Virus record (IMG/VR): IMGVR_UViG_3300042549_005369
Location: 1-64,000 of that record
DNA from: a virus
Strand: one strand, 5' to 3'
Length of the DNA: 64,000 nt
Below the pieces are notes generated by a model. That model had not been told where the DNA came from. It ran no database searches and saw only the letters and a list, made by a program, of their open reading frames with translations. This document shows positions 1-64,000 of this stretch, in pieces. A program made the position numbers and the translations under genes. Every line of letters begins with the position of its first letter. Positions within the stretch are counted from its first letter, which is position 1.

Positions 1-144
1 CCACGAGCAGGCATCGACCACGAGCAGGCATCGACCACGAGCAGGCATCGACCACGAGCAGGCATCGACCACGAGCAGGCATCGACCACGAGCAGGCATC
101 GACCACGAGCAGGCATCGACCACGAGCAGGCATCGACCACGAGC
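1..144. repeat. 17-bp tandem repeat, at least 8 copies
   Basis: Eight perfect head-to-tail copies of CCACGAGCAGGCATCGA run from base 1 to 136, followed by a half copy (CCACGAGC, 137-144). The array touches the window edge, so the true copy number is unknown. There is no spacer variation, so it is not a CRISPR array. It lies next to the iteron region and may be part of a replication or packaging control region, or the point where an assembly collapsed. Confidence 0.95.
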
Positions 145-150
145 CCCGAG

Positions 151-404
151 CCATTGCCACCCATTGCCACCCATTGCCACCCCGGGGAGGCAATGACGGA
201 CAGGGGCAACCATTATTTAATGCTGACACCATTTGACCGCAAAAGCGGACAAACACCCCAAAACCGCCGCCCGCGCTCCATTGCCACCCATTGCCACCCA
301 TTGCCACCCAAAAAGCCGAAACAGGGGCAGGGAGTGGCAATTAAAAGCCCTTATAAACAAAGGCGATTGCCAACGATTGCCACCCATTGCCAGCGATTGC
401 CACC
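151..404. repeat. Three clusters of 10-bp iterons (core ATTGCCA)
   Basis: ATTGCCA occurs as cluster 1 at 153, 163, 173; cluster 2 at 280, 290, 300; cluster 3 at 366, 376, 386, 396. Each cluster has an exact 10-bp period, about one helical turn, so all copies in a cluster face the same side of the DNA. One inverted copy lies at 335-341. This is the arrangement of initiator- or regulator-binding iterons. An AT-rich stretch follows at about 470-560, so a replication origin is a reasonable inference. Confidence 0.8.
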
Positions 405-503
405 CCAAAAAACCTTGATATATCAACACCTAACGAAAACAGCCCCATTTTCTAACAGCTTCAAACCTATACAGGAGAAGGGAATTTTTGATTTTACCTA
501 TTT

Positions 504-531
504 TGGACAGTTTTTCTTTATTTATTATACT
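504..531 (+). promoter_or_regulatory. Candidate early promoter (sigma70-like)
   Basis: TGGACA (504-509, 5/6 to TTGACA) and TATACT (526-531, 5/6 to TATAAT) are separated by 16 bp within AT-rich DNA. It points toward the early operon that starts at 855, leaving an untranslated leader of roughly 315 nt. No other good promoter is visible before the first gene. Confidence 0.5.
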
Positions 532-778
532 TTATACGTGTGAGAAGTATGAAACCATTGTAGTAACGCTACACAGGTTTTTTCATTTACGGCGTGCCGA
601 CCTACTTTTTAGGGGCAGCGTGGCAGCCATACCAAAAACACGACGCACCCGAAAAATACGCCCCTATTCTCGCAATAGTAAAAAACCCGCTTGCCCCACG
701 TTTTCCCCACCTTTACCCCTCATTTACTCTAACAGATGAAAAAAATTTCCCTTATGAATAAAGGGCTGGCGGGCTATT

Positions 779-821
779 TTGCAGAAATGCGAAAAAATAT
801 CTTGCAGAACTGCGAAATATC
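779..821. repeat. Imperfect tandem direct repeat before the first gene
   Basis: TTGCAGAAATGCGAA (from 779) is repeated as TTGCAGAACTGCGAA (from 802), each followed by an A-run and ATATC; the copies differ by one base and three A residues. The pair ends about 33 bp before the first start codon, which fits an operator or a further set of initiator sites. Confidence 0.6.
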
Positions 822-854
822 TCTAATCTTGCCCCCGTCACCGCAACCAACCAC

Positions 855-1226
855 ATGAAGACACGCCAACCGACACCCGAACAAAAAGCCGCCGCCGCCG
901 AACGCCGCGCCGCGCTTGCCGCCCTCGCTAAACAAGCCGCAGCCCTCCCAATGGAAGAGCGCATGAAATGGCAGGTTGCCACGGTTGAGGGACACCCGCT
1001 CAGTTTTAAGAATGCCGCCCTTGCCATGCTCCAACGCCCGAACGTCTCACTTGTCGGGGGTTTTCAGCAATGGCGGAAGGCGGGGCGCGTGGTTCGCAAA
1101 GGTGAAAAGGCAATCGGAATTTTTCTTCCCATGGTTCGCACATCCGACGACGGCGAAGCCGCCGGGCTCGCTTTCCGCGTCGTTAATGTCTTCGACATTT
1201 CCCAAACCGAGGAAGCCGCCGCATAA
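855..1226 (+). CDS. ArdC-type ssDNA-binding domain protein (putative antirestriction)
   Basis: A 123-residue protein made only of the N-terminal domain known from ArdC antirestriction proteins. Residues about 50-118 carry the family pattern: an 'SFKNAALAMLQRP' stretch, 'FQQWRKAGRVVRKGEKAIGI', and the closing 'VVNVFDISQTE'. In ArdC this domain binds single-stranded DNA and is followed by a metallopeptidase, which is absent here. The Ala/Glu-rich first 35 residues look helical. It is the first gene of the early operon, a usual place for proteins that protect incoming DNA. The start follows the A/C-rich leader CCGCAACCAACCAC rather than a Shine-Dalgarno site. Domain assignment is fairly sure; the antirestriction role is inferred. 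Confidence 0.75.
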   Translation: MKTRQPTPEQKAAAAERRAALAALAKQAAALPMEERMKWQVATVEGHPLSFKNAALAMLQRPNVSLVGGFQQWRKAGRVVRKGEKAIGIFLPMVRTSDDGEAAGLAFRVVNVFDISQTEEAAA

Positions 1227-1250
1227 TCTCAACCACAACCAACCAACACC

Positions 1251-1520
1251 ATGATAACGATCACCGGAAACACCTACCCCGTCAAAGAATTACTCAAAGC
1301 CCTCGGGGGGCGATGGAACAAAACCGCCAAAGGCTGGGACGTCCCCGACGACAAAGCCGAAGAAGCGCAAGCACTGGTAGACGGTGCACCACGTTCCAGC
1401 CCCAGCCGTGGACGTTCCAGCCGCTACAGGTCGTATGAAGTCCGCACCAGCGGCGGCACGTTCTACCGCAACTATAACGGACGCTGCGAAGACGCGCCGT
1501 GCTGCGGATGTTGCTCATAA
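1251..1520 (+). CDS. Small DUF5710-like protein with Cys-rich tail
   Basis: 89 residues. The first 45 ('YPVKELLKALGGRWNKTAKG' followed by WDVP) resemble the small DUF5710-type domain that accompanies antirestriction and polyvalent proteins (pattern: K-x-LGARW-x(4)-KxWxVP). The middle is Ser/Arg-rich and the end is Cys-rich (CEDAPCCGCCS), possibly metal-binding. It lies 24 bp after the ArdC-type gene, with the leader AACCAACCAACACC before ATG. The domain match is by eye, and the function is unknown. Confidence 0.6.
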   Translation: MITITGNTYPVKELLKALGGRWNKTAKGWDVPDDKAEEAQALVDGAPRSSPSRGRSSRYRSYEVRTSGGTFYRNYNGRCEDAPCCGCCS

Positions 1521-1539
1521 TCTCAACCAACCGACCAAC

Positions 1540-1701
1540 ATGCACACACCGCCCGTTTGCCTACTAATCCGCCGCCCCTTGCCCCGCCGCCGCTTCCGCC
1601 GCCTAGCCCGCGCCGTTGCCCTCGGTCTATACTATGCCGCCGCGCTTGCCCTTGGCGCGATAATCCTTGCCGCCCTTCTAATCCTAGCCCTTGCACTCTA
1701 A
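1540..1701 (+). CDS. Small single-pass membrane protein
   Basis: 53 residues: an Arg-rich N-terminus (RRPLPRRRFRRLAR) then one long hydrophobic helix (about residues 28-53) running to the C-terminus. By the positive-inside rule the N-terminus would be cytoplasmic. A longer reading frame opens upstream, but the ATG at 1540 follows the typical leader CAACCAACCGACCAAC and does not overlap the previous gene. An early membrane protein could act in superinfection exclusion or host takeover; that is speculation. Confidence 0.5.
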   Translation: MHTPPVCLLIRRPLPRRRFRRLARAVALGLYYAAALALGAIILAALLILALAL

Positions 1702-1705
1702 TAAT

Positions 1706-1909
1706 ATGCTAACCAACCAGAAACAAATCCGCGCCGTTTTTTGGGCGGCACACCCCGACCTCGAAGCCGCAGCCCGCGCCCGCCGCACCCGCTCCAAGCC
1801 ACAGAACCGCCAGACCACAACCACCCGTTGCGCTTTCGTGGACTTCGTTGACACCCTCAACCGCTCGGGGCAAATCTCCGATGCACTCGCAAACCGTGTA
1901 ACCCTATAA
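1706..1909 (+). CDS. Hypothetical early protein
   Basis: 67 residues starting MLTNQKQIRAVFWAAHPDL, 4 bp after the previous stop (TAATAATATG). The opening 'KQIRAVFWAAHP' is a pattern I recall from small phage proteins of no known function; the middle is basic (RARRTRSKPQNR), suggesting nucleic-acid contact. No domain is recognised. Confidence 0.55.
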   Translation: MLTNQKQIRAVFWAAHPDLEAAARARRTRSKPQNRQTTTTRCAFVDFVDTLNRSGQISDALANRVTL

Positions 1910-1920
1910 CCCGCAACCAC

Positions 1921-2286
1921 ATGACAACAACAACAACAACACCCGACAACATGACACCCGCCGCCAAAATCCAAGCCATGCGCCCCCGTGGCGCGTGGAA
2001 TAAAGCCGTTCAAACATACGCCCTCGAACTATTGGAGGACATAGAAGACCACGCCGCCCCAATCACTGAGGACTTGCTCCGGAACGGTGCGCGAACGTGG
2101 CAGGAATACAGTTACGGAGGCAGCGCGTTGATTTATAACGCGGACATTGCCGAGCGCGTATGCAGCCCCTCAGAACTACGCCGCCGCCGCAATGGCGACT
2201 TGCCGCCAAGCATCCGCGAAACGTGGCTCGATTGCCAAGCGCGAGCCTTGCGCCAAGCCGCCCGGCTAATCTTGCGCAACGCTTGA
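1921..2286 (+). CDS. Conserved hypothetical phage protein
   Basis: 121 residues. After a Thr-rich start (six Thr codons) the body has a recognisable conserved core: 'TWQEYSYGGSALIYNADIAE', then 'SPSELRRRRNG' and 'WLDCQARALRQAA'. I have seen this core in unnamed phage and gut-bacterial proteins, but know no function. The leader is CCCGCAACCAC. Thr-codon runs at the N-terminus recur in this operon (2355, 3381). Confidence 0.65.
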   Translation: MTTTTTTPDNMTPAAKIQAMRPRGAWNKAVQTYALELLEDIEDHAAPITEDLLRNGARTWQEYSYGGSALIYNADIAERVCSPSELRRRRNGDLPPSIRETWLDCQARALRQAARLILRNA

Positions 2287-2354
2287 TTGCCTCGCCCGTT
2301 GCCCTTCCCATCCGTGGGGAGGGCATAGGGCGGAGCAAACAACCGCACAACAAC

Positions 2355-2708
2355 ATGACACCGACACCGACACCAACACCCACCGAAGCCGCCGCGCTGG
2401 ACGCGTTGCGATCCATCCGAACGCAGGCAGAACTTACCGCCCGAGCCTTCCCCAACGCCCCGGGCAGGGGCGACTTGCTAGCCATCGCCCAACTTGCGCA
2501 AGTCGTGATCGACAAAAACACCGTCACGGCGTCACGCCTGACATACACCAAAGGCAAATGTGAGAGAACCGAACTAGGAACATTCACAACCCCCGCCGAC
2601 ACGCTGGAAAGCGTAGAACGCGCAACGCTGGCAGCATTTCCGAACGCCAATTCTTTTCTAGTTACCGAAATAGGGAAGGAAGCCCCATGGGCAGCCGGAT
2701 ACCTATAA
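2355..2708 (+). CDS. Hypothetical early protein
   Basis: 117 residues from the ATG at 2355, chosen because it follows the leader AACCGCACAACAAC; an upstream in-frame start would overlap the preceding gene by over 120 bp. It opens with Thr-Pro repeats ([17 protein letters not shown]). The C-terminal half ('LESVERATLAAFPNANSFLV') resembles helical segments of small phage proteins. No domain recognised. The gap 2287-2354 holds nothing obvious. Confidence 0.55.
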   Translation: MTPTPTPTPTEAAALDALRSIRTQAELTARAFPNAPGRGDLLAIAQLAQVVIDKNTVTASRLTYTKGKCERTELGTFTTPADTLESVERATLAAFPNANSFLVTEIGKEAPWAAGYL

Positions 2709-2730
2709 CCCACACCAACCAAGCACCATC

Positions 2731-3105
2731 ATGAAAACATACAGCAACCCGCAGGGGCTACCATCTACGCTAGCCATCACCGCCACCGAAGCCGCCGCCC
2801 TTGGCATAACCGCCGCCGACATCGCAGCAGGCGAGAAACGCCTAGAAATTGAAACCTCAAAACCGTGGAGCATTGCCCGCCGCGTGTCAGGGTTGACCCA
2901 CACCACCGAGCGCGACGACTCAGGGCGAATCATTGCCCGCACTTTCCACGGATCGCGCTCGATGTCTCAACCGCGCTCGACTGGTTACACCCTAGAGGGA
3001 CACGTGAGCATTGCGGGGCGCAAAATCCGCGCTTTTACTTCGTCCCAAATGTTTGACGTTGACGGGACACTCGTTGACGTCGGAACCCTTTACGCTTGCC
3101 AATAA
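2731..3105 (+). CDS. Hypothetical early protein
   Basis: 124 residues, no recognised domain. The N-terminus has an Ala-rich helix (ITATEAAALGITAADIAAGE); the C-terminal half is beta-rich with 'GYTLEGHVSIAGRKIRAFTS'. It sits 22 bp after its neighbour and 1 bp before the next start, in the same operon, with leader ACACCAACCAAGCACCATC. Confidence 0.55.
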   Translation: MKTYSNPQGLPSTLAITATEAAALGITAADIAAGEKRLEIETSKPWSIARRVSGLTHTTERDDSGRIIARTFHGSRSMSQPRSTGYTLEGHVSIAGRKIRAFTSSQMFDVDGTLVDVGTLYACQ

Positions 3106-3106
3106 T

Positions 3107-3379
3107 ATGAGAACAAAACAACGAAGCCCGTGGAACATCAAGCCCGGGAATATGATCTGTGTTTACACCTACCCCGACCAAGCCGAGCCGCACGCCGTGG
3201 AAGTCCGACGCGTTGACAAATACCACAGCCAATTCACAGGGCGCACCGTCTGGCGGTTCCACTACGCCAACCCCTACGACCCAACGCGCACCGACTGGAC
3301 AACTTGCCACGGCGGAGACCGCCGCCGCCCCGCCATGCTTGGCAACTTGCCCGCCGAAAAAATCCTAGTACCCGCATAA
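3107..3379 (+). CDS. Hypothetical early protein
   Basis: 90 residues from ATG 3107, one base after the previous stop (an in-frame upstream start would run through the previous gene). Arg- and aromatic-rich; segments such as 'VRRVDKYHSQFTGRTVWRFH' suggest a small beta-fold. No known family. Confidence 0.5.
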   Translation: MRTKQRSPWNIKPGNMICVYTYPDQAEPHAVEVRRVDKYHSQFTGRTVWRFHYANPYDPTRTDWTTCHGGDRRRPAMLGNLPAEKILVPA

Positions 3380-3380
3380 T

Positions 3381-3599
3381 ATGACACCGACACCCACCGA
3401 AGCCGCCGCCGCCGTGCTTAATTTCAAAAACTGGACAGGCTACACGCTCGCGCAGCTAATTGACGCCGGGCGCATAGTCCGCACCGATAAAAACACAATC
3501 GCAGAATTTACCCGCGCCGCCCTCGGCAACGCCGCCACGCTGGAGGCACTCAAATTCCAGCGAACAGTCACTGAAACCATAACCACACCGACACCATGA
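3381..3599 (+). CDS. Hypothetical early protein
   Basis: 72 residues, MTPTPTEAAAAVLNF start, predicted mostly helical. Its start codon follows the previous stop by 1 bp, and its own stop overlaps the next ATG (ATGA at 3596-3599), the coupling seen throughout this operon. The N-terminus (MTPTPTEAAA) is nearly the same as that of the gene at 2355, so the two may be diverged copies. No function known. Confidence 0.5.
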   Translation: MTPTPTEAAAAVLNFKNWTGYTLAQLIDAGRIVRTDKNTIAEFTRAALGNAATLEALKFQRTVTETITTPTP

Positions 3600-3958
3600 C
3601 CAAAACCGAATACACCGCCAAACGCCGCGCAGCGCATACCGCCGCGCTTGCCACGCTCCACGCCGAGCCCGCCACCGCCGACGCGGGGGCAATGCTCCAA
3701 AAACTCCGACGCCTCGAAATGGCAACGCACCGAGCCGCAACCGACTTTTGCAATGGTGCAATGCCTCAAGACCTATGGGAGCAAACCAAAGACCGCGCCC
3801 GCGCCCGCACTGCCGCCATTTTCGGGGGCAAACTGCCGCCGACGTTTTTCGTCAATGGCGACCCGCGAGGCTATGCCCTGAAACTTGAAACCGCGCCCGC
3901 AGGCATGGAAACAGACTGGGGACGCAACGGAATCCTTGCCCCCGATTTCAACCACTAA
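3596..3958 (+). CDS. Conserved hypothetical phage protein
   Basis: 120 residues. The N-terminal half is helical and Ala/Arg-rich. The C-terminal third, 'FFVNGDPRGYALKLE' followed by 'TDWGRNGILAPDF', matches a conserved pattern (NxDPRGYALK...DWGxxGxxAPxF) found in many unnamed phage proteins. A 13-base C tract follows the stop. Function unknown. Confidence 0.65.
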   Translation: MTKTEYTAKRRAAHTAALATLHAEPATADAGAMLQKLRRLEMATHRAATDFCNGAMPQDLWEQTKDRARARTAAIFGGKLPPTFFVNGDPRGYALKLETAPAGMETDWGRNGILAPDFNH

Positions 3959-3960
3959 CA

Positions 3961-3973
3961 CCCCCCCCCCCCC
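3961..3973. repeat. Poly-C tract (C13)
   Basis: Thirteen consecutive C residues lie between the stop at 3958 and the start at 4002. Tracts of this length slip during replication and are often miscounted in sequencing, so the exact length is uncertain. It lies outside coding sequence. Confidence 0.9.
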
Positions 3974-4001
3974 ACCTTGCCAACCACTAACACACCAGAC
4001 T

Positions 4002-4724
4002 ATGCACCTAAAATACCGCCTTCAATCCCTAGCCAATTCCACCACACCCGCCGCCCGCCTTGCCGCTTGGCAAGCGTTGCCAATCCGCGCCCGCCTTGCC
4101 GCAATCCGCAAATACGCCGCCCCGGGCTACCCTTGCCGCCCTTGCAACATACCCTTCCCCGCCGACCCCACAGTGGCGGACTGGAGGCGGGCACTAATTC
4201 ACGATCCCGCTTTCATGCAAGCCGACGTGCCCCACGTGACGGAACAGGAATGGCACAGCCTCAATCTATCATCCGCGCACGTCCGCGACTGGTGGAGGGG
4301 CAAAGATTTGAGCCGACACGCGGCGGGCTGGTACGTCGATGACTTTTGTCACGATACCACCGAGCCCTACGCCGTCCGACTCGACAGATTCCCAGATTAC
4401 ATTTTCCCCGCCATTTCTGACCCGTGGAATGACTGGGTGACGGCGGACATAGCCGACCATTTCCCGAACACCGAGGAAGGCAGACTTGACGCCATACACG
4501 CCGCAAACCGCTGGGCGGAAAAGTGGGCGGAAGACTCCCGTGAATTTTACGCCAAGGAGGAAGCCCGCGCCCGCCTTGCGGACATCCGCACCGAGGTCCG
4601 CGAACTCATTGCGGACATCCGCGCCCTATGCCCCGCCCTTGGCGAGCGCAAAGCCGCCGCAGGTGCCTTGCGCGACGCCCTAACCTCACTACTTTCCGAA
4701 CGCTCCAGACTATTACAATCATGA
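4002..4724 (+). CDS. Hypothetical early protein with helical C-terminus
   Basis: 240 residues from the ATG at 4002, which follows the leader CACTAACACACCAGACT; upstream in-frame starts would overlap the previous gene. The centre is rich in Trp and acidic residues ('DWWRGKDLSRH', 'FPDYIFPAISDPWNDWV'). Residues about 160-240 form a long charged helix, probably a coiled coil (ARARLADIRTEVRELIADIR). No family recognised. The stop overlaps the next ATG by ATGA. Confidence 0.55.
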   Translation: MHLKYRLQSLANSTTPAARLAAWQALPIRARLAAIRKYAAPGYPCRPCNIPFPADPTVADWRRALIHDPAFMQADVPHVTEQEWHSLNLSSAHVRDWWRGKDLSRHAAGWYVDDFCHDTTEPYAVRLDRFPDYIFPAISDPWNDWVTADIADHFPNTEEGRLDAIHAANRWAEKWAEDSREFYAKEEARARLADIRTEVRELIADIRALCPALGERKAAAGALRDALTSLLSERSRLLQS

Positions 4725-4933
4725 AGACCTTCCCAAACTACACCGACGCCATCACGCACGCCCGCAGCCTAGCCACGCAATGCCAGCGCGACACAGGCAT
4801 TGAAAAGACCAAGGAATTCAACCGCACCGTTTTCTCGGTTTTTCTATTGCCAGCCCCAGCATTTCGCACTGGAAGAGAGCTCCGGTGTGAAATCGTAACA
4901 CCCAACACCCCGCAAACACTAACACCCGCCTAA
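4721..4933 (+). CDS. Hypothetical early protein
   Basis: 70 residues from ATG 4721, overlapping the previous stop (ATGA). It begins MKTFPNYTDAITHARSLATQ and ends with a Thr/Pro tail (TPNTPQTLTPA). No domain recognised. Confidence 0.5.
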   Translation: MKTFPNYTDAITHARSLATQCQRDTGIEKTKEFNRTVFSVFLLPAPAFRTGRELRCEIVTPNTPQTLTPA

Positions 4934-4936
4934 ATT

Positions 4937-5140
4937 ATGAACTTACCACTGATCCAAGCCACAATCCGATGGAACGATACGGGGGAAATCCTCGAAGACG
5001 TTTTGATTAAGCAAACCCACGACGTAGGAGACGACGACGAAGAGATTTTCTTCTATGGCATACCATGGGAGGAGATTGACGCCTACCTTGCACCCAGCAC
5101 CGAAGACTTCACAATCATAGAAGCCGCCCTAGTATCATGA
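4937..5140 (+). CDS. Small acidic hypothetical protein
   Basis: 67 residues, strongly acidic in the middle (DVGDDDEEIFFYGIPWEEID). Small acidic early phage proteins are sometimes DNA mimics that block nucleases or polymerases; this is only a possibility here. ATGA overlap with the next gene at 5137. Confidence 0.5.
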   Translation: MNLPLIQATIRWNDTGEILEDVLIKQTHDVGDDDEEIFFYGIPWEEIDAYLAPSTEDFTIIEAALVS

Positions 5141-5352
5141 AAAAATTCACCTTTGAAATCCTCACACTAGCAGGCGATTGGAAACCCGTTTTCTGCCGCA
5201 GCATGAACAGCACAGACCCAGAGACAGGGTGCAGCATTATCGCCTGCCGCGACGCCAAGCCCTACGCCACGTATGGGACAGACGCCGCCAAGGCAGACCA
5301 AGAGTATTTTTCCCGCTTCGCCGGGGCAGACCGCATCAGAATCAAACCATGA
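5137..5352 (+). CDS. Hypothetical early protein
   Basis: 71 residues beginning MKKFTFEILTLAGDWKPVF. The C-terminus is basic. ATGA-coupled to both neighbours (5137 and 5349). No domain recognised. Confidence 0.5.
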   Translation: MKKFTFEILTLAGDWKPVFCRSMNSTDPETGCSIIACRDAKPYATYGTDAAKADQEYFSRFAGADRIRIKP

Positions 5353-5723
5353 CACACGACCTTTACAACACCGCAAACTTTCCCGAGCCCGTAGCCATCT
5401 CTGGCCCGTGGACTATTTACCGCAACGCCGACGGCAAAGCCGCCGCGATACCCGCCGCAAACTCAGGATACTCCGCAAGCCACTTTGGGGACATGCGCCA
5501 CGTCCGCGCCATGCTCCACGCAGGGCAATGCGAGCCATACCCCAAGCACACGGGAGAATGGAAAATGATAGAAAAAGAAAACTCCCTAGCAGTGCACGGA
5601 CTTTTCGGGTCATACGCCCGAGCACGCCAGCACCTCAACACCGTAGTCCCCGAGTATGTCCGCAAAGGCTATTTCATGGACAAAAACTTAACCGCCTCAG
5701 ATTTCACCATCATACCAGCATGA
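5349..5723 (+). CDS. Hypothetical early protein
   Basis: 124 residues from ATG 5349 (ATGA overlap with the previous stop); longer in-frame starts lie inside the previous gene. Segments include 'SGPWTIYRNADGKAAAIPAA' and 'YARARQHLNTVVPEYVRKGY'. A compact alpha/beta fold seems likely. Function unknown. ATGA-coupled to the next gene. Confidence 0.5.
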   Translation: MTHDLYNTANFPEPVAISGPWTIYRNADGKAAAIPAANSGYSASHFGDMRHVRAMLHAGQCEPYPKHTGEWKMIEKENSLAVHGLFGSYARARQHLNTVVPEYVRKGYFMDKNLTASDFTIIPA

Positions 5724-6145
5724 AAACACACGACACCGTTTACGTCCCCAGCGAGGGAACTACCGCCCAAATTACAAGCATCACCGCCGACGGCGGACTA
5801 GACCTTAGCTTCCCAGACGGGGAGCAAGGTTTTTACCGCCCCGATGAAGTGATACGCACCCTCACGTTGCCGCAGGCAAATATGCTACACTTGATTGCCT
5901 CACAAGCCCGCCAGACTATTGACGGCGACAGCCCGCTCCAAAGCGTTCAGTTCTACGAAACGGATGACACAGAGGGCTGGCACTTCGAGATAGTCACATG
6001 GAACACCCACACCCAAAAGGAAGAGCAAGCCAAAAACGCGGCAGTTTACGGACTGCGTGACAAGATTGTGGCAGCAGACATACCTTGCGAGCTACAACTT
6101 GCGGATCGGGGAATTTACTCATGCCAATACTACATCCTGCCATGA
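5720..6145 (+). CDS. Hypothetical early protein with N-terminal beta-barrel-like segment
   Basis: 141 residues from ATG 5720 (ATGA overlap). The first about 45 residues ('VYVPSEGTTAQITSITADGG...PDGEQGFYRPDEVI') look like a small SH3-like beta barrel; the remainder is alpha/beta and acidic. No family is recognised. It is followed by the frameshifted gene at 6142. Confidence 0.5.
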   Translation: MKTHDTVYVPSEGTTAQITSITADGGLDLSFPDGEQGFYRPDEVIRTLTLPQANMLHLIASQARQTIDGDSPLQSVQFYETDDTEGWHFEIVTWNTHTQKEEQAKNAAVYGLRDKIVAADIPCELQLADRGIYSCQYYILP

Positions 6146-6376
6146 ACCACCAAGATCGCATCACCCAACTACTCACAGATTGGAACGTGCCCCAAGATAC
6201 GTTCGACATTTCATTCCTACAATGGGGGGGAGATTGTCGTCAAAGCAGGGGGACAAACTGTGAAAATTCTCTCGACAGGGGAGATTCATTTCCGTGATAA
6301 GCACCTGTGCAACGTGCCCGAATCGGCAGTGCCCCACCTAGTCGCAGGGATTGTGCTCGCTCTATACCGTAACTGA
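6142..6376 (+). pseudogene. Frameshifted small gene (G7 tract)
   Basis: The frame from ATG 6142 (MNHQDRITQLLTDWNVPQDT...FLQWGG) runs into a seven-G tract at 6224-6230, after which it encodes an implausible tail ending at 6297. From the same tract, the frame one base further on reads 'GEIVVKAGGQTVKILSTG', continues through 'HFRDKHLCNVPESAVPHLVA' and stops at 6376, a normal beta-hairpin-then-helix protein. Removing one G would join the two into one protein of about 77 residues. It may be a real frameshift, a phase-variable tract, programmed frameshifting, or a sequencing error. The start has the usual ATGA overlap. Confidence 0.7.
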
Positions 6377-6383
6377 CACCCCA

Positions 6384-6647
6384 ATGAAACGAACCACCTA
6401 CACCCTCAAAATAGGCAACCAGATTGCCACCACACGAGCATGGAACACTGCGTTGCGTAAATGCAGCGTACTAATCCGAAACGAACTAGAACACGGCGAA
6501 GTAGCAGTGCGATGCAATCCCGAGAACCTAGTAAAGCCCGACAAATGGACAACTGCCGCAGGCGACGTGCCATATATTACCAACAAAGGAAGAACCTTGA
6601 CTGTAACCATAACATCTGATTATGAAAACCACTCCGATCACCAATGA
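6384..6647 (+). CDS. Hypothetical early protein
   Basis: 87 residues from ATG 6384, placed after the stop of the frameshifted gene at 6376. Basic N-terminus (MKRTTYTLKIGNQIATTRAW). No domain recognised. The next reading frame overlaps its 3' end by 26 bp. Confidence 0.5.
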   Translation: MKRTTYTLKIGNQIATTRAWNTALRKCSVLIRNELEHGEVAVRCNPENLVKPDKWTTAAGDVPYITNKGRTLTVTITSDYENHSDHQ

Positions 6648-7161
6648 ACTGCGCAAACTTGCCGCTCACCACCACAGCACTTGCCACAACGTCAAATTGC
6701 AGGGCACGAGCTACCGCATACACGCGGGGCAATCCGCCGCCAAGTGCAAATTCAACGAACCAACACGTTACCGCCCAACCACCAACCAATCTATGAACCC
6801 ACACCAGCAAGCCCTCGCCCTATGGAAGACCGAGCACCGCGCCCTAGCAGCCCTGCAACGCCAGATTGACACGCTAGGCGACGACATAGACCCAAAGGTC
6901 AAAGCACGTGCCGAGAAGCTAGCAGAGACGCTAGAAAAAGGGCACGTAATTTGGACACGCAACCGCACCTTGCGCACTCGCAAAGATGGGAACTGGATCG
7001 AGGAAAACGTCGTTACACGCTACCTCGAAGGGACAAGTGCCGAATTGATTGCACGCCACCTTGGAAGGGAAGTATCAGGCAAAGCGTGGAAACCCGAATT
7101 AACTCTCACCAACGAAGACATCATCACATTGTCGGAAACCTTTATCCTCAGAGCACTATGA
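6622..7161 (+). CDS. Hypothetical protein (start uncertain)
   Basis: 179 residues if started at 6622. A second start at 6793 (MNPHQQALALWKTEHRAL...) follows an excellent A/C-rich leader (CAACCACCAACCAATCT) and would give 122 residues; the segment in between still looks coding ('GTSYRIHAGQSAAKCKFNEP'). The body has a coiled-coil-like stretch (about residues 65-110) and a basic segment (WTRNRTLRTRKDGNW). The C-terminal 50 residues resemble a small helical DNA-binding domain. Function unknown. ATGA-coupled to the zinc-ribbon gene at 7158. Confidence 0.55.
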   Translation: MKTTPITNELRKLAAHHHSTCHNVKLQGTSYRIHAGQSAAKCKFNEPTRYRPTTNQSMNPHQQALALWKTEHRALAALQRQIDTLGDDIDPKVKARAEKLAETLEKGHVIWTRNRTLRTRKDGNWIEENVVTRYLEGTSAELIARHLGREVSGKAWKPELTLTNEDIITLSETFILRAL

Positions 7162-7328
7162 TGGACGAAACCGTAGACTGCAAAAAATGCAAGAAGCCCA
7201 CAAACTGGCTCGCCGTATTCCCCGGGGGACTATGCCTCGCCTGCCACGAAGAACGATACAACCGCGAGGTTGCACGCACTGGGCAATTACCAAAACCGAA
7301 TTTCCTCAAACCAATATGCAAACCATGA
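7158..7328 (+). CDS. Small zinc-ribbon protein
   Basis: 56 residues with two CxxC pairs: C-K-K-C near residue 8 and C-L-A-C near residue 27, about 16 residues apart, as in a zinc ribbon. The start is one of two adjacent ATG codons (7158, 7161) that overlap the previous stop. The basic C-terminus could contact nucleic acid. No named family. Confidence 0.6.
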   Translation: MMDETVDCKKCKKPTNWLAVFPGGLCLACHEERYNREVARTGQLPKPNFLKPICKP

Positions 7329-7600
7329 CCATACCACAGATAGCCGAAATGCTTCGGCACCACATCAACAACGACAACGACGCCCCACGCCTCATAGCGG
7401 AACAGGTGCTTCCACTGCTCAAGATTGACATCACTCACGAAGAAGTTCTGGAACTGGAGAATTTCAGGAGCGACTTGGATTCCCATCTTGACGACCTGAA
7501 GGACGTCACTCTTGAAATGCAAGACGAAGACGACCCCCTCAGTAAGTGGGAAGTCATCCACCGCATTGACCGTATCATAACAGAAATCCGAGGATTATGA
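7325..7600 (+). CDS. Acidic helical hypothetical protein
   Basis: 91 residues from ATG 7325 (ATGA overlap with the previous stop); ATG 7316 is an alternative adding three residues. Almost entirely helical and acidic ('DSHLDDLKDVTLEMQDEDD'). Could be a binding partner or inhibitor; no family recognised. Confidence 0.5.
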   Translation: MTIPQIAEMLRHHINNDNDAPRLIAEQVLPLLKIDITHEEVLELENFRSDLDSHLDDLKDVTLEMQDEDDPLSKWEVIHRIDRIITEIRGL

Positions 7601-7668
7601 TCTCCCTACTCATCATCGTTGCCGTCGTCGTCGCTATCCTTTGGATTTTTGAAACACCCTACACTTGA
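7597..7668 (+). CDS. 23-residue membrane peptide
   Basis: A tiny reading frame, MISLLIIVAVVVAILWIFET plus PYT, consists of one transmembrane helix. The ATG overlaps the previous stop (ATGA at 7597-7600), exactly the coupling used by its neighbours, which is the main support. Function unknown. Confidence 0.45.
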   Translation: MISLLIIVAVVVAILWIFETPYT

Positions 7669-7672
7669 ACCC

Positions 7673-8380
7673 GTGGTTATCCCTCGCACATTCATTGCCA
7701 AGACCATCATCCCTACCCCCGAGGGATGGCAAGTCACAGTGTGGCGGCGACCGAGGGAAACCATATTCAGCAAGCCACACTACCATTACTTCCCCACGGA
7801 AGAGGAAGCGCGGGAATACCTGCGATCCGTCTGGAGGGAAGGCAACCTCACAGAAGAGGGGCGCAAGGCAAAGTTCACCACCAAAGCAGTCTGGTGGGTT
7901 AGCGATGACCTTGTGCTCACTCGCCCCTACACAGGACTCCCATCAGTCACCTCGACTGTGCAAGACGGACTGTTGAAGGTATGGGTGGACGGCGTGCAGA
8001 TTGCCGAAGCCAAGGCAACCAAGAGTTCGCCCGTTCAGGGGTTGAAAGCGCAGATTGCCTCTCACCCCCTTGGCGAATGCCTACTCGCCAGAGTCTGTTA
8101 CCGATGCCGCAGGCTGCCGCGAATCAACCTGATTGAAGGCACCCTGACACACTTACACAAAGATTGCCTCAACAAATTCAAACTGATTGCCGACCCCTTG
8201 ACGCCACCAACAGTGCAGATTGCCGTCTGGAACAAGGAACTCGCCGACAGGTTCATGCCAGCAACTGCCAAACCCGTGCTCCGCCCAGACTTCATGGTGC
8301 TAGGAGTGATGAAATACCCCTCAGACCTCGAACGAATTAAAAAAATTAGTAAAATCGAAAGTTTATCCTTTGACAAATAA
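7673..8380 (+). CDS. Hypothetical protein with CxxC/HxxxC motif (start uncertain)
   Basis: About 235 residues if started at the GTG at 7673, five bases after the membrane-peptide stop; no ATG is well placed and the frame is open further upstream. The N-terminal segment ('KTIIPTPEGWQVTVWRRPRE', then 'FPTEEEAREYLRSVW') resembles small DNA-binding or integrase-arm-like folds. Around residues 143-163 'CYRCRRLP...HLHKDC' could bind zinc. No function known. It ends the early small-gene run; a promoter follows at once. Confidence 0.5.
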   Translation: MVIPRTFIAKTIIPTPEGWQVTVWRRPRETIFSKPHYHYFPTEEEAREYLRSVWREGNLTEEGRKAKFTTKAVWWVSDDLVLTRPYTGLPSVTSTVQDGLLKVWVDGVQIAEAKATKSSPVQGLKAQIASHPLGECLLARVCYRCRRLPRINLIEGTLTHLHKDCLNKFKLIADPLTPPTVQIAVWNKELADRFMPATAKPVLRPDFMVLGVMKYPSDLERIKKISKIESLSFDK

Positions 8381-8397
8381 TTTCTGTTACCCATACT
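8370..8397 (+). promoter_or_regulatory. Candidate promoter for the replication operon
   Basis: A perfect TTGACA (8370-8375) and CATACT (8392-8397, 4/6 to TATAAT) with a 16-bp spacer lie in the 33-bp gap before the HTH gene at 8414. The -35 box overlaps the end of the preceding gene. The DNA around it is locally AT-rich. Confidence 0.55.
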
Positions 8398-8413
8398 CAA
8401 CTCCGCAACCACC

Positions 8414-8647
8414 ATGCCACCTACCGACACCTCACTAGGCGAGTTCGCCACCGCCTTCGACACGATCCTAAATCTCATCAAGGAGCGAGACTGCAACCTG
8501 ACACAGCTAGCCACACAGGCGGGAGTCAGCTATCAGTCGCTCTATAATTGGGTGAACGGACGAACCAAATCGTATAACCTGCTCGACGGCGAGCGAGTCT
8601 ATTTTGCACTCACAGGCAAGACATTCATCGGGGGGTGGGAAGTATGA
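8414..8647 (+). CDS. Small helix-turn-helix DNA-binding protein
   Basis: 77 residues. Residues about 25-55 ('DCNLTQLATQAGVSYQSLYN' then WVNGRTKS) form a classic XRE/Cro-like helix-turn-helix. Preceded by a promoter and the leader CTCCGCAACCACC, it could regulate the downstream replication operon. Its last codons lie inside the 23-bp repeat that also ends the methyltransferase gene. Without a partner repressor or integrase it does not by itself indicate lysogeny. Confidence 0.7.
   Translation: MPPTDTSLGEFATAFDTILNLIKERDCNLTQLATQAGVSYQSLYNWVNGRTKSYNLLDGERVYFALTGKTFIGGWEV
8625..8647. repeat. 23-bp direct repeat, left copy (methyltransferase cassette border)
   Basis: TCATCGGGGGGTGGGAAGTA followed by TGA is identical, base for base, to 9878-9900. 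Each copy encodes IGGWEV-stop of the gene it ends and supplies the ATG of the gene that follows. Recombination between the copies would remove the methyltransferase gene precisely and fuse the HTH gene to the primase gene. Confidence 0.95.
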
Positions 8648-9900
8648 AACTGCTACTTGGAGATTGCCTAGAAGTGCTGCGCGGAATGCCAGACAACAGC
8701 GTTGATGCTATCGTAACCGACCCGCCATACGGACTCGGGAAAGAACCGGACGCATTGAAGATGCTCACCGACTGGATCGAGACGGGGCACCACGAGGTCA
8801 AGGGGCGCGGGTTCATGGGTAAGGAGTGGGATGCTTTCGTGCCGCAACCCCGCGTGTGGCATGAGTGCCTGCGGGTGTTGAAACCGGGAGGGCATCTGCT
8901 CGCCTTCGCGGGAACCCGCACGCAGGACTTGATGACCCTCGGGCTGCGCCTCGCTGGATTCGAAATCCGCGACATGGTGGCATGGGTGTATGGCTCGGGA
9001 TTCCCGAAATCGCTGGACGTGTCGAAGGCGATTGATAAGATGGCGGGCGCGGAGAGGGAAGTCATCGGTTTCGATGAAAAGAAAGCGTCTCAGCAAACCC
9101 GCGCCGTAGGAACCGCAGCGTATGGAGACTACGCTGGAAACGCGGGTGACATCACAGCCCCCGCCACCGACGCCGCAAAACAGTGGGACGGCTGGGGCAC
9201 GGCATTGAAGCCCGCCTTGGAGCCGATCACCCTCGCCCGCAAACCACTCGAAGGCACCGTCGCATCGAACGTGCTGAAATGGCACACGGGAGCGTTGAAC
9301 ATTGATGGGTGCAGGGTGGCGCATCAGTCCGAAGCGGATCGTGCGTCAGCCACCCCTCAAGGGAAAGTCACCGCCAAGTCAGGAGCACTCGCAGGGGGGA
9401 CGCAGCACGACGGCGAGCGTGCCGAGTTCGACCGCCCAGATACGAGTAAAGGACGTTGGCCCGCGAACCTGATCCACGACGGCAGCGAAGAGGTGCTTGC
9501 GGGGTTCCCGCAAAGCAGTGGAACAGGTGGCAGCACAGGTGGGGCTAAAGACACACGCGAGATCGTGGGGGAGTATGGATTTAATGCGGCCCCTATCGTC
9601 AGGCGCAACGACGCAGGCTCCAATGCACGGTTCTTCTACTGCGCGAAGACCAGCAAGACCGACCGTGGCGCAGACAACAACCACCCCACCGTCAAACCCA
9701 CCGACCTGATGCGCTACCTCTGCCGCCTCGTCACCCCGCCCGGTGGCGTGATACTTGACCCCTACATGGGAAGCGGCAGCACGGGTAAGGCAGCAGCAAT
9801 AGAAGGTTTTGATTTCATCGGCATCGAACGAGACCCCGACTACTTCAAAATCGCAGAGGCAAGAATCACTAACAAAGTCATCGGGGGGTGGGAAGTATGA
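8644..9900 (+). CDS. DNA methyltransferase, N4-cytosine/N6-adenine type (beta class)
   Basis: 418 residues from ATG 8644 (ATGA overlap; a GTG 9 bp upstream is less likely). Motif IV DPPY is at residues 26-29 (TDPPYGLG) and the SAM-binding motif I (DPYMGSGSTG) near residue 372, with HPTVKP just before it. This order, catalytic motif first, is the beta class of amino-methyltransferases. The middle (about 150-330) is a long insertion that probably holds target recognition. It methylates DNA, probably to escape host restriction. No restriction gene is beside it. It is bounded by a perfect 23-bp direct repeat, the mark of a mobile cassette. Confidence 0.9.
   Translation: MKLLLGDCLEVLRGMPDNSVDAIVTDPPYGLGKEPDALKMLTDWIETGHHEVKGRGFMGKEWDAFVPQPRVWHECLRVLKPGGHLLAFAGTRTQDLMTLGLRLAGFEIRDMVAWVYGSGFPKSLDVSKAIDKMAGAEREVIGFDEKKASQQTRAVGTAAYGDYAGNAGDITAPATDAAKQWDGWGTALKPALEPITLARKPLEGTVASNVLKWHTGALNIDGCRVAHQSEADRASATPQGKVTAKSGALAGGTQHDGERAEFDRPDTSKGRWPANLIHDGSEEVLAGFPQSSGTGGSTGGAKDTREIVGEYGFNAAPIVRRNDAGSNARFFYCAKTSKTDRGADNNHPTVKPTDLMRYLCRLVTPPGGVILDPYMGSGSTGKAAAIEGFDFIGIERDPDYFKIAEARITNKVIGGWEV
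9878..9900. repeat. 23-bp direct repeat, right copy (methyltransferase cassette border)
   Basis: Identical to 8625-8647. It ends the methyltransferase (VIGGWEV-stop) and contains the primase-helicase ATG at 9897. Confidence 0.95.
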
Positions 9901-12467
9901 GCACCGACGTAACATACTGGGGCGGCAGCACCGTCCACGGCGGCACCGTCCGCAGATTGCAGGCGGCGTCATTCCGAGAGCTTGTAGAGCGGTATATTTT
10001 CCTGCCCGTATCATTTCCATTGACTCGCAAGGAGTTTTTCGCCTTGCCAGAGACTGAACGCAACACCCGCAAGGACGGCCCATACATCACCGCGTGTTCC
10101 TTCAACTTCCAAGACTCAGGGCACCGCTCAGACGACGCAGCGACCGTCATCCACATGGTAATCATTGACCTCGACGAAGGCGGTGAAGAGTTTGCCCTCG
10201 CACCAGAAACCATCGGTGAGCACCTTTACCCATACAATTTTGTCGCATGGCACACTGCCAAACACACTGCCAAAAAGCCACGCCTCAAAATTGCAGTTGA
10301 CGTCTCCCCGTGCCATCCATCATTGCACCGCCGATTCGTCAAATTCGTCTCCCGCCGCCTTGGCTTACCCGATGGATTCAAAGGCGAGCGCGAGTCAGGG
10401 GTTATCTCCCAACCGCAGTATCGCCCGATCCAGTTCCGCGAGGAAGAGTTCAACGCCGTTGTCGCCAGCAGGCTCGACGGACTAGCGATACCCGCAAACG
10501 TGCTGCCCGAGGAAAGCGACACCGAGGACACACGCACGTTTGCCGCCGACCGAGAAGACGGCGATGACTTGGGACTAGGACTTGCATACATGCCTGTCCC
10601 TAACCTCACCTTGGAGCAAGTAGAGCAAGCCCTCGATGCCATTGACCCCGACGTCGGCTACAAACAGTGGTATGAGATTGCCGCATCTCTCAGGCACCAG
10701 TTCATAGACGAAGACGACGCCAGACTCGCCTACCAACTCTTCGATGAATGGTCATCGCGAGGCAGCAAGTATCGTGGCGAGAAGGACACCTACGCCAAGT
10801 GGAAGTCATTCCGCCCATACGCCAAGGGACGTGCCCCCGTGACTGTCCGCAGCCTATTCAAGCAAGCCATGGACGCGGGCTGGGACAATGGCAAAGTCGC
10901 AGCAGCATTGCAGAGAACGGTGAGCGAATGGCTCGCCGATTGCAACGACCCAGACGAACTCATGCAAGAGGGTGCCAAGCGCATCGCCGCAATGCCATTC
11001 CGCAACGACGTAGTGGAAGAAGCCCTTGTGATCGCATGGCGGCAACGCATTTCCGAACTGACCAAAAACTCGATTGACAAGACAATTCTGCGACGGGAAG
11101 TAGCCCGAGCACGCAAGGACGAGCGCACGGCGAAGTTCGAGCAGCACAAAGAGAACCTACCAAGCTGGCTTCAACCCCAGTGCTACGTAGCCACCGAGGA
11201 CGTATTTTTCAATTTCGGCACAGGTGTCAGGCTGAAACCCTCAGCGTTTGACCGATACTTTGAGAAGGAACTGATGCCCAAGGACGAAGTTCCCGCCAAC
11301 GGCAAGTCAAGCATTGTCCCATCAGACTACGCGTTGAACCTGATGAATATACCCCGAGTGGACGGCACTATCTATTGCCCGCTGCACCAAGGGGAAGACC
11401 CGTTCTTCGAGATCAACGGGCGCAGACTGCTCAATACCTTTGACCGCATCCACCTACCCGTTGAAGACCCAGACTATGCAGAACGGGCAGGGGAATTGTT
11501 CTCAGGGCATATCGCCATGCTGATTGCCGAGGAAAATCTCCGCGAAGTGCTATTGGATTTCTTCGCGTTCCTTGTCCAGAACCCCGGGCGCAAGATGCGC
11601 TGGCTCCCCTGCATTCAAAGTGCCGAGGGCACGGGTAAAGGTTTCATGAGTAAAATTCTCATGGCAGTCCTTGGAACAGGCAACGTGAAGGTTATCTCAC
11701 CCGAGATCATCAAATCGGAATGGAATGATTGGATGATCGGGGCACAGTTCTTCGTGCTGGAGGAAATCTACTTCCCCGGGGAACGGAAGGAAGCCGTCAT
11801 GAACTCCCTCAAGCAATTCATTTCCGACGAAACCATACCAATCAACCAGCGCAACACTAGCGCACGTCAGGAGCCCAACTGGGGCAACAGCATCGCCTTC
11901 ACAAACACCCCAGATGCACTCCATTTGAAAGAATGGGATCGCCGATGGATGTTTATCCGCAGCCCGTTGCAAACCGCAAGTCAAGTCGCCGAAGTCAACA
12001 ACTCAGGACACTTCGAGCGCATGGAATGGTTGCTTGGAGACGCAGGCGCAGGCGGACTCAGATACTGGCTACGCAAGCGCAAGATCGCCGACGACTTCCC
12101 TGTCGATGGCCCAGCACCACGAACTACCTACCGTCAATCCCTAGTCGAAGAATCCAAGTCAAGTATGCAAATCAGTATTGAAGACCTTATCGCAGACGAC
12201 CAGCACCCACTCATCTCAGGGCCTGTCATCCACATGGGGAGACTCATTGAGATCATGTCCCGAGGATCGAACATGGCAACGAAGGAGGTTGCCCGATTCC
12301 AACACTACCTCACAACGATGGGTTATGAACGCTACAACGGAAGCCGACACATGATTGATGGCACCCGAGGCATCGTTTGGGTACACCGTCAGAAATGGAC
12401 TGGTGATGACCCGATTGAATATCTCCGCAAGAGATTGATAATGCTCGACGACAACTTTGAAGTGTGA
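9897..12467 (+). CDS. Primase-polymerase fused to SF3 (D5/VirE-like) helicase
   Basis: 856 residues. Residues 85-95 contain IIDLDEG, the DxD metal site (D91, D93) expected of an archaeo-eukaryotic primase/prim-pol domain. About 237-310 is a PriCT-2 linker domain ('LTLEQVEQALDAIDPDVGYK'). The C-terminal half is an SF3 helicase of the DUF5906/D5 type: Walker A SAEGTGKG (575-582), Walker B FFVLEEIY (618-625), and 'SIAFTNTPDAL' as motif C. It would unwind the template and prime synthesis for the Pol A polymerase encoded at 20770. The ATG at 9897 overlaps the methyltransferase stop; a GTG 9 bp upstream is possible. Confidence 0.9.
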   Translation: MSTDVTYWGGSTVHGGTVRRLQAASFRELVERYIFLPVSFPLTRKEFFALPETERNTRKDGPYITACSFNFQDSGHRSDDAATVIHMVIIDLDEGGEEFALAPETIGEHLYPYNFVAWHTAKHTAKKPRLKIAVDVSPCHPSLHRRFVKFVSRRLGLPDGFKGERESGVISQPQYRPIQFREEEFNAVVASRLDGLAIPANVLPEESDTEDTRTFAADREDGDDLGLGLAYMPVPNLTLEQVEQALDAIDPDVGYKQWYEIAASLRHQFIDEDDARLAYQLFDEWSSRGSKYRGEKDTYAKWKSFRPYAKGRAPVTVRSLFKQAMDAGWDNGKVAAALQRTVSEWLADCNDPDELMQEGAKRIAAMPFRNDVVEEALVIAWRQRISELTKNSIDKTILRREVARARKDERTAKFEQHKENLPSWLQPQCYVATEDVFFNFGTGVRLKPSAFDRYFEKELMPKDEVPANGKSSIVPSDYALNLMNIPRVDGTIYCPLHQGEDPFFEINGRRLLNTFDRIHLPVEDPDYAERAGELFSGHIAMLIAEENLREVLLDFFAFLVQNPGRKMRWLPCIQSAEGTGKGFMSKILMAVLGTGNVKVISPEIIKSEWNDWMIGAQFFVLEEIYFPGERKEAVMNSLKQFISDETIPINQRNTSARQEPNWGNSIAFTNTPDALHLKEWDRRWMFIRSPLQTASQVAEVNNSGHFERMEWLLGDAGAGGLRYWLRKRKIADDFPVDGPAPRTTYRQSLVEESKSSMQISIEDLIADDQHPLISGPVIHMGRLIEIMSRGSNMATKEVARFQHYLTTMGYERYNGSRHMIDGTRGIVWVHRQKWTGDDPIEYLRKRLIMLDDNFEV

Positions 12468-12563
12468 ACATAAAAAAAATCCGAAATAATAATTTTTTCT
12501 GTTGACGTAACGCAACAACCTGATAATTTCTCCCCCGCAACCACCAACATAATACCAAATACC
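12468..12563 (+). promoter_or_regulatory. AT-rich intergenic region with candidate promoter
   Basis: 96 bp containing an A/T run, TTTCTGTTGACG (with TTGACG at 12502-12507) and GATAAT (12522-12527). The spacing of 14 bp is short for sigma70. The stretch TTTCTGTTGAC is shared with two other intergenic regions (minus strand near 26890 and 58489), which suggests a phage-wide promoter element. The leader before the next ATG is A/C-rich. Confidence 0.45.
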
Positions 12564-13046
12564 ATGATCGAAACACTGCTCCAAGAGCTAACACAAGCAC
12601 TAAAAGACAACACCGCCGCAATTAACTCTATGCTTGCCGCAGGTGAAACAAAACCAGAGAAACCCGCTGCTGCACCGAAAAAAGCCAAAGCCGTAGTCAC
12701 CGAGCCCGAGCCCGAGCCAGAGCCCGAGCCTCAGCCCGAGCCAGTTACCAACACGACTCCAACTAAAGTAGCCGTCATCAAAACCGCAGATGATACGCCA
12801 AGCGTGCCGTCAACCACCCCATTGCAACCCGGGCAACCGATTGCTGGCGACCACGTTGACGTAGATGAAGTTCTCGCCCAGATCAACACCATCGTGAAGG
12901 GCAAACTCATGTCGGGAGATACCGCCTCGATGAAAACCAAGTGGGAGCAAATCCGCAAGGGCAAATACGGCGTTGACCGTATGAGTGACCTCAAGAACGA
13001 TCCTGCCAAACTGCTCGCCGCACTCGCAGACGCCAAAGCCCTGTAA
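12564..13046 (+). CDS. Hypothetical protein with Glu-Pro repeat
   Basis: 160 residues: a helical N-terminus (MIETLLQELTQALKDNTAAI), a basic Ala/Pro/Lys linker, a repeated Glu-Pro segment (about residues 48-60) and a conserved-looking C-terminal domain ('INTIVKGKLMSGDTASMKTK', then WEQIRKGKYGVDRM). It lies at the head of the nuclease/SSB operon and is probably a replication or recombination accessory protein. No family recognised. Confidence 0.6.
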   Translation: MIETLLQELTQALKDNTAAINSMLAAGETKPEKPAAAPKKAKAVVTEPEPEPEPEPQPEPVTNTTPTKVAVIKTADDTPSVPSTTPLQPGQPIAGDHVDVDEVLAQINTIVKGKLMSGDTASMKTKWEQIRKGKYGVDRMSDLKNDPAKLLAALADAKAL

Positions 13047-13047
13047 T

Positions 13048-13314
13048 ATGGAACCATTCGACATAGCAGAAGCACTCACGGCACTCTCTCATACCAATGT
13101 TACTGGCGTGAAGGAAGCCTCGGTGCTGTTCCACCTCGCTCATGCCCCAGCGACAAGTGCAGACGTCATCATTCTGACTAACGGGAAACCGAAGTCCACT
13201 CGGATGCGCTTGCACGACTTGCGAGAGAAGAAGCTGGTGAAGTTCTGTCACCAAACCAAACAATACGGGCTCACCATTGAGGGTAAAAAACTTGTGAAGA
13301 AAGTAACTAAATGA
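13048..13314 (+). CDS. Winged-helix DNA-binding protein
   Basis: 88 residues from ATG 13048, one base after the previous stop; an upstream in-frame start would overlap the neighbour. Pattern 'ASVLFHLAHAPATSADVIIL', 'KSTRMRLHDLREKKLVKF' and 'YGLTIEGKKLVKKV' is that of a MarR/PadR-like winged helix: helix, recognition helix, then a beta wing. A likely DNA-binding or transcription factor. ATGA overlap with the nuclease gene. The gene at 19004 has the same fold. Confidence 0.6.
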   Translation: MEPFDIAEALTALSHTNVTGVKEASVLFHLAHAPATSADVIILTNGKPKSTRMRLHDLREKKLVKFCHQTKQYGLTIEGKKLVKKVTK

Positions 13315-14999
13315 ACCTAGAACCAAACGACGAGTTCCGCCAAGACGGGAAAAAAATTACCCTAGTAAGCATCGCCGATACTGCTGTGGAAATCATTGAC
13401 CCAAAAGGCACCCAGTGCACCATTGCCCGCGAAGAGTTCGACAAACTAGTCGCAGGCAGTCTCGCCAAAGGTGCTGAACTGTGGCGCGACGGTAAGTGCA
13501 TTCACCCCGAAGCCGCGACACCTGCCGCGACACCTGCCGCGACACCTGCCGCGACACCTGCCGCGACACCTGCCGCGACACACACTAGTGGCTCCCACAA
13601 TACCCACGCCCGCTTGTCCCCATCGGACAGCAAGCGTTGGACGAACTGCACCGCCTCAATCGCCTTCCAAGAAGCCAACTCCCACCGCATTATCGGCGAT
13701 GGGTCATCGGACGCTTCTCGCGAAGGCACCGAAGCGCATGACTGGGCGACCAAGGTGCTGCTCAAGGAGATCGCAGAAACAGATGTTCCTTCGGGATTCC
13801 GTGACCCTGTGTTGTCCTACACGAACCACTGCAACAACCTTGTCCCCGAGGGGCAACTCACAAACCTGAAAACCTGCTTGGAAGAAGCAGAACTTGGGTT
13901 TGATCCACCTACCCACGCGGTATTCGTAGAGGAGCAAATCCCGCTCTACTACCAACCCGAGCAGACAGGAACGGCAGACTACATCGCACTAGCTCCGAAG
14001 CGCGTATTCGTGCGCGACTACAAGCATGGTGCAGGAGTATTGGTGAGCACGCAGGAAAACACCCAGCTTGCCATCTACGCATACTCCATCATCCAGCATC
14101 TGCGCCCTGCTTACGGATTCTCAGACGACACCATCGTGGACATTGCCATCGTGCAGCCACGTCACCGTGAAGCTGGGGAACCGACACCATGGTGCATCAC
14201 CGTTGGCGACCTTGCCACGTTCTGTGCGGAAATCGAATACCGCGCAATTCAAGCTCGCACCGCCGCAGAGCGAGTGCGCGTAAAGATTGGCACGCCGAAC
14301 CGCAATGTCAGCAACGCGGAAGTGCTCGAAGCCGCCCCGGGTGCCGCATTTGCCCCCTCAGAGGGCGATGAAGGTGCCTGCCGTTGGTGCCGCTGCAAAG
14401 CATTCTGCTCAAGCCGATTGCAAGCCAATACCGAAGGGCTGGAAACACCTGCAAGCAACCCTGCGGATATGTTGGCAGCAATGCCTGAGCTAACCAAGGA
14501 CGACACCAAGCAACCTGTGGAGTCACGCATCGCCCTAGTTGGTGAGTGCCTTGGTATGCAAGGTCGCATTCTCGATGACGATTACCTAGTCCGAGTCATG
14601 GCTAAAGCCAAGGCAATCGGTAAATGGCTCTCCGACGTCGAAGAATACCTCGAAGCCCGTCTATTGGCAGGTGAAGATATTGATGGAGTGAAACTTGTTG
14701 ATGGCCGCGAAGGCAACCGTGACTGGGCAAACGCCGACGCCGCAGAAACCTTTCTCCGTGGACAGGGACTCAAGCAAGAGGAACGATTTGATTTCAAACT
14801 CAAGTCACCTGCTGCTGCCGAGAAACTGCTCAAGGATAAACTCAAGTCATCCGCACGCACCAAATCCCGATTCGAGGAGTTGATTGTTCGTAGTCCCGCG
14901 AAGAAGAAGCTCACCGTGTCCGAGGATAAGCGCGAAGCAGTTTCGGCTGCCGTCGCCACGATGCCTGCGGTTGACGTCGTTGAGGATTTTGAAGTATGA
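13311..14999 (+). CDS. DUF2800 family PD-(D/E)xK (RecB/Cas4-like) nuclease
   Basis: 562 residues. Residues 1-65 are a small extra N-terminal domain; 68-92 an AATP repeat linker. The nuclease starts with 'LSPSDSKRWTNCTASIAF' (DUF2800 hallmark) and has the active-site pair GTADYI (D223) and RDYKHG (D236, K238), then 'VSTQENTQLAIYAYSI', 'IVQPRH', and a Cys cluster (CRWCRCKAFC, about 356-366) that may hold an iron-sulfur cluster as in Cas4/AddB. A C-terminal helical region follows. In other phages DUF2800 sits beside DUF2815 and Pol A, as here, and is thought to serve recombination or DNA end processing. Confidence 0.85.
   Translation: MNLEPNDEFRQDGKKITLVSIADTAVEIIDPKGTQCTIAREEFDKLVAGSLAKGAELWRDGKCIHPEAATPAATPAATPAATPAATPAATHTSGSHNTHARLSPSDSKRWTNCTASIAFQEANSHRIIGDGSSDASREGTEAHDWATKVLLKEIAETDVPSGFRDPVLSYTNHCNNLVPEGQLTNLKTCLEEAELGFDPPTHAVFVEEQIPLYYQPEQTGTADYIALAPKRVFVRDYKHGAGVLVSTQENTQLAIYAYSIIQHLRPAYGFSDDTIVDIAIVQPRHREAGEPTPWCITVGDLATFCAEIEYRAIQARTAAERVRVKIGTPNRNVSNAEVLEAAPGAAFAPSEGDEGACRWCRCKAFCSSRLQANTEGLETPASNPADMLAAMPELTKDDTKQPVESRIALVGECLGMQGRILDDDYLVRVMAKAKAIGKWLSDVEEYLEARLLAGEDIDGVKLVDGREGNRDWANADAAETFLRGQGLKQEERFDFKLKSPAAAEKLLKDKLKSSARTKSRFEELIVRSPAKKKLTVSEDKREAVSAAVATMPAVDVVEDFEV
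13512..13581. repeat. 12-bp tandem repeat inside the nuclease gene
   Basis: Five perfect copies of GCCGCGACACCT and a sixth partial copy encode Ala-Ala-Thr-Pro units, a flexible linker between the extra N-terminal domain and the nuclease. The unit length is a multiple of three, so copy-number changes stay in frame. Confidence 0.95.
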
Positions 15000-15148
15000 T
15001 AACCACTGGCAGACTGGTATGTCTCCACACTCCAGCCTCCGCAATGAGGGCATTCAATAGAGCATACGGTTTCAGGCATGAAGCACGACATCTGAATGAG
15101 CGACCTGATCGGGGCTTGGAGTGTGGTAGTAAAATCGGTCATGACTAA
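14996..15148 (+). CDS. Possible 50-residue protein
   Basis: MITTGRLVCLHTPASAMRAF... overlaps the nuclease stop by ATGA, the coupling used elsewhere in this phage, and contains one Gly/His/Arg-rich segment. The composition is not convincingly protein-like, and the DNA downstream is structured non-coding sequence, so it could be chance. Confidence 0.3.
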   Translation: MITTGRLVCLHTPASAMRAFNRAYGFRHEARHLNERPDRGLECGSKIGHD

Positions 15149-15149
15149 A

Positions 15150-15320
15150 GAGTGAGAAATATCCGCTGGTGTGCGCCCTCGCAGTCACGCAGAAAACACC
15201 AGACCACAACCGAGTAGCGCACTATTCGTAAAATTGTAGAGTGCGACAAGCCGTGCCTACCGAGGCTTAAATCGGTGGGAACAATTTCTACCACCAGACT
15301 CCCACGCCAACAGGAGCGGC
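15150..15320 (+). ncRNA. Candidate structured RNA or leader upstream of the DUF2815 gene
   Basis: The 217-bp gap before 15366 has no gene but three consecutive hairpins. H1: CTGGTGT (15166-15172) with ACACCAG (15196-15202). H2: CGCACT (15218-15223) with AGTGCG (15240-15245). H3: CCTACCGA (15256-15263) with TCGGTGGG (15272-15279), 8 pairs with one G-U and an 8-nt loop. A weaker pairing lies near 15306-15320. Such a run in a gene-dense phage suggests a structured RNA or a regulated leader for the ssDNA-binding protein. No known RNA family is recognised. Confidence 0.45.
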
Positions 15321-15365
15321 AAATAAACGAGGCACCAAACACGTAATACGAAAATACTAAATACC

Positions 15366-15929
15366 ATGAGTACACTACCCGAAGGCCAACTATTGATTCC
15401 TAACGCTCGCATCGGTTACCCGAAGCTATTCAAAGCCGAAGGCATCAAAGGTGATCCAACCAGCAAACCCCGTTACGGATGCCAGATTTATCTGCCAAAA
15501 ACTGACGAGGCTACCAAGGCGAAGATCGACAAAGAGATCGCACGTCTCACCAAACTCCACTTCAAAGGCGTCAAGCCCAAGTCGAAAGACCTGTGCATCA
15601 AAGACGGCGATGGAGAGGACGGCGATGAGAACACTGCGGGTTACTGGGTCATCTCAGCCAACCGCGCAGAGTCGCAAAACCGCCCACAAGTGGTTGACCG
15701 CACACGCAAAGCCATTGACAGCAGCGAGTCTGGCAAGGTTTACGCAGGTTGCGTCTGCAACTTCCTCATCTCACTGTTTGTCCCAAAAAACTGGGGCAAG
15801 ATCACAGCGAGCTTGGAGATCGTGCAGTTTGTCAAGGACGGCGAACCGTTTGGTGCAGCACGCGTTGCTGCCGAGAACGTAATGCCCGAGTTGCCATCTG
15901 ACGACGAAGAAGCTGAATACGAGGCCTAA
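15366..15929 (+). CDS. DUF2815 family single-stranded DNA-binding protein
   Basis: 187 residues. Family features: N-terminal strand region 'LLIPNARIGYPKLFKAEGIK', central 'CIKDGDGEDGDENTAGYWVI', 'NRPQVVDR', 'YAGCVCNFLISLF', 'LEIVQFVKDGEPFGAAR', and an acidic tail (SDDEEAEYEA). DUF2815 proteins have an OB-fold and act as phage SSBs; the acidic tail is the usual site for recruiting replication partners. It belongs with the DUF2800 nuclease upstream. The leader is a long structured region (15149-15365); a GC hairpin follows the stop. Confidence 0.85.
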   Translation: MSTLPEGQLLIPNARIGYPKLFKAEGIKGDPTSKPRYGCQIYLPKTDEATKAKIDKEIARLTKLHFKGVKPKSKDLCIKDGDGEDGDENTAGYWVISANRAESQNRPQVVDRTRKAIDSSESGKVYAGCVCNFLISLFVPKNWGKITASLEIVQFVKDGEPFGAARVAAENVMPELPSDDEEAEYEA

Positions 15930-15941
15930 TCCCAAACAGGT

Positions 15942-15962
15942 GCGCCCCCGCAATGGGGGCGT
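15942..15962 (+). terminator. GC-rich hairpin after the SSB gene
   Basis: CGCCCCC (15943-15949) pairs with GGGGGCG (15955-15961) around a 5-nt GCAAT loop, plus a flanking G-U pair. It starts 13 bp after the stop. There is no T tract, so it is either a weak terminator or an mRNA-stabilising hairpin that limits SSB read-through into the accessory genes. Confidence 0.5.
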
Positions 15963-15980
15963 GCCAAACCACTCTTAGGT

Positions 15981-16121
15981 ATGAAAAATCCCGTTGAATT
16001 GCTTAACCAACTCATCGACGCGCTATACGCAGCGTCACCATGCTGCCCAGAGGTTCACAAACTGCAAATGCTAGCAGCCGAAATTAAGGGACAGTTGCAA
16101 ACAGAACACCCACAACCATGA
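15981..16121 (+). CDS. Small hypothetical protein
   Basis: 46 residues, MKNPVELLNQLIDALYAASP followed by a Cys-Cys pair, predicted helical. ATGA overlap with the next gene at 16118 supports both. Function unknown. Confidence 0.45.
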   Translation: MKNPVELLNQLIDALYAASPCCPEVHKLQMLAAEIKGQLQTEHPQP

Positions 16122-16237
16122 TCGACATCATCAAACAACACCCAGTATTTGCAGCGTTCTGCACAATCATCGGCATCTACGCAATGGTTTTTATACTTTG
16201 CCTGTGTCAATCAGCTAAAGATAACTGCGAAGACTAA
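16118..16237 (+). CDS. 39-residue membrane protein
   Basis: MIDIIKQHPVFAAFCTIIGI then a hydrophobic run to LCLCQ and a short polar tail (SAKDNCED): one transmembrane helix with a Cys-rich inner face. Coupled by ATGA to the gene before. Function unknown. Confidence 0.45.
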   Translation: MIDIIKQHPVFAAFCTIIGIYAMVFILCLCQSAKDNCED

Positions 16238-16243
16238 CTGAAT

Positions 16244-16306
16244 ATGAGTGATACGCCGAGGACAGATGAAGCCCTAGCAGCCGTGAAAGGAGGAAGCAAT
16301 GAGTGA
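16244..16306 (+). pseudogene. Deletion remnant of an accessory gene (20 codons)
   Basis: The frame joins a typical phage-protein N-terminus (MSDTPRTDEA) directly to a C-terminal tail (LAAVKGGSNE) whose DNA is a near copy of the end of the next gene. The simplest reading is that the middle of a gene was lost by recombination. Its 3' end carries the strong ribosome binding site AAAGGAGG used by the next gene, which may be why the remnant has been kept. Confidence 0.5.
16270..16301. repeat. 32-bp direct repeat, left copy
   Basis: 28 of 32 bases match 16628-16659. The repeat holds the end of one reading frame (ALAAVKGGS), a true Shine-Dalgarno (AAAGGAGG) and the ATG of the next gene, so the unit 'gene tail + RBS + start' has been duplicated as a block. 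Confidence 0.85.
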
Positions 16307-16670
16307 TGTGATGTTGCACGGAGTCTTGAACATGCCTCCTAATCTATGGTGCGACAGTCCAATCGACATAGCACAACGCCACTCTCATTACAAAGATGCT
16401 TCGCAACGCATTGAGCAACTCGAACGCGAGCTTGCCGAGGCGAAAGAAACCATCGAAATGCTAGAGACGAGACACGGGGCAACAATGTTTTTCCATCAAA
16501 TGCAAATGAACGAAGTCACCAAACAGCGCGATGCGCTGGCTGAGGCGTTAACAAAGATCGAGCAATACGAGCCAATAAGTGAAAACCGATTTGCGATAAC
16601 ATTAGAGTTTTATTGGCTCGCTCATAAAGCCCTAGCAGCCACGAAAGGAGGGAGCCATGTTACACTATAA
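16299..16670 (+). CDS. Coiled-coil accessory protein
   Basis: 123 residues: residues about 30-55 are a coiled coil ('SQRIEQLERELAEAKETIEM') followed by 'VTKQRDALAEALTKIEQYE' and a closing ALAATKGGSHVTL. I recall this as a common modular phage accessory protein of unknown function. The start has a strong Shine-Dalgarno (GGAGG), unlike the A/C leaders of the early genes. It is flanked by 32-bp direct repeats. Confidence 0.6.
   Translation: MSDVMLHGVLNMPPNLWCDSPIDIAQRHSHYKDASQRIEQLERELAEAKETIEMLETRHGATMFFHQMQMNEVTKQRDALAEALTKIEQYEPISENRFAITLEFYWLAHKALAATKGGSHVTL
16628..16659. repeat. 32-bp direct repeat, right copy
   Basis: Near-identical to 16270-16301 (four differences). It provides the end of the coiled-coil gene and the RBS plus start of the next gene at 16657. 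Confidence 0.85.
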
Positions 16671-16851
16671 AGATAAAACATTCTGCCCGTTTTATGAGAC
16701 GTGCGACAAGCAAAATGAATGTGGTCGCGCATTAACTCCAGCGGTAAAAGCCGCAGCCGCTAATTGGTGGGGAAGCGACGATGCTCCGATTGCAAGGTTT
16801 GGGGAAAAACCGCAATGCCACATTGATAAACAAGAAAAGAAAGAACCATGA
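16657..16851 (+). CDS. Small Cys-rich conserved hypothetical protein
   Basis: 64 residues: 'CPFYETCDKQNECGRALTPA' then a helix, WWG and 'FGEKPQCH'. The spacing of Cys and the final Cys-His suggests metal binding. I recall similar short proteins in phages without a function. Good Shine-Dalgarno (GGAGGGAGCC) from the repeat. Directly after it, ATG 16848 opens a 10-codon frame (MNTPEQQLPQ) with an ATGA overlap, perhaps another gene remnant. Confidence 0.6.
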   Translation: MLHYKDKTFCPFYETCDKQNECGRALTPAVKAAAANWWGSDDAPIARFGEKPQCHIDKQEKKEP

Positions 16852-16883
16852 ACACACCAGAACAACAACTTCCACAATAAACC

Positions 16884-17687
16884 ATGCCCAACCTAGTACA
16901 ATACCCGCACGACAAATGGACTATTCACCAAAATAAAACTGGTGATGATTATTCTGCCGCGACTTATTCTCCATCAACCGAAGCCGTGCAATACGCAGAT
17001 TACATCCTAAATCACTACTCGCGATATAGTCATGCCGACAAATTGTGCCTTGCCATTGATCTGGAGAAGCGCGGATGGAAAAATGATAATTCTAACATCC
17101 CTTTAAAAACAACTATGAACATGACAAAACAACTATCGGAATCCCTGTTAGCAGCGTGCAAAGCGGCGGGGATTGAGAAGCCAAAGTATATCGCACAGGA
17201 TGAAGATGGAGCCGTTTGGCATTATGATGGAGAACCCGACACGACATACACATCAGATATTGGTATTTTTGCGTTTGTTCCAGACATTGGTGAACACGCC
17301 ATTAACCTAGACCACCCGCCCTACGCCGATTACTGGCGTGAGAGTTTGATTGAGTGGGTTGAGCCGCAAGAGATGTTGCCAACTGTGTTTATACCGCATG
17401 AAGGCGAGCCACTAGCTGACGTTCTAGCGCGGCATAGTGAGCATGTTGCTGATGTTAGAAAAAAGGTTAGCGGTATCGAAGCTCTAGTATGTGAAGACAT
17501 CGCCAAGCGTCAGCAAGTAGGCATTGCCAAGTATGGCACTAGCGTTGCGGAAAACATGCTGTCACATACGGAATGGTTACAACATGCTTACGAGGAATCT
17601 TTAGATATGGCGGTATATTTGAAACGAGCCATGGCAGAATTACAAACAACTAGCGGGAAAATTGAAATAGAAAATGAAGACTATTGA
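16884..17687 (+). CDS. MazG-like nucleotide pyrophosphohydrolase domain protein
   Basis: 267 residues. The C-terminal part (about 205-255), 'AKRQQVGIAKYGTSVAENML', 'EWLQHAYEESLDMAVYLKRA', is the all-helical MazG-like fold with the EExxD-type metal site (EESLD). Such phage enzymes hydrolyse nucleoside triphosphates or adjust nucleotide pools and alarmones. The first 200 residues are acidic with no recognised domain; an internal ATG (near 17114, MNMTKQLSES...) could start a shorter form, so two ancestral genes may be fused. Lower GC than the early genes. Confidence 0.65.
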   Translation: MPNLVQYPHDKWTIHQNKTGDDYSAATYSPSTEAVQYADYILNHYSRYSHADKLCLAIDLEKRGWKNDNSNIPLKTTMNMTKQLSESLLAACKAAGIEKPKYIAQDEDGAVWHYDGEPDTTYTSDIGIFAFVPDIGEHAINLDHPPYADYWRESLIEWVEPQEMLPTVFIPHEGEPLADVLARHSEHVADVRKKVSGIEALVCEDIAKRQQVGIAKYGTSVAENMLSHTEWLQHAYEESLDMAVYLKRAMAELQTTSGKIEIENEDY

Positions 17688-17880
17688 TTATATGGATTAC
17701 ATATTTGGCGTTTATTGTATTGCTGTTATTGCTTTTGTTTGCTATGCGACATATTTAATGTCTGTCGGTGCTGATAATAGCGACATCCAAAAACAAGCCG
17801 TGAAACATGGATACGCTGAATACGTGGTTGACAGTGACGGAAAAACAAATTGGCAATGGAAAGAAGAAAAGCATGACTGA
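17674..17880 (+). CDS. Small membrane protein, tandem paralogue A
   Basis: 68 residues: one transmembrane helix (about 10-30, 'IFGVYCIAVIAFVCYATYLM') and a polar tail 'KQAVKHGYAEYVVDSDGKTN' then WQWKE. The tail is nearly the same as in the next gene, so the two are a tandem duplication. Overlaps the previous gene by 14 bp. Function unknown. Confidence 0.6.
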   Translation: MKTIDYMDYIFGVYCIAVIAFVCYATYLMSVGADNSDIQKQAVKHGYAEYVVDSDGKTNWQWKEEKHD

Positions 17881-18052
17881 CATAACTTTTGGTAGCTTGA
17901 TGTTTGTAATATCACTGTCTCTTGCCATCTGCTTGCTTATTTCAAGTAATCAAAAAACTGATCTACGCAAACAAGCAGTTGAGCGTGGACATGCTGAATA
18001 CGTGGTTGACTCAAAGGGAGAAACAACTTGGCAATGGAAGGAGAAGCAATGA
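17873..18052 (+). CDS. Small membrane protein, tandem paralogue B
   Basis: 59 residues from ATG 17873 (8-bp overlap, RBS-like AAGAAGAAAAGC). One transmembrane helix (about 9-28) then 'KQAVERGHAEYVVDSKGETT' and WQWKEKQ. The tails of the two paralogues are conserved while the membrane segments differ, so the tail is the likely functional part. ATGA-coupled to the next gene. Confidence 0.6.
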   Translation: MTDITFGSLMFVISLSLAICLLISSNQKTDLRKQAVERGHAEYVVDSKGETTWQWKEKQ

Positions 18053-18369
18053 CTGAAGAACAACAAAGAATAGCGATAGCTAAGGCGTGCGGCTACACTG
18101 AAGACGAAAGAAATACAGGCAAGCACGGGACTAAAGAGAAAGGATGGTGGATGAGAGGTCGCTTCTATGTAGGTGACAACTGTCTACCTCAATACCTTCA
18201 TGACCTCAACGCGATGCATGAGGCAGAAGTCGTAATCATAAAATCAGGCTACACAGCTATACGGACTTATGAAGACCTACTTCAAAAACAGATTGCAAAC
18301 ATAATTTTTGCAACCGCAGCCCAACGCGCCGAGGCTTTCTTGAGAGCACTTAACCTATGGAAAAAATGA
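18049..18369 (+). CDS. Phage ABA-sandwich-like protein
   Basis: 106 residues from ATG 18049, which has the Shine-Dalgarno GGAAGGAGAAGC and an ATGA overlap. Pattern 'MTEEQQRIAIAKACGY', 'LPQYLHDLNAMHEAE' and 'AAQRAEAFLRALNLWKK' is a common phage accessory family (ABA-sandwich type). Function unknown. The gene at 20402 is a paralogue. Confidence 0.65.
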   Translation: MTEEQQRIAIAKACGYTEDERNTGKHGTKEKGWWMRGRFYVGDNCLPQYLHDLNAMHEAEVVIIKSGYTAIRTYEDLLQKQIANIIFATAAQRAEAFLRALNLWKK

Positions 18370-19007
18370 AAGTAGAATTACTATCCCACTTCGGAGACGA
18401 CCTCATGGTCGCGAACGTAGCCCGAGTCAGCTACGACAAAGAGGTCGCAGAGTTCGGTGACAAAGATGCCAAGCTCCTGCGATACCTTGCACAGCACAAG
18501 CACACGACACCTTTCAGACACCCCCAGTTGCAGTTCAGGATCGAGTGTCCCATCTATGTCGAGAGACAGTTGTTCACCCACCAGATTGGTTGGGCTCGCA
18601 ACAGTATCAGCGGCAGGTATGTGGACTTCTCCGATGACTATGAGCCACCGACTCAGTATCGCTTGCAGTCGAAAGACTCGAAGCAAGGCAGTGCTGGCAA
18701 TTTGGGCAGCGTTTTGAATGAAGTCTTCATTGAAGATGTGCAAAAGCTCATCAATGAATCCAAGAGGATTTACGATATGATGATGGATTTCGGCGTGTCC
18801 AAGGAGCAAGCTCGATGCCACCTCCCCCTGTGCCTGATGACCAAGTTCATCTGGACTGGCAGCCTTCACGCGTTCATGCACCTGTGCAGCCTACGACTAA
18901 AGCCCGACGCACAACAAGAGACTCGCCTCCTAGTCGCTGACATGCTCGAAGCCGTGCGGGACATCGAGGGACAACCATTCAAACACTCACTTGCCGCTTG
19001 GGAATGA
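18366..19007 (+). CDS. thyX: Flavin-dependent thymidylate synthase
   Basis: 213 residues from ATG 18366, which has the ATGA overlap used by its neighbours; ATG 18357 adds three residues. ThyX makes dTMP from dUMP using FAD and methylenetetrahydrofolate. Family signs: 'HTTPFRHPQLQFRIECPIYV', then 'ERQLFTHQIGWARNSISGRY' with the SxRY end of the signature, and a C-terminal RLxxDAQQETR helix. The usual RHRxxSxNExSxRY is altered (HQIGWARNSISGRY), resembling the form found in several phage enzymes. It supports DNA synthesis by raising the dTMP supply. ATGA overlap downstream. Confidence 0.88.
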   Translation: MKVELLSHFGDDLMVANVARVSYDKEVAEFGDKDAKLLRYLAQHKHTTPFRHPQLQFRIECPIYVERQLFTHQIGWARNSISGRYVDFSDDYEPPTQYRLQSKDSKQGSAGNLGSVLNEVFIEDVQKLINESKRIYDMMMDFGVSKEQARCHLPLCLMTKFIWTGSLHAFMHLCSLRLKPDAQQETRLLVADMLEAVRDIEGQPFKHSLAAWE

Positions 19008-19303
19008 ACAAACTCTATTTCATAACCAAACTCGCTAGCAACCTCAACGCAGTTGGCCTCAGCATCAACGAAGCTGCGGTGCTGGCCGCAATCTACTCGC
19101 GCTCAGACGATGCCAAGTCAATAACCACGAAGAAGCTCAAGGAGATTCTTGGCATCCGATCCCTAGTTCAACCGCTCAAAGTCCTCGGAAATATGGTTCA
19201 GCGAGTGTCGCCCCTAAAAGGGTCGCCCGATTACAACCGAATTAAACTAACCCCGATGGGGGAAAATATCTTAGCCTCAATCCTAAACGTAAACGAAAAA
19301 TGA
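19004..19303 (+). CDS. Winged-helix-like DNA-binding protein
   Basis: 99 residues from ATG 19004 (ATGA overlap with thyX). 'GLSINEAAVLAAIYSRSDDA', 'TTKKLKEILGIRS' and 'IKLTPMGENILASI' fit a MarR-type winged helix, with the last segment as the terminal helix. Probably a transcriptional or replication accessory DNA-binding protein. Overlaps the next start by 4 bp. Confidence 0.5.
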   Translation: MNKLYFITKLASNLNAVGLSINEAAVLAAIYSRSDDAKSITTKKLKEILGIRSLVQPLKVLGNMVQRVSPLKGSPDYNRIKLTPMGENILASILNVNEK

Positions 19304-19932
19304 GAAACATCAATCTACCCAAAGCCCGAGTCTATGTTCGCAAGGATGCGTTCGGCGGCTCGCCCACTGAATACGAACCTGCGTGGCTCGTCTCTGTCCG
19401 CGCATTGCGCAATCGCCCTTTGGTATTCCAAGTCTGGGTCGATGTCTACGCCGCGTGCTATGACAAGATACCCCCGCATTGCCTCTACTGGTATGAGCCT
19501 GATTCCTTCCACAAGCCTCTGCCACTGCACCTGTGTCAGATGTGGGAGTGCCTCTCTGGGAGCATTGAACTGTGGCAGAAAAGCCAGCTTGCCGACGTGC
19601 CAGTATTGGCGAACCTTGGGAGAGGCAACGGGGCAATGGCAGGACACTACTGGTTCACGATTGACTTCCTCCCCGAAGCACAACACCTTGGCATGATCGA
19701 CGTAGGCGACGTGGAACTTCTCGAAGAACATAAAGAAGGCAACGTCATTAAGTTTGCCAACGGGCAGGTTGGGATTTATCCTAATAACCGCATCAAGTGG
19801 CTCCCTATCAGCCTGACTCCCGCCGACGCCATGAAGCGTATTCCTGATTGGAATGTCGCGACAAACGAACAGTGGGACGAGTGGTGGGGTGATAGCGATG
19901 AGTTACTCGGAGATGCGAAATGGGCATACTAA
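19300..19932 (+). CDS. Hypothetical accessory protein
   Basis: 210 residues, rich in Trp and Pro ('YWYEPDSFHKPLPLHLCQMW'). The region near 110-170 ('GNVIKFANGQVGIYPNNRIK') looks beta-rich. It is coupled by ATGA to the winged-helix gene. I do not recognise the family. Confidence 0.55.
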   Translation: MRNINLPKARVYVRKDAFGGSPTEYEPAWLVSVRALRNRPLVFQVWVDVYAACYDKIPPHCLYWYEPDSFHKPLPLHLCQMWECLSGSIELWQKSQLADVPVLANLGRGNGAMAGHYWFTIDFLPEAQHLGMIDVGDVELLEEHKEGNVIKFANGQVGIYPNNRIKWLPISLTPADAMKRIPDWNVATNEQWDEWWGDSDELLGDAKWAY

Positions 19933-19958
19933 CGAAGTTACCACAAGGGCATACTAAT

Positions 19959-20237
19959 ATGAAAGACTACCGACTTACCAGAGCAGGTGTTGACGCGTTC
20001 AACAAACCGAAGAGAACACCAAGCCATCCTACCAAATCCCACGTCGTCGTGGCGAAGGAAGGTGGAGAGATCAAGACGATCCGATTTGGGCAGCAGGGCG
20101 TATCGGGTTCACCGAAGCGCGAAGGGGAATCAGAAGCCGACCGCAAACGTCGCAAGTCGTTCAAGTCTCGCCATGCGAAGAATATCGCTAAGGGCAAGAT
20201 GAGCGCAGCGTGGTGGGCCAACCGTGAGAAATGGTGA
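19959..20237 (+). CDS. DUF6321-like basic protein
   Basis: 92 residues from ATG 19959 (MKDYRLTRAGVDAFNKPKRT...). ATG 19920 in the same frame would add 13 residues but overlaps the previous gene; the family normally begins at the later Met. Pattern 'PSHPTKSHVVVAKEGGEIKT', 'IRFGQQGVSGS', 'RKRRKSFKSRHAKNI', 'MSAAWWANREKW' is a short, highly basic family found across phages and some algal viruses. Function unknown; probably binds nucleic acid. An 11-bp direct repeat (GGGCATACTAA, 19921 and 19948) precedes it. Confidence 0.75.
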   Translation: MKDYRLTRAGVDAFNKPKRTPSHPTKSHVVVAKEGGEIKTIRFGQQGVSGSPKREGESEADRKRRKSFKSRHAKNIAKGKMSAAWWANREKW

Positions 20238-20241
20238 TACT

Positions 20242-20391
20242 ATGAAACCACACCACCACAAAAAGGCTCGCCGACGCCTAGATCGGCAATTCCTCGAAGT
20301 CCGCCGCCGCCTCTACCGCTGGTTCGCCAGTGGTGCGAGCGAGGATATTGCTTTCTACCAACCCAACGGGATACTAAATTTTAAGATATGA
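20242..20391 (+). CDS. Small basic protein
   Basis: 49 residues, very basic (MKPHHHKKARRRLDRQFLEV then RRRLYRWF), 4 bp after its neighbour's stop. A five-codon frame (MNKPK) bridges it to the next gene by ATGA-type overlaps at 20388 and 20402. Function unknown. Confidence 0.45.
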   Translation: MKPHHHKKARRRLDRQFLEVRRRLYRWFASGASEDIAFYQPNGILNFKI

Positions 20392-20401
20392 ACAAACCAA
20401 A

Positions 20402-20764
20402 ATGACTGACGACGAAATAAACATAGCAATCGCGGAAGCCTGCGGATGGACGTGCCTTGGGCAAGTAGAAGGGTGCAAACCACATGGCTACCCGCCTGAC
20501 GCTCGCAAACCTACAACCAAGGAATTGCTCGAAGCATACGGGCCGTCACCGTGGGATGTCCCAGACTACTGCAACGACCTTAATGCCTGCCGTAAAATAG
20601 CCGAACGGCTTAATTCCTCGGAAAACGACAGACAGGGAGTAGCAGTCGCTTTCTGCGAAGCTCTGGAGGAAATCCACGAGGAGGACAACAGTTGTTGGAT
20701 AGAATGCGCAGTCCCATCTGCAAAACAAGTATGCAGAGCTTTCCTCCGCGCATTGAAAAACTGA
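20402..20764 (+). CDS. Phage ABA-sandwich-like protein (paralogue)
   Basis: 120 residues: 'MTDDEINIAIAEACGW', 'DVPDYCNDLNACRKIAE', and 'AFLRALKN' at the end, the same family as the gene at 18049. This copy carries a longer insertion after the CGW motif ('CKPHGYPPDARKPTTKELLE'). Function unknown. Confidence 0.65.
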   Translation: MTDDEINIAIAEACGWTCLGQVEGCKPHGYPPDARKPTTKELLEAYGPSPWDVPDYCNDLNACRKIAERLNSSENDRQGVAVAFCEALEEIHEEDNSCWIECAVPSAKQVCRAFLRALKN

Positions 20765-20769
20765 CAAAA

Positions 20770-22899
20770 ATGACCATCTGCCACATTGATTACGAAACTA
20801 CCTCCGCCTGCGACATCACGCTAGGCGCATACCGCTATGCCTGTGACCCAAGCACCCGCATCCTCATGTTTGCCATCGCCAAGGATGACGGGGAGCCCGT
20901 GCTGTGGGATTCCCTTGCGCCAAACACCCAAGAGTCACAAGCCGCTCTCGCCCTATTGAAGCAAGCTATTGGCAGCGGCGTCCCGATCTACGCACACAAT
21001 GCCCAGTTTGAGTTGGCCATTTCGACTTACCGAATGCGCCCCGACCTTGGCATCGACCCACCCCATATTGACCAATGGCGATGCACACTAGCAATGTGCC
21101 GTCGCGCTGCCGCCCCAGAGTCGCTTGCAGAATCCGCTAAGTTCTTCGGCCTCAACGCCCCTAAAGACTCCCGTGGCAAGGCACTGATCGGCGTATTCTC
21201 CGACCAGTCAAAAGCCGTAGTGCTGACCGCTCCCGAGACAGGATACAAGATCACCACCAATACCCCAGTCGATGAACTTGAACGCCGAGGCGATTGGATT
21301 GTCCAACTCAAAGGCGCAGGTGTCTCGATGACCCTCAAAAACGCGTGGGAACTATTCAAGGAATACTGCCGCCAAGACGTGCGAGTCGAGCAGGAGTTGC
21401 ATCGCAAGATCAACCACTTCGATTTACGCGGCGACGTATTGGAGAGCTTTCAGTTCGACCTAAGAATGAATTGGCGTGGGGTGCCTGTGAACGTGCCTGC
21501 GTTGAAAAACGCCGACGGACTGGTCAATCGCCTGAAGGAAAAACTGGGAGCTAAGTTCTACGCCATGACGGGGCTGAACGCGTCGCAAGGCAAAGCAGTC
21601 CTAGCGTGGTTGAAGGAGCGCGGATACCCCGAAGCCAATCTCACCGCAGCGACCGTTCAAAAAGTGATATGTAGCCCGCCGCCCACCATGACCCCGCTGG
21701 CCATTAAAGCACTCAAATTGCGAAGCCTCATGGGGTTTGCTGCTCTCAGCAAAATCCCAACCATGGCCAACGCCGCTTGCACCGACGGACGCGTCAGGGG
21801 GGCGATCCAGTGGCACGCTGCCCGAACGGGTCGCGCAGGAGGCAGGATCATCCAACCTCAGAATTTCAAGAAGTCCACTGTCGGAGACGAGACGCATTTG
21901 TGCTACCGAATGATCTGCGAAGGGTGGGAAGACGAATGGTTTGAAGAACTATGGGAGTCTCCCCTAGAGACAATCGCATCGTCCATCCGCCATTTCATTC
22001 AGCCTAAGACAGGAGGATTCTACGATCTTGACTACGTGGGCGTGGAGTCAGTTGGCGGCCCATGGGCGTGTGGGCAATTCGACAAGTTGGATTCGATCCT
22101 GCGGGGCGAGTGCCAGTATAAGGTCATGGCCTCCAAGATTGCTTTCAAATGCGCCTACGACGAAGTTACCAAAGAGCAGCGTCAAGTTGGTAAAGTCCTT
22201 GAATTGCAGTGCATCTACGGCACTGGGGGGAAAGGGATGCGTAAATCGCTCGCCAGCATGGGAGTAAAACGCACGCTCAAAGAGTGCAACACATACGTTA
22301 AAGACTTTCGGGCTACTTTCTCAAAATATCCTGAAGCATGGCAAGAGCTTGAAGATGCTGCGAAGTTCGTTATCGCAAATCCCGGAAAGACCGCTACTGC
22401 GTGCAACGAGCGGATTGTTCTCGCATGTGGAAACGCGGGAGGTGTCCCGTATCTGACGATACGACTGCCCAGCGGACGTAGGCTTTACTACCCGCGCCCC
22501 ATGGTCAAACCAGTGTTCAGATATTACGACGAAGAGGACATGCTGGAAGACCCTTGGAAACGTGAAGAAAAAGGCTATTGGATCGACTCCATCAGCTTCT
22601 ACGGCAAAATCCCACCCACAAGTAAGTGGGGACGAGTCCATACGTGGGGGAGCCGATTGTTTGAAAACATCACGCAGGCTTTGTGCGTTGACTTGCTAAA
22701 CCGTGGGTGCATTGAGTCCGAAGCCCGTGGGTTTCCGATCTGCATGATTATCCATGACCAAGTGCTGTGCGAAACGTCGGCATCGAGCGGGACATTGGAA
22801 GATTTCACCGAAGCATTCTGCACGAAAGATGAGTGGACAGACGGTTTGCCGTTGAAAGCATCTGGAGACATCGCACCGTATTATTTGAAGGAACAATGA
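20770..22899 (+). CDS. Family A DNA polymerase with 3'-5' exonuclease
   Basis: 709 residues from ATG 20770; the frame is open upstream into the neighbouring gene. Exonuclease motifs: HIDYET (D7, E9), YAHNAQFE (N77, E81), YCRQD (D203). Polymerase: motif A 'DLDYVGVES' (D421, E426), motif B RQVGKVLELQCIYG (R471, K475, Y483), motif C IIHDQVLCE (H662, D663). Motif C has Q664 where nearly all family A enzymes have Glu, and motif A lacks the usual ExR. It is the short phage type with no 5'-nuclease. With the prim-pol/helicase, DUF2815 SSB and SF2 helicase it forms the phage replisome. Confidence 0.92.
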   Translation: MTICHIDYETTSACDITLGAYRYACDPSTRILMFAIAKDDGEPVLWDSLAPNTQESQAALALLKQAIGSGVPIYAHNAQFELAISTYRMRPDLGIDPPHIDQWRCTLAMCRRAAAPESLAESAKFFGLNAPKDSRGKALIGVFSDQSKAVVLTAPETGYKITTNTPVDELERRGDWIVQLKGAGVSMTLKNAWELFKEYCRQDVRVEQELHRKINHFDLRGDVLESFQFDLRMNWRGVPVNVPALKNADGLVNRLKEKLGAKFYAMTGLNASQGKAVLAWLKERGYPEANLTAATVQKVICSPPPTMTPLAIKALKLRSLMGFAALSKIPTMANAACTDGRVRGAIQWHAARTGRAGGRIIQPQNFKKSTVGDETHLCYRMICEGWEDEWFEELWESPLETIASSIRHFIQPKTGGFYDLDYVGVESVGGPWACGQFDKLDSILRGECQYKVMASKIAFKCAYDEVTKEQRQVGKVLELQCIYGTGGKGMRKSLASMGVKRTLKECNTYVKDFRATFSKYPEAWQELEDAAKFVIANPGKTATACNERIVLACGNAGGVPYLTIRLPSGRRLYYPRPMVKPVFRYYDEEDMLEDPWKREEKGYWIDSISFYGKIPPTSKWGRVHTWGSRLFENITQALCVDLLNRGCIESEARGFPICMIIHDQVLCETSASSGTLEDFTEAFCTKDEWTDGLPLKASGDIAPYYLKEQ

Positions 22900-23153
22900 T
22901 AACACTAAAAGAAAAACTAGATGAGGTATTGACAGACGAATGCGTTCTGTTGGCAGACGGATTTGAAGAGGCGTTTATGGGCATTGGGCGGCAGTTCAAC
23001 CGCACTTTTGCGGTCTACGACCGAACCAAGTGCATTGAAATTCTCATAGCCCAAGGCCTGTCCGAAGACGAAGCCGAGGATCATTTCCAATTCAACACCG
23101 AAGGCGCATACGTGGGCGAGAACACCCCTGCATTCGTAGAGACACTAGAATGA
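22896..23153 (+). CDS. Conserved hypothetical phage protein
   Basis: 85 residues from ATG 22896 (ATGA overlap with the polymerase). Core 'CVLLADGFEEAFMGIGRQFN', 'AVYDRTKCIEILIAQGLSED', 'AYVGENTPAFV' matches a widespread unnamed phage family (DGLxxAxIGxGRQF...AVYDxxKCIExL). Function unknown, but it often sits in replication regions. Confidence 0.7.
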   Translation: MITLKEKLDEVLTDECVLLADGFEEAFMGIGRQFNRTFAVYDRTKCIEILIAQGLSEDEAEDHFQFNTEGAYVGENTPAFVETLE

Positions 23154-23314
23154 AGCCTAAAACTGGAACATATAAAAAGGACGGAAAGTGGCACGCCCGC
23201 ATCGTCGAACCGTGCGGCAACGTGTTAATTCTCGGCGATACCTTTCCGACCAAGAAAGAAGCCGAAGCGGGACTCGCCAGAATGATTACGGCAATAGGGA
23301 AAAGTGAATCATGA
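23150..23314 (+). CDS. Small DUF1508/AP2-like protein
   Basis: 54 residues coupled by ATGA on both sides (23150 and 23311). 'GTYKKDGKWHARIVEPCGNV', 'FPTKKEAEAGLARMI' has the strand-strand-strand-helix outline of small AP2/integrase-arm or DUF1508-type domains. It may bind DNA. The family call is weak; the gene itself is well supported by its overlaps. Confidence 0.5.
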   Translation: MKPKTGTYKKDGKWHARIVEPCGNVLILGDTFPTKKEAEAGLARMITAIGKSES

Positions 23315-24684
23315 TCGCCCTCCGCCCATACCAGCACGAACTCGCTTGCGAAGTCATTGCCTCATTCGAGGTGATGGCACGCACCAATGTTGCAGTCCTC
23401 CCTACGGGCGGCGGCAAATCCGTGGTGATCGCCTACATCGCTGCACTGGAGAAAGGTCGGGTATGGGTGATTGCGCACCGTGCGGAATTGCTGCGGCAAC
23501 TATCCTCCGCGCTAGACAGGGTTGACCTACCACACGGCATGGTCAAAGCAGGAATGCCATTCGATCCAACGCAGCGGATACAGGTCGCCTCGATCCAAAC
23601 GCTCGCCAGACGACACCACCTGATGCCGCCCCCAGACCTTATCATCTACGATGAAAGCCATCACCTGCCCAGCAAAGTAGCCAAGGCTACGGTAGGGGCA
23701 TACCCTCGCGCTCGCGTCCTTGGAGTCACGGCAACACCGTGCCGCCTGAGCGGTCAGGGGCTAGGTGAGGTATTCCAGCGCATGATCCTTGGCCCATCGG
23801 CACGTTGGCTCACCGACCATGGCTTCCTGTGCCCAGCAGAGTATTATGGCCCACCCGCAGTCGCCAATGTCGATAGCCTTCACACCAGAGCAGGTGACTA
23901 CGCCAAGGATGAAATGGACGCGGAGATGAATCGGTCAGTGGTCACGGGTGATGCCATCGAGCACTACCGCAACATCTGCGATGGCGTCCCCATGATCGTG
24001 TTCTGCACATCAGTAAAGCACGCCAAAGATGTCGCGCAGGCCTACTGCGACGCAGGATACCGCGCTACGTCCGTCGATGGTGCACTCTCGGATGAGGAAC
24101 GTGCCGAGCGCATTGAAGGACTTGGTAGCAGGTATCAGGTGCTAACATCCTGCGAACTCATTGGCGAAGGGCTAGACGTGCCCTGCGTGAGCGCGGTGCA
24201 ACTGCTGCGCCCGACACAGAGCTTGGGATTGTTCCTCCAGATGGTTGGCAGGGCATTGCGCCCCATGGAGGGCAAGACCGCATACGTCCTTGACCACGTA
24301 GGCAACGTCCGCAAGCACGGATTTGCCACGACCGAACGCTCATGGACTCTCGAAGGACGGGTCAAAGCAAAAAAGGCCGATGCCGTTAAGCCAGTCAAGA
24401 CCTGCCTGCAATGCTTTCTCGTGCATGAACCAAGCCCGTCGTGCCCTCACTGCGGATACGAATACCCCAAGAAAACCAAGGCCGAAATCGAGAGTGTATC
24501 TGGATCGCTCGTGCGAATGGAGGAAACCAAAGAAGAGCGAAAAGAAGCCTTGAAAAGCGCACGCTCCATGGTAGAACTCATCGCCTTTGCGAAAGCCCGA
24601 GGATACAAAAAACCCGTTTTCTGGGCACGGCAAGTCTACTATGGGCGCAACCACATTGTAGCTATGCCAAGAAATCATCACTGA
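23311..24684 (+). CDS. SF2 DEAD/DEAH-box helicase with zinc ribbon
   Basis: 457 residues. Motif I PTGGGKS (31-37), motif II DESH (114-117), motif III TATP (about 138), motif VI QMVGRALRP (about 310-318). A zinc ribbon follows (C365xxC368 ... CPHC near 378). This is the helicase type that accompanies Pol A, DUF2800 and DUF2815 in many phages, probably remodelling forks or branched intermediates. ATGA overlap with the gene before. Confidence 0.9.
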   Translation: MIALRPYQHELACEVIASFEVMARTNVAVLPTGGGKSVVIAYIAALEKGRVWVIAHRAELLRQLSSALDRVDLPHGMVKAGMPFDPTQRIQVASIQTLARRHHLMPPPDLIIYDESHHLPSKVAKATVGAYPRARVLGVTATPCRLSGQGLGEVFQRMILGPSARWLTDHGFLCPAEYYGPPAVANVDSLHTRAGDYAKDEMDAEMNRSVVTGDAIEHYRNICDGVPMIVFCTSVKHAKDVAQAYCDAGYRATSVDGALSDEERAERIEGLGSRYQVLTSCELIGEGLDVPCVSAVQLLRPTQSLGLFLQMVGRALRPMEGKTAYVLDHVGNVRKHGFATTERSWTLEGRVKAKKADAVKPVKTCLQCFLVHEPSPSCPHCGYEYPKKTKAEIESVSGSLVRMEETKEERKEALKSARSMVELIAFAKARGYKKPVFWARQVYYGRNHIVAMPRNHH

Positions 24685-24697
24685 CGACAACCAAACC

Positions 24698-24964
24698 ATG
24701 CCGAAATTAGAATCATTTTTCGACGACGGAACTTGCCAAGACCCCGAGTGGGTAGGTATGCCAGAGTTCAAATCACAGGATCAAACCTCACATCGCAAGA
24801 TTATTGTGCACTTCAGAAACGACGAGGACGTAGAAAAGTTCGCTGAGTTGATGGGGCAAAAAATCACACGCAAGCAACCTAGCCTATGGTATCCATACAT
24901 GCCTCCCCGCAGAACTACGCACCTACTCTACGTTGAAGACCCACTTGACGGATTTGAGATATGA
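24698..24964 (+). CDS. Conserved hypothetical protein
   Basis: 88 residues: 'DPEWVGMPEFKSQDQTSHRK', 'IIVHFRNDEDVEKFAELMGQ', 'SLWYP'. I recall this pattern (WxGMPEF...IxVxFxxxEDxxxFxxLxGQ) from phage proteins encoded near ParB-like or glycosyltransferase genes; no activity is known. ATGA overlap with the glycosyltransferase at 24961, so the two probably act together. Leader CAACCAAACC. Confidence 0.65.
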   Translation: MPKLESFFDDGTCQDPEWVGMPEFKSQDQTSHRKIIVHFRNDEDVEKFAELMGQKITRKQPSLWYPYMPPRRTTHLLYVEDPLDGFEI

Positions 24965-25797
24965 ATACCCGATACCCAATTTACATTATCAGCAAGGGGC
25001 GATGGCAGAGTCGCCTTACGGTAAAAGCCCTCGAAGAGATGGGACAAGATTACCGTATCGTGGTTGAACCCCAAGAACGTGACCGTTACGCCGAAGTGAT
25101 ACCCGACGATAAAATCTTGACACTGCCTTTCGGGGATTTAGGACAAGGCGGCATACCCGCTCGGAACTGGGTGCTCGAACACTCCAGAGCTAACGGCGAC
25201 AAACGCCACTGGATTCTTGATGACAATATCGAACGGTTCAACCGACTGCATAACAACCTGCAAGTCAAAGTAGTGTGCAACGCGATGTTTCGTGCCGCAG
25301 AGGACTTTGTTGACCGATACGAAAACGTAGCACTTGCAGGTTTTGAGTATGACTTCTTTGTGAAGTCACGGGCAAAATGGAAACCCTACCGTCTCAATAC
25401 CAGAATCTACTCCTGCATTTTGATTGATAACTCGATACCATTTAACTGGCGCGGCAAATACAACGAAGACACTGACCTGTCACTGCGTTGTCTCAAGGCA
25501 GGACTATGCACAGTGCTATTCCTCACTTTCGTTCAACAAAAAACCCAGACCATGAAAATGAAAGGCGGCAATACGGACGAGCTCTATGCTGCCACAGATA
25601 ACCGCAGGGAGTTTGCAGAGTCTTTGAGGGATCAACACCCAGATGTGGTGACGGTGGGGCAGCGTTTCGGTCGATGGCACCACGTCGTTGATTACCGCCC
25701 TTTCAAATCCAACGCCCTGATCCGAAAACCCGACGTAGTAATCCCGCAAGGCGTAAATAACTACGGGATGAAACTCCTAGACCTCACCAATCCATGA
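24961..25797 (+). CDS. TET-associated-type (TAGT/GREB1-like) glycosyltransferase
   Basis: 278 residues. 'YPIYIISKGRWQSRLTVKAL' start, 'YRIVVEPQERDRY', 'GIPARNWVLEHS', the nucleotide-sugar metal site WILDDNI (D87, D88), and 'YNEDTDLSLRCLKAGL' are the marks of the phage glycosyltransferases linked to TET/JBP base modification. In phages these attach sugar to modified bases in DNA. No TET/JBP oxygenase or hydroxymethylase was seen in this window, so the acceptor is unknown; the location among replication genes favours DNA over protein. Overlaps both neighbours by ATGA. Confidence 0.75.
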   Translation: MNTRYPIYIISKGRWQSRLTVKALEEMGQDYRIVVEPQERDRYAEVIPDDKILTLPFGDLGQGGIPARNWVLEHSRANGDKRHWILDDNIERFNRLHNNLQVKVVCNAMFRAAEDFVDRYENVALAGFEYDFFVKSRAKWKPYRLNTRIYSCILIDNSIPFNWRGKYNEDTDLSLRCLKAGLCTVLFLTFVQQKTQTMKMKGGNTDELYAATDNRREFAESLRDQHPDVVTVGQRFGRWHHVVDYRPFKSNALIRKPDVVIPQGVNNYGMKLLDLTNP

Positions 25798-26051
25798 GCC
25801 CTGAATTACACACCCTAGTCAATACCATGAAACGTGCCGCCGAAAGTATTGGCGAGCACGCGGACAGCGTTCTCATACTTGTATCAGCGTCCACCCACGA
25901 TGGACACTACGCGTTCGCCGACATGGGTGTCGGGAACCGCCACGCCCACGAAGGATTAGTGCGGGAGTGGCTGCGACGCAAAGAGGGATATGACCTCGGG
26001 TATTTTGCCACACAAGGCATGGAAGATTCTCCAACCAAAGAAGAACTATGA
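25794..26051 (+). CDS. Hypothetical protein
   Basis: 85 residues: helical start, then 'SVLILVSASTHDGHYAFADM' and a helical end. ATGA overlaps with both neighbours. I recall the pattern 'DSVxIxVT....G.T......GxGN..ARxGxxxEWL' from unnamed phage proteins. Function unknown. Confidence 0.55.
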   Translation: MSPELHTLVNTMKRAAESIGEHADSVLILVSASTHDGHYAFADMGVGNRHAHEGLVREWLRRKEGYDLGYFATQGMEDSPTKEEL

Positions 26052-26275
26052 GTGAACCAGAAAACAACGCCCTATCCACCCAAGTCGGAGGCAAGCACTA
26101 CAAACACCTCGCCATCCAACCAGCAGAGTATTGCCAGAAGAATCGGCTACCGTATTGCGAATCATCGGTGATCCGATATGTCACAAGGCACAGAGAGAAA
26201 AACGGAAAACAGGACTTGGAAAAAGCCATCCATTGCCTGCAACTGTTGATCGAAATGGAATACCCAAAAGGGTGA
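26048..26275 (+). CDS. DUF3310 protein
   Basis: 75 residues: 'IQPAEYCQKNRLPYCESSVI', 'RYVTRHREKNGKQDLEKAIH', 'CLQLLIE' is the DUF3310 pattern (QPIEFI...VIKYVxRHxxKNGxEDLxKAxxYL). Often labelled a nucleotide kinase by mistake; the real role is unknown. It is the last gene on the plus strand, 5 bp from the opposing stop codon. Confidence 0.85.
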   Translation: MSEPENNALSTQVGGKHYKHLAIQPAEYCQKNRLPYCESSVIRYVTRHREKNGKQDLEKAIHCLQLLIEMEYPKG

Positions 26276-26280
26276 GTCCA

Positions 26281-26454
26281 TCATTTACGAGCGGAGCACG
26301 GTCTTACCATGTAAGAACGATGCTCCCGCTGGAATGTCGCTATGGGTTTGCTGAACGCATCTTCGATTGAGCGAAATTGAACCCGCACCCACTCTATTGC
26401 GATTTGCAGGGTGAACAATGCCATGCCGATGAGGACTGTGTAGAGGATAATCAT
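26281..26454 (-). CDS. Small membrane protein
   Basis: 57 residues: MIILYTVLIGMALFTLQIAI is a transmembrane helix, followed by a polar basic tail. The tail codons overlap the convergent hairpin at 26290-26330, so either the gene tolerates a terminator in its 3' end or the end is not truly coding. No good RBS. It would be the last gene of the minus-strand transcript. Confidence 0.45.
   Translation of the reverse strand: MIILYTVLIGMALFTLQIAIEWVRVQFRSIEDAFSKPIATFQREHRSYMVRPCSARK
26290..26330. terminator. Two-tier hairpin at the convergent junction
   Basis: AGCGGAGCA (26290-26298) pairs with TGCTCCCGCT (26321-26330) with one bulged C; inside it TCTTAC (26302-26307) pairs with GTAAGA (26311-26316) around a 3-nt loop. 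It lies where both transcription units meet. No T tract follows on either strand, so it may be a bidirectional terminator of unusual type or a barrier to read-through antisense RNA. Confidence 0.55.
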
Positions 26455-26467
26455 GTTGTGTAATTGG

Positions 26468-26851
26468 TTAGAGTGGCTTGTCTGTGTATTTCTTTACGAG
26501 TTCGCAATCCCACATTTCTGCCGCCACCATGGCAGCATCCTCGGGTGATCGCACGATGGCTGCGATGCCACCGATCCTATTAACCATGTGTAGGAATGGC
26601 CCTTGAGCCTTCCTGATAGCCCCATTGGGCTTCTTGACCTCCAATGCGGCAAACACCCCAATGGTTCGCCCTACGTCCTCAGGACGCACGGTGTATGGGA
26701 TAATGCCGATGAGGTCAGAGACGCCTTCCACACCGATCTTAACCATTGACCCATCTGGGGCAATGAAGGTGCCGACCTGATAGCGGAAGAACGGCAGACG
26801 CAGTTCTCCGAGCTTGGCGCGGATGTCACGTTGGATATGGGATTCTTTCAT
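26468..26851 (-). CDS. VRR-NUC domain nuclease
   Basis: 127 residues from ATG 26851 (a TTG seven codons upstream is possible but unlikely). PD-(D/E)xK core: GVSDLIGI (D46) and 'FAALEVKKPNG' (E71, K73), with an N-terminal 'ESHIQRDIRAKLGEL'. Stand-alone phage VRR-NUC enzymes are structure-specific nucleases, probably Holliday-junction or flap resolvases. It usually sits with the DUF2800/Pol A/SF2 set; here it is on the late strand, so it may clear branched DNA before packaging. Confidence 0.85.
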   Translation of the reverse strand: MKESHIQRDIRAKLGELRLPFFRYQVGTFIAPDGSMVKIGVEGVSDLIGIIPYTVRPEDVGRTIGVFAALEVKKPNGAIRKAQGPFLHMVNRIGGIAAIVRSPEDAAMVAAEMWDCELVKKYTDKPL

Positions 26852-26884
26852 GCGGGCGGCCGAAACTACCAAATTCTCTCACCC

Positions 26885-26895
26885 CGTCAACAGAA
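26885..26895 (-). promoter_or_regulatory. TTTCTGTTGAC element upstream of the VRR-NUC gene
   Basis: The 48-bp gap between two minus-strand genes contains TTTCTGTTGACG on the minus strand, the same element seen at 12502 (plus) and 58489 (minus). No convincing -10 box lies at the right distance, so promoter activity is uncertain. Confidence 0.35.
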
Positions 26896-26899
26896 ATTT

Positions 26900-27517
26900 T
26901 TATTTTCTCCAGCATCCTTCCCAATAGGCAGGACGTCGCTCGCCCTCGGCTTTGTCCAGCGTGCTATTTTCGAGCCACACTTTCAATGGCACAAAGCATC
27001 CGCAGGCACCACACACATCGCGTTTGTAGCCATCGGCATCAGGCTCTATGGTGATCGCGTCTTTCTTCGTCAGCAGTTTCTCCGCTTTCCCCAGTAGGGT
27101 GTAGCAGCCTGTGCAGCCGCCCGGCATCGTGGTGCGTAGCGGACACGTCAGGCACACCCCGATTCGTTCCTTGGCTGTCTCAGCACTCACGAACCTCCGA
27201 TCTACGATTGCCGCCCACACTGTCTCCAGAAACCTCTGGACGTGGGAGAGCAGCAGCACAGGGATTGGTTTGTTCTCACGGGGCTTGGGTGCGGCGATCC
27301 CGCAGCGGGAGCCCGGGGGGTTTGTCTCCTGACACACCGCATCCTGCAAGAATGCTTCGTAGTCGTCGGGTATCGGCAGATTGTTCGCCTTGCGATGCCT
27401 CATGACCCGATCCCGCAATACGGTATAGAAGTCAGCTTTGATTACCGCCCCCGTTTCGGGGATGGTGTATTTCCACCCTTCGGGGGGCTTGTCGATGTCG
27501 CGTTTTACAGAGAGCAT
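26900..27517 (-). CDS. Cys-rich zinc-finger-like protein
   Basis: 205 residues. The first half is helical with no recognised domain. The second half has Cys pairs CLTC, CTGC, CGAC and CGC (about residues 122-170), enough for two zinc sites. It lies 7 bp downstream of the giant gene and is probably co-transcribed with it. Family not recognised; a regulatory or virion role is equally possible. Confidence 0.6.
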   Translation of the reverse strand: MLSVKRDIDKPPEGWKYTIPETGAVIKADFYTVLRDRVMRHRKANNLPIPDDYEAFLQDAVCQETNPPGSRCGIAAPKPRENKPIPVLLLSHVQRFLETVWAAIVDRRFVSAETAKERIGVCLTCPLRTTMPGGCTGCYTLLGKAEKLLTKKDAITIEPDADGYKRDVCGACGCFVPLKVWLENSTLDKAEGERRPAYWEGCWRK

Positions 27518-27523
27518 AGTATG

Positions 27524-30500
27524 TTATTGGTATTCGGGTTTGTAACGGCGGCGTTCTTCAGCTTTGCGCTTTTCTCTTTCGTCTTTAGTTTCACGCACGC
27601 TTACGTTTGCACCACCCATAATCATTCCTGAAAGAGCCAAGCCAGTTGCAGGGCCGTGGATTTTATACATCTTCCAAATGTCGCGAGCCGTTAAGTTCGC
27701 AGCGATCTCAGTCAGAATGACGTCTGTGCGTTGCAGGCCACCCATGCGCCCCAACTCGCCGCCTTGGTAAAGCTCCCCTTTGATCGAGAGGTCAGCAAGA
27801 GTTTTCCAGTTCATGTTGATCTGGCCATAAGCAAACTTTTGCAGCATCTCGGTCTTGTCGTAACTCGATGCCTCATCGGGGACAAGGTATCCATCCTTCA
27901 ACGCCCGCTCATTGAGCTTAGTGGTGCCAAACATGCGAGACAAATCTGAAATCCATTTGTTTGCACGAGGGTTCAGGTCAATGAATGTTTTACCAAGTTT
28001 TAGGCATCCGAAGTAGGGATGTTTCGGATTAAGCACGACACCGAACTCCGTCTCGCTATCTTCCTCGTCCCACACACCAAGCAGCATTGCCCAGAATAGG
28101 ATTTTTGCGGAAGTCCCAAGGTAATACTGCGCTTGAAGGGCAGCTACTGCTGCGATTGCTTGTGGGCGGAATGACTGTCCTTCGGGGCGTTTTAGTGTAG
28201 TCTGGTAGAGCGCACTCCAAAGGGGGATACCGACAACGCTCTGCATATTGGTCACTACGTATTGAGGGAAGCTAAAAATGATGCCAAGCCAGTAGGAGTT
28301 ATTTTTCATTCCCTTGGAGAAACCAGATTGGCCTGCGACTTTCCCTGTGTAGGTCATCATGGCTTCCGTAACAATGCGGCTGTAATCTGGGTTTACGGAT
28401 GGGTCAACATTCCCTGCAATTTTCATGGCAGCATCGACGAGTCCCCAGCGTGCCACGTTTATGATGACGCGGTTAGCTCGTTCCACACGTTTTGCAAATC
28501 GAGCACCACCAACAGCCAAGGCCGTGCTTACGACGGTTTCTCCTGCCCCTTTCAATATAGTTTTCCAAGTAGCACCACCAGTCGTGGGGAGCAACGCGAC
28601 TGCCGCGCTAGTTTTCACTATGCCTTTGATAATCGCTAGGGAAGCAATCACGCGGTCATTGAAGAGGAACATTGGATTGACTCGCACCCGACCATCCGCA
28701 CTGATTTCGTGGGAGGATTCGTGGGGGCTTACCAAGTCAAAGCCGTTGGCTTTCTTCAGGGCGTAACTAGGATCGGTCGCCATTTCTGCGTAGATGCGGT
28801 CTTCGACTCTCTCGTCCATGAACGCCTCAAAACCCTTGGCGAGAGTTTTCCCGATGATGGTGTCATCAGCAAGTTTGACACCTCGGCCTCTGCGGAAAAT
28901 TGCTTTGACATCTTGCCACAAGGCGAACAACTGCATCTTGCCAAGTTGGCGGTTGAATACACCAAAGTCACCAGCCAAGTTGAAAAGCTGTCTAGCGTGC
29001 CACGAAGCCATGGCGTATTCGAGTGCTTTGCTGCTGAGCCCAAGCGTCTTGAATACCGCCATCGCACGCTCTTGCTCATACTCCCTGCGCTCGTTGTCTT
29101 TGATAAGTTCAAGTGTGCGGATGCGCTCACTAGTAACAGGCTCAGTAGTTTTGCGTTTGGAGAAGTCTTTGACTGCGCGTTTGCGGCGAAGCTCGTCGAT
29201 ACTCTTTTCGAGTGCGGCAACTTTCTTGGCCTCACGCACGTCGTAGGCGAATACGCCCACGCCTGCGTCACGCTGCATCTGGGTGATTTGCTTGCGAAGT
29301 TCTGCGTTCTCCTCGCGGACAAGGCGAGTGCGGTTTTCGACCGTTGGTTTGACTCCAGAGGCAGGCACAAGGTCGCCATCAGCGATCCGCTTGCGCAGAA
29401 CCTCGCGAGTCCGAACAGCGGTGTTGTATGCGTCGTCAAGTTGACGAAGTTGCTGTGCGGGAGTGAGCGGTCTATTTTTACGCATTTCGCGTATCAATAC
29501 ATCCATGTCATCGGCAGCTTCCCAGAGTGCTTGAAGCTCGGCCGTTGGGACGACATTGGCGTCGCGAGCAGCTTTATCTTTCGCAGCAGGCAGTCCCTCG
29601 TTGATGATTTTCTGACGAGCTTCGAGAGCTTTTTGCGCAGCTTTCATCGCCTGATTCAATGCCCGTTCATTGGGATTGAGTGCATCATACGCTTCGTATT
29701 TCTGACGCTTGAGTTCTTTGAGTCTCTCGCGGCGAGCGGAAATATCTGGGGAGTCTATGACGTAGGCTACGGACTTTTCAGGCTTAATCAGCCCTTGGTC
29801 TATCAGCTTCATTTCAGCCCCTATTCGTCTGTCAAGATCACGCAAGATGCGTGCTTCGCGCTCTGCTGGAGAATTTCTGGCATCGGCAACAATGCGCCGT
29901 CTCTCCACTTCCGAGAGTATCTCAGAGTCGAGTATCCGTGCTTGTTCAGCAGTGGCACCCAAGGAGATAAGCCTTTGAGCAAAATCTGGTTGGGGACTTT
30001 CCATGTGGCTCTTTATGAGCTCCTCAACCGCAGATGGTTTCGATGACGATTTCCATGTCGGGGTATCGGATTGGCTAGCAGCCAGTTTGTTGATCCACGA
30101 GTTTGTGATCCGTTGGGCTTCCTTCTGGGCGACCTCTGCGGCACGTTTCCCGGGGTTTGCCAAGTCGTATGCCTCCTCTTTCTGACGCTTGAGGTCTTTG
30201 AGTAGATCGCGACGTGCGGAAATCTCAGGCGAATCGACAGCGGCAGGCTTCGCCATTTCATCCTCTTTCAGAATGCCTTTGTTGATGAGCTCACGCTCTT
30301 TGGCAATGCGGCGGTCAAGGTCTTTGATGACTGCATTCATGCGCTCGGCAGGAGTGCGCTGTTGGCCGAAGATGTCCGCGTAGGCCTTGCGAAGCTCTTC
30401 GAGGTCGGATCGCATTTGCTCCATGTCTTCCGTGTATCTGACACCACGCTTGACTCGAACGATTGGGGTATTGGATTTAATCGCACGATCAAGCTCCTCC

Positions 30501-33500
30501 ATTTCGTTCTTCATGCGCTTCTTCGCCGCAGTCTGAGCGGAGGAGAGTTGCGTCTCTGGATCAACAGGAGCATACCCAAGGTCTTTGGCGAGGTCGTCAC
30601 GCTTCTTGCGGAGTTCGCGTAATTTCACATCAGGATCGTCTTTCTTCGTTCCTGTGCGTTTCATCACTCCACGGGCTTCCAAGTCGTCGATCTGGCGTTG
30701 AACCAACTCCAAGGACTTGGCTGCGCGGAGAGCCTTGGCTTCCTCGCTCTTGTTCATCGCTCGGGTTTCCCCGTAGCGGGTGAATAGCTGTGCCACGTCT
30801 TCACGGGTGAGGCTAGGGTAGAACTCCAACAAATCCCTGTATACGCGGTCGAGGACTTCCGTGTCTCTGGCACCGTCATAAACGTGGGCTTTGGCGAGGT
30901 CGTAGACCATCTGGTTTGTGAGTTCCTCGGAGCCGTCAATGGACTCCATCACCATTTGAGGCGTAGGCATTTCCGTCCCAGAAACATCCTCCATCATTGG
31001 GCGGAGGTATTCGTCAACGTCACTGCGCAGGCGATCCGCCACTGCGGCGTAGGCGGCACCGAACATCACGCGCACGCGGTCAGCGAATTGCGCTGTGCTC
31101 ATGATGGGGTTAGCGACAAGGACTTCAGCAAGCACAATCACACGGTCACGCCACGTTGGATCATTGGCAGAGTCCATCTGGTAACGAGTGTTATCCTCGA
31201 TAGGCGGAAGACCCAAACGCTCACGAGCTTCTTTGGCTGCTTTGCGAACTTTGTCCACGAGCACTCGGCGGGTGACTTCCTGCACTTTGGTGGAACCTTT
31301 GGCCTTGGCGGCGTCACGCTCGGCGCGGAGTGCGTCGATCATGGCCTGTTGCTCGGCTGCGCGGTCAACACCAAGTTGCTGCGCTTCCTTCAATGCGTCA
31401 ATTTCTTCCTGCATCTTGGCCATGCGCTCCGCGAACTGGGCAACTGCTTTGGCTTCGGCTTCGGGGAGTGCATCTACTGCGGCCTTGCCTTCGGCCACTC
31501 GCACGGAGTTGTAGTTCGTGAGAGCGCGGGAGTAGAGAGTGCCTTGGGAGAAGTCCTCTTTGAGTGCGTATTTCCAAGCGTTGAGTGCGCGACCTGCGGC
31601 AGTGCGGGATCGAGCAATCTGGTTAAGCATGGTCTGGTAACGTGCGGATGCCGCATTGACGAGGTTCTGTTTTTCCTCGGCCATATTGCGGTTGCCCGAA
31701 GAGATTGCGGTTTGTAATTCCCGCAATGTGCGGTCAAGAACCATCTTGCGCTTCAACCCCTCATGAGTGAATCGAGCTACTTCTAGGGCGGTAAGAGGGC
31801 GATCTGGATTCGCTGACATCATCAGTTTATTCAACTCGGCCTCACCAGTTCCCGCAGGCTCGTTTGTCACGCGATCCCACAAATCTCCAAACGTCTGCGC
31901 TGCCTGATTCCACGCAGCAGTGTCATACCCATAGAGGGCGGCTTCCATGTCTGCCCGTGCGCGTTGCACGGAATACGGGATAGGCTCATCCTCAGGAGTG
32001 TTGAACTCGCGTTGCGTGAGTGCGGGCGGCGGTGGGAGCGGGTTCTCTAGGTGGAAACGTGCCACACCTGCGAGATCGTCCATTGTCTCGATAGGGGTGT
32101 CGGATGCAGGGTCGATGGCAGGAGGTAAGGGGGAACCATCCTCGGTCGTCATCTGGGTTCCCGATGGGGTGACAATGGTCGATGGGGCAACCATGCGGGC
32201 GGCGATCTTGTCGAAGATGGCGCGGACTTCGGAGGAAATTTCTACGTCAATCGGGCTACCCGTAATTGTCTTGTAGGTTTCCCGCATCCACTTCGCCATT
32301 TTATCGAAGATGGCTTGGAGTTCGGCAAATGGGGCTTTGCCATCCGCAAGATAGCGTTCCCAACCACGGGCGAATTTCTCGCTCGCTTTGCGTTCCATCA
32401 TTTTGCGGTTGTTGGGGTTCGCGTCCCCTGCCCATGTTTTGACCGTGGCGACTTCCTCGTCGGTGAGGCCTGTGTAACCCGTCATTTCAAAGGCGTGCGC
32501 CATTTCATGCACGGCAGTAGTGAAGTCGGGATTCAGTAGTCCTTTAAGCAGGACTTTACCATCAGCAAGGAGCTTGGCGAAACCTTTGGCACCTTGGGGA
32601 CGGCGTTGAAACCGAAGGTCGTCCCTACGCTCGTTGAACAAGGGAGTTTGACCCTCAGTAGGGCCGAACATGTCTGGGACAATAATGCCTGCGTCACCTG
32701 TAAGTCGTTGCGCTTGGCGTTCCGCGAGTTGGTCACGCTGTTTCTGTGCCGCTGCCTCTTCACCCAACTGGTCTTGGGTGACGGACTCTAGGGCGAAGTC
32801 CTCGGCCGCGCCGTAGATAGCTTCATCTTCGATTCCCTCGTCGGGGGTGAATTCGTAGTTGTCAAAGTAATCATCGACGTAGATGAACTCAGCTTCGGCT
32901 TTGACCGTGGGACTCCCGAAGCGTTTACCGCCGTCGAAGTCGATGCGAATTAGCTGCCCATTTCGGTTACGAATGATCTTATCGACGATCACTTCTTCCC
33001 CGTCAATAAATAGAACATCGCCCTCACTGAGTTTTTCCAGAATGATCTTGTATTCACCATCGCTTGTAGCACGAGCGAAGTCTTCGTCTTGGCTCAAGGA
33101 TTCGGCTTCAGCTTTCTCTGTCGCTGCGGTTTTGCGGGCTGATGCAATCTCCGTTGCTATCGCGTTGAATAGGTCTTGTGGTTGGTCGCCTTTGATCGCG
33201 TTGGCTTTGTAGAGGTCGTCTGCAAGTTCTTCAGGGGTAGAGGCATTTGGGTTTTGAGTGTAAAACGAAGTGAACTGTGGGTTTTTTCGGAGGACGCCTG
33301 ATCCATTCCACTGCGATTTATTCGCTTTATACCACTTGGTGCCGTATATTCTTTTCGCAGCCGACATGCTCATAACCCCGCCACCATCTATGAGACTGAT
33401 GAACAGTGGGGATTCCTCAAATAGCTGCACGGCTCGGCTCTTGGTGCGTGTCCTGAACTTTTGGATTTCCACGTCACCCTCAATACGCTCCCAGTTTTCA

Positions 33501-36500
33501 CCTTTCAAATCTGAACGGTAGGTGGCACGCACCCCGTCCACTTCAATAACAGCAGTGTCGGATACATCATTGACTTCGATCACTTTACCAATTCTCGATG
33601 CCCCTCTGGTAAGCACGTCAGCCCTCGTTCTTCCTTGTGGAAGGCCTTCAGTGTCAGGTTTGGTAAACGAGAACGAGGCATCCCCATCTGACAGGGTAAA
33701 TCGGGTTTCATCGACGCGAGTCAACGTCCACTCTTTACCCTTGGGGTCAACCAAAGTTTTGGGGTCTTTGGCAGTCCAGCCTTTAGGCAAGGACTTCTCA
33801 TTCAGTGAGGCAATTTCTTCACCGCTAAACGTATCAATTTTCTGTTTGGTGGCAGGCTCGGGTGTGGGTGTCGAGGTAGGCTCGGGTGTGGGTGTCGAGG
33901 TAGGCTCGGGTGTGGGTGTCGGGGTAGGCTCGGGCGTAGGCGCAGGTTTGCGACGATCAATGATCGCCCATCCTCTAGCATACGGATCGCCTGTGACCTC
34001 AGCCCACTCTCTCACTTCTATATTCGGCCCACCGCGAGGAGACGGGAGGAATGGCTTGGCTTTTTCCCCCTCGGTGAGCAAAGACTTGCGACGTTCAAGG
34101 GTCATTACGCTCTCTGGGACATAGGTAATCCCGTTCGCCCGTAGCTCGGTTCCTTTGAGCTTGGAGATTGCCAGTGCGCGTTTTTCTATGGGGGTGAGTT
34201 TAACTTCTGGTGCGGTGGGTGCCTCAACTGGTGCGGGCGCGGGTGTGGGTGTAGACTCGGTCGTGGCTGCTGGGGCGGGGTCGGTTGGTCTGCGGAGCCA
34301 CTCGACAGGAACTGCCATTTGAGTCCTGCCAGTCCACACCATTGCTTTGTCGCCCTCATACCCACGGAAGGACACCTCGGCATCCTCGTTGGTAAACGTG
34401 GATCGCATGATGAGCTTGTCATCAACCGAGAACCTTACCGCTGGAGTATAGATCATTGTCTCACCATCAGCTTGTAGGGCAAATCCGTTTTTGGAATACC
34501 AGTCGATGAGTTGGGCTTTGTTCATCCCATCGGTGCCGAATGGTTCTGCAACGATTCTGATGGGGACTCCTGCATCATCAGCGAGGGAAACAATTTCCTT
34601 CAGAGCTTGCGTTGCCCGTCCTTTGCCTCTGGATTCTTTCGGGGTTTTGAGTCCTGTCAGTGTGACGAAATCACCGAAAGAATCAATTTCCACGGTAACA
34701 CCGTTGTCGAGTTCAATCTCTTTCTCGAAGTCTGGGTCAAGGGGCACTCCCAATGTCTCGCGGATGTCTTCCGCAGCACGTCTAGCTTTAGAGCTTGTGC
34801 CTTTGAGTTTGATGGGTGCGGGCGTAGGCGCGGGCGTAAGCTCAGCATCCGTTTTAGGCAGTCCGAGTTCTTCGGCTTGCTTGACAAGTTTTATCAGAGC
34901 AGGTTCTGTCTCAACCGCGATTGCGTCAACAAGACGTTGATCTGCACCGCGCTGATCTTTGGGGTATTCCTTCTCAAGTTTTGATTTTTCCGCCTTTGTT
35001 TTGGCCTTTGAATTGCGGTAATTCCAAATTCCAAGTTTCTGCACCAAGTCGCCTTTGAGTTTTTGAATTTGAAATAATTTTCTTTCGGCGGTTTCCAGTG
35101 AACGAACTTTGATTGGAACTGCTCCAGTTAGACGTGCGTCAAACACCTCTGCTTGTGGGTGTCCTGCAACGATGTCAGAGAATATCTCTCCAGCGTTTAC
35201 TTGCTCCCCGCGCTGCTTGGCTTCGTAAGCTGCGATTTGCGCTTCTAGTTTGAGGTTTGGTTTCCCTTGCTCACGGCGCAGCGACGCAACGTCTTTTGCT
35301 ATTTCATACCCTTCTTCCGTCATTCCCCCATCTGGAGAGCCCACGGGTTGTCCCGTAACCAATTCTCCAACCCCACTACCGTCCGCAGCACTCTGCGGCT
35401 GATACACATACAGCCCGTTCTGCTTGACGTATCCCTCTGGCAGTGTGATGCCGTAGGTGTCCACGGCTTCGGCGGAGACGGGAAGGCTCGACTTTACGCC
35501 GAACGCTACTTCTTGAGCGTGATCGTCTCGATTTACTTTAAGCATTCCGGGGCTACCTGCTTGCGGATTCCCCGCGTCGCGGATTTGATCTATTTCTAGT
35601 TGCTCCTGTGGGGTTCGGAGTCTCTTAGGTTTGTTCTGTGGGAGGGCGGGAAGTCCTGCCTCCGCCGCAGCGATGCTCAAATCCTCATGCTCTGAAATGG
35701 CATTGTCCCACGCAGTATCAGTTTGCGTGTAGTTGTTTATTCTCCGATCTGGGTTGCGCTCCGCTCTGCCTGTTTTCATGGCAGCGTATTCCTCGGGGGT
35801 CATCTGCTCGGGTGTGGGCGTAGGTGTCGGAGTCTCCACAGCGGGAGTCACCGCACGCGCACGTAGCCTATCACCTACTGGCGTAGTTCCCACACGACCC
35901 TGCGTGAGTGCGCCACCGACGCGACGACGTGGTGCGGGGGCGGGGGCAGGCTCGGGCGCGGGCGTAGGCGCGGGCTCAGGTGTTGGGGGTAGTTCTGCCT
36001 CCTGTTCTCCCTCAAACTGCGTCAGGAAATCTGGGTAGGCATCGGCGAGTTTCGCCATTTCTTCCAAGTAAACTCCGCTGCCAGCTTCGTCGAGGGTGTA
36101 GCGGTTCATGTTATTGAACGCTTTCTCATACTGCGTTTTGAACTCGTCGTAGGTGAGGCGTGCAGGCTCGGGCGTAGGCTCGGGCGTTACCGTCCCTGTT
36201 CCAGCGGGCGGCGTTTCTGCTTGCGGGACTCCCGTGGGCGTGCTTTCGACAGGGCGATTGCCACTGCCTGCTTCTGCGGTCTGCCCTCCTTGACCAGTTG
36301 GCTGATATTGCGGCTGATTGTTTGGTTGGACGTTCCCTGTTGTAGTGGCATCGGTAGTAGGTGTTGGTTGTTGAGTAGGCGCGGCTTTTTCCCGTGCAAG
36401 CAATACTTGCTCAGCGGTCAGCCCCATTGCGCGTGCAATGCTTTCCGCAACCTCAGCTTGTTCGTCCGAGAGGTCGAACGTAGCTTTGAGTTCTTCGCGG

Positions 36501-39500
36501 GAAAGGGTGGGGGCTTGAGCAGGTGCGGGTGTGGCTTGAGCAGGTGCGGGTGTGGCTTGAGCAGGTGCGGGTGCAGCAGGCGCAGCGGGTGTGGCTTGAG
36601 CAGGTGCGGGTGCAGCAGGCGCAGCGGGTGTGGCTTGAGCAGGTGCGGGTGTGGCTTGAGCAGCGGGCGTAGGCGTTACCGCAGGGTTAAACTGCCCTTT
36701 AAGTATCTGATCCTGCACATCTTTTGAAAACTCACTGAGCGGAACTCCCGCCATCTCTGGTGTGGTTTTAAGCACGTCGATGGCTTGTGCTATATCCGAT
36801 TCCGTTACCCCAGAAATACCATCAAAGTCAAAAGCAAAAGCTCTTACGTTGCCGTCGGCTCCCACAACAAGCCCTAAGTTCTTCAGCGATTGGTCGGTCT
36901 CAACTCGAAGTGCTTTCTCGTCCCCCGCTAATGGGTTTTGACTTTTGAGTTTTTCAAAAAGTAGATTGTCGTTTTTGGTTCTATTTTCGATGTTAGCACC
37001 TTCAATGCCAACAGGTTTTTGTTTTATGAGAACTACATTACCACCGTCTGGGTCTTGAATAATAACTTCGTATTCGGGGAGGGTTGCAAATTTTTGTCCC
37101 CCGTTTTGTAGGACTTCCATTTGCTTTTTAACGTCGTTAAAATACTCATCAGTCGGGTTAAACGTAATTTTGATAAACTCACCTGTTGATTTGCTGCGGA
37201 AAACATCAGACACGTTCGCCCTCACAAATTCCAAATCAGTATATCCCGAAAGTTTTTGGGCAACATCAACAGCCTTTTGGACGTCTTTCGGGTCTGGGTT
37301 TTTTACCCCTATTTCTATTTTTGGTTTAATAGCCAAAAGTTCTCCAATGAGTGACATCCGCTCTTCTTGGCTTACTGCGGAAAGACCAGTTGGCTGATAT
37401 TGCGGCTGATTGTCTGGTTGCTGCGATTTTTTAAGGTAGTCGGTTCTCCATGCGGTGAAAGCTAAATCTTCTACCGCTGCTCCACCCTTAGTGGTAGCGG
37501 TAGTCCAACTTGGAATGCCTAACCCAATTTTTAAGAGGCCAATGATAGCTGGATCAACATTCAGCTCTTGGGCAATTTGTGCCGTGGTTTTTCGTTCGGC
37601 TGCTAACGCTTCCACCTGTGACTTAGTTGCGTCGGGGACGCTTTGCATTACGCTCTCAACATCCGCCTGCATCCAAGCTGGTGCAGCGGGTGCGGGTGCA
37701 GCGGGTGCGGTTTCAGCAGGTGCTTGTGCCAACGTGCGGTTCACCCGCAGACGCTCTTGGCGAGTCTGTTCGTTGAGCTCTGCGGCGTAAGCTGCCTGTT
37801 CTTCTGGCGTCCTGCCATACTGGTCAGTTCCCGCATAGCTTTCGGGAATTTCGGAGAAAATCTGGACGTCGGCTTCGCTGCTTCCACCTTGTGCGGAAAA
37901 CTCGGCAAGGACGCCTTGGCGGAACGCCTCGGTTTCCATTGACCCATCAGGGTCAACCGATTGGGCAAGGCGTTGTCCAAGGACACTCGCAGACTCTGGA
38001 TCAACCCCCGCAGATGCTAAAATCCGCTCTGCCATTTTTGCCCGACCCTTGTTCTCAACTTTTTGAATTTCAGGGATTGCAGCTTCGACAGGTGCGGGTG
38101 CGGCTTGTGCGGGTGTGGCTTGTGCGGGTGTGGCTTGTGCGGGTGTGGCTTGTGCGGCTTGTGCTGCCTGTGGGGCAGTTCCCCCCATGGGAATTGGTTT
38201 GCCGTCAAGTCCAATGACGCCAGCTTGACCTTGCAATGGCTCAAAGCCAGTTATGGGAGTGTTCATTGCTGCCTGTGCTGCCTGTGGGGCAGTTTGCTGC
38301 ACCGCAGGGGTGAGCAGTGGGGCACTTTTTTCTATGCCCCTAGAAGCAACTCCTACCCCGCCACCGAGTGCGCCTCCTACTTTTGCGACCTCCCACGTAT
38401 CGCTCCATAAGGTGCCGAGGTCGGTGTCGGGGTTAGCAAGGAGGAACGAACTAGTGAACGCGTCGATAGCTTCCTCGGAAGCCTCACCAAGAGTGTCAAA
38501 CATCACTTGCTTGACGAATTTGCGTGTCGCCGTCCATACTTCTTGGCGAGTCCCTGCCGACATGACATCGCGCAGGGTGATGGATGCTGCGGGTTTTGCC
38601 ACAGACGCAACACGTTCTACGCCTCCAGCACCGAGACCTTGGAAGATTCCTGTTATTACTGCGGTATTGAGTCCAGCTTTTACTGCTTTGGATCGGGCTT
38701 CGTCGTCGGTAGCCCCCCGCGCTCTCTGGTCGGCGTAAGTCATGCCTGCGCTCTGCGCACCTGCGGTAGCTAGCGTTGTCGTAAGCCCAATGGCTCCTGC
38801 GGCACGACCGCCTGTTGCAACTAAGGACAAACCTCCTGTAAGCTGTGAAGCAACGATTTGTGCAGCCACGGATGGCAATTCTTGGACTATTGCCCCAGCG
38901 ATGCCTGTGTCCGTTTTGCCCTGCGATACTATGCCACCAGCTTCAGAACCTGCGGCAGCAGCTTGTGCCATGCTCTCGCTGCCAGCAAGCCCGCCAATAC
39001 CAAGTCCTGTTGTGGCGATTTTGTTGAAGCTAAGAACGGCATCGGTTGCCAAGCCTCTTGCCCACTTGCCAGCGGCACCTTGTTTGTCGATCACTTGCGT
39101 TTCGTATTCGCGCAAAAACTCAGGGGTGTTGAGCACCGCAGCGGAATAACCTTTTTGCTCGGCGTATTTGGAAGGTGTTGGGATTTCTCCCATTGTGAGG
39201 AAAGCACCTACTGCTGTTGAATCATCAATGCCCCATGACGATTGTTTACGGGTTGGGGAACTCAATACGCCCATTGCGGTTTCATACGCGAAAATCTTTT
39301 CTGCTGCGGTTTGATAGCGGTTCTCGCGAAGTCCTGCCTTGAACTCTTGCTTTGCGGCTTCTGACACCCCAGATTTGTCCAGCGTTTCCTGAACCTTTTG
39401 GTCATCGAAATAGTCGGTGGACATTGGGTTGAGGCGAATCCTACCATCGGAGAACAGGCGAACTTTTTCGTCCTTGTCCCATGCTTTTGTCATGCGCCAA

Positions 39501-40048
39501 AAGTCGTTCCATGCCCCGTTCATTTCCTCATCGGAAAGATTGTTGGCCTGTTGGAAGTCGTGGAAAACTTTCTGGACGGGTTGCGAGTCCGTCATCCATG
39601 TGTCTCGCAGCTTGCCGCCAAAGGTTTGTTCTAACGCGGCTCCTACCGTCACAAACTGCTCTTTGACTCCACCTTCCTTAGTGGTTGCCGCCATGAACGG
39701 CAACTCCCAATCACCCGATTCTTTGCGTCGGATGTCGTTGTATTTGCCAGTTGCAATGGCGGATGTGGCCAATGGATAAAGACCAGTTTGTTTGAGCGTT
39801 TCCGCAAGTTGTGGCCCTAGCGAGCGTTTAGGTGCCGTCGTAGGTTGAGCCACGGCGGCGGGTGCTGCCACAGGTCGAACCAGAGAAGAAACGGCTTTCA
39901 ATACCTCTGGATTGGTTTCTTCCTCAAAAAGAACTTCAGAGGGTTGAGCCACGGGGGCTGGTGCTGGTGCCGCCGTAGGTTGAACCTGTAAAGAAACGGC
40001 TTTCAACACTTCTGGATCGGTTTCTTCTTCTAGGGTAAATTCTTGCAT
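27524..40048 (-). CDS. Giant large polyvalent protein (4,174 aa), probably ejected with the DNA
   Basis: Modular. Residues 1-75: a duplicated [13 protein letters not shown] segment. About 330-450: Gly/Ala-rich, possibly membrane-interacting. About 520-1400: Pro/Ala-rich linkers around an inserted domain (876-1240) bounded by a 37-bp DNA repeat. About 1780-1865: GNAT acetyltransferase-like ('[20 protein letters not shown]'). About 2490-2590: zincin with HEMAH (H2514, E2515, H2518) and a downstream Glu helix. About 3050-3560: charged coiled coils with repeated 'DLDRRI...SPEISARR' units. About 3780-3960: hydrophobic segments. Large polyvalent proteins carry many enzyme domains that are delivered into the host with phage or plasmid DNA. 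With the 618- and 242-residue genes just upstream it resembles the internal virion set of podoviruses. Starts [10 protein letters not shown]; no sign of frameshift over 12.5 kb. Confidence 0.8.
36292..36328. repeat. 37-bp direct repeat in the giant gene, copy 1
   Basis: GACCAGTTGGCTGATATTGC and the next 17 bases match 37384-37420 with a single mismatch (36/37). The two copies encode NQPQYQPTG and lie exactly 1,092 bp (364 codons) apart, so an exchange between them keeps the frame. Confidence 0.95.
37384..37420. repeat. 37-bp direct repeat in the giant gene, copy 2
   Basis: Partner of 36292-36328. Together they bracket a lower-GC segment with a separate fold. Confidence 0.95.
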
Positions 40049-40099
40049 GGCGGAGAAAATATGAGGTAAAACGGGTTTGCATTCAATTACAAACCAAAA

Positions 40100-41956
40100 T
40101 TATTTCGGACGAAGTATTTTGCCTTCGGAAGTTACGATGCGAAGCGTACCCTCGGGTAACGTAACAATCTTACTTCCCGCAGGAGCCGCTTTGAGAAGTT
40201 GCTCTGCCGTGTATTTGGGCGCGGTAGGTGTAGCAGCAGGTGCGGGCGCGGCAGGCGCAGGTGCGGCGGTGCCCTTGGTTTTGGCATACTCGATGACGCG
40301 GGGGTCTTTCCAGTAGTCTTCTTCGGAAAGCCTTTTGTCGTCGATGAAATACATTCGGGTTACTTTGCCTAAGTTGTCATCAACCGCTGCTGGGCCATCC
40401 AATCGGCCTAAACCGTTAGCGGTGCGGTATGTAACTCTTTTGAAGTCGCCGGATGGTGATCTCACTATATTGATCTGGTTGTCGTTGCCTAAATCGTGGC
40501 TGGTTACGGTACTGTATACGCCCCCAAGTGCATCAAGAGTGTCGGACGTTTCTACGTTTTTAACTTGCTGTCCCAACAATGGGTCAGACAATGTTGCTTT
40601 TACAATGGCGTCCACATCGGGAATTTGCCCCGCCACCACAGGCGTGGGTGCAGGCGCAGGTGCACCGCCTAGAGGAATGGCCTTGCTGCCTGCTGGTGCG
40701 GATTTGCCATCGGCTGTGCGGATGTCTTCAACGTCAGCGTCCCCCAGCGGGATGGCCTTGCTACCTGCTGGTGAGGCAGCCCCATCAGACGTGCGGATGT
40801 CTTCAACGGCAGCGTTCCCCAGCGGGATGGCATTGCTACCTGCTGGTGCGGATTTGCCATCGGCTGTGCGAATGTCCTCGACGTTGACATTGCTGCCTGC
40901 TGGCGCAGCCCCCTCTGAAACTCTAGGTGGAACCTTACCACCGTAGGTATTGGCGTGCTGCCACAAACTGTATCGACTCTGCCTCTGATCTACGCTCAGA
41001 TTCGGGATTAGGTCTACGTAGTCTTCTGGACTATCATAGCCGCGAGCCGCGATGATCTCGTTATCGAACTTGTTCTTGTCCCACGCTTCTGCTTCTTCCA
41101 GCGTAGCCTTGCCTGTTGAGTAATCCAACTGACCAAGTTTGTCTTTATACTGTTGCCGCACCATGGCAGCACGATCTGGGAACGCAGTCTTATCATTGAT
41201 GAGAACATCCTCAACCTGTTTTGCTTCTGCTTTGAGTTGCGCGTTGGCATTCCTTGCCTCCATCAACTCTTTTCGACCCATGGTTTTGATCTTTTCCTTC
41301 TCTCGCAGGAGGTTAATTTCGTTCTCGATCTTGCGCTCTGCGGCTTTGCTGTAAAGGTATTCTAGTGACGGGTTGCCATTTTCGTCTCTAGGTGCGGCGG
41401 CGTAATCCTCGGGTTTAAGGTTCGCCAAGAAAGTATTGGTTTGGGCTCGCGCTTGAATGGCCTCCAAGGTATTCTTCTGGCGGGTTTCCATCTCGCGATC
41501 CTGACGACGTTGCTCTTCTGCCTTGTCCGCCATACGATTATAGCCCGTGAGGACTTCACGGAATACAGGGTCATTCTGAATAGATGGTGGGGCATTGCCC
41601 AAGAAGTCCACCATGCGTTTATCGTAGCCTTCCTCCTGCGGGCGCAGGGACTCATACATGTCAGCGATCAGATCGCCACGCATAGCCTCTGCCTCTTTGC
41701 GTTGGGCGTATTCCGCGTCCTCCCGCGTTGCGAGGAGGGCGTCACGCTCGGTGCGAATGCGATCCTGCTCAATGCGATACTTATCTTGTTCGGCTTGCTG
41801 GACTGCACGGTTAGCGTCAAACGCAGTGGCAGCATCCTCCAACTCACGACGGGCTCCTGAGTATTTGGAAATGATCGTCTCAGCCTGATTTTGGTCAAAG
41901 ATATTCAGTGGTGCTGGGGCGAACTGTTCGACAGTCTGTGTGAGAGGATCGGCCAT
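40100..41956 (-). CDS. Coiled-coil internal-virion-type protein with 25-residue repeats
   Basis: 618 residues. About 30-330 is charged helix and coiled coil ('QQAEQDKYRIEQDRIRTERD', 'LREKEKIKTMGRKELMEARN'). About 348-440 holds repeats of PAGSxAIPLGxAxVEDIRTxDG; a C-terminal domain of about 170 residues follows with Ala/Pro linkers. Located between the adaptor-like gene and the giant protein, with similar low-complexity linkers, it is probably a core/ejection protein. No enzymatic motif seen. Confidence 0.6.
   Translation of the reverse strand: MADPLTQTVEQFAPAPLNIFDQNQAETIISKYSGARRELEDAATAFDANRAVQQAEQDKYRIEQDRIRTERDALLATREDAEYAQRKEAEAMRGDLIADMYESLRPQEEGYDKRMVDFLGNAPPSIQNDPVFREVLTGYNRMADKAEEQRRQDREMETRQKNTLEAIQARAQTNTFLANLKPEDYAAAPRDENGNPSLEYLYSKAAERKIENEINLLREKEKIKTMGRKELMEARNANAQLKAEAKQVEDVLINDKTAFPDRAAMVRQQYKDKLGQLDYSTGKATLEEAEAWDKNKFDNEIIAARGYDSPEDYVDLIPNLSVDQRQSRYSLWQHANTYGGKVPPRVSEGAAPAGSNVNVEDIRTADGKSAPAGSNAIPLGNAAVEDIRTSDGAASPAGSKAIPLGDADVEDIRTADGKSAPAGSKAIPLGGAPAPAPTPVVAGQIPDVDAIVKATLSDPLLGQQVKNVETSDTLDALGGVYSTVTSHDLGNDNQINIVRSPSGDFKRVTYRTANGLGRLDGPAAVDDNLGKVTRMYFIDDKRLSEEDYWKDPRVIEYAKTKGTAAPAPAAPAPAATPTAPKYTAEQLLKAAPAGSKIVTLPEGTLRIVTSEGKILRPK
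40670..40905. repeat. 75-bp (25-codon) tandem repeat
   Basis: Two full and two partial in-frame copies of a 75-bp unit encode PAGSxAIPLGxAxVEDIRTxD. The copies differ mostly at a few codons (N/K, S/A, D/N), so the duplication is fairly recent. Confidence 0.9.
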
Positions 41957-41961
41957 GATGT

Positions 41962-42690
41962 TTATTTTCTAGTGCTACCTGTTCGGATCAACCGTTGTAG
42001 GGCGGTTGAATTATCTGACTTGGATTTTACCCGGTCGAACTGTTGTTGCGAAATTCCCGATTGCAGGCCGACGCGACGTAAATCGTTCGTTTCCTCGGGA
42101 GTTTTTGCCATCCAGATTGCACGGGCAAGTCCTTGGCGGAAGCCTGCGTCGTCCCCGCCGTCTTTACGCATCGCGTTGTCTGCTTGTTGGCCTAGTGTCG
42201 TATTTGGGCGCATTTGGGTTGCTGCATACGTTGGTGGCCCTGCCATTTCTACTGGAGCACCGCCCGTAGGAGCACCGCCCGTAGGAGCACCGCCCGTAGG
42301 AGCACCGCCCGTAGGAGCACCGCCCGTAGGAGCAGTGGCTTCACGCAGTCTTCCTGCGGCTAGTCCCATTCCAGTAGCACCTTTCTCCATGGTGGATCGT
42401 TGGCGAGCTACGGCAGCACCCATTTGGTCACGTCCTTCCATGCCAAACTGAACTCCTTCTTTGGCTGCTTCTTTGCCAAGGGCAATCAGTCTCATCGCGG
42501 AGTCAGCATTGCCACGGCGAGCTTCGCGGCGCAGCAATCGACGAGCCATTCCGTAGTCGGACTTCTGCTGTCGATACTGGCGGGTAAGTGCCTCGGTGGT
42601 TGGATCACGATACAACGCCGTATTCGTCCCCAAGGGGCGAGATTGCATCGCTGCGAGGTTGTCAAGTCGTGGAGTTGTTGGGTATGCCAT
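41962..42690 (-). CDS. Putative internal virion protein with TGGAP repeats
   Basis: 242 residues. Helical Arg/Ala-rich N-terminal half ('YGMARRLLRREARRGNADSA'), five TGGAP repeats (about 121-145), and a basic C-terminal domain. The 5-bp gap to the coiled-coil gene downstream suggests co-translation. Comparable in size and place to the smallest of the three podoviral core proteins; that is inference from order only. Confidence 0.55.
   Translation of the reverse strand: MAYPTTPRLDNLAAMQSRPLGTNTALYRDPTTEALTRQYRQQKSDYGMARRLLRREARRGNADSAMRLIALGKEAAKEGVQFGMEGRDQMGAAVARQRSTMEKGATGMGLAAGRLREATAPTGGAPTGGAPTGGAPTGGAPTGGAPVEMAGPPTYAATQMRPNTTLGQQADNAMRKDGGDDAGFRQGLARAIWMAKTPEETNDLRRVGLQSGISQQQFDRVKSKSDNSTALQRLIRTGSTRK
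42254..42328. repeat. 15-bp tandem repeat, five copies
   Basis: Five perfect copies of GGAGCACCGCCCGTA encode Ala-Pro-Thr-Gly-Gly units on the minus strand. Perfect identity suggests active expansion and contraction; all changes are in frame. Confidence 0.97.
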
Positions 42691-42708
42691 AGTATTGAGG
42701 AGGTGAGG

Positions 42709-43380
42709 TTATCGCCACGAGCGCACACGCGAAACACCTACGCCTCGGGCGCGGATGTTCACTTGTTGTCGGGCATTGCCGCGTTGGTTCTGTTCTTTGT
42801 TGTCGAGACTTTTGAGTGCGTCTGCCATGAAGCTACGGGCATTGCCTAGATCAAGTGCTTCTTCGAGGATGATGCCTAGCATGGTCAATTTCAATGCCGT
42901 CATGTCAGGGCAAAGGGTGTTGGTCGTAGCGTCTTCGGGGAGCGACGAGTCAGGGATGTCGGGATCGTAGAGAGTGACTGGGGCATACATCACAATGGCG
43001 GAAATTACGTCATCCGCGTCAAGGTGCCCTGAAATCTTGTATTGGCGAACTCCTTCTTCGTCTACTCCTTGGTCGATAAGACGGGAGCTACCGACGCCGA
43101 GTTCGACCTCGCCCACGCCGCCCGGGACGTACTCGAATTCCTCCGCCCGAATGTCCACGGGCATTTTATCCACTCGCGCACCAAGGATCGAGGAGTATGC
43201 GGAAGGCAAATTGATTACCCCATCCTCGTGGGTCAGGGTAGTGGCTTTTCGCGTCCACCGCCAACGGCCGTATTCGAGCAGACGCATATCTGCCTCGGTG
43301 AGAAGGCGCAAAAACTCGTAGTCATTGCTAGGTGCAATGCGAGGTTGCAGGTTCTCTTTGAGAAACGTCACTGTTGGCAT
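42709..43380 (-). CDS. Tail tubular protein A-like adaptor
   Basis: 223 residues. 'FLRLLTEADMRLLEYGRWRW' (helix), 'GVINLPSAYSSILGARVDKM' and 'RQYKISGHLDADDVISAIVM' fit the pattern of podoviral gp11/tail tubular A and related head-tail adaptors, in which strands follow a helical bundle. It is encoded just before the internal virion proteins. The C-terminus is basic. Family call is by overall pattern only. The gap 43381-43440 has no clear promoter. Confidence 0.5.
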   Translation of the reverse strand: MPTVTFLKENLQPRIAPSNDYEFLRLLTEADMRLLEYGRWRWTRKATTLTHEDGVINLPSAYSSILGARVDKMPVDIRAEEFEYVPGGVGEVELGVGSSRLIDQGVDEEGVRQYKISGHLDADDVISAIVMYAPVTLYDPDIPDSSLPEDATTNTLCPDMTALKLTMLGIILEEALDLGNARSFMADALKSLDNKEQNQRGNARQQVNIRARGVGVSRVRSWR

Positions 43381-43440
43381 ACGGAGATTGTGTCAAAACA
43401 ACGTGGGATTGCAAGGAAAACTTTACGTGGGTGAAAGAAA

Positions 43441-43680
43441 TTAAGGTTTGCTCTTGGCGTCTGAGTAGGCGTTTGTCACTTTGCCTTTATGGCAAACTTT
43501 CCGCGATTTGAGGATGCCTTGTTCCACTTGGTTGAGTAGCAGTAATCTCGCGGTGCTTTGTGGCATCTTAAACTTAGCCCTGAAATCTTGTAACGTAAAT
43601 TCGTCGCTGCGGATTTCTGGCAGGATCAGTTTCGACATCTGCGCCATTAGTTTTTCGGTATTACCAATCTTTTTCATCAT
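43441..43680 (-). CDS. Small helix-turn-helix protein
   Basis: 79 residues (two adjacent ATGs). 'DEFTLQDFRAKFKMPQSTAR', 'LLLLNQVEQGILKSRKV' fits a winged helix-turn-helix. The start overlaps the stop of the metallophosphoesterase gene. A DNA-binding protein inside the late region might switch late transcription; no direct evidence. Confidence 0.5.
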   Translation of the reverse strand: MMKKIGNTEKLMAQMSKLILPEIRSDEFTLQDFRAKFKMPQSTARLLLLNQVEQGILKSRKVCHKGKVTNAYSDAKSKP

Positions 43681-44471
43681 TGTGAGGTGTAAACTTTAGA
43701 GCGAATCAGTGGTAGCTCGGTCTTGTCTTGGCCGCGAGCATCGAAAATAATCGCAGAGGGTTGCGGGATTGCATCAGGGACGACTTTGAATCCGTAGCGC
43801 GTCAGTCCTTGCCATGCGCCTGTGATTGCGCTGATCTGGTTTCCGTCCTGCCAAATTCCGTGTCGATGACGGTGAGCTCTCACCATAACATCGGGGACGC
43901 GCTTCTTGGTTCGCGATCTGGCATGGCTGAGATTGCCCAGCATGATGCTGTGTGCGGAGGCTTCGAGGTATGTCCGCGCGGTCGCGGAGATGTGGTGGGC
44001 GAAGTTGTAGAGTTTGCCGTTCATTTCGAGATCAAGATTGTCCCATGCGTGCTGGCCATTGGATTTGTTTTTGCTCGCTCCGAGCGCACGTCCGACTGCA
44101 ATTTCCTGATTGAGCGTATGGCTCTCGGTGCCTTTGATGATGTGGATATTGGCCGCCCGCAGCATCAGATCGCCGAGGATTTGCTTTACCGCCGTAACTT
44201 GGTCGCCGAGGTCGGGCGTCATCACCTGCAAGGTTTTGTGGTGGATTCCATCGACAATATCGCCGTTAATTACGATGTCGTATGGCTGGCCATCGGTAAC
44301 TTTTGCTACCCATTCGTTCATATCCAACCAGCATTTCCACAACCATTTCTGGAATTGGTTTTGGCCGATGGGGTTGCCTTCGTTGCTAAGGAAGTCCGCA
44401 GGCCATAAGCCCACGGTGCTGCCGACATGGAGGTCGCTGAGGACTAAGATGAGCTTGCTGGTAGTTTTCAT
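43677..44471 (-). CDS. Calcineurin-like metallophosphoesterase
   Basis: 264 residues from ATG 44471, 2 bp after the endolysin stop. Metal-site motifs: VLSDLHVGS (D13, H15), NGDIVDG (N69, D71), GTESH (H118, where GNHE is usual), and RAHRHRHG near residue 205. Phage members are phosphoesterases or nucleases (SbcD-like) of uncertain substrate. Its place between lysis and tail genes is unusual for a replication nuclease. Confidence 0.8.
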   Translation of the reverse strand: MKTTSKLILVLSDLHVGSTVGLWPADFLSNEGNPIGQNQFQKWLWKCWLDMNEWVAKVTDGQPYDIVINGDIVDGIHHKTLQVMTPDLGDQVTAVKQILGDLMLRAANIHIIKGTESHTLNQEIAVGRALGASKNKSNGQHAWDNLDLEMNGKLYNFAHHISATARTYLEASAHSIMLGNLSHARSRTKKRVPDVMVRAHRHRHGIWQDGNQISAITGAWQGLTRYGFKVVPDAIPQPSAIIFDARGQDKTELPLIRSKVYTSQ

Positions 44472-44473
44472 GG

Positions 44474-44965
44474 TTATACGGTGATTCTGATACGCGCTTT
44501 GACTTGCGAGACTGAGCGTGTTTTCTTTGTGACGCAATTACCCTCGCGTGATCCTGCGGCGTTAGTATTGCCATCAATCGTTTGAATCTTGCCGTCCTTG
44601 GCATCGGCCAACGCGATACCAATGTGGGAAAATTTGAAAATAACCAAGTCACCACGCTTGATGTCACCCATTGGGTCATGCTTGGTATTCGTGCTTTTAT
44701 CCTGAGCAAGTGACCAGTCAATAAATCCAAACGCGCTTGGCGTAGTGGGACGCTTAAAAGTCACAGATCGGCCAGCGAGAACAACTTGGAAGCACCAGCA
44801 GACAAAACTAGCGCACCAAGCGTAGCCGTCATCGGTTGCGTTTGGCTTGTAGTTGTCAGCGGCAAAGAATGGTTGTAGTTCTTTTCCTTTGTTATTCCCG
44901 CCGCTTTCCTTAACTCCGAGCTTTGTCAATGCGGTGATAACTAGTGATTCTGCGATTGGTTTCAT
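44474..44965 (-). CDS. CHAP/NlpC-P60-type endolysin
   Basis: 163 residues. 'GVKESGGNNKGKELQPFFAA' start, catalytic Cys in YAWCASFV (C51), His in FSHIGIAL (H114) and Asn/Asp in IDGNTN (N133) form a papain-like Cys-His-Asn centre. It would cut peptidoglycan at the end of infection. No signal peptide is seen, so it needs a holin. ATGA overlap with the preceding gene; small membrane proteins lie two and three genes upstream. Confidence 0.85.
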   Translation of the reverse strand: MKPIAESLVITALTKLGVKESGGNNKGKELQPFFAADNYKPNATDDGYAWCASFVCWCFQVVLAGRSVTFKRPTTPSAFGFIDWSLAQDKSTNTKHDPMGDIKRGDLVIFKFSHIGIALADAKDGKIQTIDGNTNAAGSREGNCVTKKTRSVSQVKARIRITV

Positions 44966-45420
44966 AGTAGTTTAGAATGCACGCTCTTATCCTTCTTCCA
45001 GAAGTCCTCCCCGAAGCTCATAACCGCTTGGTAGTATGGTTCAGAGAGCGGGAAACGGTCTTTGCGCATGAGCGAGCGGAAAAGCCCGTTGACCTGCTCA
45101 AAAGTTAGCTTAAAATGATTCGTGGCTGAGAACTGGAAAAGCACATCGTGAACTAGCGATGCGTGGACGTTGGTAGCATGATCTGGAGTGCCGATCCACA
45201 CACCTAGCACTTTGCGTTTGGGACTACAACCATTCCATGCGTAGTTTGGTGAGACATAGAGAATGCCCTCCTCGATTGTCGCCCAGACTCTTCCGCTGCT
45301 ATCGCAGAATGCCGCATTGCGGTGGAAGAATTGGAGTGGTGTCGCGATGATGCGTTTGGTAACAAAGCGATAAACTTTGCTGTCAGTCGTCCGAGCGTAG
45401 TCTGTGCCGAGGTGGATCAT
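44962..45420 (-). CDS. DUF1353-like protein
   Basis: 152 residues from ATG 45420 (10 bp after the previous stop). 'YAWNGCSPKRKVLGVWIGTP', 'ASLVHDVLFQF', 'FRSLMRKDRFPLSEPYYQAV' matches the DUF1353 pattern (GxSxP...AxxxHDxLY...F...L...G). Found near tail and lysis genes of many phages; function unknown. Confidence 0.65.
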   Translation of the reverse strand: MIHLGTDYARTTDSKVYRFVTKRIIATPLQFFHRNAAFCDSSGRVWATIEEGILYVSPNYAWNGCSPKRKVLGVWIGTPDHATNVHASLVHDVLFQFSATNHFKLTFEQVNGLFRSLMRKDRFPLSEPYYQAVMSFGEDFWKKDKSVHSKLL

Positions 45421-45430
45421 TTTTTGTAAG

Positions 45431-45775
45431 CTATGCGTTTGTCTGCAAAATCCAATCTTGCAAGCGTTTGACGACATCACTTGCGGTGTGACCGTCCCAC
45501 TCTTTTCCTATGTCAAGTATTGCGCATTTTGTCGCCTTTGCAATTTCCATCATTGCATCTGGCAAGTGATAAGTGACCGTTCCAGTCGGCAAATCCATAC
45601 CAGCGATAAACCAGCCATTCCATTCGCTTTCGTCATGATGCTTTTTACTCACCCAAGAAATTGACGGATTGCTTGCCATCAAAGCAAGAAAAAGCGTGCA
45701 TCTGTGGTCGTATAGTTCGTTAAAGGTGTGGTATCCGTCAGATACTTCCCCCATGTTTTTTGGATCGTCTATCAT
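45431..45775 (-). CDS. Conserved hypothetical phage protein (DGYHTFxELYDHR family)
   Basis: 114 residues from ATG 45775; the frame opens further upstream but the conserved part starts here. 'DGYHTFNELYDHRCTLFLAL', 'WNGWFIAGMDLPTGTVTYHL', 'WDGHTASDVVKRL' is a very recognisable phage family without known function. Coupled to the membrane protein gene upstream by a short overlap region. Confidence 0.8.
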   Translation of the reverse strand: MIDDPKNMGEVSDGYHTFNELYDHRCTLFLALMASNPSISWVSKKHHDESEWNGWFIAGMDLPTGTVTYHLPDAMMEIAKATKCAILDIGKEWDGHTASDVVKRLQDWILQTNA

Positions 45776-45776
45776 G

Positions 45777-45983
45777 TCATTTGTCTCGATGTTGAATTGT
45801 TTTCCAGAAGCAGCCGTGCGCCCCGCAGCCGCCACTTAGTCGCGTGACATCTTTCTCCAAAGCCTGTATACGGTACATCAGCAGTGAGTAAATTAGTTTA
45901 CCCAAGGCTCCGACAATTCCGCAGAGCGAGAGAAAACCCGTTAATGCCCAGCCGATTGGGATCGTGAAGTTTGCTTCGTTCAT
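45777..45983 (-). CDS. Putative holin or spanin-like membrane protein
   Basis: 68 residues: one or two hydrophobic helices (about 9-37, 'IPIGWALTGFLSLCGIVGAL' onward), a short coiled coil (IQALEKDVTRL) and a Cys-containing end. Membrane helix plus coiled coil near an endolysin gene is the profile of small holins/XhlA-like proteins. Inference from position and topology. Confidence 0.5.
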   Translation of the reverse strand: MNEANFTIPIGWALTGFLSLCGIVGALGKLIYSLLMYRIQALEKDVTRLSGGCGAHGCFWKTIQHRDK

Positions 45984-46231
45984 TGGAAAAGGTCATCTAG
46001 CTGTTCAGGTGTTAGTGAGAATTTAGGCGCAAGAGCAGCGAGCAATTCTGAGTTTCTGCGAACGGTTGTTTCGTATTCCCATGAGTTCTGAGCCAAGGCT
46101 CGATCCATTTCGTTGGGGATTTTTGCAATCTCATCGTCAACCAAGTTTGGCGTGATGCCAGCGAGAATCAAACGTTGGCGAAACATCGCCATGCTTAGAC
46201 TCATTGTATCTCTGTCTGTCTCGTTTTTCAT
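45980..46231 (-). CDS. Small helical hypothetical protein
   Basis: 83 residues, helical and acidic; ends 'FSLTPEQLDDLFQ'. ATGA overlaps with both neighbours (tail fibre and membrane protein). It could be a chaperone or a connector for the fibre. No family recognised. Confidence 0.5.
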   Translation of the reverse strand: MKNETDRDTMSLSMAMFRQRLILAGITPNLVDDEIAKIPNEMDRALAQNSWEYETTVRRNSELLAALAPKFSLTPEQLDDLFQ

Positions 46232-48498
46232 CCAAGTATAAGTTTGCGGTTAAGTATTTTTGCGATGATTGATTGCCCTGCGAGCGGGGCAACTGTCGAG
46301 TGAGTTGCTGCAAGCCATAGCGGTATCCCTTGGTTTGCAAATGCCCCACTTGTTGGCCCACCCGCAAGCGTTACCGTTGGGGTTAAACTTGGCACGGATG
46401 CCGCACTATTGTTCCCAAACCACGTGTGCGCCGTAACGATTCCTGCCGCATCCAGACGGACAATAACATTGAAAAACCCGTCAAGGTTTACCGCGCCTAA
46501 CCCAGTGTCGATTCCAGTCCCTTCAACATAAGTGGTGCCGTTGTGCGCCCAAAGGTTAAATTCCAGTTTGCTTGTCAAATTATTCCAAGCAATTCGCCAT
46601 CCGAAGCCCCTGCCAGTAGTAGCGTTCGCGTCTGCCGCAACTGCTGATGCGCCATTGGCCATGCCAATTCCACAGCGAAAACTTGCGCCATTTGCACCAG
46701 CTCCCGCATGGATAATATTTCCTGCGCTTGCTAGCGATACTGGCATTACAACGTTAGCTGCACCAGAGTTGCCCGGATTGCGATTCCAGTTACGGAAACG
46801 ATACACGTTTGGGCGCAGGTTGGCGGTAGCGGTTGTGAGGTTCAAATTGTCACCGTCAGCCCCCCCTACTGCGGTTGCCCCATTAGCAACAAAATTTCCG
46901 ATGTCGCTTTCCATTACCGTGAGAAGCGTAAATAACTCAAGTGCTGCTTTGTGCGCCGTTGCTGCGCCTGTCCCATAAGTGTAAGCCGTGCCGTTAAACG
47001 TGGTTGTTCCCGATAGTGTGGCAGCGTCAGCGTTTTGCGTGGCAAGTGTCCCAAGACCCAAAGCCGTGCGATGCGCTGTCGCTGTTGATCCATTATATGT
47101 AAATGTCGATCCTGTTTGATATGTTGCACCCAATGAGGAAACTACGCCTGAAAATGTTGCTAGCGAGTTGCTAAGGTCAAGTGATGTTGCAACTGATCCA
47201 CCATAGCTAGTTTTGAAAAGTAATTTGTCGCTCGTCGATCCTGTTGCCTCGGTTGTGATAGCTGCCGTGGTGACTGGACTGCCGCCGTTATACCATTGCC
47301 AAATGATTTGTTGTCCATCCCCGACTGCTGTCGGATTGGCTGTAAATGTCATCTTAGTCTGAATCCCAGACGTGACATCCTGCGAAAGCGTTAGGTTGGA
47401 AATATCGAGACTTGCCGTGCCGTCTGATGTCGTTGCACTTGTCACAGCGTTAGGCGCGATTGCCTCTACCGCTGTCGTGAAGTCTGAAATGTCTGTGCTC
47501 GCGATTGCGCCTGTCGTCGAAGCAACTAGCGCAAGATTGCCGCTTGCGTCTGGGAATGCAATGCTGCGTACATCGGTAGCCGCTTGTCCGCTGAGTATTA
47601 CAACGCCGCCTGAGTTCGTGCTTGCTAAAGAGATCGAGCCGCTTGGGTAAACCTGAACGGATGCGACATTTAGAGATGCCGTGCCGTCACTGGTCGTTGC
47701 GCTTGTAACGCTGTTGGCAGCTTGAGTTATGGTTCCAAAAAGTATCGAGTGACCATTGGTGAGTGGCGATCCTGCCGATGACACCAAAGTCACGGGGAAA
47801 GTATAGTATGCCGTCGAGGTATTGGCACCCGTCACCGTTGGTGTCCCACTGATCTCCCAAATCTGGTTTTGCGATGAATCGTTTCGGTTTTGTATGAAGA
47901 TTTTTTGACCTTCAAGGAAGAATGAAAGGAAAAGCTCAACGTCGGAACCCTCATCATCCTTGTGCGAAACGAGGATTGCCGTTGCACTTGTTTGAGTGGC
48001 ATTGTTCCAAAGCAAATGTCCGTCTGTCGGATAGCCGCTTGTGGCGTTGGTTTTAGCCTTGTATCGCCATGCCGTAGACGATCCACCGTTTGCCCCCGTC
48101 GCACCTGTCGCACCTGTCGCTCCCGTCGCACCAGTTGGGCCTTGTGGTATGCCGAAATTGAAAACCGCTGCGCTTGACGTGCCTACATTGACGACTGTTG
48201 CGGGCGATCCTGCGGAAAGCGTAGTCGTCGTTCCGACTGAGACCGTTGCTGCGTTGCCAGTTGCACCTGTTGCCCCCGTCGCACCTGTCGCACCTACTGC
48301 GCCTCGCGGTATGCCGAAATTGAAAACCGCTGCGCTTGATGTGCCAGCATTTGAGACCGTTGCCGATGACCCGGGTGCAAGTGTTGTCGTCGTGCCGACT
48401 GCAATCGTTGCTGCTGCACCCCCGGGGCCTTGTGGGGCTTTTATCTCCACTCGGATTGGAGCACCTTCGATAACGGCTTGGATGGCAGGAATTGGCAT
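46228..48498 (-). CDS. Collagen-like tail fibre / receptor-binding protein
   Basis: 756 residues. The N-terminus contains two copies of a module of about 53 residues (ATxxVGTTTTLxxGSxATVxN...AAVFNFGIPxG), each ending in a collagen-like (GAT)n run. The centre is a Ser/Thr/Gly-rich beta region ('SVTSATTSDGTASLNVASVQ' and a second copy near 370), and the last about 200 residues look like a lectin-like jelly roll ('FRCGIGMANGAS', 'RIAWNNLTSKLEFNLWAHNG'). Such proteins form trimeric fibres with a C-terminal receptor-binding head. Confidence 0.8.
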   Translation of the reverse strand: MPIPAIQAVIEGAPIRVEIKAPQGPGGAAATIAVGTTTTLAPGSSATVSNAGTSSAAVFNFGIPRGAVGATGATGATGATGNAATVSVGTTTTLSAGSPATVVNVGTSSAAVFNFGIPQGPTGATGATGATGATGANGGSSTAWRYKAKTNATSGYPTDGHLLWNNATQTSATAILVSHKDDEGSDVELFLSFFLEGQKIFIQNRNDSSQNQIWEISGTPTVTGANTSTAYYTFPVTLVSSAGSPLTNGHSILFGTITQAANSVTSATTSDGTASLNVASVQVYPSGSISLASTNSGGVVILSGQAATDVRSIAFPDASGNLALVASTTGAIASTDISDFTTAVEAIAPNAVTSATTSDGTASLDISNLTLSQDVTSGIQTKMTFTANPTAVGDGQQIIWQWYNGGSPVTTAAITTEATGSTSDKLLFKTSYGGSVATSLDLSNSLATFSGVVSSLGATYQTGSTFTYNGSTATAHRTALGLGTLATQNADAATLSGTTTFNGTAYTYGTGAATAHKAALELFTLLTVMESDIGNFVANGATAVGGADGDNLNLTTATANLRPNVYRFRNWNRNPGNSGAANVVMPVSLASAGNIIHAGAGANGASFRCGIGMANGASAVAADANATTGRGFGWRIAWNNLTSKLEFNLWAHNGTTYVEGTGIDTGLGAVNLDGFFNVIVRLDAAGIVTAHTWFGNNSAASVPSLTPTVTLAGGPTSGAFANQGIPLWLAATHSTVAPLAGQSIIAKILNRKLILG

Positions 48499-48502
48499 AT
48501 TT

Positions 48503-48841
48503 TTAAGGAATGTTAGGGGTGAACCATTTTACCTCGGGCATCCATTCAAGAAAGGGATTGCCTTCAAAGTCGCGGAGGCCGATGCGGACGTATCCAAGAG
48601 GCAGTGACCGAGTTTGCTCGGGAGTCATGGTGATGGTAATTGTCCCAGTGTCATCGTAGGCACTAGTAACGGTTGGAACCACGATAACGCGGTCGGCGCG
48701 AAGGTCTTTTATCTCGCACACGAATGGCCCAAGGTTGGTCAAGTCTAACGGGTCATCCGTAGCCGTAACAACGAACAGAAAGTCAAAAGACCATCTGGCA
48801 CCTCGGAAAATAGGAACATCTTGTGGCTCGCCCGGAGTCAT
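48503..48841 (-). CDS. Small virion or baseplate-like beta protein
   Basis: 112 residues: 'IFRGARWSFDFLFVVTATDD', 'FVCEIKDLRADRVIVVPTVT', 'LPLGYVRIGLRDFEG'. This is the Ig/BppU-like beta fold of small phage structural proteins placed next to fibre genes. Its ATG directly follows a perfect 9-bp hairpin arm (48842-48879), so translation may be controlled. Confidence 0.55.
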   Translation of the reverse strand: MTPGEPQDVPIFRGARWSFDFLFVVTATDDPLDLTNLGPFVCEIKDLRADRVIVVPTVTSAYDDTGTITITMTPEQTRSLPLGYVRIGLRDFEGNPFLEWMPEVKWFTPNIP

Positions 48842-48879
48842 CTTGCCATCAGACTACTGATAAGTAGACCGATGGCAAG
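48842..48879 (-). promoter_or_regulatory. Hairpin touching a start codon
   Basis: CTTGCCATC (48842-48850) pairs perfectly with GATGGCAAG (48871-48879); after a 3x3 internal loop CTACT (48854-48858) pairs with AGTAG (48863-48867) around a tetraloop. In the minus-strand mRNA the lower arm ends at the base before the ATG at 48841. The upstream minus-strand gene stops at 48893. There is a T run only on the 5' side, so this is not a standard terminator. Confidence 0.7.
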
Positions 48880-48892
48880 AAAAAAGTGTGGG

Positions 48893-51115
48893 CTAAATTC
48901 CAAACCCTACGTTCATTTCCCACTGCGGTCGGTTCGGGAGCAATTCAGTGATGCCCCTTTTCAGTCCTTCCGTGAGAATTTTGTCTGCAAAGTTAAGGAA
49001 TTGAGCCTCACCAAACGGAACGCCCCATGCTTTTTCTGTGGTGATTTTCACAGGATCGACTGCATGGAGGTGGAAGTAAGCCATTTCCATGGGGAATTTT
49101 TCCCACACTCCGAACTTGCGAATCACGTCCATTGCTTTCTCGCGCTCGTAGACGTAGGGAGTGTGCGTTGAGAATACCTTCTGGTTTTTGATTCCCATCT
49201 CCGAAAGCATGGTCAGAACTCTCACGATGCCTACACGCCATGCGTTAGCTTGCGGGTCGGCACGTCGGCAGAAATCCTCGGGGATGTCTTTCAGATACAA
49301 GGTTTTTTCGCAGTCTTCCCATGTGGTAGGGCGGAGAAGCAGGATGTCGTCGTTCATCCACAGAACCTTTTTGGCGGTCTGCACACCCTTGGCAAGAGCT
49401 TCTTGGTAGGTGTATGCCCCAATGTATCGGACGCGTCCGCCCTCGATCAGCCACCCGGGTTTCTGCGTCCCCATAATGTAGATGGGGCATTCCTTGTCCT
49501 CGAAAAACGTGTCAATAGCCCGCAGGGAATACCGCAGTTCGTGCCACTTCTCGGCATCTGCTTTCCACGGGTAGACGATGGCACGTTCAAGATCAGGAGT
49601 ATCTTTGCCTAGCTGTGGGTTTGATACTTCTAGCTTGATCGCAGGGTGAATGCTGACTTTGTGCCACCGTTTCGGGACTGGCTCCCATTGGCCGTAGGAG
49701 TTGCCTCCTGTGTGCCAGATTTCGGGAGTCACTACGTATCCGTTATGTTTGCGCTCGCCAAGCCATGCTCCCCACCATCCAAAGGTAGAGTTGCTGATGA
49801 TGTGGTGATGGCAGGATGCCAATGTGCGGATGCCCTCAATCGGCTCTTGTGGGGGCATGACAGTCACGTTGGAGTAGTGGGCGAAAAAATCCGAACACCA
49901 GTCGGGATCATCTGATACCACAATGAAATGACAACCCACGACTCGCTCTGCCATCCACTTCATGCCGTTCACGAAGTAGTCAGGGGTGGTGACATTAAGG
50001 CGGCTATGCTTCAGGTAGTCGCCACGGCGGACTTGTATTCCGACAGGTGTTGTCCCTTCGGGGTTTGGCAGTTCCACAGACTCTAGCTCGAAGATTGAGG
50101 CAATCTCGTCTGCATGGTCGCCAAAACAGGCTTCCGCTTGAAACGGGCAGGCGATGCGGCACACTTCATCTTTCGAGCCGATGATTCGCGACTTGGCAAT
50201 ATCGAACAGCCCGCGATGCCCTTGACCAATTTTGTTCATCAGGAGTGGCTCATCCCGAGCAGGGGACTCAGCAAGTCCGAACACCCCAAGGCTGAACTCA
50301 CGTAGGCTGCTTGGCTTCCACGTCCAGCGGAGTGGCAGGTTGAGCGTGCGGGACAGGCTATACGCCGCTGCCCATTCAAACATCTGATTGCCGAGGCCAC
50401 AGTTTTTGACGAACTCTAGCTCGATGATCTTGTCGGACTTTGGCATTTTCCGTGGTGCTACGCTGTAACGCACAGAGTCGGACGGCGGTAGTTCGAGAAG
50501 CCCAAGACGCTTTACGAGATCGAGGTTGAAGCCCTTGTGATTCCCCCAAAGGTGGACGAACCACGATGGCTCAAAGTCGCGGCAGTAGCGATTCCAATGC
50601 GAAGACAATACTTCGGCCTTGACCTTGGATTTCACCGCGCAGGTGTTGAACCAGTGCTGCTCTTGGTATTTTTCGACGAACTCGGTGTTTCGCATCGTCG
50701 CAAGCAACTTCTTGGCGTTGGCTCTGTCGCAACTCCATACACCTGCGTTGAAATAATTCCATTCAGATGTCCCTGCGATTTCGCCGTAGTTCTTGTCCGA
50801 CCACTCGCGCCAGAAGCGATTGTGCATCGTGTGCCATCGGTCGGTGGCTACGCAGAATGCTTTGCGCATGGGGAACTCAGGGGTATCGGAACGAACGAAC
50901 ACGTCCGCGTCCACGTAGAGTATGACATCATTTTTCCCCTTGAGGAATTGTTCAAGCATGTCCATTTGGACGAGCTTTGGCGTTGGGTAGTCATGGGAAT
51001 TGTCCCAGACAGTCAGTGGGTAATTGTGGCGTTCGCACCACTGGTCGAGGGTGGCAGAACATTCAGCTATGATCGGGTCGTTTCCGAACCGTAGGGTATG
51101 GACTTCTAGTTGCAT
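48893..51115 (-). CDS. Three-domain glycosyltransferase (GT8-like + GT11 fucosyltransferase-like + third GT)
   Basis: 740 residues. Domain 1 (about 1-215): GT-A glycosyltransferase with DxD in ILYVDADVF (D69, D71) and 'EWNYFNAGVWSCDRANAKKL', GT8-like. Domain 2 (about 230-495): alpha-1,2-fucosyltransferase-like GT11, with GLGNQMFEWAAAYSLSR (about 237), VQVRRGDYL-type motif (IQVRRGDYLKHS, about 360) and SNSTFGWWGAWLGE (about 450). Domain 3 (about 500-740): a second GT-A type with WMNDDILLL (about 587). Such a fusion could build a short glycan step by step. It lies in the virion-gene region with a methyltransferase and another fused glycosyltransferase. Leader ATTACCACCACC. Confidence 0.8.
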   Translation of the reverse strand: MQLEVHTLRFGNDPIIAECSATLDQWCERHNYPLTVWDNSHDYPTPKLVQMDMLEQFLKGKNDVILYVDADVFVRSDTPEFPMRKAFCVATDRWHTMHNRFWREWSDKNYGEIAGTSEWNYFNAGVWSCDRANAKKLLATMRNTEFVEKYQEQHWFNTCAVKSKVKAEVLSSHWNRYCRDFEPSWFVHLWGNHKGFNLDLVKRLGLLELPPSDSVRYSVAPRKMPKSDKIIELEFVKNCGLGNQMFEWAAAYSLSRTLNLPLRWTWKPSSLREFSLGVFGLAESPARDEPLLMNKIGQGHRGLFDIAKSRIIGSKDEVCRIACPFQAEACFGDHADEIASIFELESVELPNPEGTTPVGIQVRRGDYLKHSRLNVTTPDYFVNGMKWMAERVVGCHFIVVSDDPDWCSDFFAHYSNVTVMPPQEPIEGIRTLASCHHHIISNSTFGWWGAWLGERKHNGYVVTPEIWHTGGNSYGQWEPVPKRWHKVSIHPAIKLEVSNPQLGKDTPDLERAIVYPWKADAEKWHELRYSLRAIDTFFEDKECPIYIMGTQKPGWLIEGGRVRYIGAYTYQEALAKGVQTAKKVLWMNDDILLLRPTTWEDCEKTLYLKDIPEDFCRRADPQANAWRVGIVRVLTMLSEMGIKNQKVFSTHTPYVYEREKAMDVIRKFGVWEKFPMEMAYFHLHAVDPVKITTEKAWGVPFGEAQFLNFADKILTEGLKRGITELLPNRPQWEMNVGFGI

Positions 51116-51132
51116 GGTGGTGGTAATGGTGA

Positions 51133-51705
51133 TTATTTGCGTCGAAAAACGGCGAACCCACGGAATGTTTTTTCGCTGTTACGGTCAATGGCGTCCTCGG
51201 TGCATTTCCAGTCAGGGTGCTGTCTTAGCAGCTTCGCAGCATTCCAAGACCCCCAGCAGCCTTTCAGGCGTGGGAACGCTTGAGTGTCGTGCATACAGAT
51301 GACCTTGGCTCCCCATGCGAGGGCGCGGAGAGTATCGGCAAGCGCAGGCCAACGGTGATCGCCGTCGATGAACACGAAGTCGGCCGAAGAGATAGTTGTC
51401 AAATCCCATGATGGCGTTGTGTGCAGCGTAACCTTGTTGGGGTCATTGGCGAACGCTAAGACGCGGCGAAGTTCTGGGGTCGGAGTTAGCTCGATGACGT
51501 GCAAATGGTCGAGCTTACCTGCGTTGAGGGCCTCAATCAATGCGCAGGTCGTGCGTCCTTTCCATGGGCCAATTTCCACGGCTACGCGGCTGCCCTTCCA
51601 GTCGGAGATGGCAGCATCATAAAGCATGTAAATGTGGCGGTCGTCCATCTGCATCCAGTCTGATTGGACAAGTGGGTATTTCTGTAAGTCAAATGTGGGT
51701 GTCAT
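51133..51705 (-). CDS. Class I SAM-dependent methyltransferase
   Basis: 190 residues. 'DDRHIYMLYDAAISDWKGSR', SAM motif VAVEIGPWKGRTT (E44-G46), 'LDHLHVIELTP', 'ADFVFIDGDHRWPALADTLR' (motif with D for SAM/metal). This is the Methyltransf_24-like type often acting on sugars or glycolipids. Its closest relative in the window is the C-terminal domain of the next gene upstream. The leader is a run of ACCAACC units. Confidence 0.85.
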   Translation of the reverse strand: MTPTFDLQKYPLVQSDWMQMDDRHIYMLYDAAISDWKGSRVAVEIGPWKGRTTCALIEALNAGKLDHLHVIELTPTPELRRVLAFANDPNKVTLHTTPSWDLTTISSADFVFIDGDHRWPALADTLRALAWGAKVICMHDTQAFPRLKGCWGSWNAAKLLRQHPDWKCTEDAIDRNSEKTFRGFAVFRRK

Positions 51706-51731
51706 ATTGGTGGTTGGTGGTTGGTGGTTGG

Positions 51732-53780
51732 TTAATCCTCAATGGCTCTGGATACGGCGAATCCTCTCCAAGTATGCTCTGACGGTCTGTCCGCGCAATC
51801 CTCTTTCCAAGTTCGGCCTTTTGCTATTTTCATGGCTTGCGCTGCGTGGTGACTTCCCCAGCATCCTTTCATTCTGGGGAATGCACTAGTGTCGTGCATA
51901 CAAATGACCTTGGCACCCCAAGCTACCGCCCGAAGAGTGTCGCTGACTGCCCACCAATCGTGATTCCCGTCAATGAAAACAAAGTCGGCTCTGGTGATTG
52001 TAGTGTTGCACGCTGGAGTGGTGTGAATGGTTATTTTTGTTTGATCTACCGCCATTTTTAGGACATCCAAAAGTTCTTTTTTGATGTCGATTTCTACGAT
52101 GTGTAGGTGATCCAGTTTTCCCATGTTGAGTGCTTCGATTAAAGCCGTTGTGCTACGCCCCTTAAAACTTCCTATCTCCACAGCAACCCTGCTGCCTTCC
52201 CAATCAGAGATTGCTTCTTGGTGCAGCATGTAGATGTGCCGATCATCCATTGACCATTCTTTGTCCCCCGAATGCGGGTATTTGCTTAAATCAAAAGTAA
52301 CAATATCTTCGTTTTCCATAATTCTTGGTTTCCATTTTCTTTTGTGCTCGGGATACCAAGTGCCAGAATACAGGTGTATTCCGTATTGATAGTCGTGCTT
52401 TAATGCTCCTGACATAAATGCCTTTCGCGTCTTTTTCGCTGAACTGGCGAGGTAAACCCCAGTGTCCAATCTAAGAATGCCATTATACTGCCTGCCGATG
52501 CTTGGTAGTGTTGTGCACGAGGAGTAATCACATACGGTATTCAACGCCCGTTGAACTGCTTTCGGCCCTGTGGTAGCTATCACATCGCAATCTTTCCTGT
52601 TTGATATGTCACCGATATGGTCACGTATCGCTTGGGCGGTGCGGCTTGCCCTCTTGGCCATAAAGATAGCGTTGATCGACCTACTTCCTGCCATCTCGTC
52701 TGAGTAGCAAAAGTCTGTTACATGTTGGAAAATACCCCAACAATTTTTGTATGGCCTAATGTCTAAGTCCGTGTAGACACCACCTTCGTTCGCCATAATC
52801 TCTAACCGAAGTAGGTCGGCTCGCATTATCACCGTAAGTGACGTATCTTTCACGTTTTCGCTAAGGTACGGGCAGTTAGCGACTGCTGCTTCATCCCACA
52901 ATTTGAACTCAAAATCTGGGTGTAATTCTACCCATTCCTGCATTATCCTTTCGCACTCAATAGGCATTCGGCTTTGACCGATCCAAATGAAATGAATTGT
53001 TTTATTGTGTCCCTCTTCTTCGTTGTTCATATTACCAATTTCTTCTGAGTTTGCATGACTGACTTCTTCGGAACCCGCCGTGGTGTTTTCTTCTGGCGAG
53101 ACATTGCCAATTTCCTCGGGGCTTTCATCGGGAAATCGCTCATCCAACCATGCGATTAGCTCGGGGGTAAAACCCCTGTCGCACCAGTTTACAAAAATCT
53201 TTTCTGCCGATGGGGTGTTGCGGAACTCGTTGTAGTATTGTGCTTCTACCCCGAAACGCCGTGGATGATTTCGCTTTGACAGAATCCAAGACTCGAATGG
53301 GAACTTGCCCGCCATGTTCGGCCAATCGGCAAAGCTCTCGTCGATCATGCTTTTGTCGAACCAATACGGGCCGTGTGGCTTGGAGTAATCCCAAGGGGTG
53401 TAACCTTCTTTTTCAAGTCGAACTCGGATTTCTTCGAGTTTTTTGCCCCAGCTAGTCCAAATCCTGCCCCAAGACTTTCTTGCGGGCGTAGCCATTAGTT
53501 GCTCGGCTGTTTGGTCTTGGATCAATACGCAGTCATCATACCACCAAAAGAACCCGTCTGGGTAGGTGTCTGCCGCTAGTTTCAATGCGGACTTCAGTTT
53601 CCCCTGCGTTTGTTTAAGCCAAGTCCCCTGATACCAGTCAGGCTTTTTTGGGCCAACAAGGACGACTTCATACTCGCCTTGGAAGTGCTCCGCAAAGCCC
53701 CTGAGTGCGTATCTCAGTTCTTTTCCGTTTTTGAATTTTCCGCCACATGGGCTGTATGGTATGCAAATGGTGTGTTTCAT
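51732..53780 (-). CDS. Fused protein: GT-A domain + GT32 (OCH1-like) glycosyltransferase + methyltransferase
   Basis: 682 residues. Domain 1 (about 1-215): GT-A-like, with FFWWYDDC near residue 82, similar in outline to domain 3 of the gene at 48893. An acidic low-complexity linker (Glu/Ser/Asn, about 223-262) follows. Domain 2 (about 265-470): GT32 type, 'IHFIWIGQSRMPIECERIMQ' and 'LLRLEIMANEGGVYTDLDIR' with the DxD. Domain 3 (about 490-680): SAM methyltransferase, a paralogue of the stand-alone gene at 51133. Glycosyl transfer plus methylation in one chain suggests capping of a glycan by a methyl group. Encodes the upstream half of the glycan group. Leader GACGACCAC. Confidence 0.8.
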   Translation of the reverse strand: MKHTICIPYSPCGGKFKNGKELRYALRGFAEHFQGEYEVVLVGPKKPDWYQGTWLKQTQGKLKSALKLAADTYPDGFFWWYDDCVLIQDQTAEQLMATPARKSWGRIWTSWGKKLEEIRVRLEKEGYTPWDYSKPHGPYWFDKSMIDESFADWPNMAGKFPFESWILSKRNHPRRFGVEAQYYNEFRNTPSAEKIFVNWCDRGFTPELIAWLDERFPDESPEEIGNVSPEENTTAGSEEVSHANSEEIGNMNNEEEGHNKTIHFIWIGQSRMPIECERIMQEWVELHPDFEFKLWDEAAVANCPYLSENVKDTSLTVIMRADLLRLEIMANEGGVYTDLDIRPYKNCWGIFQHVTDFCYSDEMAGSRSINAIFMAKRASRTAQAIRDHIGDISNRKDCDVIATTGPKAVQRALNTVCDYSSCTTLPSIGRQYNGILRLDTGVYLASSAKKTRKAFMSGALKHDYQYGIHLYSGTWYPEHKRKWKPRIMENEDIVTFDLSKYPHSGDKEWSMDDRHIYMLHQEAISDWEGSRVAVEIGSFKGRSTTALIEALNMGKLDHLHIVEIDIKKELLDVLKMAVDQTKITIHTTPACNTTITRADFVFIDGNHDWWAVSDTLRAVAWGAKVICMHDTSAFPRMKGCWGSHHAAQAMKIAKGRTWKEDCADRPSEHTWRGFAVSRAIED

Positions 53781-53789
53781 GTGGTCGTT

Positions 53790-54137
53790 TTACGTCGTGA
53801 CTTCCGCGTTCAAAACATCTGGATCAATAGGAGTGTAAATTCCTGTTGGGTCGCATGGGTCGCCGTTCTTAATCGCAATGGTAAACCCGCCACCATCCCA
53901 CATCTCCCAACGGTTCAATGCTGGTTTCCAGTCAATGTTGATGAAATCACCAGACGACGCGACGTAGTTACCGAATGCGTTCAGTGTTGCCCCACCCGAA
54001 TATATTCCTGCGTTGCGCTCCCAGAAAACACTGACGGTCGTAGGTTTGTCGCAACTGCTTCCAATTCCGCTGCTGCCACTTCCCGAAAGGAAAGACGACG
54101 ACCCGCTGGACGAGACTTTTGAACTGCCATAGCTCAT
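53790..54137 (-). CDS. Ser/Gly-rich small virion protein
   Basis: 115 residues. The first 30 are Ser/Gly-rich (SSKVSSSGSSSFLSGSGSSG), then a beta-rich domain ('ATLNAFGNYVASSGDFINID', 'NRWEMWDGGGFTIAIKNGD'). The Ser-rich start might be a glycosylation target, given the enzymes encoded next to it. ATGA overlap with the Ser-Ser-Ala repeat protein. Confidence 0.5.
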   Translation of the reverse strand: MSYGSSKVSSSGSSSFLSGSGSSGIGSSCDKPTTVSVFWERNAGIYSGGATLNAFGNYVASSGDFINIDWKPALNRWEMWDGGGFTIAIKNGDPCDPTGIYTPIDPDVLNAEVTT

Positions 54138-55396
54138 TCAGATACCCCCTTGTCTCGGAGAGCCTCGATGATTTGTTCGCGGGTCATTCTTGGGTTGAGG
54201 CGACATTCGTTGTCCACGAAGTCGTCGTAGGTAGCGTATTGCGACCTGATACCCGCAAAGCCTCGACGAACGCCCTTCAGCATGACACTCGTTTTCTGCA
54301 TCCGTTTCTTCGCGGAATACCTTGAGGACAACAACAGAGAGTCCTGCTCAACGGTTGCGTTGCATGTCCCGATGTCGGGTGAAGCAAACGCACGGAGTGA
54401 ATTGGGTTCGCAGGAGAATACCACGATAGGGTCGATCTCAATTTTTGTCTTGCCTCGTTCGATTTGAAAGTCTTGGAAGTCGAAGAACAAAACCTCGGTA
54501 GCCTCCATGGCATACCATTTGCGGTATCCGCCTTCAGGCGACGGGTGAATAGCTGTATCCTTAGATGACCCAGATGCGGCAGAGGATGCTGAGGATGCGG
54601 CAGAGGACGCGGAGGATGCGGCTGAAGAAGCCGAAGAAGCCGAAGAAGCCGAAGAAGCCGAGGAGGCCGAGGAGGCCGAGGATGCAGACGAAGCTGAGGA
54701 GGCCGAGGAGGCCGAGGATGCCGAGGACTCCGAAGACGCTTCTGCTTCGGGGATAAACGCAACGAACCAATACAGGTTGCCCACATGCGTTTGCAATACT
54801 GGGTCATTACGTTTGACATTTCCTATTTTTACCGCGTAGCCACAGCGATCACCTTCCCCTGAATCAGAACCACGAGAAAGGTTTGAGTCAAGTCTTGGTA
54901 TTGCTTTGAGAGTTGGTTTGTCTGGCCCTTCGATTGTAAGTTTTACAGGTTCTGCGGTGCTTTCGTTTAGTTCGACTACCGCATACACGTCACCCCACCA
55001 GTCAAGTTGCAGCCATTTGTCGTCTTCGGTAAAGACTGCGGCTTCGTCCATGTCGGTGATTTTTACACCCTCGATAGGTTCTTGCGAGGCTAGTGAATTT
55101 ACATCTTCAAGTAGGGCTCCGCTTGTGTCATAGATAAATTTTTTCTCGAAAACAATGGTCGTGACGTACCACTCTAACCATCCTTGGGTGATTCGTGCCC
55201 CACCATTTCCGTGATCTAGCTTAAATGCGTCGTTCCATGGGGTAAGTTGTGGGCTGGTGCTTCCTGACTGCATCGGCGCATTTATCCCCATTTCCACAGG
55301 TGGCCGTGGGCGTAGGGACTCGCTGCCCTTTCTGCGCAAGTCTAAAAACGCCTGCGCTTCCGTGGGGGTAAAGTCTCTTAAAATTTTACCCTCCAT
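54134..55396 (-). CDS. Virion-associated protein with a long Ser-Ser-Ala repeat
   Basis: 420 residues from ATG 55396, where GGAGG overlaps the preceding coding end; a start 8 codons upstream is also possible. N-terminal beta-rich region (about 1-210) with 'WLEWYVTTIVFEKKFIYDTS', then about 58 residues of SSA/ASS repeats (about 217-275), then 'GGYRKWYAMEATEVLFFDFQ' and a C-terminal helical end ('MTREQIIEALRDKGVSE'). Likely structural. The Ser tract is an obvious O-glycan acceptor or flexible spacer. Lies between the glycan enzymes and the capsid genes. Confidence 0.55.
   Translation of the reverse strand: MEGKILRDFTPTEAQAFLDLRRKGSESLRPRPPVEMGINAPMQSGSTSPQLTPWNDAFKLDHGNGGARITQGWLEWYVTTIVFEKKFIYDTSGALLEDVNSLASQEPIEGVKITDMDEAAVFTEDDKWLQLDWWGDVYAVVELNESTAEPVKLTIEGPDKPTLKAIPRLDSNLSRGSDSGEGDRCGYAVKIGNVKRNDPVLQTHVGNLYWFVAFIPEAEASSESSASSASSASSASSASSASSASSASSASSASSASSAASSASSAASSASSAASGSSKDTAIHPSPEGGYRKWYAMEATEVLFFDFQDFQIERGKTKIEIDPIVVFSCEPNSLRAFASPDIGTCNATVEQDSLLLSSRYSAKKRMQKTSVMLKGVRRGFAGIRSQYATYDDFVDNECRLNPRMTREQIIEALRDKGVSE
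54573..54747. repeat. 9-bp degenerate repeat encoding (Ser-Ser-Ala)n
   Basis: Degenerate units such as GAGGCCGAG, GAAGCCGAA and GAGGATGCG repeat in frame for about 175 bp. Third-position variation shows the repeat is old enough to have drifted yet is kept at the protein level. Confidence 0.9.
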
Positions 55397-56684
55397 ACAA
55401 ACCTGAGATGTTAATTTCAACCACGGTCACTTCATAGAGATTCAAAGGTAGCTCGCGCACCTCGTATCCTATGGTGGCTGTGGTAAGTCCTATGAAAGTA
55501 GAGTATCCCGGCGTTGCTGGGTAACTAGAAGTGTAGACTCTCTCCCGTGTTGGTGTTGGGGTTGTTCCGTTCTCCGTAACGGTAATTTCCTCGTGAATGC
55601 TGGCGGGTAGTTGTTGCTGATTGGCGACCGCTGCCGTGTTGTTACCCTCTAAACTGGCTTTATACCACGCATATACGACTGCCATAGTCTCACGAACAGG
55701 TGCGGGGATTGCCGTAAGCGGATACGCGTCTTTAATGCTGTCGGGATCATCCGTGATGAATCGACGAATTGTGGCGGCGTATGGCCCCGGTCTTGGGTCT
55801 ACTAACTTCCACTTGAAATAAAAATTCTCGGAATACGACTCAAGTGCGCTGGTAGAATCGGCCCATGCCCACACCCATACAAGGTCGATGGACTCAAGTT
55901 TGCTTGGAAAAGGGTGGTCTCGGTAATCTGGTAGTGGAAGTTTTTCGTAGGGATAGTCGGGGTCTGACCCCTCTGCTCCAGTGATTAGTTCTCGGGTGAT
56001 TCGGACATCATAAAATCGGTTCCCCTGTTTAATCTCGACTGTCTTACCCGCCTCTTGAGTTGGTGGGGTTGGGTAAATCTCCGCAGGTATGATCTCGCGG
56101 ATAACTCTTACGTTTCTTTGGAAAGTGGTGTCCCACGCGATCTCCACGGTGATTGGTTCAATGAATCGCCGTTGGACGATGATGTATTGGCTGGTGAGTT
56201 CCTCGGGGGCGTCTATTACAGTGTCATCAGCAAAACCGTATTTCACAAACCGAGTATCGGGGGTTCCGACAACTGGATAGGTAAACTCTCCATTCACCGT
56301 TGGGTTGGCCGCTGCGGCCTCCGCGTCACTACGTTCGTAGTAAAGGTGTCGTTGGACGAGGTAGGTTCGGATAAGCTGTTCGCCACTGTTTAACGTCCAG
56401 TTGTAGGCATCTTGGTTGATGCGGTCAGACGCAAAATACCACCGTGACCATTTATCTACCGATTGCGGAGAGACATGGACGAGTCGATGGTTTGGGTATC
56501 TGATGCGATCCTCAAAGGGGTCGCCAAACTTCCAGTTCTGGTTTTGAGGTAAATCGCCATTACGCTCCACGAAGAACATCAAGTCCCTGCGCTCGGGCGT
56601 AGGCCACAGCAACACGGGGTCAACCCGTGGTGCTGGTGTGCGCGGTTTTGGTTTGTTCCACTCGGTGTCTTCGGGGCGTGGCAT
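55386..56684 (-). CDS. Hypothetical virion protein
   Basis: 432 residues, Pro/Tyr/Trp-rich and mostly beta ('LVHVSPQSVDKWSRWYFASD', 'TSQYIIVQRRFIEPITVEIA'). No enzyme motif or transmembrane helix. Its place two genes after the capsid, and size, suggest a tail or decoration component. Family not recognised. Confidence 0.55.
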   Translation of the reverse strand: MPRPEDTEWNKPKPRTPAPRVDPVLLWPTPERRDLMFFVERNGDLPQNQNWKFGDPFEDRIRYPNHRLVHVSPQSVDKWSRWYFASDRINQDAYNWTLNSGEQLIRTYLVQRHLYYERSDAEAAAANPTVNGEFTYPVVGTPDTRFVKYGFADDTVIDAPEELTSQYIIVQRRFIEPITVEIAWDTTFQRNVRVIREIIPAEIYPTPPTQEAGKTVEIKQGNRFYDVRITRELITGAEGSDPDYPYEKLPLPDYRDHPFPSKLESIDLVWVWAWADSTSALESYSENFYFKWKLVDPRPGPYAATIRRFITDDPDSIKDAYPLTAIPAPVRETMAVVYAWYKASLEGNNTAAVANQQQLPASIHEEITVTENGTTPTPTRERVYTSSYPATPGYSTFIGLTTATIGYEVRELPLNLYEVTVVEINISGLYGG

Positions 56685-56686
56685 GA

Positions 56687-56911
56687 TTACATCTCAAATG
56701 GAATTTTTACTTCAGGCTCTGCGTATTCTGCTTCTGCCATTTCTTCGGCTTCCATTTCCTCGCCTTCCATTTCTTCGGCGAGCGCGACTCCGTTGAGGGC
56801 AGTAATCATTGTTCCGTCTTCACCCATGACCAATGTGGCGACGGCCTCGAAGGGCTGTCCGGGCTTGGCGTCGGTGGGCATCTTGAATCCTTCGGGTAGT
56901 GTGATTTTCAT
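56687..56911 (-). CDS. Small acidic capsid-adjacent protein
   Basis: 74 residues from ATG 56911. A short beta domain ('MKITLPEGFKMPTDAKPGQP') followed by a Glu-rich tail with repeated EEMEG/EEMAEAE. Small acidic proteins next to the capsid gene are often capsid decoration or assembly factors. Only 2 bp separate it from the next gene. Confidence 0.5.
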   Translation of the reverse strand: MKITLPEGFKMPTDAKPGQPFEAVATLVMGEDGTMITALNGVALAEEMEGEEMEAEEMAEAEYAEPEVKIPFEM

Positions 56912-56980
56912 GTCGGAGAAATACTGCAACTAAATCTGCGGTATTGCAAGAAAAAATAAATGACTTCCGTACAAGGATGA

Positions 56981-57004
56981 TGCGCCCCCGTTTCCGAGGA
57001 CGCA
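56981..57004 (-). terminator. Strong hairpin downstream of the capsid gene
   Basis: On the minus strand TGCGTCCTC pairs with GGGGGCGCA (9 pairs, two G-U) around GGAAAC, a GNRA-like loop context; a T-rich stretch follows about 25 nt later. A second small hairpin (CTGTG/CACAG) lies upstream. Likely an attenuator that reduces expression of genes after the capsid, or an mRNA 3'-end stabiliser. It is 43 bp after the capsid stop. Confidence 0.55.
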
Positions 57005-57047
57005 CCAACCATTGCAACCACTGTGCTGACGACACAGAAGAGGGTTA

Positions 57048-58271
57048 TCAGACGAAGAACGAATCTCCGCTGCCCAGATCGCTTTCGTCGCCGTTGCTGC
57101 CAGTGCATACGGACGAACCGATGTCTTGTGGGCAGCGCAAGTGACGAATCACGATACCGAACTCAGGATGAACTGGTTTGGTAGCGGACATCATCAAGGA
57201 GCGGTAGAAGCCCCAAGCGTTGTCTGGGTTGTAATACGCGCTAGCGGAGTCCACGTTTTGCACGTTGAGCCACTTGAAGTCGCCTACGTATGTCTGTGCG
57301 GCGAAGGACGTGCCAGAACCCACAGAACTGATTGGACGTGGGTGAAGCAGGGTCATCACACTCGGCAAGAAGACAATCGAGTCCGTGAAAGGAGCAGCGA
57401 TATATGCTGGGCTGAGTTTCGCACGAGTTCCCACAGAAGCGGCAACCGACTCGTAGGGCAGAACTTCTTCCCAAACTCCACCTTCAAAGGTGTAGCGACG
57501 AGGAAGGTTGTCGATGGTGTGGTAGAAACCACGGATCGGACGTTCTACGCCGAGTGGTGCGAGAAGCTCCTGCACGCGCTTGTCGTTCCAAAGGAACGCG
57601 TTTTGCGTGTTGGTTTCGCGCATGATGGCATCCGAAGTCTCCATGTCGGTGATGAGGATGAACTGTGGGCGACCCTCGGCCATGCCGAAGCTGCCACCGT
57701 CCAACTCAGCACTGTTCTGAATGAGGTATTGATACCACTGGTTCAGGATGTTCTGGGTGAGGCGGGTGGTAGGAGCGATAGCTGGGAAGTCTGCGTCGTT
57801 GTAAGGCAGGCCGTTAGCAGCGATCACTTTCCATTCAGCGATGCGGGTGTATTCCAAGATCGCACGGCGTTTCCATGTGTAGGCAACCACGTTGCGGAGG
57901 TTGGCGAACACTTGCTTGATCTGCTCGTTCACCAAGTAGGCGTTGCGAGTGTCATTTACGCAAATGCGCTCGGACTCCTGAGCTTTTTGCACAAGCGAGT
58001 AGGTGCGTTCGGTATTACCGCGAGGCACGACGTCGCCTGTAATGGCGCAGGTGTTAGAGTTGTCGTTAGGTGCTACTGCGCCCCACGTATCAATGTTGGC
58101 GGGAAGGTTCCGCTCAACAGTAAGAACGCGTTGCGTATCCGATAAACCATTTGTCCACTCCTCTTTGGGAACAAGTTTGTTCCACACGGAGCGGTTGATG
58201 GTGGTCTTGTAAATGGTTCCAGCGAGATTGTTCTCGTTGCGAGCCAAACGGTCATTTAGTGCTAGTGCCAT
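57048..58271 (-). CDS. Major capsid protein (probable)
   Basis: 407 residues. Called from position (after portal and scaffold), size, its own strong promoter and leader, and an HK97-like outline: helical N-arm ('NNLAGTIYKTTINRSVWNKL'), 'ESERICVNDTRNAYLVNEQI', central helix with 'RNVVAYTWKRRAILEYTRIA', and C-terminal 'PVHPEFGIVIRHLRCPQDIG'. No catalytic motif. I cannot assign a named capsid family from sequence alone. The leader ends AAACAACATC before ATG. Confidence 0.7.
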   Translation of the reverse strand: MALALNDRLARNENNLAGTIYKTTINRSVWNKLVPKEEWTNGLSDTQRVLTVERNLPANIDTWGAVAPNDNSNTCAITGDVVPRGNTERTYSLVQKAQESERICVNDTRNAYLVNEQIKQVFANLRNVVAYTWKRRAILEYTRIAEWKVIAANGLPYNDADFPAIAPTTRLTQNILNQWYQYLIQNSAELDGGSFGMAEGRPQFILITDMETSDAIMRETNTQNAFLWNDKRVQELLAPLGVERPIRGFYHTIDNLPRRYTFEGGVWEEVLPYESVAASVGTRAKLSPAYIAAPFTDSIVFLPSVMTLLHPRPISSVGSGTSFAAQTYVGDFKWLNVQNVDSASAYYNPDNAWGFYRSLMMSATKPVHPEFGIVIRHLRCPQDIGSSVCTGSNGDESDLGSGDSFFV

Positions 58272-58337
58272 GATGTTGTTTTATGTTTCTGGTTTTGGTT
58301 TTCCCAGAAGAAGAACTCATCAATGAATGCTGCCGCT

Positions 58338-58399
58338 GGGAGAGAATTGGGAAATTGGTATCGCACGGGTAAACCGTGGGAATGTCGATTTCCTCTCCC
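58338..58399 (-). promoter_or_regulatory. Nested stem structure in the capsid mRNA leader
   Basis: GGGAGAG (58338-58344) pairs with CTCTCCC (58393-58399). Inside, GGAAAT (58350-58355) can pair with ATTTCC (58388-58393), or ATCG (58360-58363) with CGAT (58386-58389), and CACGG (58364-58368) with CCGTG (58374-58378). The two middle pairings exclude one another. It lies in the leader between the promoter near 58465-58493 and the capsid ATG at 58271. Confidence 0.55.
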
Positions 58400-58464
58400 G
58401 AGCGCAGGACAGGTATAATTTTAGCTCGAAGTTGCCGATTTAGGGAGTTCGGTGCTCCGAGGGA

Positions 58465-58493
58465 AAATTATGCGATTTGCGTAAAAATGTCAA
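58465..58493 (-). promoter_or_regulatory. Candidate major capsid promoter
   Basis: On the minus strand TTTCTGTTGACA gives a perfect -35 (58493-58488). The -10 is TAATTT (58470-58465, 17-bp spacer) or CATAAT (58472-58467, 15-bp spacer). It follows the terminator of the scaffold gene directly, so capsid is transcribed separately at a high level, as usual for this protein. Confidence 0.65.
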
Positions 58494-58501
58494 CAGAAAA
58501 A

Positions 58502-58529
58502 TCCCACCGCCTCAAAAAAGACGGTGGGA
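58502..58529 (-). terminator. Intrinsic terminator after the scaffold gene
   Basis: TCCCACCG (minus strand 58529-58522) pairs with CGGTGGGA (58509-58502), an 8-bp stem with a 12-nt loop, followed by TTTTT on the minus strand. It is 20 bp after the scaffold stop and just before the capsid promoter. The best terminator in the window. Confidence 0.85.
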
Positions 58530-58548
58530 CTGAACACACAGACAAAAA

Positions 58549-59721
58549 TTAGTCTCCGTATACTGGCACTGAATGCGACAGTGTTGGGGAAGTTGGGACA
58601 CCCATAGAGGTCAAGAAATCTTCCTCTGTCGCTGGTGGGCGAGTTTGTTCGTTGGGTGTTACGGAACCACTTGTGGCGTTTTTCCCTTTCACCCGAGAGC
58701 GAAGCGTAGCGTTTTCCTCTTGCAGCTTGGCGATGGTCTGAATCATCTTAGGGTGCAGGAGTGCTGCGGCTGCGGCAAATGCTTTGCCACGGGCGGGTTG
58801 CGCATCAAAATCGACCTCGGCGACCTTTTGCTCTAGCGAGCGGTAGCGGTCATCTTCGGTTTCTCCTTCGACAAGCGCAACGAAAGGCGTTTTTTCACGC
58901 ATGATCTTGGTGGCGTCTTTGATGCTAGAAACGAATTGCTGTTTTGTTTCAGCTTTTTCTGTCTGTTCGCGTATGGCTGCTTTCTCAAGCTGTTCCTTGG
59001 CTGCGGCAGAGGCGTTGTTGCGCATGAGGTCTTGCTTGTCGAGTAGGATTCGGGCGTCCTTTACAGACGACCAAAGCTCAGCACGATCTACTTCATCCCA
59101 GCCTGCGGTAACTTCTTTGAAAGCTGCACGTTGTGCCGCTGGATCGGCTTCCCGCATCATTTCAAGCACTTGCTCAAAGTCGCAGTCGTTGGCTTTTGAC
59201 AAGGTTTCTGCCAGCTCACCGATTACTTGCAGAGGCTTGGCAATCGTTTCACGATACTCGCGAGTCGATTCTAGGCGAGTGACGGAGAGCTCCTTCTCGT
59301 AGGTGTCGAAGTCTTTGAGTTTATCTTCCAATTCTGGAAGACGCGCTGCCTTGTTTTGCAGTTCTTCGAGTTGTTGCTGCAAGGATTGAATCGTCTGATC
59401 TTTGGTGCTGAGAACGGACTTGACTTCTTCGGCCTGCTGTTTGTGGCGGTCGCGGGATGCCCGAAGCGTATCCCAATCTTTGCGATTCTTTGGCGCATCA
59501 GGGACGGTTTCCTCCCCTTCCTCTGTCGGTGGCGTTTCCTCGGGCGGCGGAGTTTCTTCCGTCGAAGGCCGGGTTTCTTCCGCAGGAGTTGAAGCTGGGG
59601 TTTCTTCCGCAGGTGTTGCGTTGTCGAGAAGCCCAGAAACCATATCGTCCATCAGGTCTCCCGATGAACTTTGGGATTGGGCGGTGGCGGTGGCGTCGAG
59701 TATTGTGTCGAGTGATTCCAT
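58549..59721 (-). CDS. Putative scaffold protein
   Basis: 390 residues. Acidic Pro/Glu/Thr-rich N-terminus (about 20-75), long coiled coil (about 80-150, 'SLQQQLEELQNKAARLPELE'), more helices, and a polar C-terminal end. The profile (acidic, coiled coil, directly before capsid) is that of phage head scaffold proteins, some of which carry a protease. No protease motif seen. Starts MESLDTILDA after the leader CCAACGACTACC. Confidence 0.7.
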   Translation of the reverse strand: MESLDTILDATATAQSQSSSGDLMDDMVSGLLDNATPAEETPASTPAEETRPSTEETPPPEETPPTEEGEETVPDAPKNRKDWDTLRASRDRHKQQAEEVKSVLSTKDQTIQSLQQQLEELQNKAARLPELEDKLKDFDTYEKELSVTRLESTREYRETIAKPLQVIGELAETLSKANDCDFEQVLEMMREADPAAQRAAFKEVTAGWDEVDRAELWSSVKDARILLDKQDLMRNNASAAAKEQLEKAAIREQTEKAETKQQFVSSIKDATKIMREKTPFVALVEGETEDDRYRSLEQKVAEVDFDAQPARGKAFAAAAALLHPKMIQTIAKLQEENATLRSRVKGKNATSGSVTPNEQTRPPATEEDFLTSMGVPTSPTLSHSVPVYGD

Positions 59722-59733
59722 GGTAGTCGTTGG

Positions 59734-60042
59734 TTATGGTTGTTTTGGTAGATCGTCTTCCGATTTCGCCAATCGACGTGCTTCCAGTTTTGTTGGGATG
59801 CGCGTTTCTTTGGTGAAAAAGTTAAGCAGGCGGACAAACTCGTTGGCACCCGCTGACTGGTGGAACTTTGCCACAGTCAAAGGTTGGTTGGCATCGGCCG
59901 TTGTCCCTGTGCGTGGTCGCATTAGGTCGTCGGCGATGTCCATAGCTTCTTGCAAAACTGGGTCGGCAAGAAGGGCTCTGAGTCGTGCGCGTTTCACCGC
60001 GTCAGTGGTGAACTGTTGTTGTGGTGTAGGGTCGTCAGACAT
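59734..60042 (-). CDS. Small hypothetical protein between portal and scaffold
   Basis: 102 residues, helical ('RARLRALLADPVLQEAMDIA', 'QSAGANEFVRLLNFFTKETR'). Conserved position between portal and scaffold genes in related phages is my recollection only. Possibly a head-assembly accessory. No motif. Confidence 0.55.
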   Translation of the reverse strand: MSDDPTPQQQFTTDAVKRARLRALLADPVLQEAMDIADDLMRPRTGTTADANQPLTVAKFHQSAGANEFVRLLNFFTKETRIPTKLEARRLAKSEDDLPKQP

Positions 60043-60067
60043 AGTTACGGGTTTGAGTCGTCAGTAT

Positions 60068-62299
60068 TCATGGTTGCTGTGTGTATCCTTTGCGGCGGAT
60101 GTCGGCTGCGGCCTTGGCATCCTCCATGGCGATCCGAGCGGAGTTGCGCTCTTGTTCCATTTGGATGCCAGCTTGAGTTTTCATTCGCATAATCTCAATC
60201 TCGGCTTGCGCTTTGGCAAATCGGTCTTGTTGCTCCTGTGACATGCCAGCTTCTTCCTGCTGCATCCCTTGCTCTTGTGCTTTGGCTTCTGCTTCTTTCT
60301 GGCCGTTGGAAATAACTTCCTCGACGCGTTGCAGCATTTGGCGCATGGCGGCAGCTTCTTGTGATGCGGCAATGTCTCCCTCGATCATTTGGACGTGCTC
60401 GACAGTGTGGGCGAACAAATCGGAGTAGGTGACTGCTGCCTCGGCAAGTGGGATTTGCCCAGACTGGGCAAGCTCGAACATCTCCATGAGTGGTTTGATG
60501 TGCTCGCGAGCATGTGCAAGGTGACGGTCGGTTCCCAAAACGGGAACTGGGCTGTTGCGCATGAGTGCCTCGTTCTGGAGGATAGCGATCTGGGTGTCCA
60601 CGGTGAATCGCTTCACTCCGTCGAGTGGGAAGAAAACATCGGCATTGTCGCGTCCTACGGCGTCAATCGCCAATTCGCGGTTGAGATAGACTTGGCCTAC
60701 GTCATCCATGAGGGGTCGTAGCTCTTTCATGCGCTCAAGTCCCATTGTGCGGGCTGCGGCACTTCCTGCGCCAATTACTCGGGCAAAGGTAGTGCGTTTC
60801 CAGTCGAGGCGATAGAACGCTTCCAACGGCACGCCACGGCGCACTAGGCGAAGGTGGAGGTCGATGATGTCCTCACCCCCGGGGTCTACCGCAACGTAGT
60901 CCCTGCGTATCATGCGGCGGATGATCTGCTGCGCCAACCTGTCGGCGGGCGTGTAGAAGAAGTCTAGTTCCGAACTAGACAACGATGCGGCTTGGTCGAG
61001 GCCTGCGGCGATCTCAAATTTGGTCTTGCGTTGATCGCCGTCAAAGATGTTATCGGGCGAGTAGCCTGCTGTTCGATCATTGCCCAAGGACTGCATCATT
61101 TCGATGGCAGGCATGACTGACCGAGAAAGGTCAGGCATGGGGACATTGACGACTTTCAAGTTTGGTGGCAATGCCGCCAAGTTGCCGATGTATTCGAGTC
61201 CCATGTTGGCGTAGTCGGATTCTGTCTCGCCTTGAAGGACGAGCGATGACGCTAGTTCGCCTTGGTCGATAAGACGGCTGACTGATCGGTTGATCTGTTG
61301 CTCGAAGGGATAAATCTTGTATCCTAGTCCACGGATACTGTGCAGTTTCGTGTTGGTGCCCGTGCCATAGGGGAAGAGAACGAACGCTTCGGTCATGTTT
61401 GCGTACACGTCGCGTGAGCGCATCAGGAAAGTTTTCTCGCCGCAGTCGTCTTCGGCCGCGATGTAATGGCTTACTTTGCCGTTGAACTCTTTGACGAAAC
61501 CGTGGATTACGCGGACTTTCGGCAAACGAGTCCCAACCCACAGAGAGTTGTTCTTCACCTCTTCCATGAGGCGTTCCCAGTTTTGATACTCTGGTTCAGC
61601 ACTTGTGGCTTTGGTAATTGCCATGCGAACCGCTTCTTCGTTCCAATCGCCGCAATCCTCACGGTCAATCTTGGAGTATAGGTCAGGAATGCCATACTCG
61701 GCTTCGCAGGTAACGATGTCCTGCTTTGTTTCGGTGGCCGCGACCATTGTCGGGAAAAAGAACTGTCCTAGTCCTGAAGCACGGAAACGCCAGTCGTTCT
61801 CATCCTCCCAGTGGGCAACTGCAACGCCTTCCCACACGTATTTGTGAACGAGACGTTCTGGTTCGTATGGGAAACAGTCTGTGCAATTCCGCAGGGTTTT
61901 GGTGATCTCCTCCTGCATGATTTGCTCCCACTCGACGCGTTCGTCGGTGTTGCCATAGAGCGTTTTGACGTGGAACAGGGATTCCCCTGTATTGAAAATG
62001 CGGTAGTAGGGCGATTTTGCTCGCTCTAATTTTTTCTCCGCGCCTTGGAAGTTGAGGTTGGTGACGTCAGGTTGTCCCGAGTTGCGCAGTTGCTCCTCAT
62101 CGTAGGGTGGTTCCCCGTCGAGTAGGCCTTGGGCGAGAGCGCGGTTATAGGCGTTGACCCGATCATCCTCCCTGAATCGGACATGGATTGATCTCAGCTT
62201 CGCGGGCGAGGTCAATCGTTCTTTTGGCACTGGCCCTGTGGCTTGTGGTTGTGCCAAGTCCAGTTCGTCGAAGTCGGATGTAAGGGATGGTTGGTTCAT
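60068..62299 (-). CDS. Portal protein
   Basis: 743 residues from ATG 62299 (the frame continues upstream into the neighbouring gene). Large podoviral-type portal: 'RFREDDRVNAYNRALAQGLL' start, 'LHSIRGLGYKIYPFEQQINR' stem helix region, 'FYRLDWKRTTFARVI', 'GAGSAAARTMGLERM', and a Gln/Glu-rich C-terminal barrel helix ('EEAGMSQEQQDRFAKAQAEI'). It forms the dodecameric DNA channel. Order terminase, small gene, portal, scaffold, capsid is typical. Assignment from size, order and helix pattern. Confidence 0.75.
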   Translation of the reverse strand: MNQPSLTSDFDELDLAQPQATGPVPKERLTSPAKLRSIHVRFREDDRVNAYNRALAQGLLDGEPPYDEEQLRNSGQPDVTNLNFQGAEKKLERAKSPYYRIFNTGESLFHVKTLYGNTDERVEWEQIMQEEITKTLRNCTDCFPYEPERLVHKYVWEGVAVAHWEDENDWRFRASGLGQFFFPTMVAATETKQDIVTCEAEYGIPDLYSKIDREDCGDWNEEAVRMAITKATSAEPEYQNWERLMEEVKNNSLWVGTRLPKVRVIHGFVKEFNGKVSHYIAAEDDCGEKTFLMRSRDVYANMTEAFVLFPYGTGTNTKLHSIRGLGYKIYPFEQQINRSVSRLIDQGELASSLVLQGETESDYANMGLEYIGNLAALPPNLKVVNVPMPDLSRSVMPAIEMMQSLGNDRTAGYSPDNIFDGDQRKTKFEIAAGLDQAASLSSSELDFFYTPADRLAQQIIRRMIRRDYVAVDPGGEDIIDLHLRLVRRGVPLEAFYRLDWKRTTFARVIGAGSAAARTMGLERMKELRPLMDDVGQVYLNRELAIDAVGRDNADVFFPLDGVKRFTVDTQIAILQNEALMRNSPVPVLGTDRHLAHAREHIKPLMEMFELAQSGQIPLAEAAVTYSDLFAHTVEHVQMIEGDIAASQEAAAMRQMLQRVEEVISNGQKEAEAKAQEQGMQQEEAGMSQEQQDRFAKAQAEIEIMRMKTQAGIQMEQERNSARIAMEDAKAAADIRRKGYTQQP

Positions 62300-62300
62300 A

Positions 62301-62855
62301 TCAGGCAATAAGGTTACGCATAACGCTTTCCGCAGACGCTTCATTGCGTCGAGTCATCTCCGCACTCAGGAAGCCACGCCAATGGACATTGGGTGGAATG
62401 AAATTGAGGAGAGTGGATGTTTGGAAGTATTTCATGCTGAAAAGGATAGACCCAATCGGCTTCCCTGACAAGAACTTACCAAATACTTCTGGGGTAGCGC
62501 AATGAAAATAATTTGATTGTAACACATCAAGCCAATGTGGGGCAATCGGGCGTTGCTGCGGATCGAAATAAAGCATGGGGTATTTCGGGTCAGTCGGCAG
62601 ATATGCGTCAATCGCTGCACGTAGGAAACGATTGGATTTGTCTGTTGGCGATCCCTCGGTGTTTGTCACGATCACTCGCTTGAGACTACCGAAGCAATCC
62701 GCCAAGGTTTCGAGAAACTCATACGCAAGGGCGTCGTCCTCGGGCGTTGCCAAGGTCATGAGCGTGTGTTTTGAGTTCGTTCCGAGTTTGGCAATCGTTT
62801 TTGCGAGTGCTGCGTAGTCGGTTAAGCCTTTGGCGATGGGGACGGTGAGTGTCAT
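62301..62855 (-). CDS. Conserved hypothetical protein between terminase and portal
   Basis: 184 residues. 'LTVPIAKGLTDYAALAKTIA', 'EDDALAYEFLETLADCFGSL', 'KYPMLYFDPQQRPIAPHWLD', 'FQTSTLLNFIPPNVHWRGFL'. I recall this alpha/beta family, with an FDP/D-containing motif reminiscent of nucleotide-sugar binding, between terminase and portal in other phages; activity unknown. One base separates its stop from the portal ATG. Confidence 0.65.
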   Translation of the reverse strand: MTLTVPIAKGLTDYAALAKTIAKLGTNSKHTLMTLATPEDDALAYEFLETLADCFGSLKRVIVTNTEGSPTDKSNRFLRAAIDAYLPTDPKYPMLYFDPQQRPIAPHWLDVLQSNYFHCATPEVFGKFLSGKPIGSILFSMKYFQTSTLLNFIPPNVHWRGFLSAEMTRRNEASAESVMRNLIA

Positions 62856-62867
62856 GGTTTGTCTATG

Positions 62868-64000
62868 TCAGCGTTCTTTTGTTGTCATGTTCCGTGGTTT
62901 TGTCAATCTTCGCGCACGGTTGCGAAAAACCTTCCAAGCGTCATTGCCTAGTGGTGTGCCGTCCATTTGTCCCCTGATGAGGGTATTCTCCGAGCACTCG
63001 AACCCAAGGCGGTCGCGGCAGAAATCTACCAATCCGAGGAAACTATCGGATTGGTCGGGTGACTTACCTTCGCGATCTTTGTAGGATCGTTTGTTCTCAA
63101 CGCAGAGTTTCTTGCCGTCACCCATCATGCCTTTTGCCAGATGGCGGGAGCAGAGTTCTTTGGCAAGCTCGTCTGGTACGCCCTTAATTTGGTGCGAGCG
63201 AAAGAACGGATGCGCCCCAAACCAAACCTCGGTGGACTTGTTCTCGAATTTCTCGCTTGCAAGAATCGCTCGGCCGTCTGGGGATTTCTCGCCCGGGACT
63301 GGTCGCCGTGACGCCGCACCACCTGTCGTCATGCCTGTGAGCGCGGGAGACCACACGACGACCGCGATGTCGCCGAAGGGAATGCCACCGCCTGAACGGT
63401 CATACGCTGCGTGCTGTGGCCTCACCCCGCGTTCCTCGCACAGTTTGCGCCATGCTTTTGCGATCTGGAATGTGATTGGCGTGGAGGTGTCAGTGGTGTC
63501 TGTCTGGATGGGAACTCCTTCGGTGAGCATGAGAACTTTCTTGCCCTCGAAGTCAACGCCTAGTTCCGCGAACGTAGCCCATGCCAAGTCGCCACCTGCG
63601 GTGAACGATGGGTCAAGAAACGAGACCTTGATTGGCATTTCGTATCCCCACACCACTTCTTTGTCCTTCGCGCCTGACATCTCAATGTCCGCAGCGGAAT
63701 AGACTCCTGATTCGTCACCCGTAAGGCACCATGTGCCCAGAACCATTCGGTGATAGAACAGCGAGTTCCTACCGTATTTGTCGGCCATGCCGTCGATGTC
63801 AGCTTGCCGTAGCATCCACGAATACCGCTCATTGCCCTCGACAATACGAGGATTCTGCTCGCCATTAAACCTGATGCAAAGCCCGCCTGTGGCAGTCTCC
63901 CATTCGTCGTCACGCAGTAGGTCAACGCGATCCCACCCGCCTTTGGGTTTGCAGAGAATGCCGAAAGGGTTGTAGATGTCGCTGGGGTTTCCGATGCCGA
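62868..64000 (-). CDS. terL: Terminase large subunit, C-terminal part (5' end beyond window)
   Basis: At least 377 codons; the reading frame stays open to the right edge, so the ATPase domain is cut off. The visible part has the RNase H-like nuclease: SFLDPSFTAGGD (first Asp), 'HAAYDRSGGGIPFGDIAVVV' (second acidic residue), and KSPDQSDSFLGLVDF (third Asp). Upstream 'GILCKPKGG', 'NPRIVEGNERYSWMLRQADI' links to the ATPase. The enzyme cuts concatemers and drives DNA into the head. The first in-window ATG (63815) is not the start. Confidence 0.9.
   Translation of the reverse strand, partial: GIGNPSDIYNPFGILCKPKGGWDRVDLLRDDEWETATGGLCIRFNGEQNPRIVEGNERYSWMLRQADIDGMADKYGRNSLFYHRMVLGTWCLTGDESGVYSAADIEMSGAKDKEVVWGYEMPIKVSFLDPSFTAGGDLAWATFAELGVDFEGKKVLMLTEGVPIQTDTTDTSTPITFQIAKAWRKLCEERGVRPQHAAYDRSGGGIPFGDIAVVVWSPALTGMTTGGAASRRPVPGEKSPDGRAILASEKFENKSTEVWFGAHPFFRSHQIKGVPDELAKELCSRHLAKGMMGDGKKLCVENKRSYKDREGKSPDQSDSFLGLVDFCRDRLGFECSENTLIRGQMDGTPLGNDAWKVFRNRARRLTKPRNMTTKER

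What the first reader, a model, noticed from the sequence alone, without database searches (positions are those of the whole stretch)
48893..53780. Glycan-building group of fused enzymes inside the virion gene region
Seen: three adjacent minus-strand genes encode at least five glycosyltransferase domains (GT8-like, GT11-like, two GT-A types, GT32-like) and two SAM methyltransferase domains. Known: single glycosyltransferases occur in phages, and GT11 enzymes transfer fucose. Inference: the three-domain chain and the GT+GT32+methyltransferase chain together could build and cap a multi-sugar glycan, on the virion (Ser-rich proteins are encoded next door) or on the host envelope. This combination in one late operon is the best candidate here for an undescribed system.
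Basis: partly seen in the sequence, partly recalled or inferred. Interest (0 to 1): 0.88.

Follow-up and report, generated by a model that had tools for sequence, protein, structure and literature searches.

The report
Phage genes sugar-coating their own virion
This uncultured phage carries a set of fused sugar-transferring and methylating enzymes right next to serine-rich particle proteins that they probably decorate, and related phages (most likely of Verrucomicrobiota bacteria) keep the serine-rich proteins while swapping the sugar enzymes, as if changing the coat.

Summary
In detail: three intact, co-directional late genes encode five glycan-transferase domains and two methyltransferases. 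I reassign them. A (51732-53780) is Stealth-like + GT32 + MT24. B (51133-51705) is MT24, 63% identical to A's. C (48893-51115) is GT8-like + GT11 + Stealth-like. The two unassigned "GT-A" domains resemble GlcNAc-1-phosphotransferase (profile E=5e-9), so at least one step is probably sugar-1-phosphate transfer.

Comparative anatomy supports a virion target. The two most serine-rich ORFs of the genome lie directly upstream. In two other phages homologues of that serine-rich protein (65% and 38% identical) keep a serine-rich linker of different sequence, and each is followed by a second serine-rich protein and a gene carrying A's Stealth-like domain; the later domains are swapped. Another relative keeps C (42%) but has other glycosyltransferases and an FkbM methyltransferase. 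Related modules sit behind tail genes in Akkermansiaceae prophages.

Best explanation: modular glycosylation, with methyl capping, of serine-rich virion proteins (0.65). It is not an undescribed kind: mycobacteriophage virion glycosylation, cyanophage glycan clusters and chlorovirus multidomain capsid transferases are precedents. New are the serine-rich/Stealth-like cassette and its domain shuffling. Acceptor, sugars, linkage and host are inferred.

The parts
51732..53780 (-). Gene A, 682 aa: Stealth-like + GT32 + Methyltransf_24 fusion
53061..53780 (-). A domain 1: A-type Stealth-like sugar-phosphotransferase domain (YDD motif, HGP); 61% identical in L194, 52% in L191, 51% in prophage L177
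52281..53018 (-). A domain 2: GT32 (Gly_transf_sug) with R-A-D-x-x-R and D-L-D motifs; low GC (44%)
51732..52268 (-). A domain 3: class I SAM methyltransferase (Methyltransf_24; VEIGSFKGRST, FIDGNH, HDT)
51133..51705 (-). Gene B, 190 aa: stand-alone Methyltransf_24, 63% identical to A domain 3
48893..51115 (-). Gene C, 740 aa: GT8-like + GT11 + Stealth-like fusion; full-length orthologue (42%) in relative G001/L013
50432..51115 (-). C domain 1: GT8-like GT-A domain (DxD YVDADV, YxNxGVWxxDR, HxxGxxK invariant in family)
49601..50431 (-). C domain 2: GT11 (alpha-1,2-fucosyltransferase family; GLGNQMF, VRRGDY, SNSTFGWWGAWL)
48893..49600 (-). C domain 3: C-type Stealth-like domain (ELRYSLR, WMNDDI, HTP, C-terminal E)
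54134..55420 (-). Serine-rich virion-region protein (428 aa), proposed acceptor; homologues in L194 and L190 are also followed by a Stealth-like gene
54560..54745 (-). Serine-rich linker (26 Ser in 40 aa) between two conserved flanks; sequence not conserved, serine content conserved
53790..54137 (-). Second serine-rich protein (115 aa), start overlaps stop of the first by 4 nt; proposed second acceptor
48503..48841 (-). phrog_1084 (weakly BppU_N-like) protein between the glycan genes and the fibre; same PHROG in same relative place in prophage L177
46228..48498 (-). Collagen-like fibre/minor tail protein downstream of the glycan genes
55386..56684 (-). Conserved virion-region gene upstream (67% in L194, 27% in L188), anchors synteny

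Best explanation
A modular virion-glycosylation cassette. The serine-rich linkers of 54134-55420 and 53790-54137 are the acceptors. The A-type Stealth-like domain, the one enzyme domain that stays next to this kind of acceptor, most likely acts first, attaching a sugar (probably as sugar-1-phosphate) to serine or to a first sugar. GT32 (A) and GT8-like, GT11 and the second Stealth-like domain (C) then extend it, GT11 probably with fucose, and A's methyltransferase and B cap it with methyl groups, possibly two on one terminal sugar as in chlorovirus PBCV-1. Donors come from the host, since no sugar-nucleotide genes were seen among the genes scanned. The result is a glycosylated tail/neck or fibre-base part whose structure changes between related phages when domains are exchanged. 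Shown: domains, motifs, gene order, recurrence, serine conservation, domain swapping. Inferred: acceptor, order of action, sugars, phosphodiester, capping, effect on adsorption or recognition.
For: Domains and motifs. The top two serine-rich ORFs of 61 are the two genes directly upstream (26 and 16 Ser/40; 0.35% of background ORFs reach 14). L194, a close relative (three flanking genes 64-68%), has the same order: serine-rich protein (24/40), second serine-rich protein, A-type Stealth-like domain (61%), then unrelated domains instead of GT32-MT, B and C. L190 has the same three-gene cassette with Stealth-GT8-MT24 (36% to A over its length). Linker sequence differs (SSA, SSSP, SSE/SSG) and Ser codons are mixed, so serine content rather than a DNA repeat appears to be kept. 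In 13 phage/prophage loci the gene just upstream of the transferase ranks high in serine (mean normalised rank 0.15, P about 1e-5). Prophage L177: serine-rich tail protein, Stealth-GT8 fusion, phrog_1084, tail spike. C is kept with synteny in G001, and a Stealth gene plus GT8-MT24 in L188.
Against: No proteomics or glycan data. G001 carries C without a serine-rich neighbour (contig ends close by) and L191's neighbour is not serine-rich. L194 keeps the acceptor but lacks B and C, so C's link to this acceptor is weaker than A's. Some GT8-Stealth genes lie in Akkermansiaceae chromosomes away from phage genes, so the module can serve other glycans too. GT8 assignment is below Pfam's cut-off; no Stealth CR1/CR3 match. 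A's model is poor (pLDDT 44). The 13 loci are not fully independent and ORFs were called mechanically.
Confidence: 0.65

Rival explanations
1. The enzymes act on the host: they alter a surface polysaccharide late in infection (or in lysogens) to block superinfection or release the phage from receptor-bearing debris.
For: GT8-Stealth two-domain relatives occur in Akkermansiaceae chromosomes without phage neighbours; GT11/GT32 pairs occur near each other in Bacteroidota genomes; characterised Stealth proteins include capsule polymerases (PMC5974469).
Against: Position inside the virion operon with overlapping or closely spaced genes; conserved pairing with a serine-rich virion-region protein in three phages; A, B and C showed no obvious membrane segments on reading (not tested with a predictor).
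Confidence: 0.22
2. The enzymes extend a glycan on hypermodified phage DNA, continuing a TET/TAGT-type pathway.
For: The phage encodes a TAGT-family glycosyltransferase (24961-25797, PF20691 E=4e-45), a family linked to DNA base glycosylation (PMC13390438).
Against: TAGT is in the early plus-strand block and is missing at the syntenic place in G001 (helicase homologue ends at 24127, next homologue starts at 24163), which keeps C. The GT module travels with tail genes in many prophages. The DNA methylase found in the window (8635-9900) is of the N4/N6 type and no C5-methylase or TET enzyme was identified among the genes scanned.
Confidence: 0.05
3. Remnant or neutral cargo: accreted transferase domains without a present role.
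For: Domains are shuffled and partly replaced between relatives; A's GT32 part has atypical GC (44% against 52.8% for late genes).
Against: All ORFs intact, catalytic motifs kept, C conserved at 42% over 738 aa next to core genes at 37-53%.
Confidence: 0.05

Closest known systems
Virion glycosylation of mycobacteriophages (Corndog/cluster O; Freeman et al. 2023, cited in PMC11600133; gene order in PMC4351075)
   Same: O-methyltransferase plus several GTs inside the virion operon; reported to modify capsid and tail tube proteins.
   Different: Single-domain enzymes located between portal and capsid protease. Sequence relation to A, B and C not tested (Corndog record not held).
Chlorovirus PBCV-1 capsid glycan machinery: A064R (RhaT-RhaT-O-MT, 638 aa), A111/114R (GalT-XylT-FucT, 860 aa), A061L (second methyltransferase) (PMC9614988, PMC7826918)
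   Same: Two three-domain transferases, one ending in a methyltransferase and one with a fucosyltransferase domain, plus a stand-alone methyltransferase, for a virion glycan.
   Different: Eukaryotic virus, N-glycan on the major capsid protein, different enzyme families; only a weak profile link of the GT8-like domain to A064R D1 (E=0.007).
Serine-rich repeat glycoprotein (SRRP) loci of Gram-positive bacteria (e.g. PMC5207161, PMC6973325)
   Same: Serine-rich repeat protein with its transferases encoded beside it.
   Different: Phage virion-region protein; no GtfA/GtfB-type match in A, B or C; a Stealth-like domain sits in the first position.
Stealth family hexose-1-phosphate transferases (human GNPTAB, CpsY, bacterial capsule polymerases)
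   Same: CR2 region with ELRYSLRS and NDD, H-x-P, CR4-like end; fold match.
   Different: Short domain without CR1/CR3 matches, fused to other transferases in phages.
Phage glycan gene clusters: cyanophage S-SCSM1 and Microbacterium phage Rasputia
   Same: GT11, several GTs and methyltransferases (S-SCSM1); a gene weakly similar to C's Stealth-like domain, three GTs, acetyl- and methyltransferase (Rasputia).
   Different: Separate genes, S-SCSM1 with its own GDP-fucose synthesis.

Membership tests
GT11 (PF01531) | Full-domain profile match with GxGNQMF, (H)xRRxDY and NSSFxWWGAWL motifs | tested here: met
   81.7 bits against cut-off 23.9; motifs aligned with six phage GT11 proteins, H of HxRRxD is Q here
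GT32 (PF04488, Gly_transf_sug) | Profile above cut-off and DXD | tested here: met
   38.4 bits against 23; R-A-D-x-x-R...GGVYTDLD aligned with seven relatives
GT8 (PF01501) | Profile above curated cut-off | tested here: inconclusive
   18.6 bits against 24.3; only 1 of 9 family members matches at all; DxD and HxxGxxK invariant. Called GT8-like only
Methyltransf_24 (PF13578) | Profile above cut-off with SAM motif I and D-G-x-H | tested here: met
   37.4 and 32.6 bits against 26.3; VEIGxxKGRxT, FIDGxH in both
Stealth proteins (PF11380 and CR1, CR3, CR4) | CR2 and CR4 present | tested here: inconclusive
   CR2 in 11 of 14 members (best 6.6e-7) and CR4 in 4 of 14 (best 0.016), the scores shown are below the curated cut-off; profile vs GNPTAB 5e-9 and CpsY 1.7e-5; Foldseek 9bgg 2e-8
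Stealth proteins (PF11380 and CR1, CR3, CR4) | CR1 and CR3 present | tested here: not met
   No member matches CR1 or CR3 at E<=0.1; hence 'Stealth-like', not a canonical member
Virion glycosylation system (mycobacteriophage type) | GT and O-methyltransferase genes inside the virion operon | tested here: met
   A, B, C lie co-directionally between virion-region genes
Virion glycosylation system (mycobacteriophage type) | Sugar found on virion proteins | not testable with these tools
   Needs mass spectrometry of virions
Serine-rich repeat glycoprotein (SRRP) locus | Serine-rich repeat protein encoded beside transferases | tested here: met
Serine-rich repeat glycoprotein (SRRP) locus | GtfA/GtfB initiating O-GlcNAc transferase | tested here: not met
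   No such Pfam or NCBIfam match in A, B or C; works like, not a member
TET/TAGT DNA hypermodification | C, A or B linked to TAGT in relatives | tested here: not met
   G001 keeps C and lacks TAGT at the syntenic site

The most novel reading that the evidence does not exclude
The A-type Stealth-like domain primes serine residues of a virion protein by transferring sugar-1-phosphate (phosphoglycosylation), giving phosphodiester-linked, methyl-capped glycans on a bacteriophage, with the rest of the glycan exchanged domain by domain between phages infecting different Verrucomicrobiota strains.
Probability: 0.25. Interest if true: 0.85.

Novelty: new variant of a known kind. Interest (0 to 1): 0.66.

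Why it matters
Which phage proteins are glycosylated, and by which enzymes, is known for very few phages. Here the likely acceptor and enzymes are encoded side by side and recur in at least three phages with the serine-rich acceptor kept and most of the enzyme domains exchanged, so acceptor-enzyme pairs can be expressed and tested directly. A Stealth-like phosphotransferase at the head of the pathway would put sugar-phosphate chemistry on phage particles, and the architecture resembles chlorovirus capsid-glycan enzymes, suggesting convergence between viruses of bacteria and of algae.

Tried and rejected
Nucleotide search in phages: no match. Peptide-pattern scans with A, C, the MT pair and the portal-like protein: nothing; relatives came only through the GT11, GT8 and serine-rich alignments. 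Phages-collection tblastn with the portal-like protein: no match. Structure of A: pLDDT 44, not interpreted. MT24 profile against PDB: no hit. L194's transferase against PDB sequences: no hit. The GT32 domain's phmmer matches to clostridial glucosyltransferases and SetA reflect the shared GT-A/DXD superfamily only. Corndog record and the Freeman 2023 paper are not held. Promoter and terminator scans did not exceed shuffles. Terminase search in Akkermansiaceae gave only weak hits, so host is not proven. Rejected: DNA modification as the main role; DNA microsatellite as the cause of serine richness, because codons are mixed, although the window tract itself does show a 9-bp repeat.

Full report
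OBSERVATION. The window is positions 1-64000 of a 68,417-bp virus record. Three minus-strand ORFs, A (51732-53780, 682 aa), B (51133-51705, 190 aa) and C (48893-51115, 740 aa), are intact and co-directional with the virion-region genes, with gaps of 9, 26 and 17 nt. Pfam finds GT32 (2e-9) and Methyltransf_24 (1.6e-7) in A, Methyltransf_24 (5e-9) in B, and GT11 (7e-23) plus a sub-threshold GT8 match (0.0036) in C. B and A's methyltransferase are 63% identical.

THE TWO UNASSIGNED DOMAINS. A aa 1-240 and C aa 506-740 are homologous (23% identity, E=4e-6). An AlphaFold model of C (mean pLDDT 74.7; GT11 and C-terminal domains well predicted, GT8-like part poor) matched human GlcNAc-1-phosphotransferase best (9bgg, E=2.3e-8). 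A 14-member profile of this domain matches GNPTAB at 5e-9 and the exopolysaccharide phosphotransferase CpsY at 1.7e-5, with ELRYSLRS, NDD, H-x-P and a CR4-like end aligned. Pfam Stealth_CR2 hits 11 of 14 members and CR4 4 of 14; CR1 and CR3 hit none. I call it Stealth-like. The GT8-like domain keeps an invariant DxD, Y-x-N-x-G-V/I-W-x-x-D-R and H-x-x-G-x-x-K; its best solved relative, weakly (0.007), is the PBCV-1 A064R glycosyltransferase domain.

RELATIVES. G001 (IMGVR_UViG_3300028590_000028) shares primase (37%), PolA (53%), helicase (51%) and homologues of three late genes plus parts of the 4174-aa protein, and carries a full-length C orthologue (42%, same domain order) in the same place. 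Instead of A and B it has a GT2-like protein, a DUF6492 protein and an FkbM methyltransferase. L188 belongs to the same lineage (homologues of p55386, p42709 and the giant protein flank the site) and has a Stealth-like gene followed by a GT8-MT24 fusion. L194 (IMGVR_UViG_3300037189_003935) is the closest: three flanking genes are 64-68% identical, both serine-rich proteins are present, then comes a 635-aa protein whose Stealth-like domain is 61% identical to A's while the rest has no match to A, B or C. L190 has a serine-rich protein (homologous to 54134-55420 over both flanks), a second serine-rich protein, and a 770-aa Stealth-GT8-MT24 protein 36% identical to A. L191 has an 875-aa protein with Stealth, GT8 and MT24 domains and an intervening stretch that reads like a further methyltransferase (read by eye).

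HOST AND PROPHAGES. The best bacterial matches to C are in Verrucomicrobiota. The GT8/Stealth profile hits 14 of 260 genomes of the family of an Akkermansiaceae genome but only 5 of 289 across the phylum, four of them weak. In several loci the gene lies directly behind tail genes: L095/L180 (TIGR02675 tape measure), L097, L175/L176 (with a fused Sulfotransfer_3 domain) and L177. L177 has portal, major tail protein, tape measure, a serine-rich protein, a Stealth-GT8 fusion whose Stealth domain is 51% identical to A's, a DUF3431 gene, phrog_1084 and a tail spike. The window has the same relative order: serine-rich proteins, A-B-C, phrog_1084 (48503-48841), collagen-like fibre. A tree of the Stealth-like domain groups A's with L177 (100/100) and C's with G001 (97/98). 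Other copies (L098, L110, L171-L174) are in chromosomal surroundings. A Verrucomicrobiota host is likely but not proven; the terminase gave only weak hits there.

SERINE-RICH NEIGHBOURS. Of 61 ORFs the two richest in serine (26 and 16 Ser in 40 aa) are the two genes directly upstream of A; 0.35% of background ORFs reach 14. In 13 phage/prophage loci the gene upstream of the transferase has mean normalised serine rank 0.15 (P about 1e-5 by simulation; loci partly related). Homologous serine-rich proteins in the window, L194 and L190 keep their flanks and a serine-rich linker, but the linker is SSA-type, SSSP-type or SSE/SSG-type, with mixed serine codons. This is what selection for serine content would give. 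G001 and L191 are exceptions.

MECHANISM. The element constant beside this acceptor is the A-type Stealth-like domain in the next gene; the later transferase domains vary (GT32-MT24 + MT24 + C in the window; other domains in L194; GT8-MT24 in L190). The simplest reading is that this domain acts first or makes the link to the conserved acceptor, and that later domains decide the variable outer glycan. Methyltransferases at the ends fit capping. PBCV-1 offers a worked example: A064R adds two rhamnoses and one methyl, A061L adds the second methyl to the same sugar (PMC9614988). All of this is inference from anatomy.

ALTERNATIVES. Host-surface modification remains possible (0.22). DNA modification is unlikely: the TAGT gene is in the early block and missing at the syntenic site in G001 while C is kept.

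NOVELTY. Phage virion glycosylation with GT and methyltransferase genes in the virion operon is known (PMC4351075, PMC11600133, PMC12619734), as are GT11-containing phage clusters and a weakly Stealth-like gene beside GTs in phage Rasputia. New here, as far as I could find, are the serine-rich acceptor plus Stealth-like cassette, its multi-domain shuffling and its recurrence in phages linked to Verrucomicrobiota. The literature search was limited to an open-access library.

Noticed in passing
24961-25797 (+): TET-associated glycosyltransferase (PF20691, E=4e-45) in the early block with an N4/N6-type DNA methylase (8635-9900) but no TET enzyme or C5-methylase identified; suggests a separate DNA base glycosylation. 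Missing at the syntenic site in relative G001.
   Followed up: partly
27524-40048 (-): Giant 4174-aa late protein with a [11 protein letters not shown] metallopeptidase-like motif (by eye) and Pro/Ala-rich linkers; homologues in G001 and L188 at the same position after the tail genes. Looks like a large ejected/polyvalent protein.
   Followed up: no
51706-51735 and 51116-51135: Starts of B and C are preceded by CAACCACCAACCACCAACCACCAAT and CACCATTACCACCACC instead of a Shine-Dalgarno sequence; initiation may work differently in this phage.
   Followed up: no
L002:6358-7074 (66357-67073 of the record, beyond the window): A resolvase-like serine recombinase gene (by eye) upstream of the terminase in the late block.
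   Followed up: no
L175:7589-10390 and L176:8720-11104: Prophage versions of the module carry a Sulfotransfer_3 domain fused in front of GT8-Stealth, suggesting sulfated glycans in some phages.
   Followed up: partly
L002:8146-8418: The end of the record is a short tandem repeat that reads CSWSMPARGRCLLVVDA; may be a terminal repeat or an assembly end.
   Followed up: no
L188:7520-9031, L192:8157-9773, L097:6121-7764: Proteins with a Cys-rich CGCC(A/P)xP motif stand directly before the GT8/Stealth gene in three phages or prophages; a second candidate acceptor family.
   Followed up: partly
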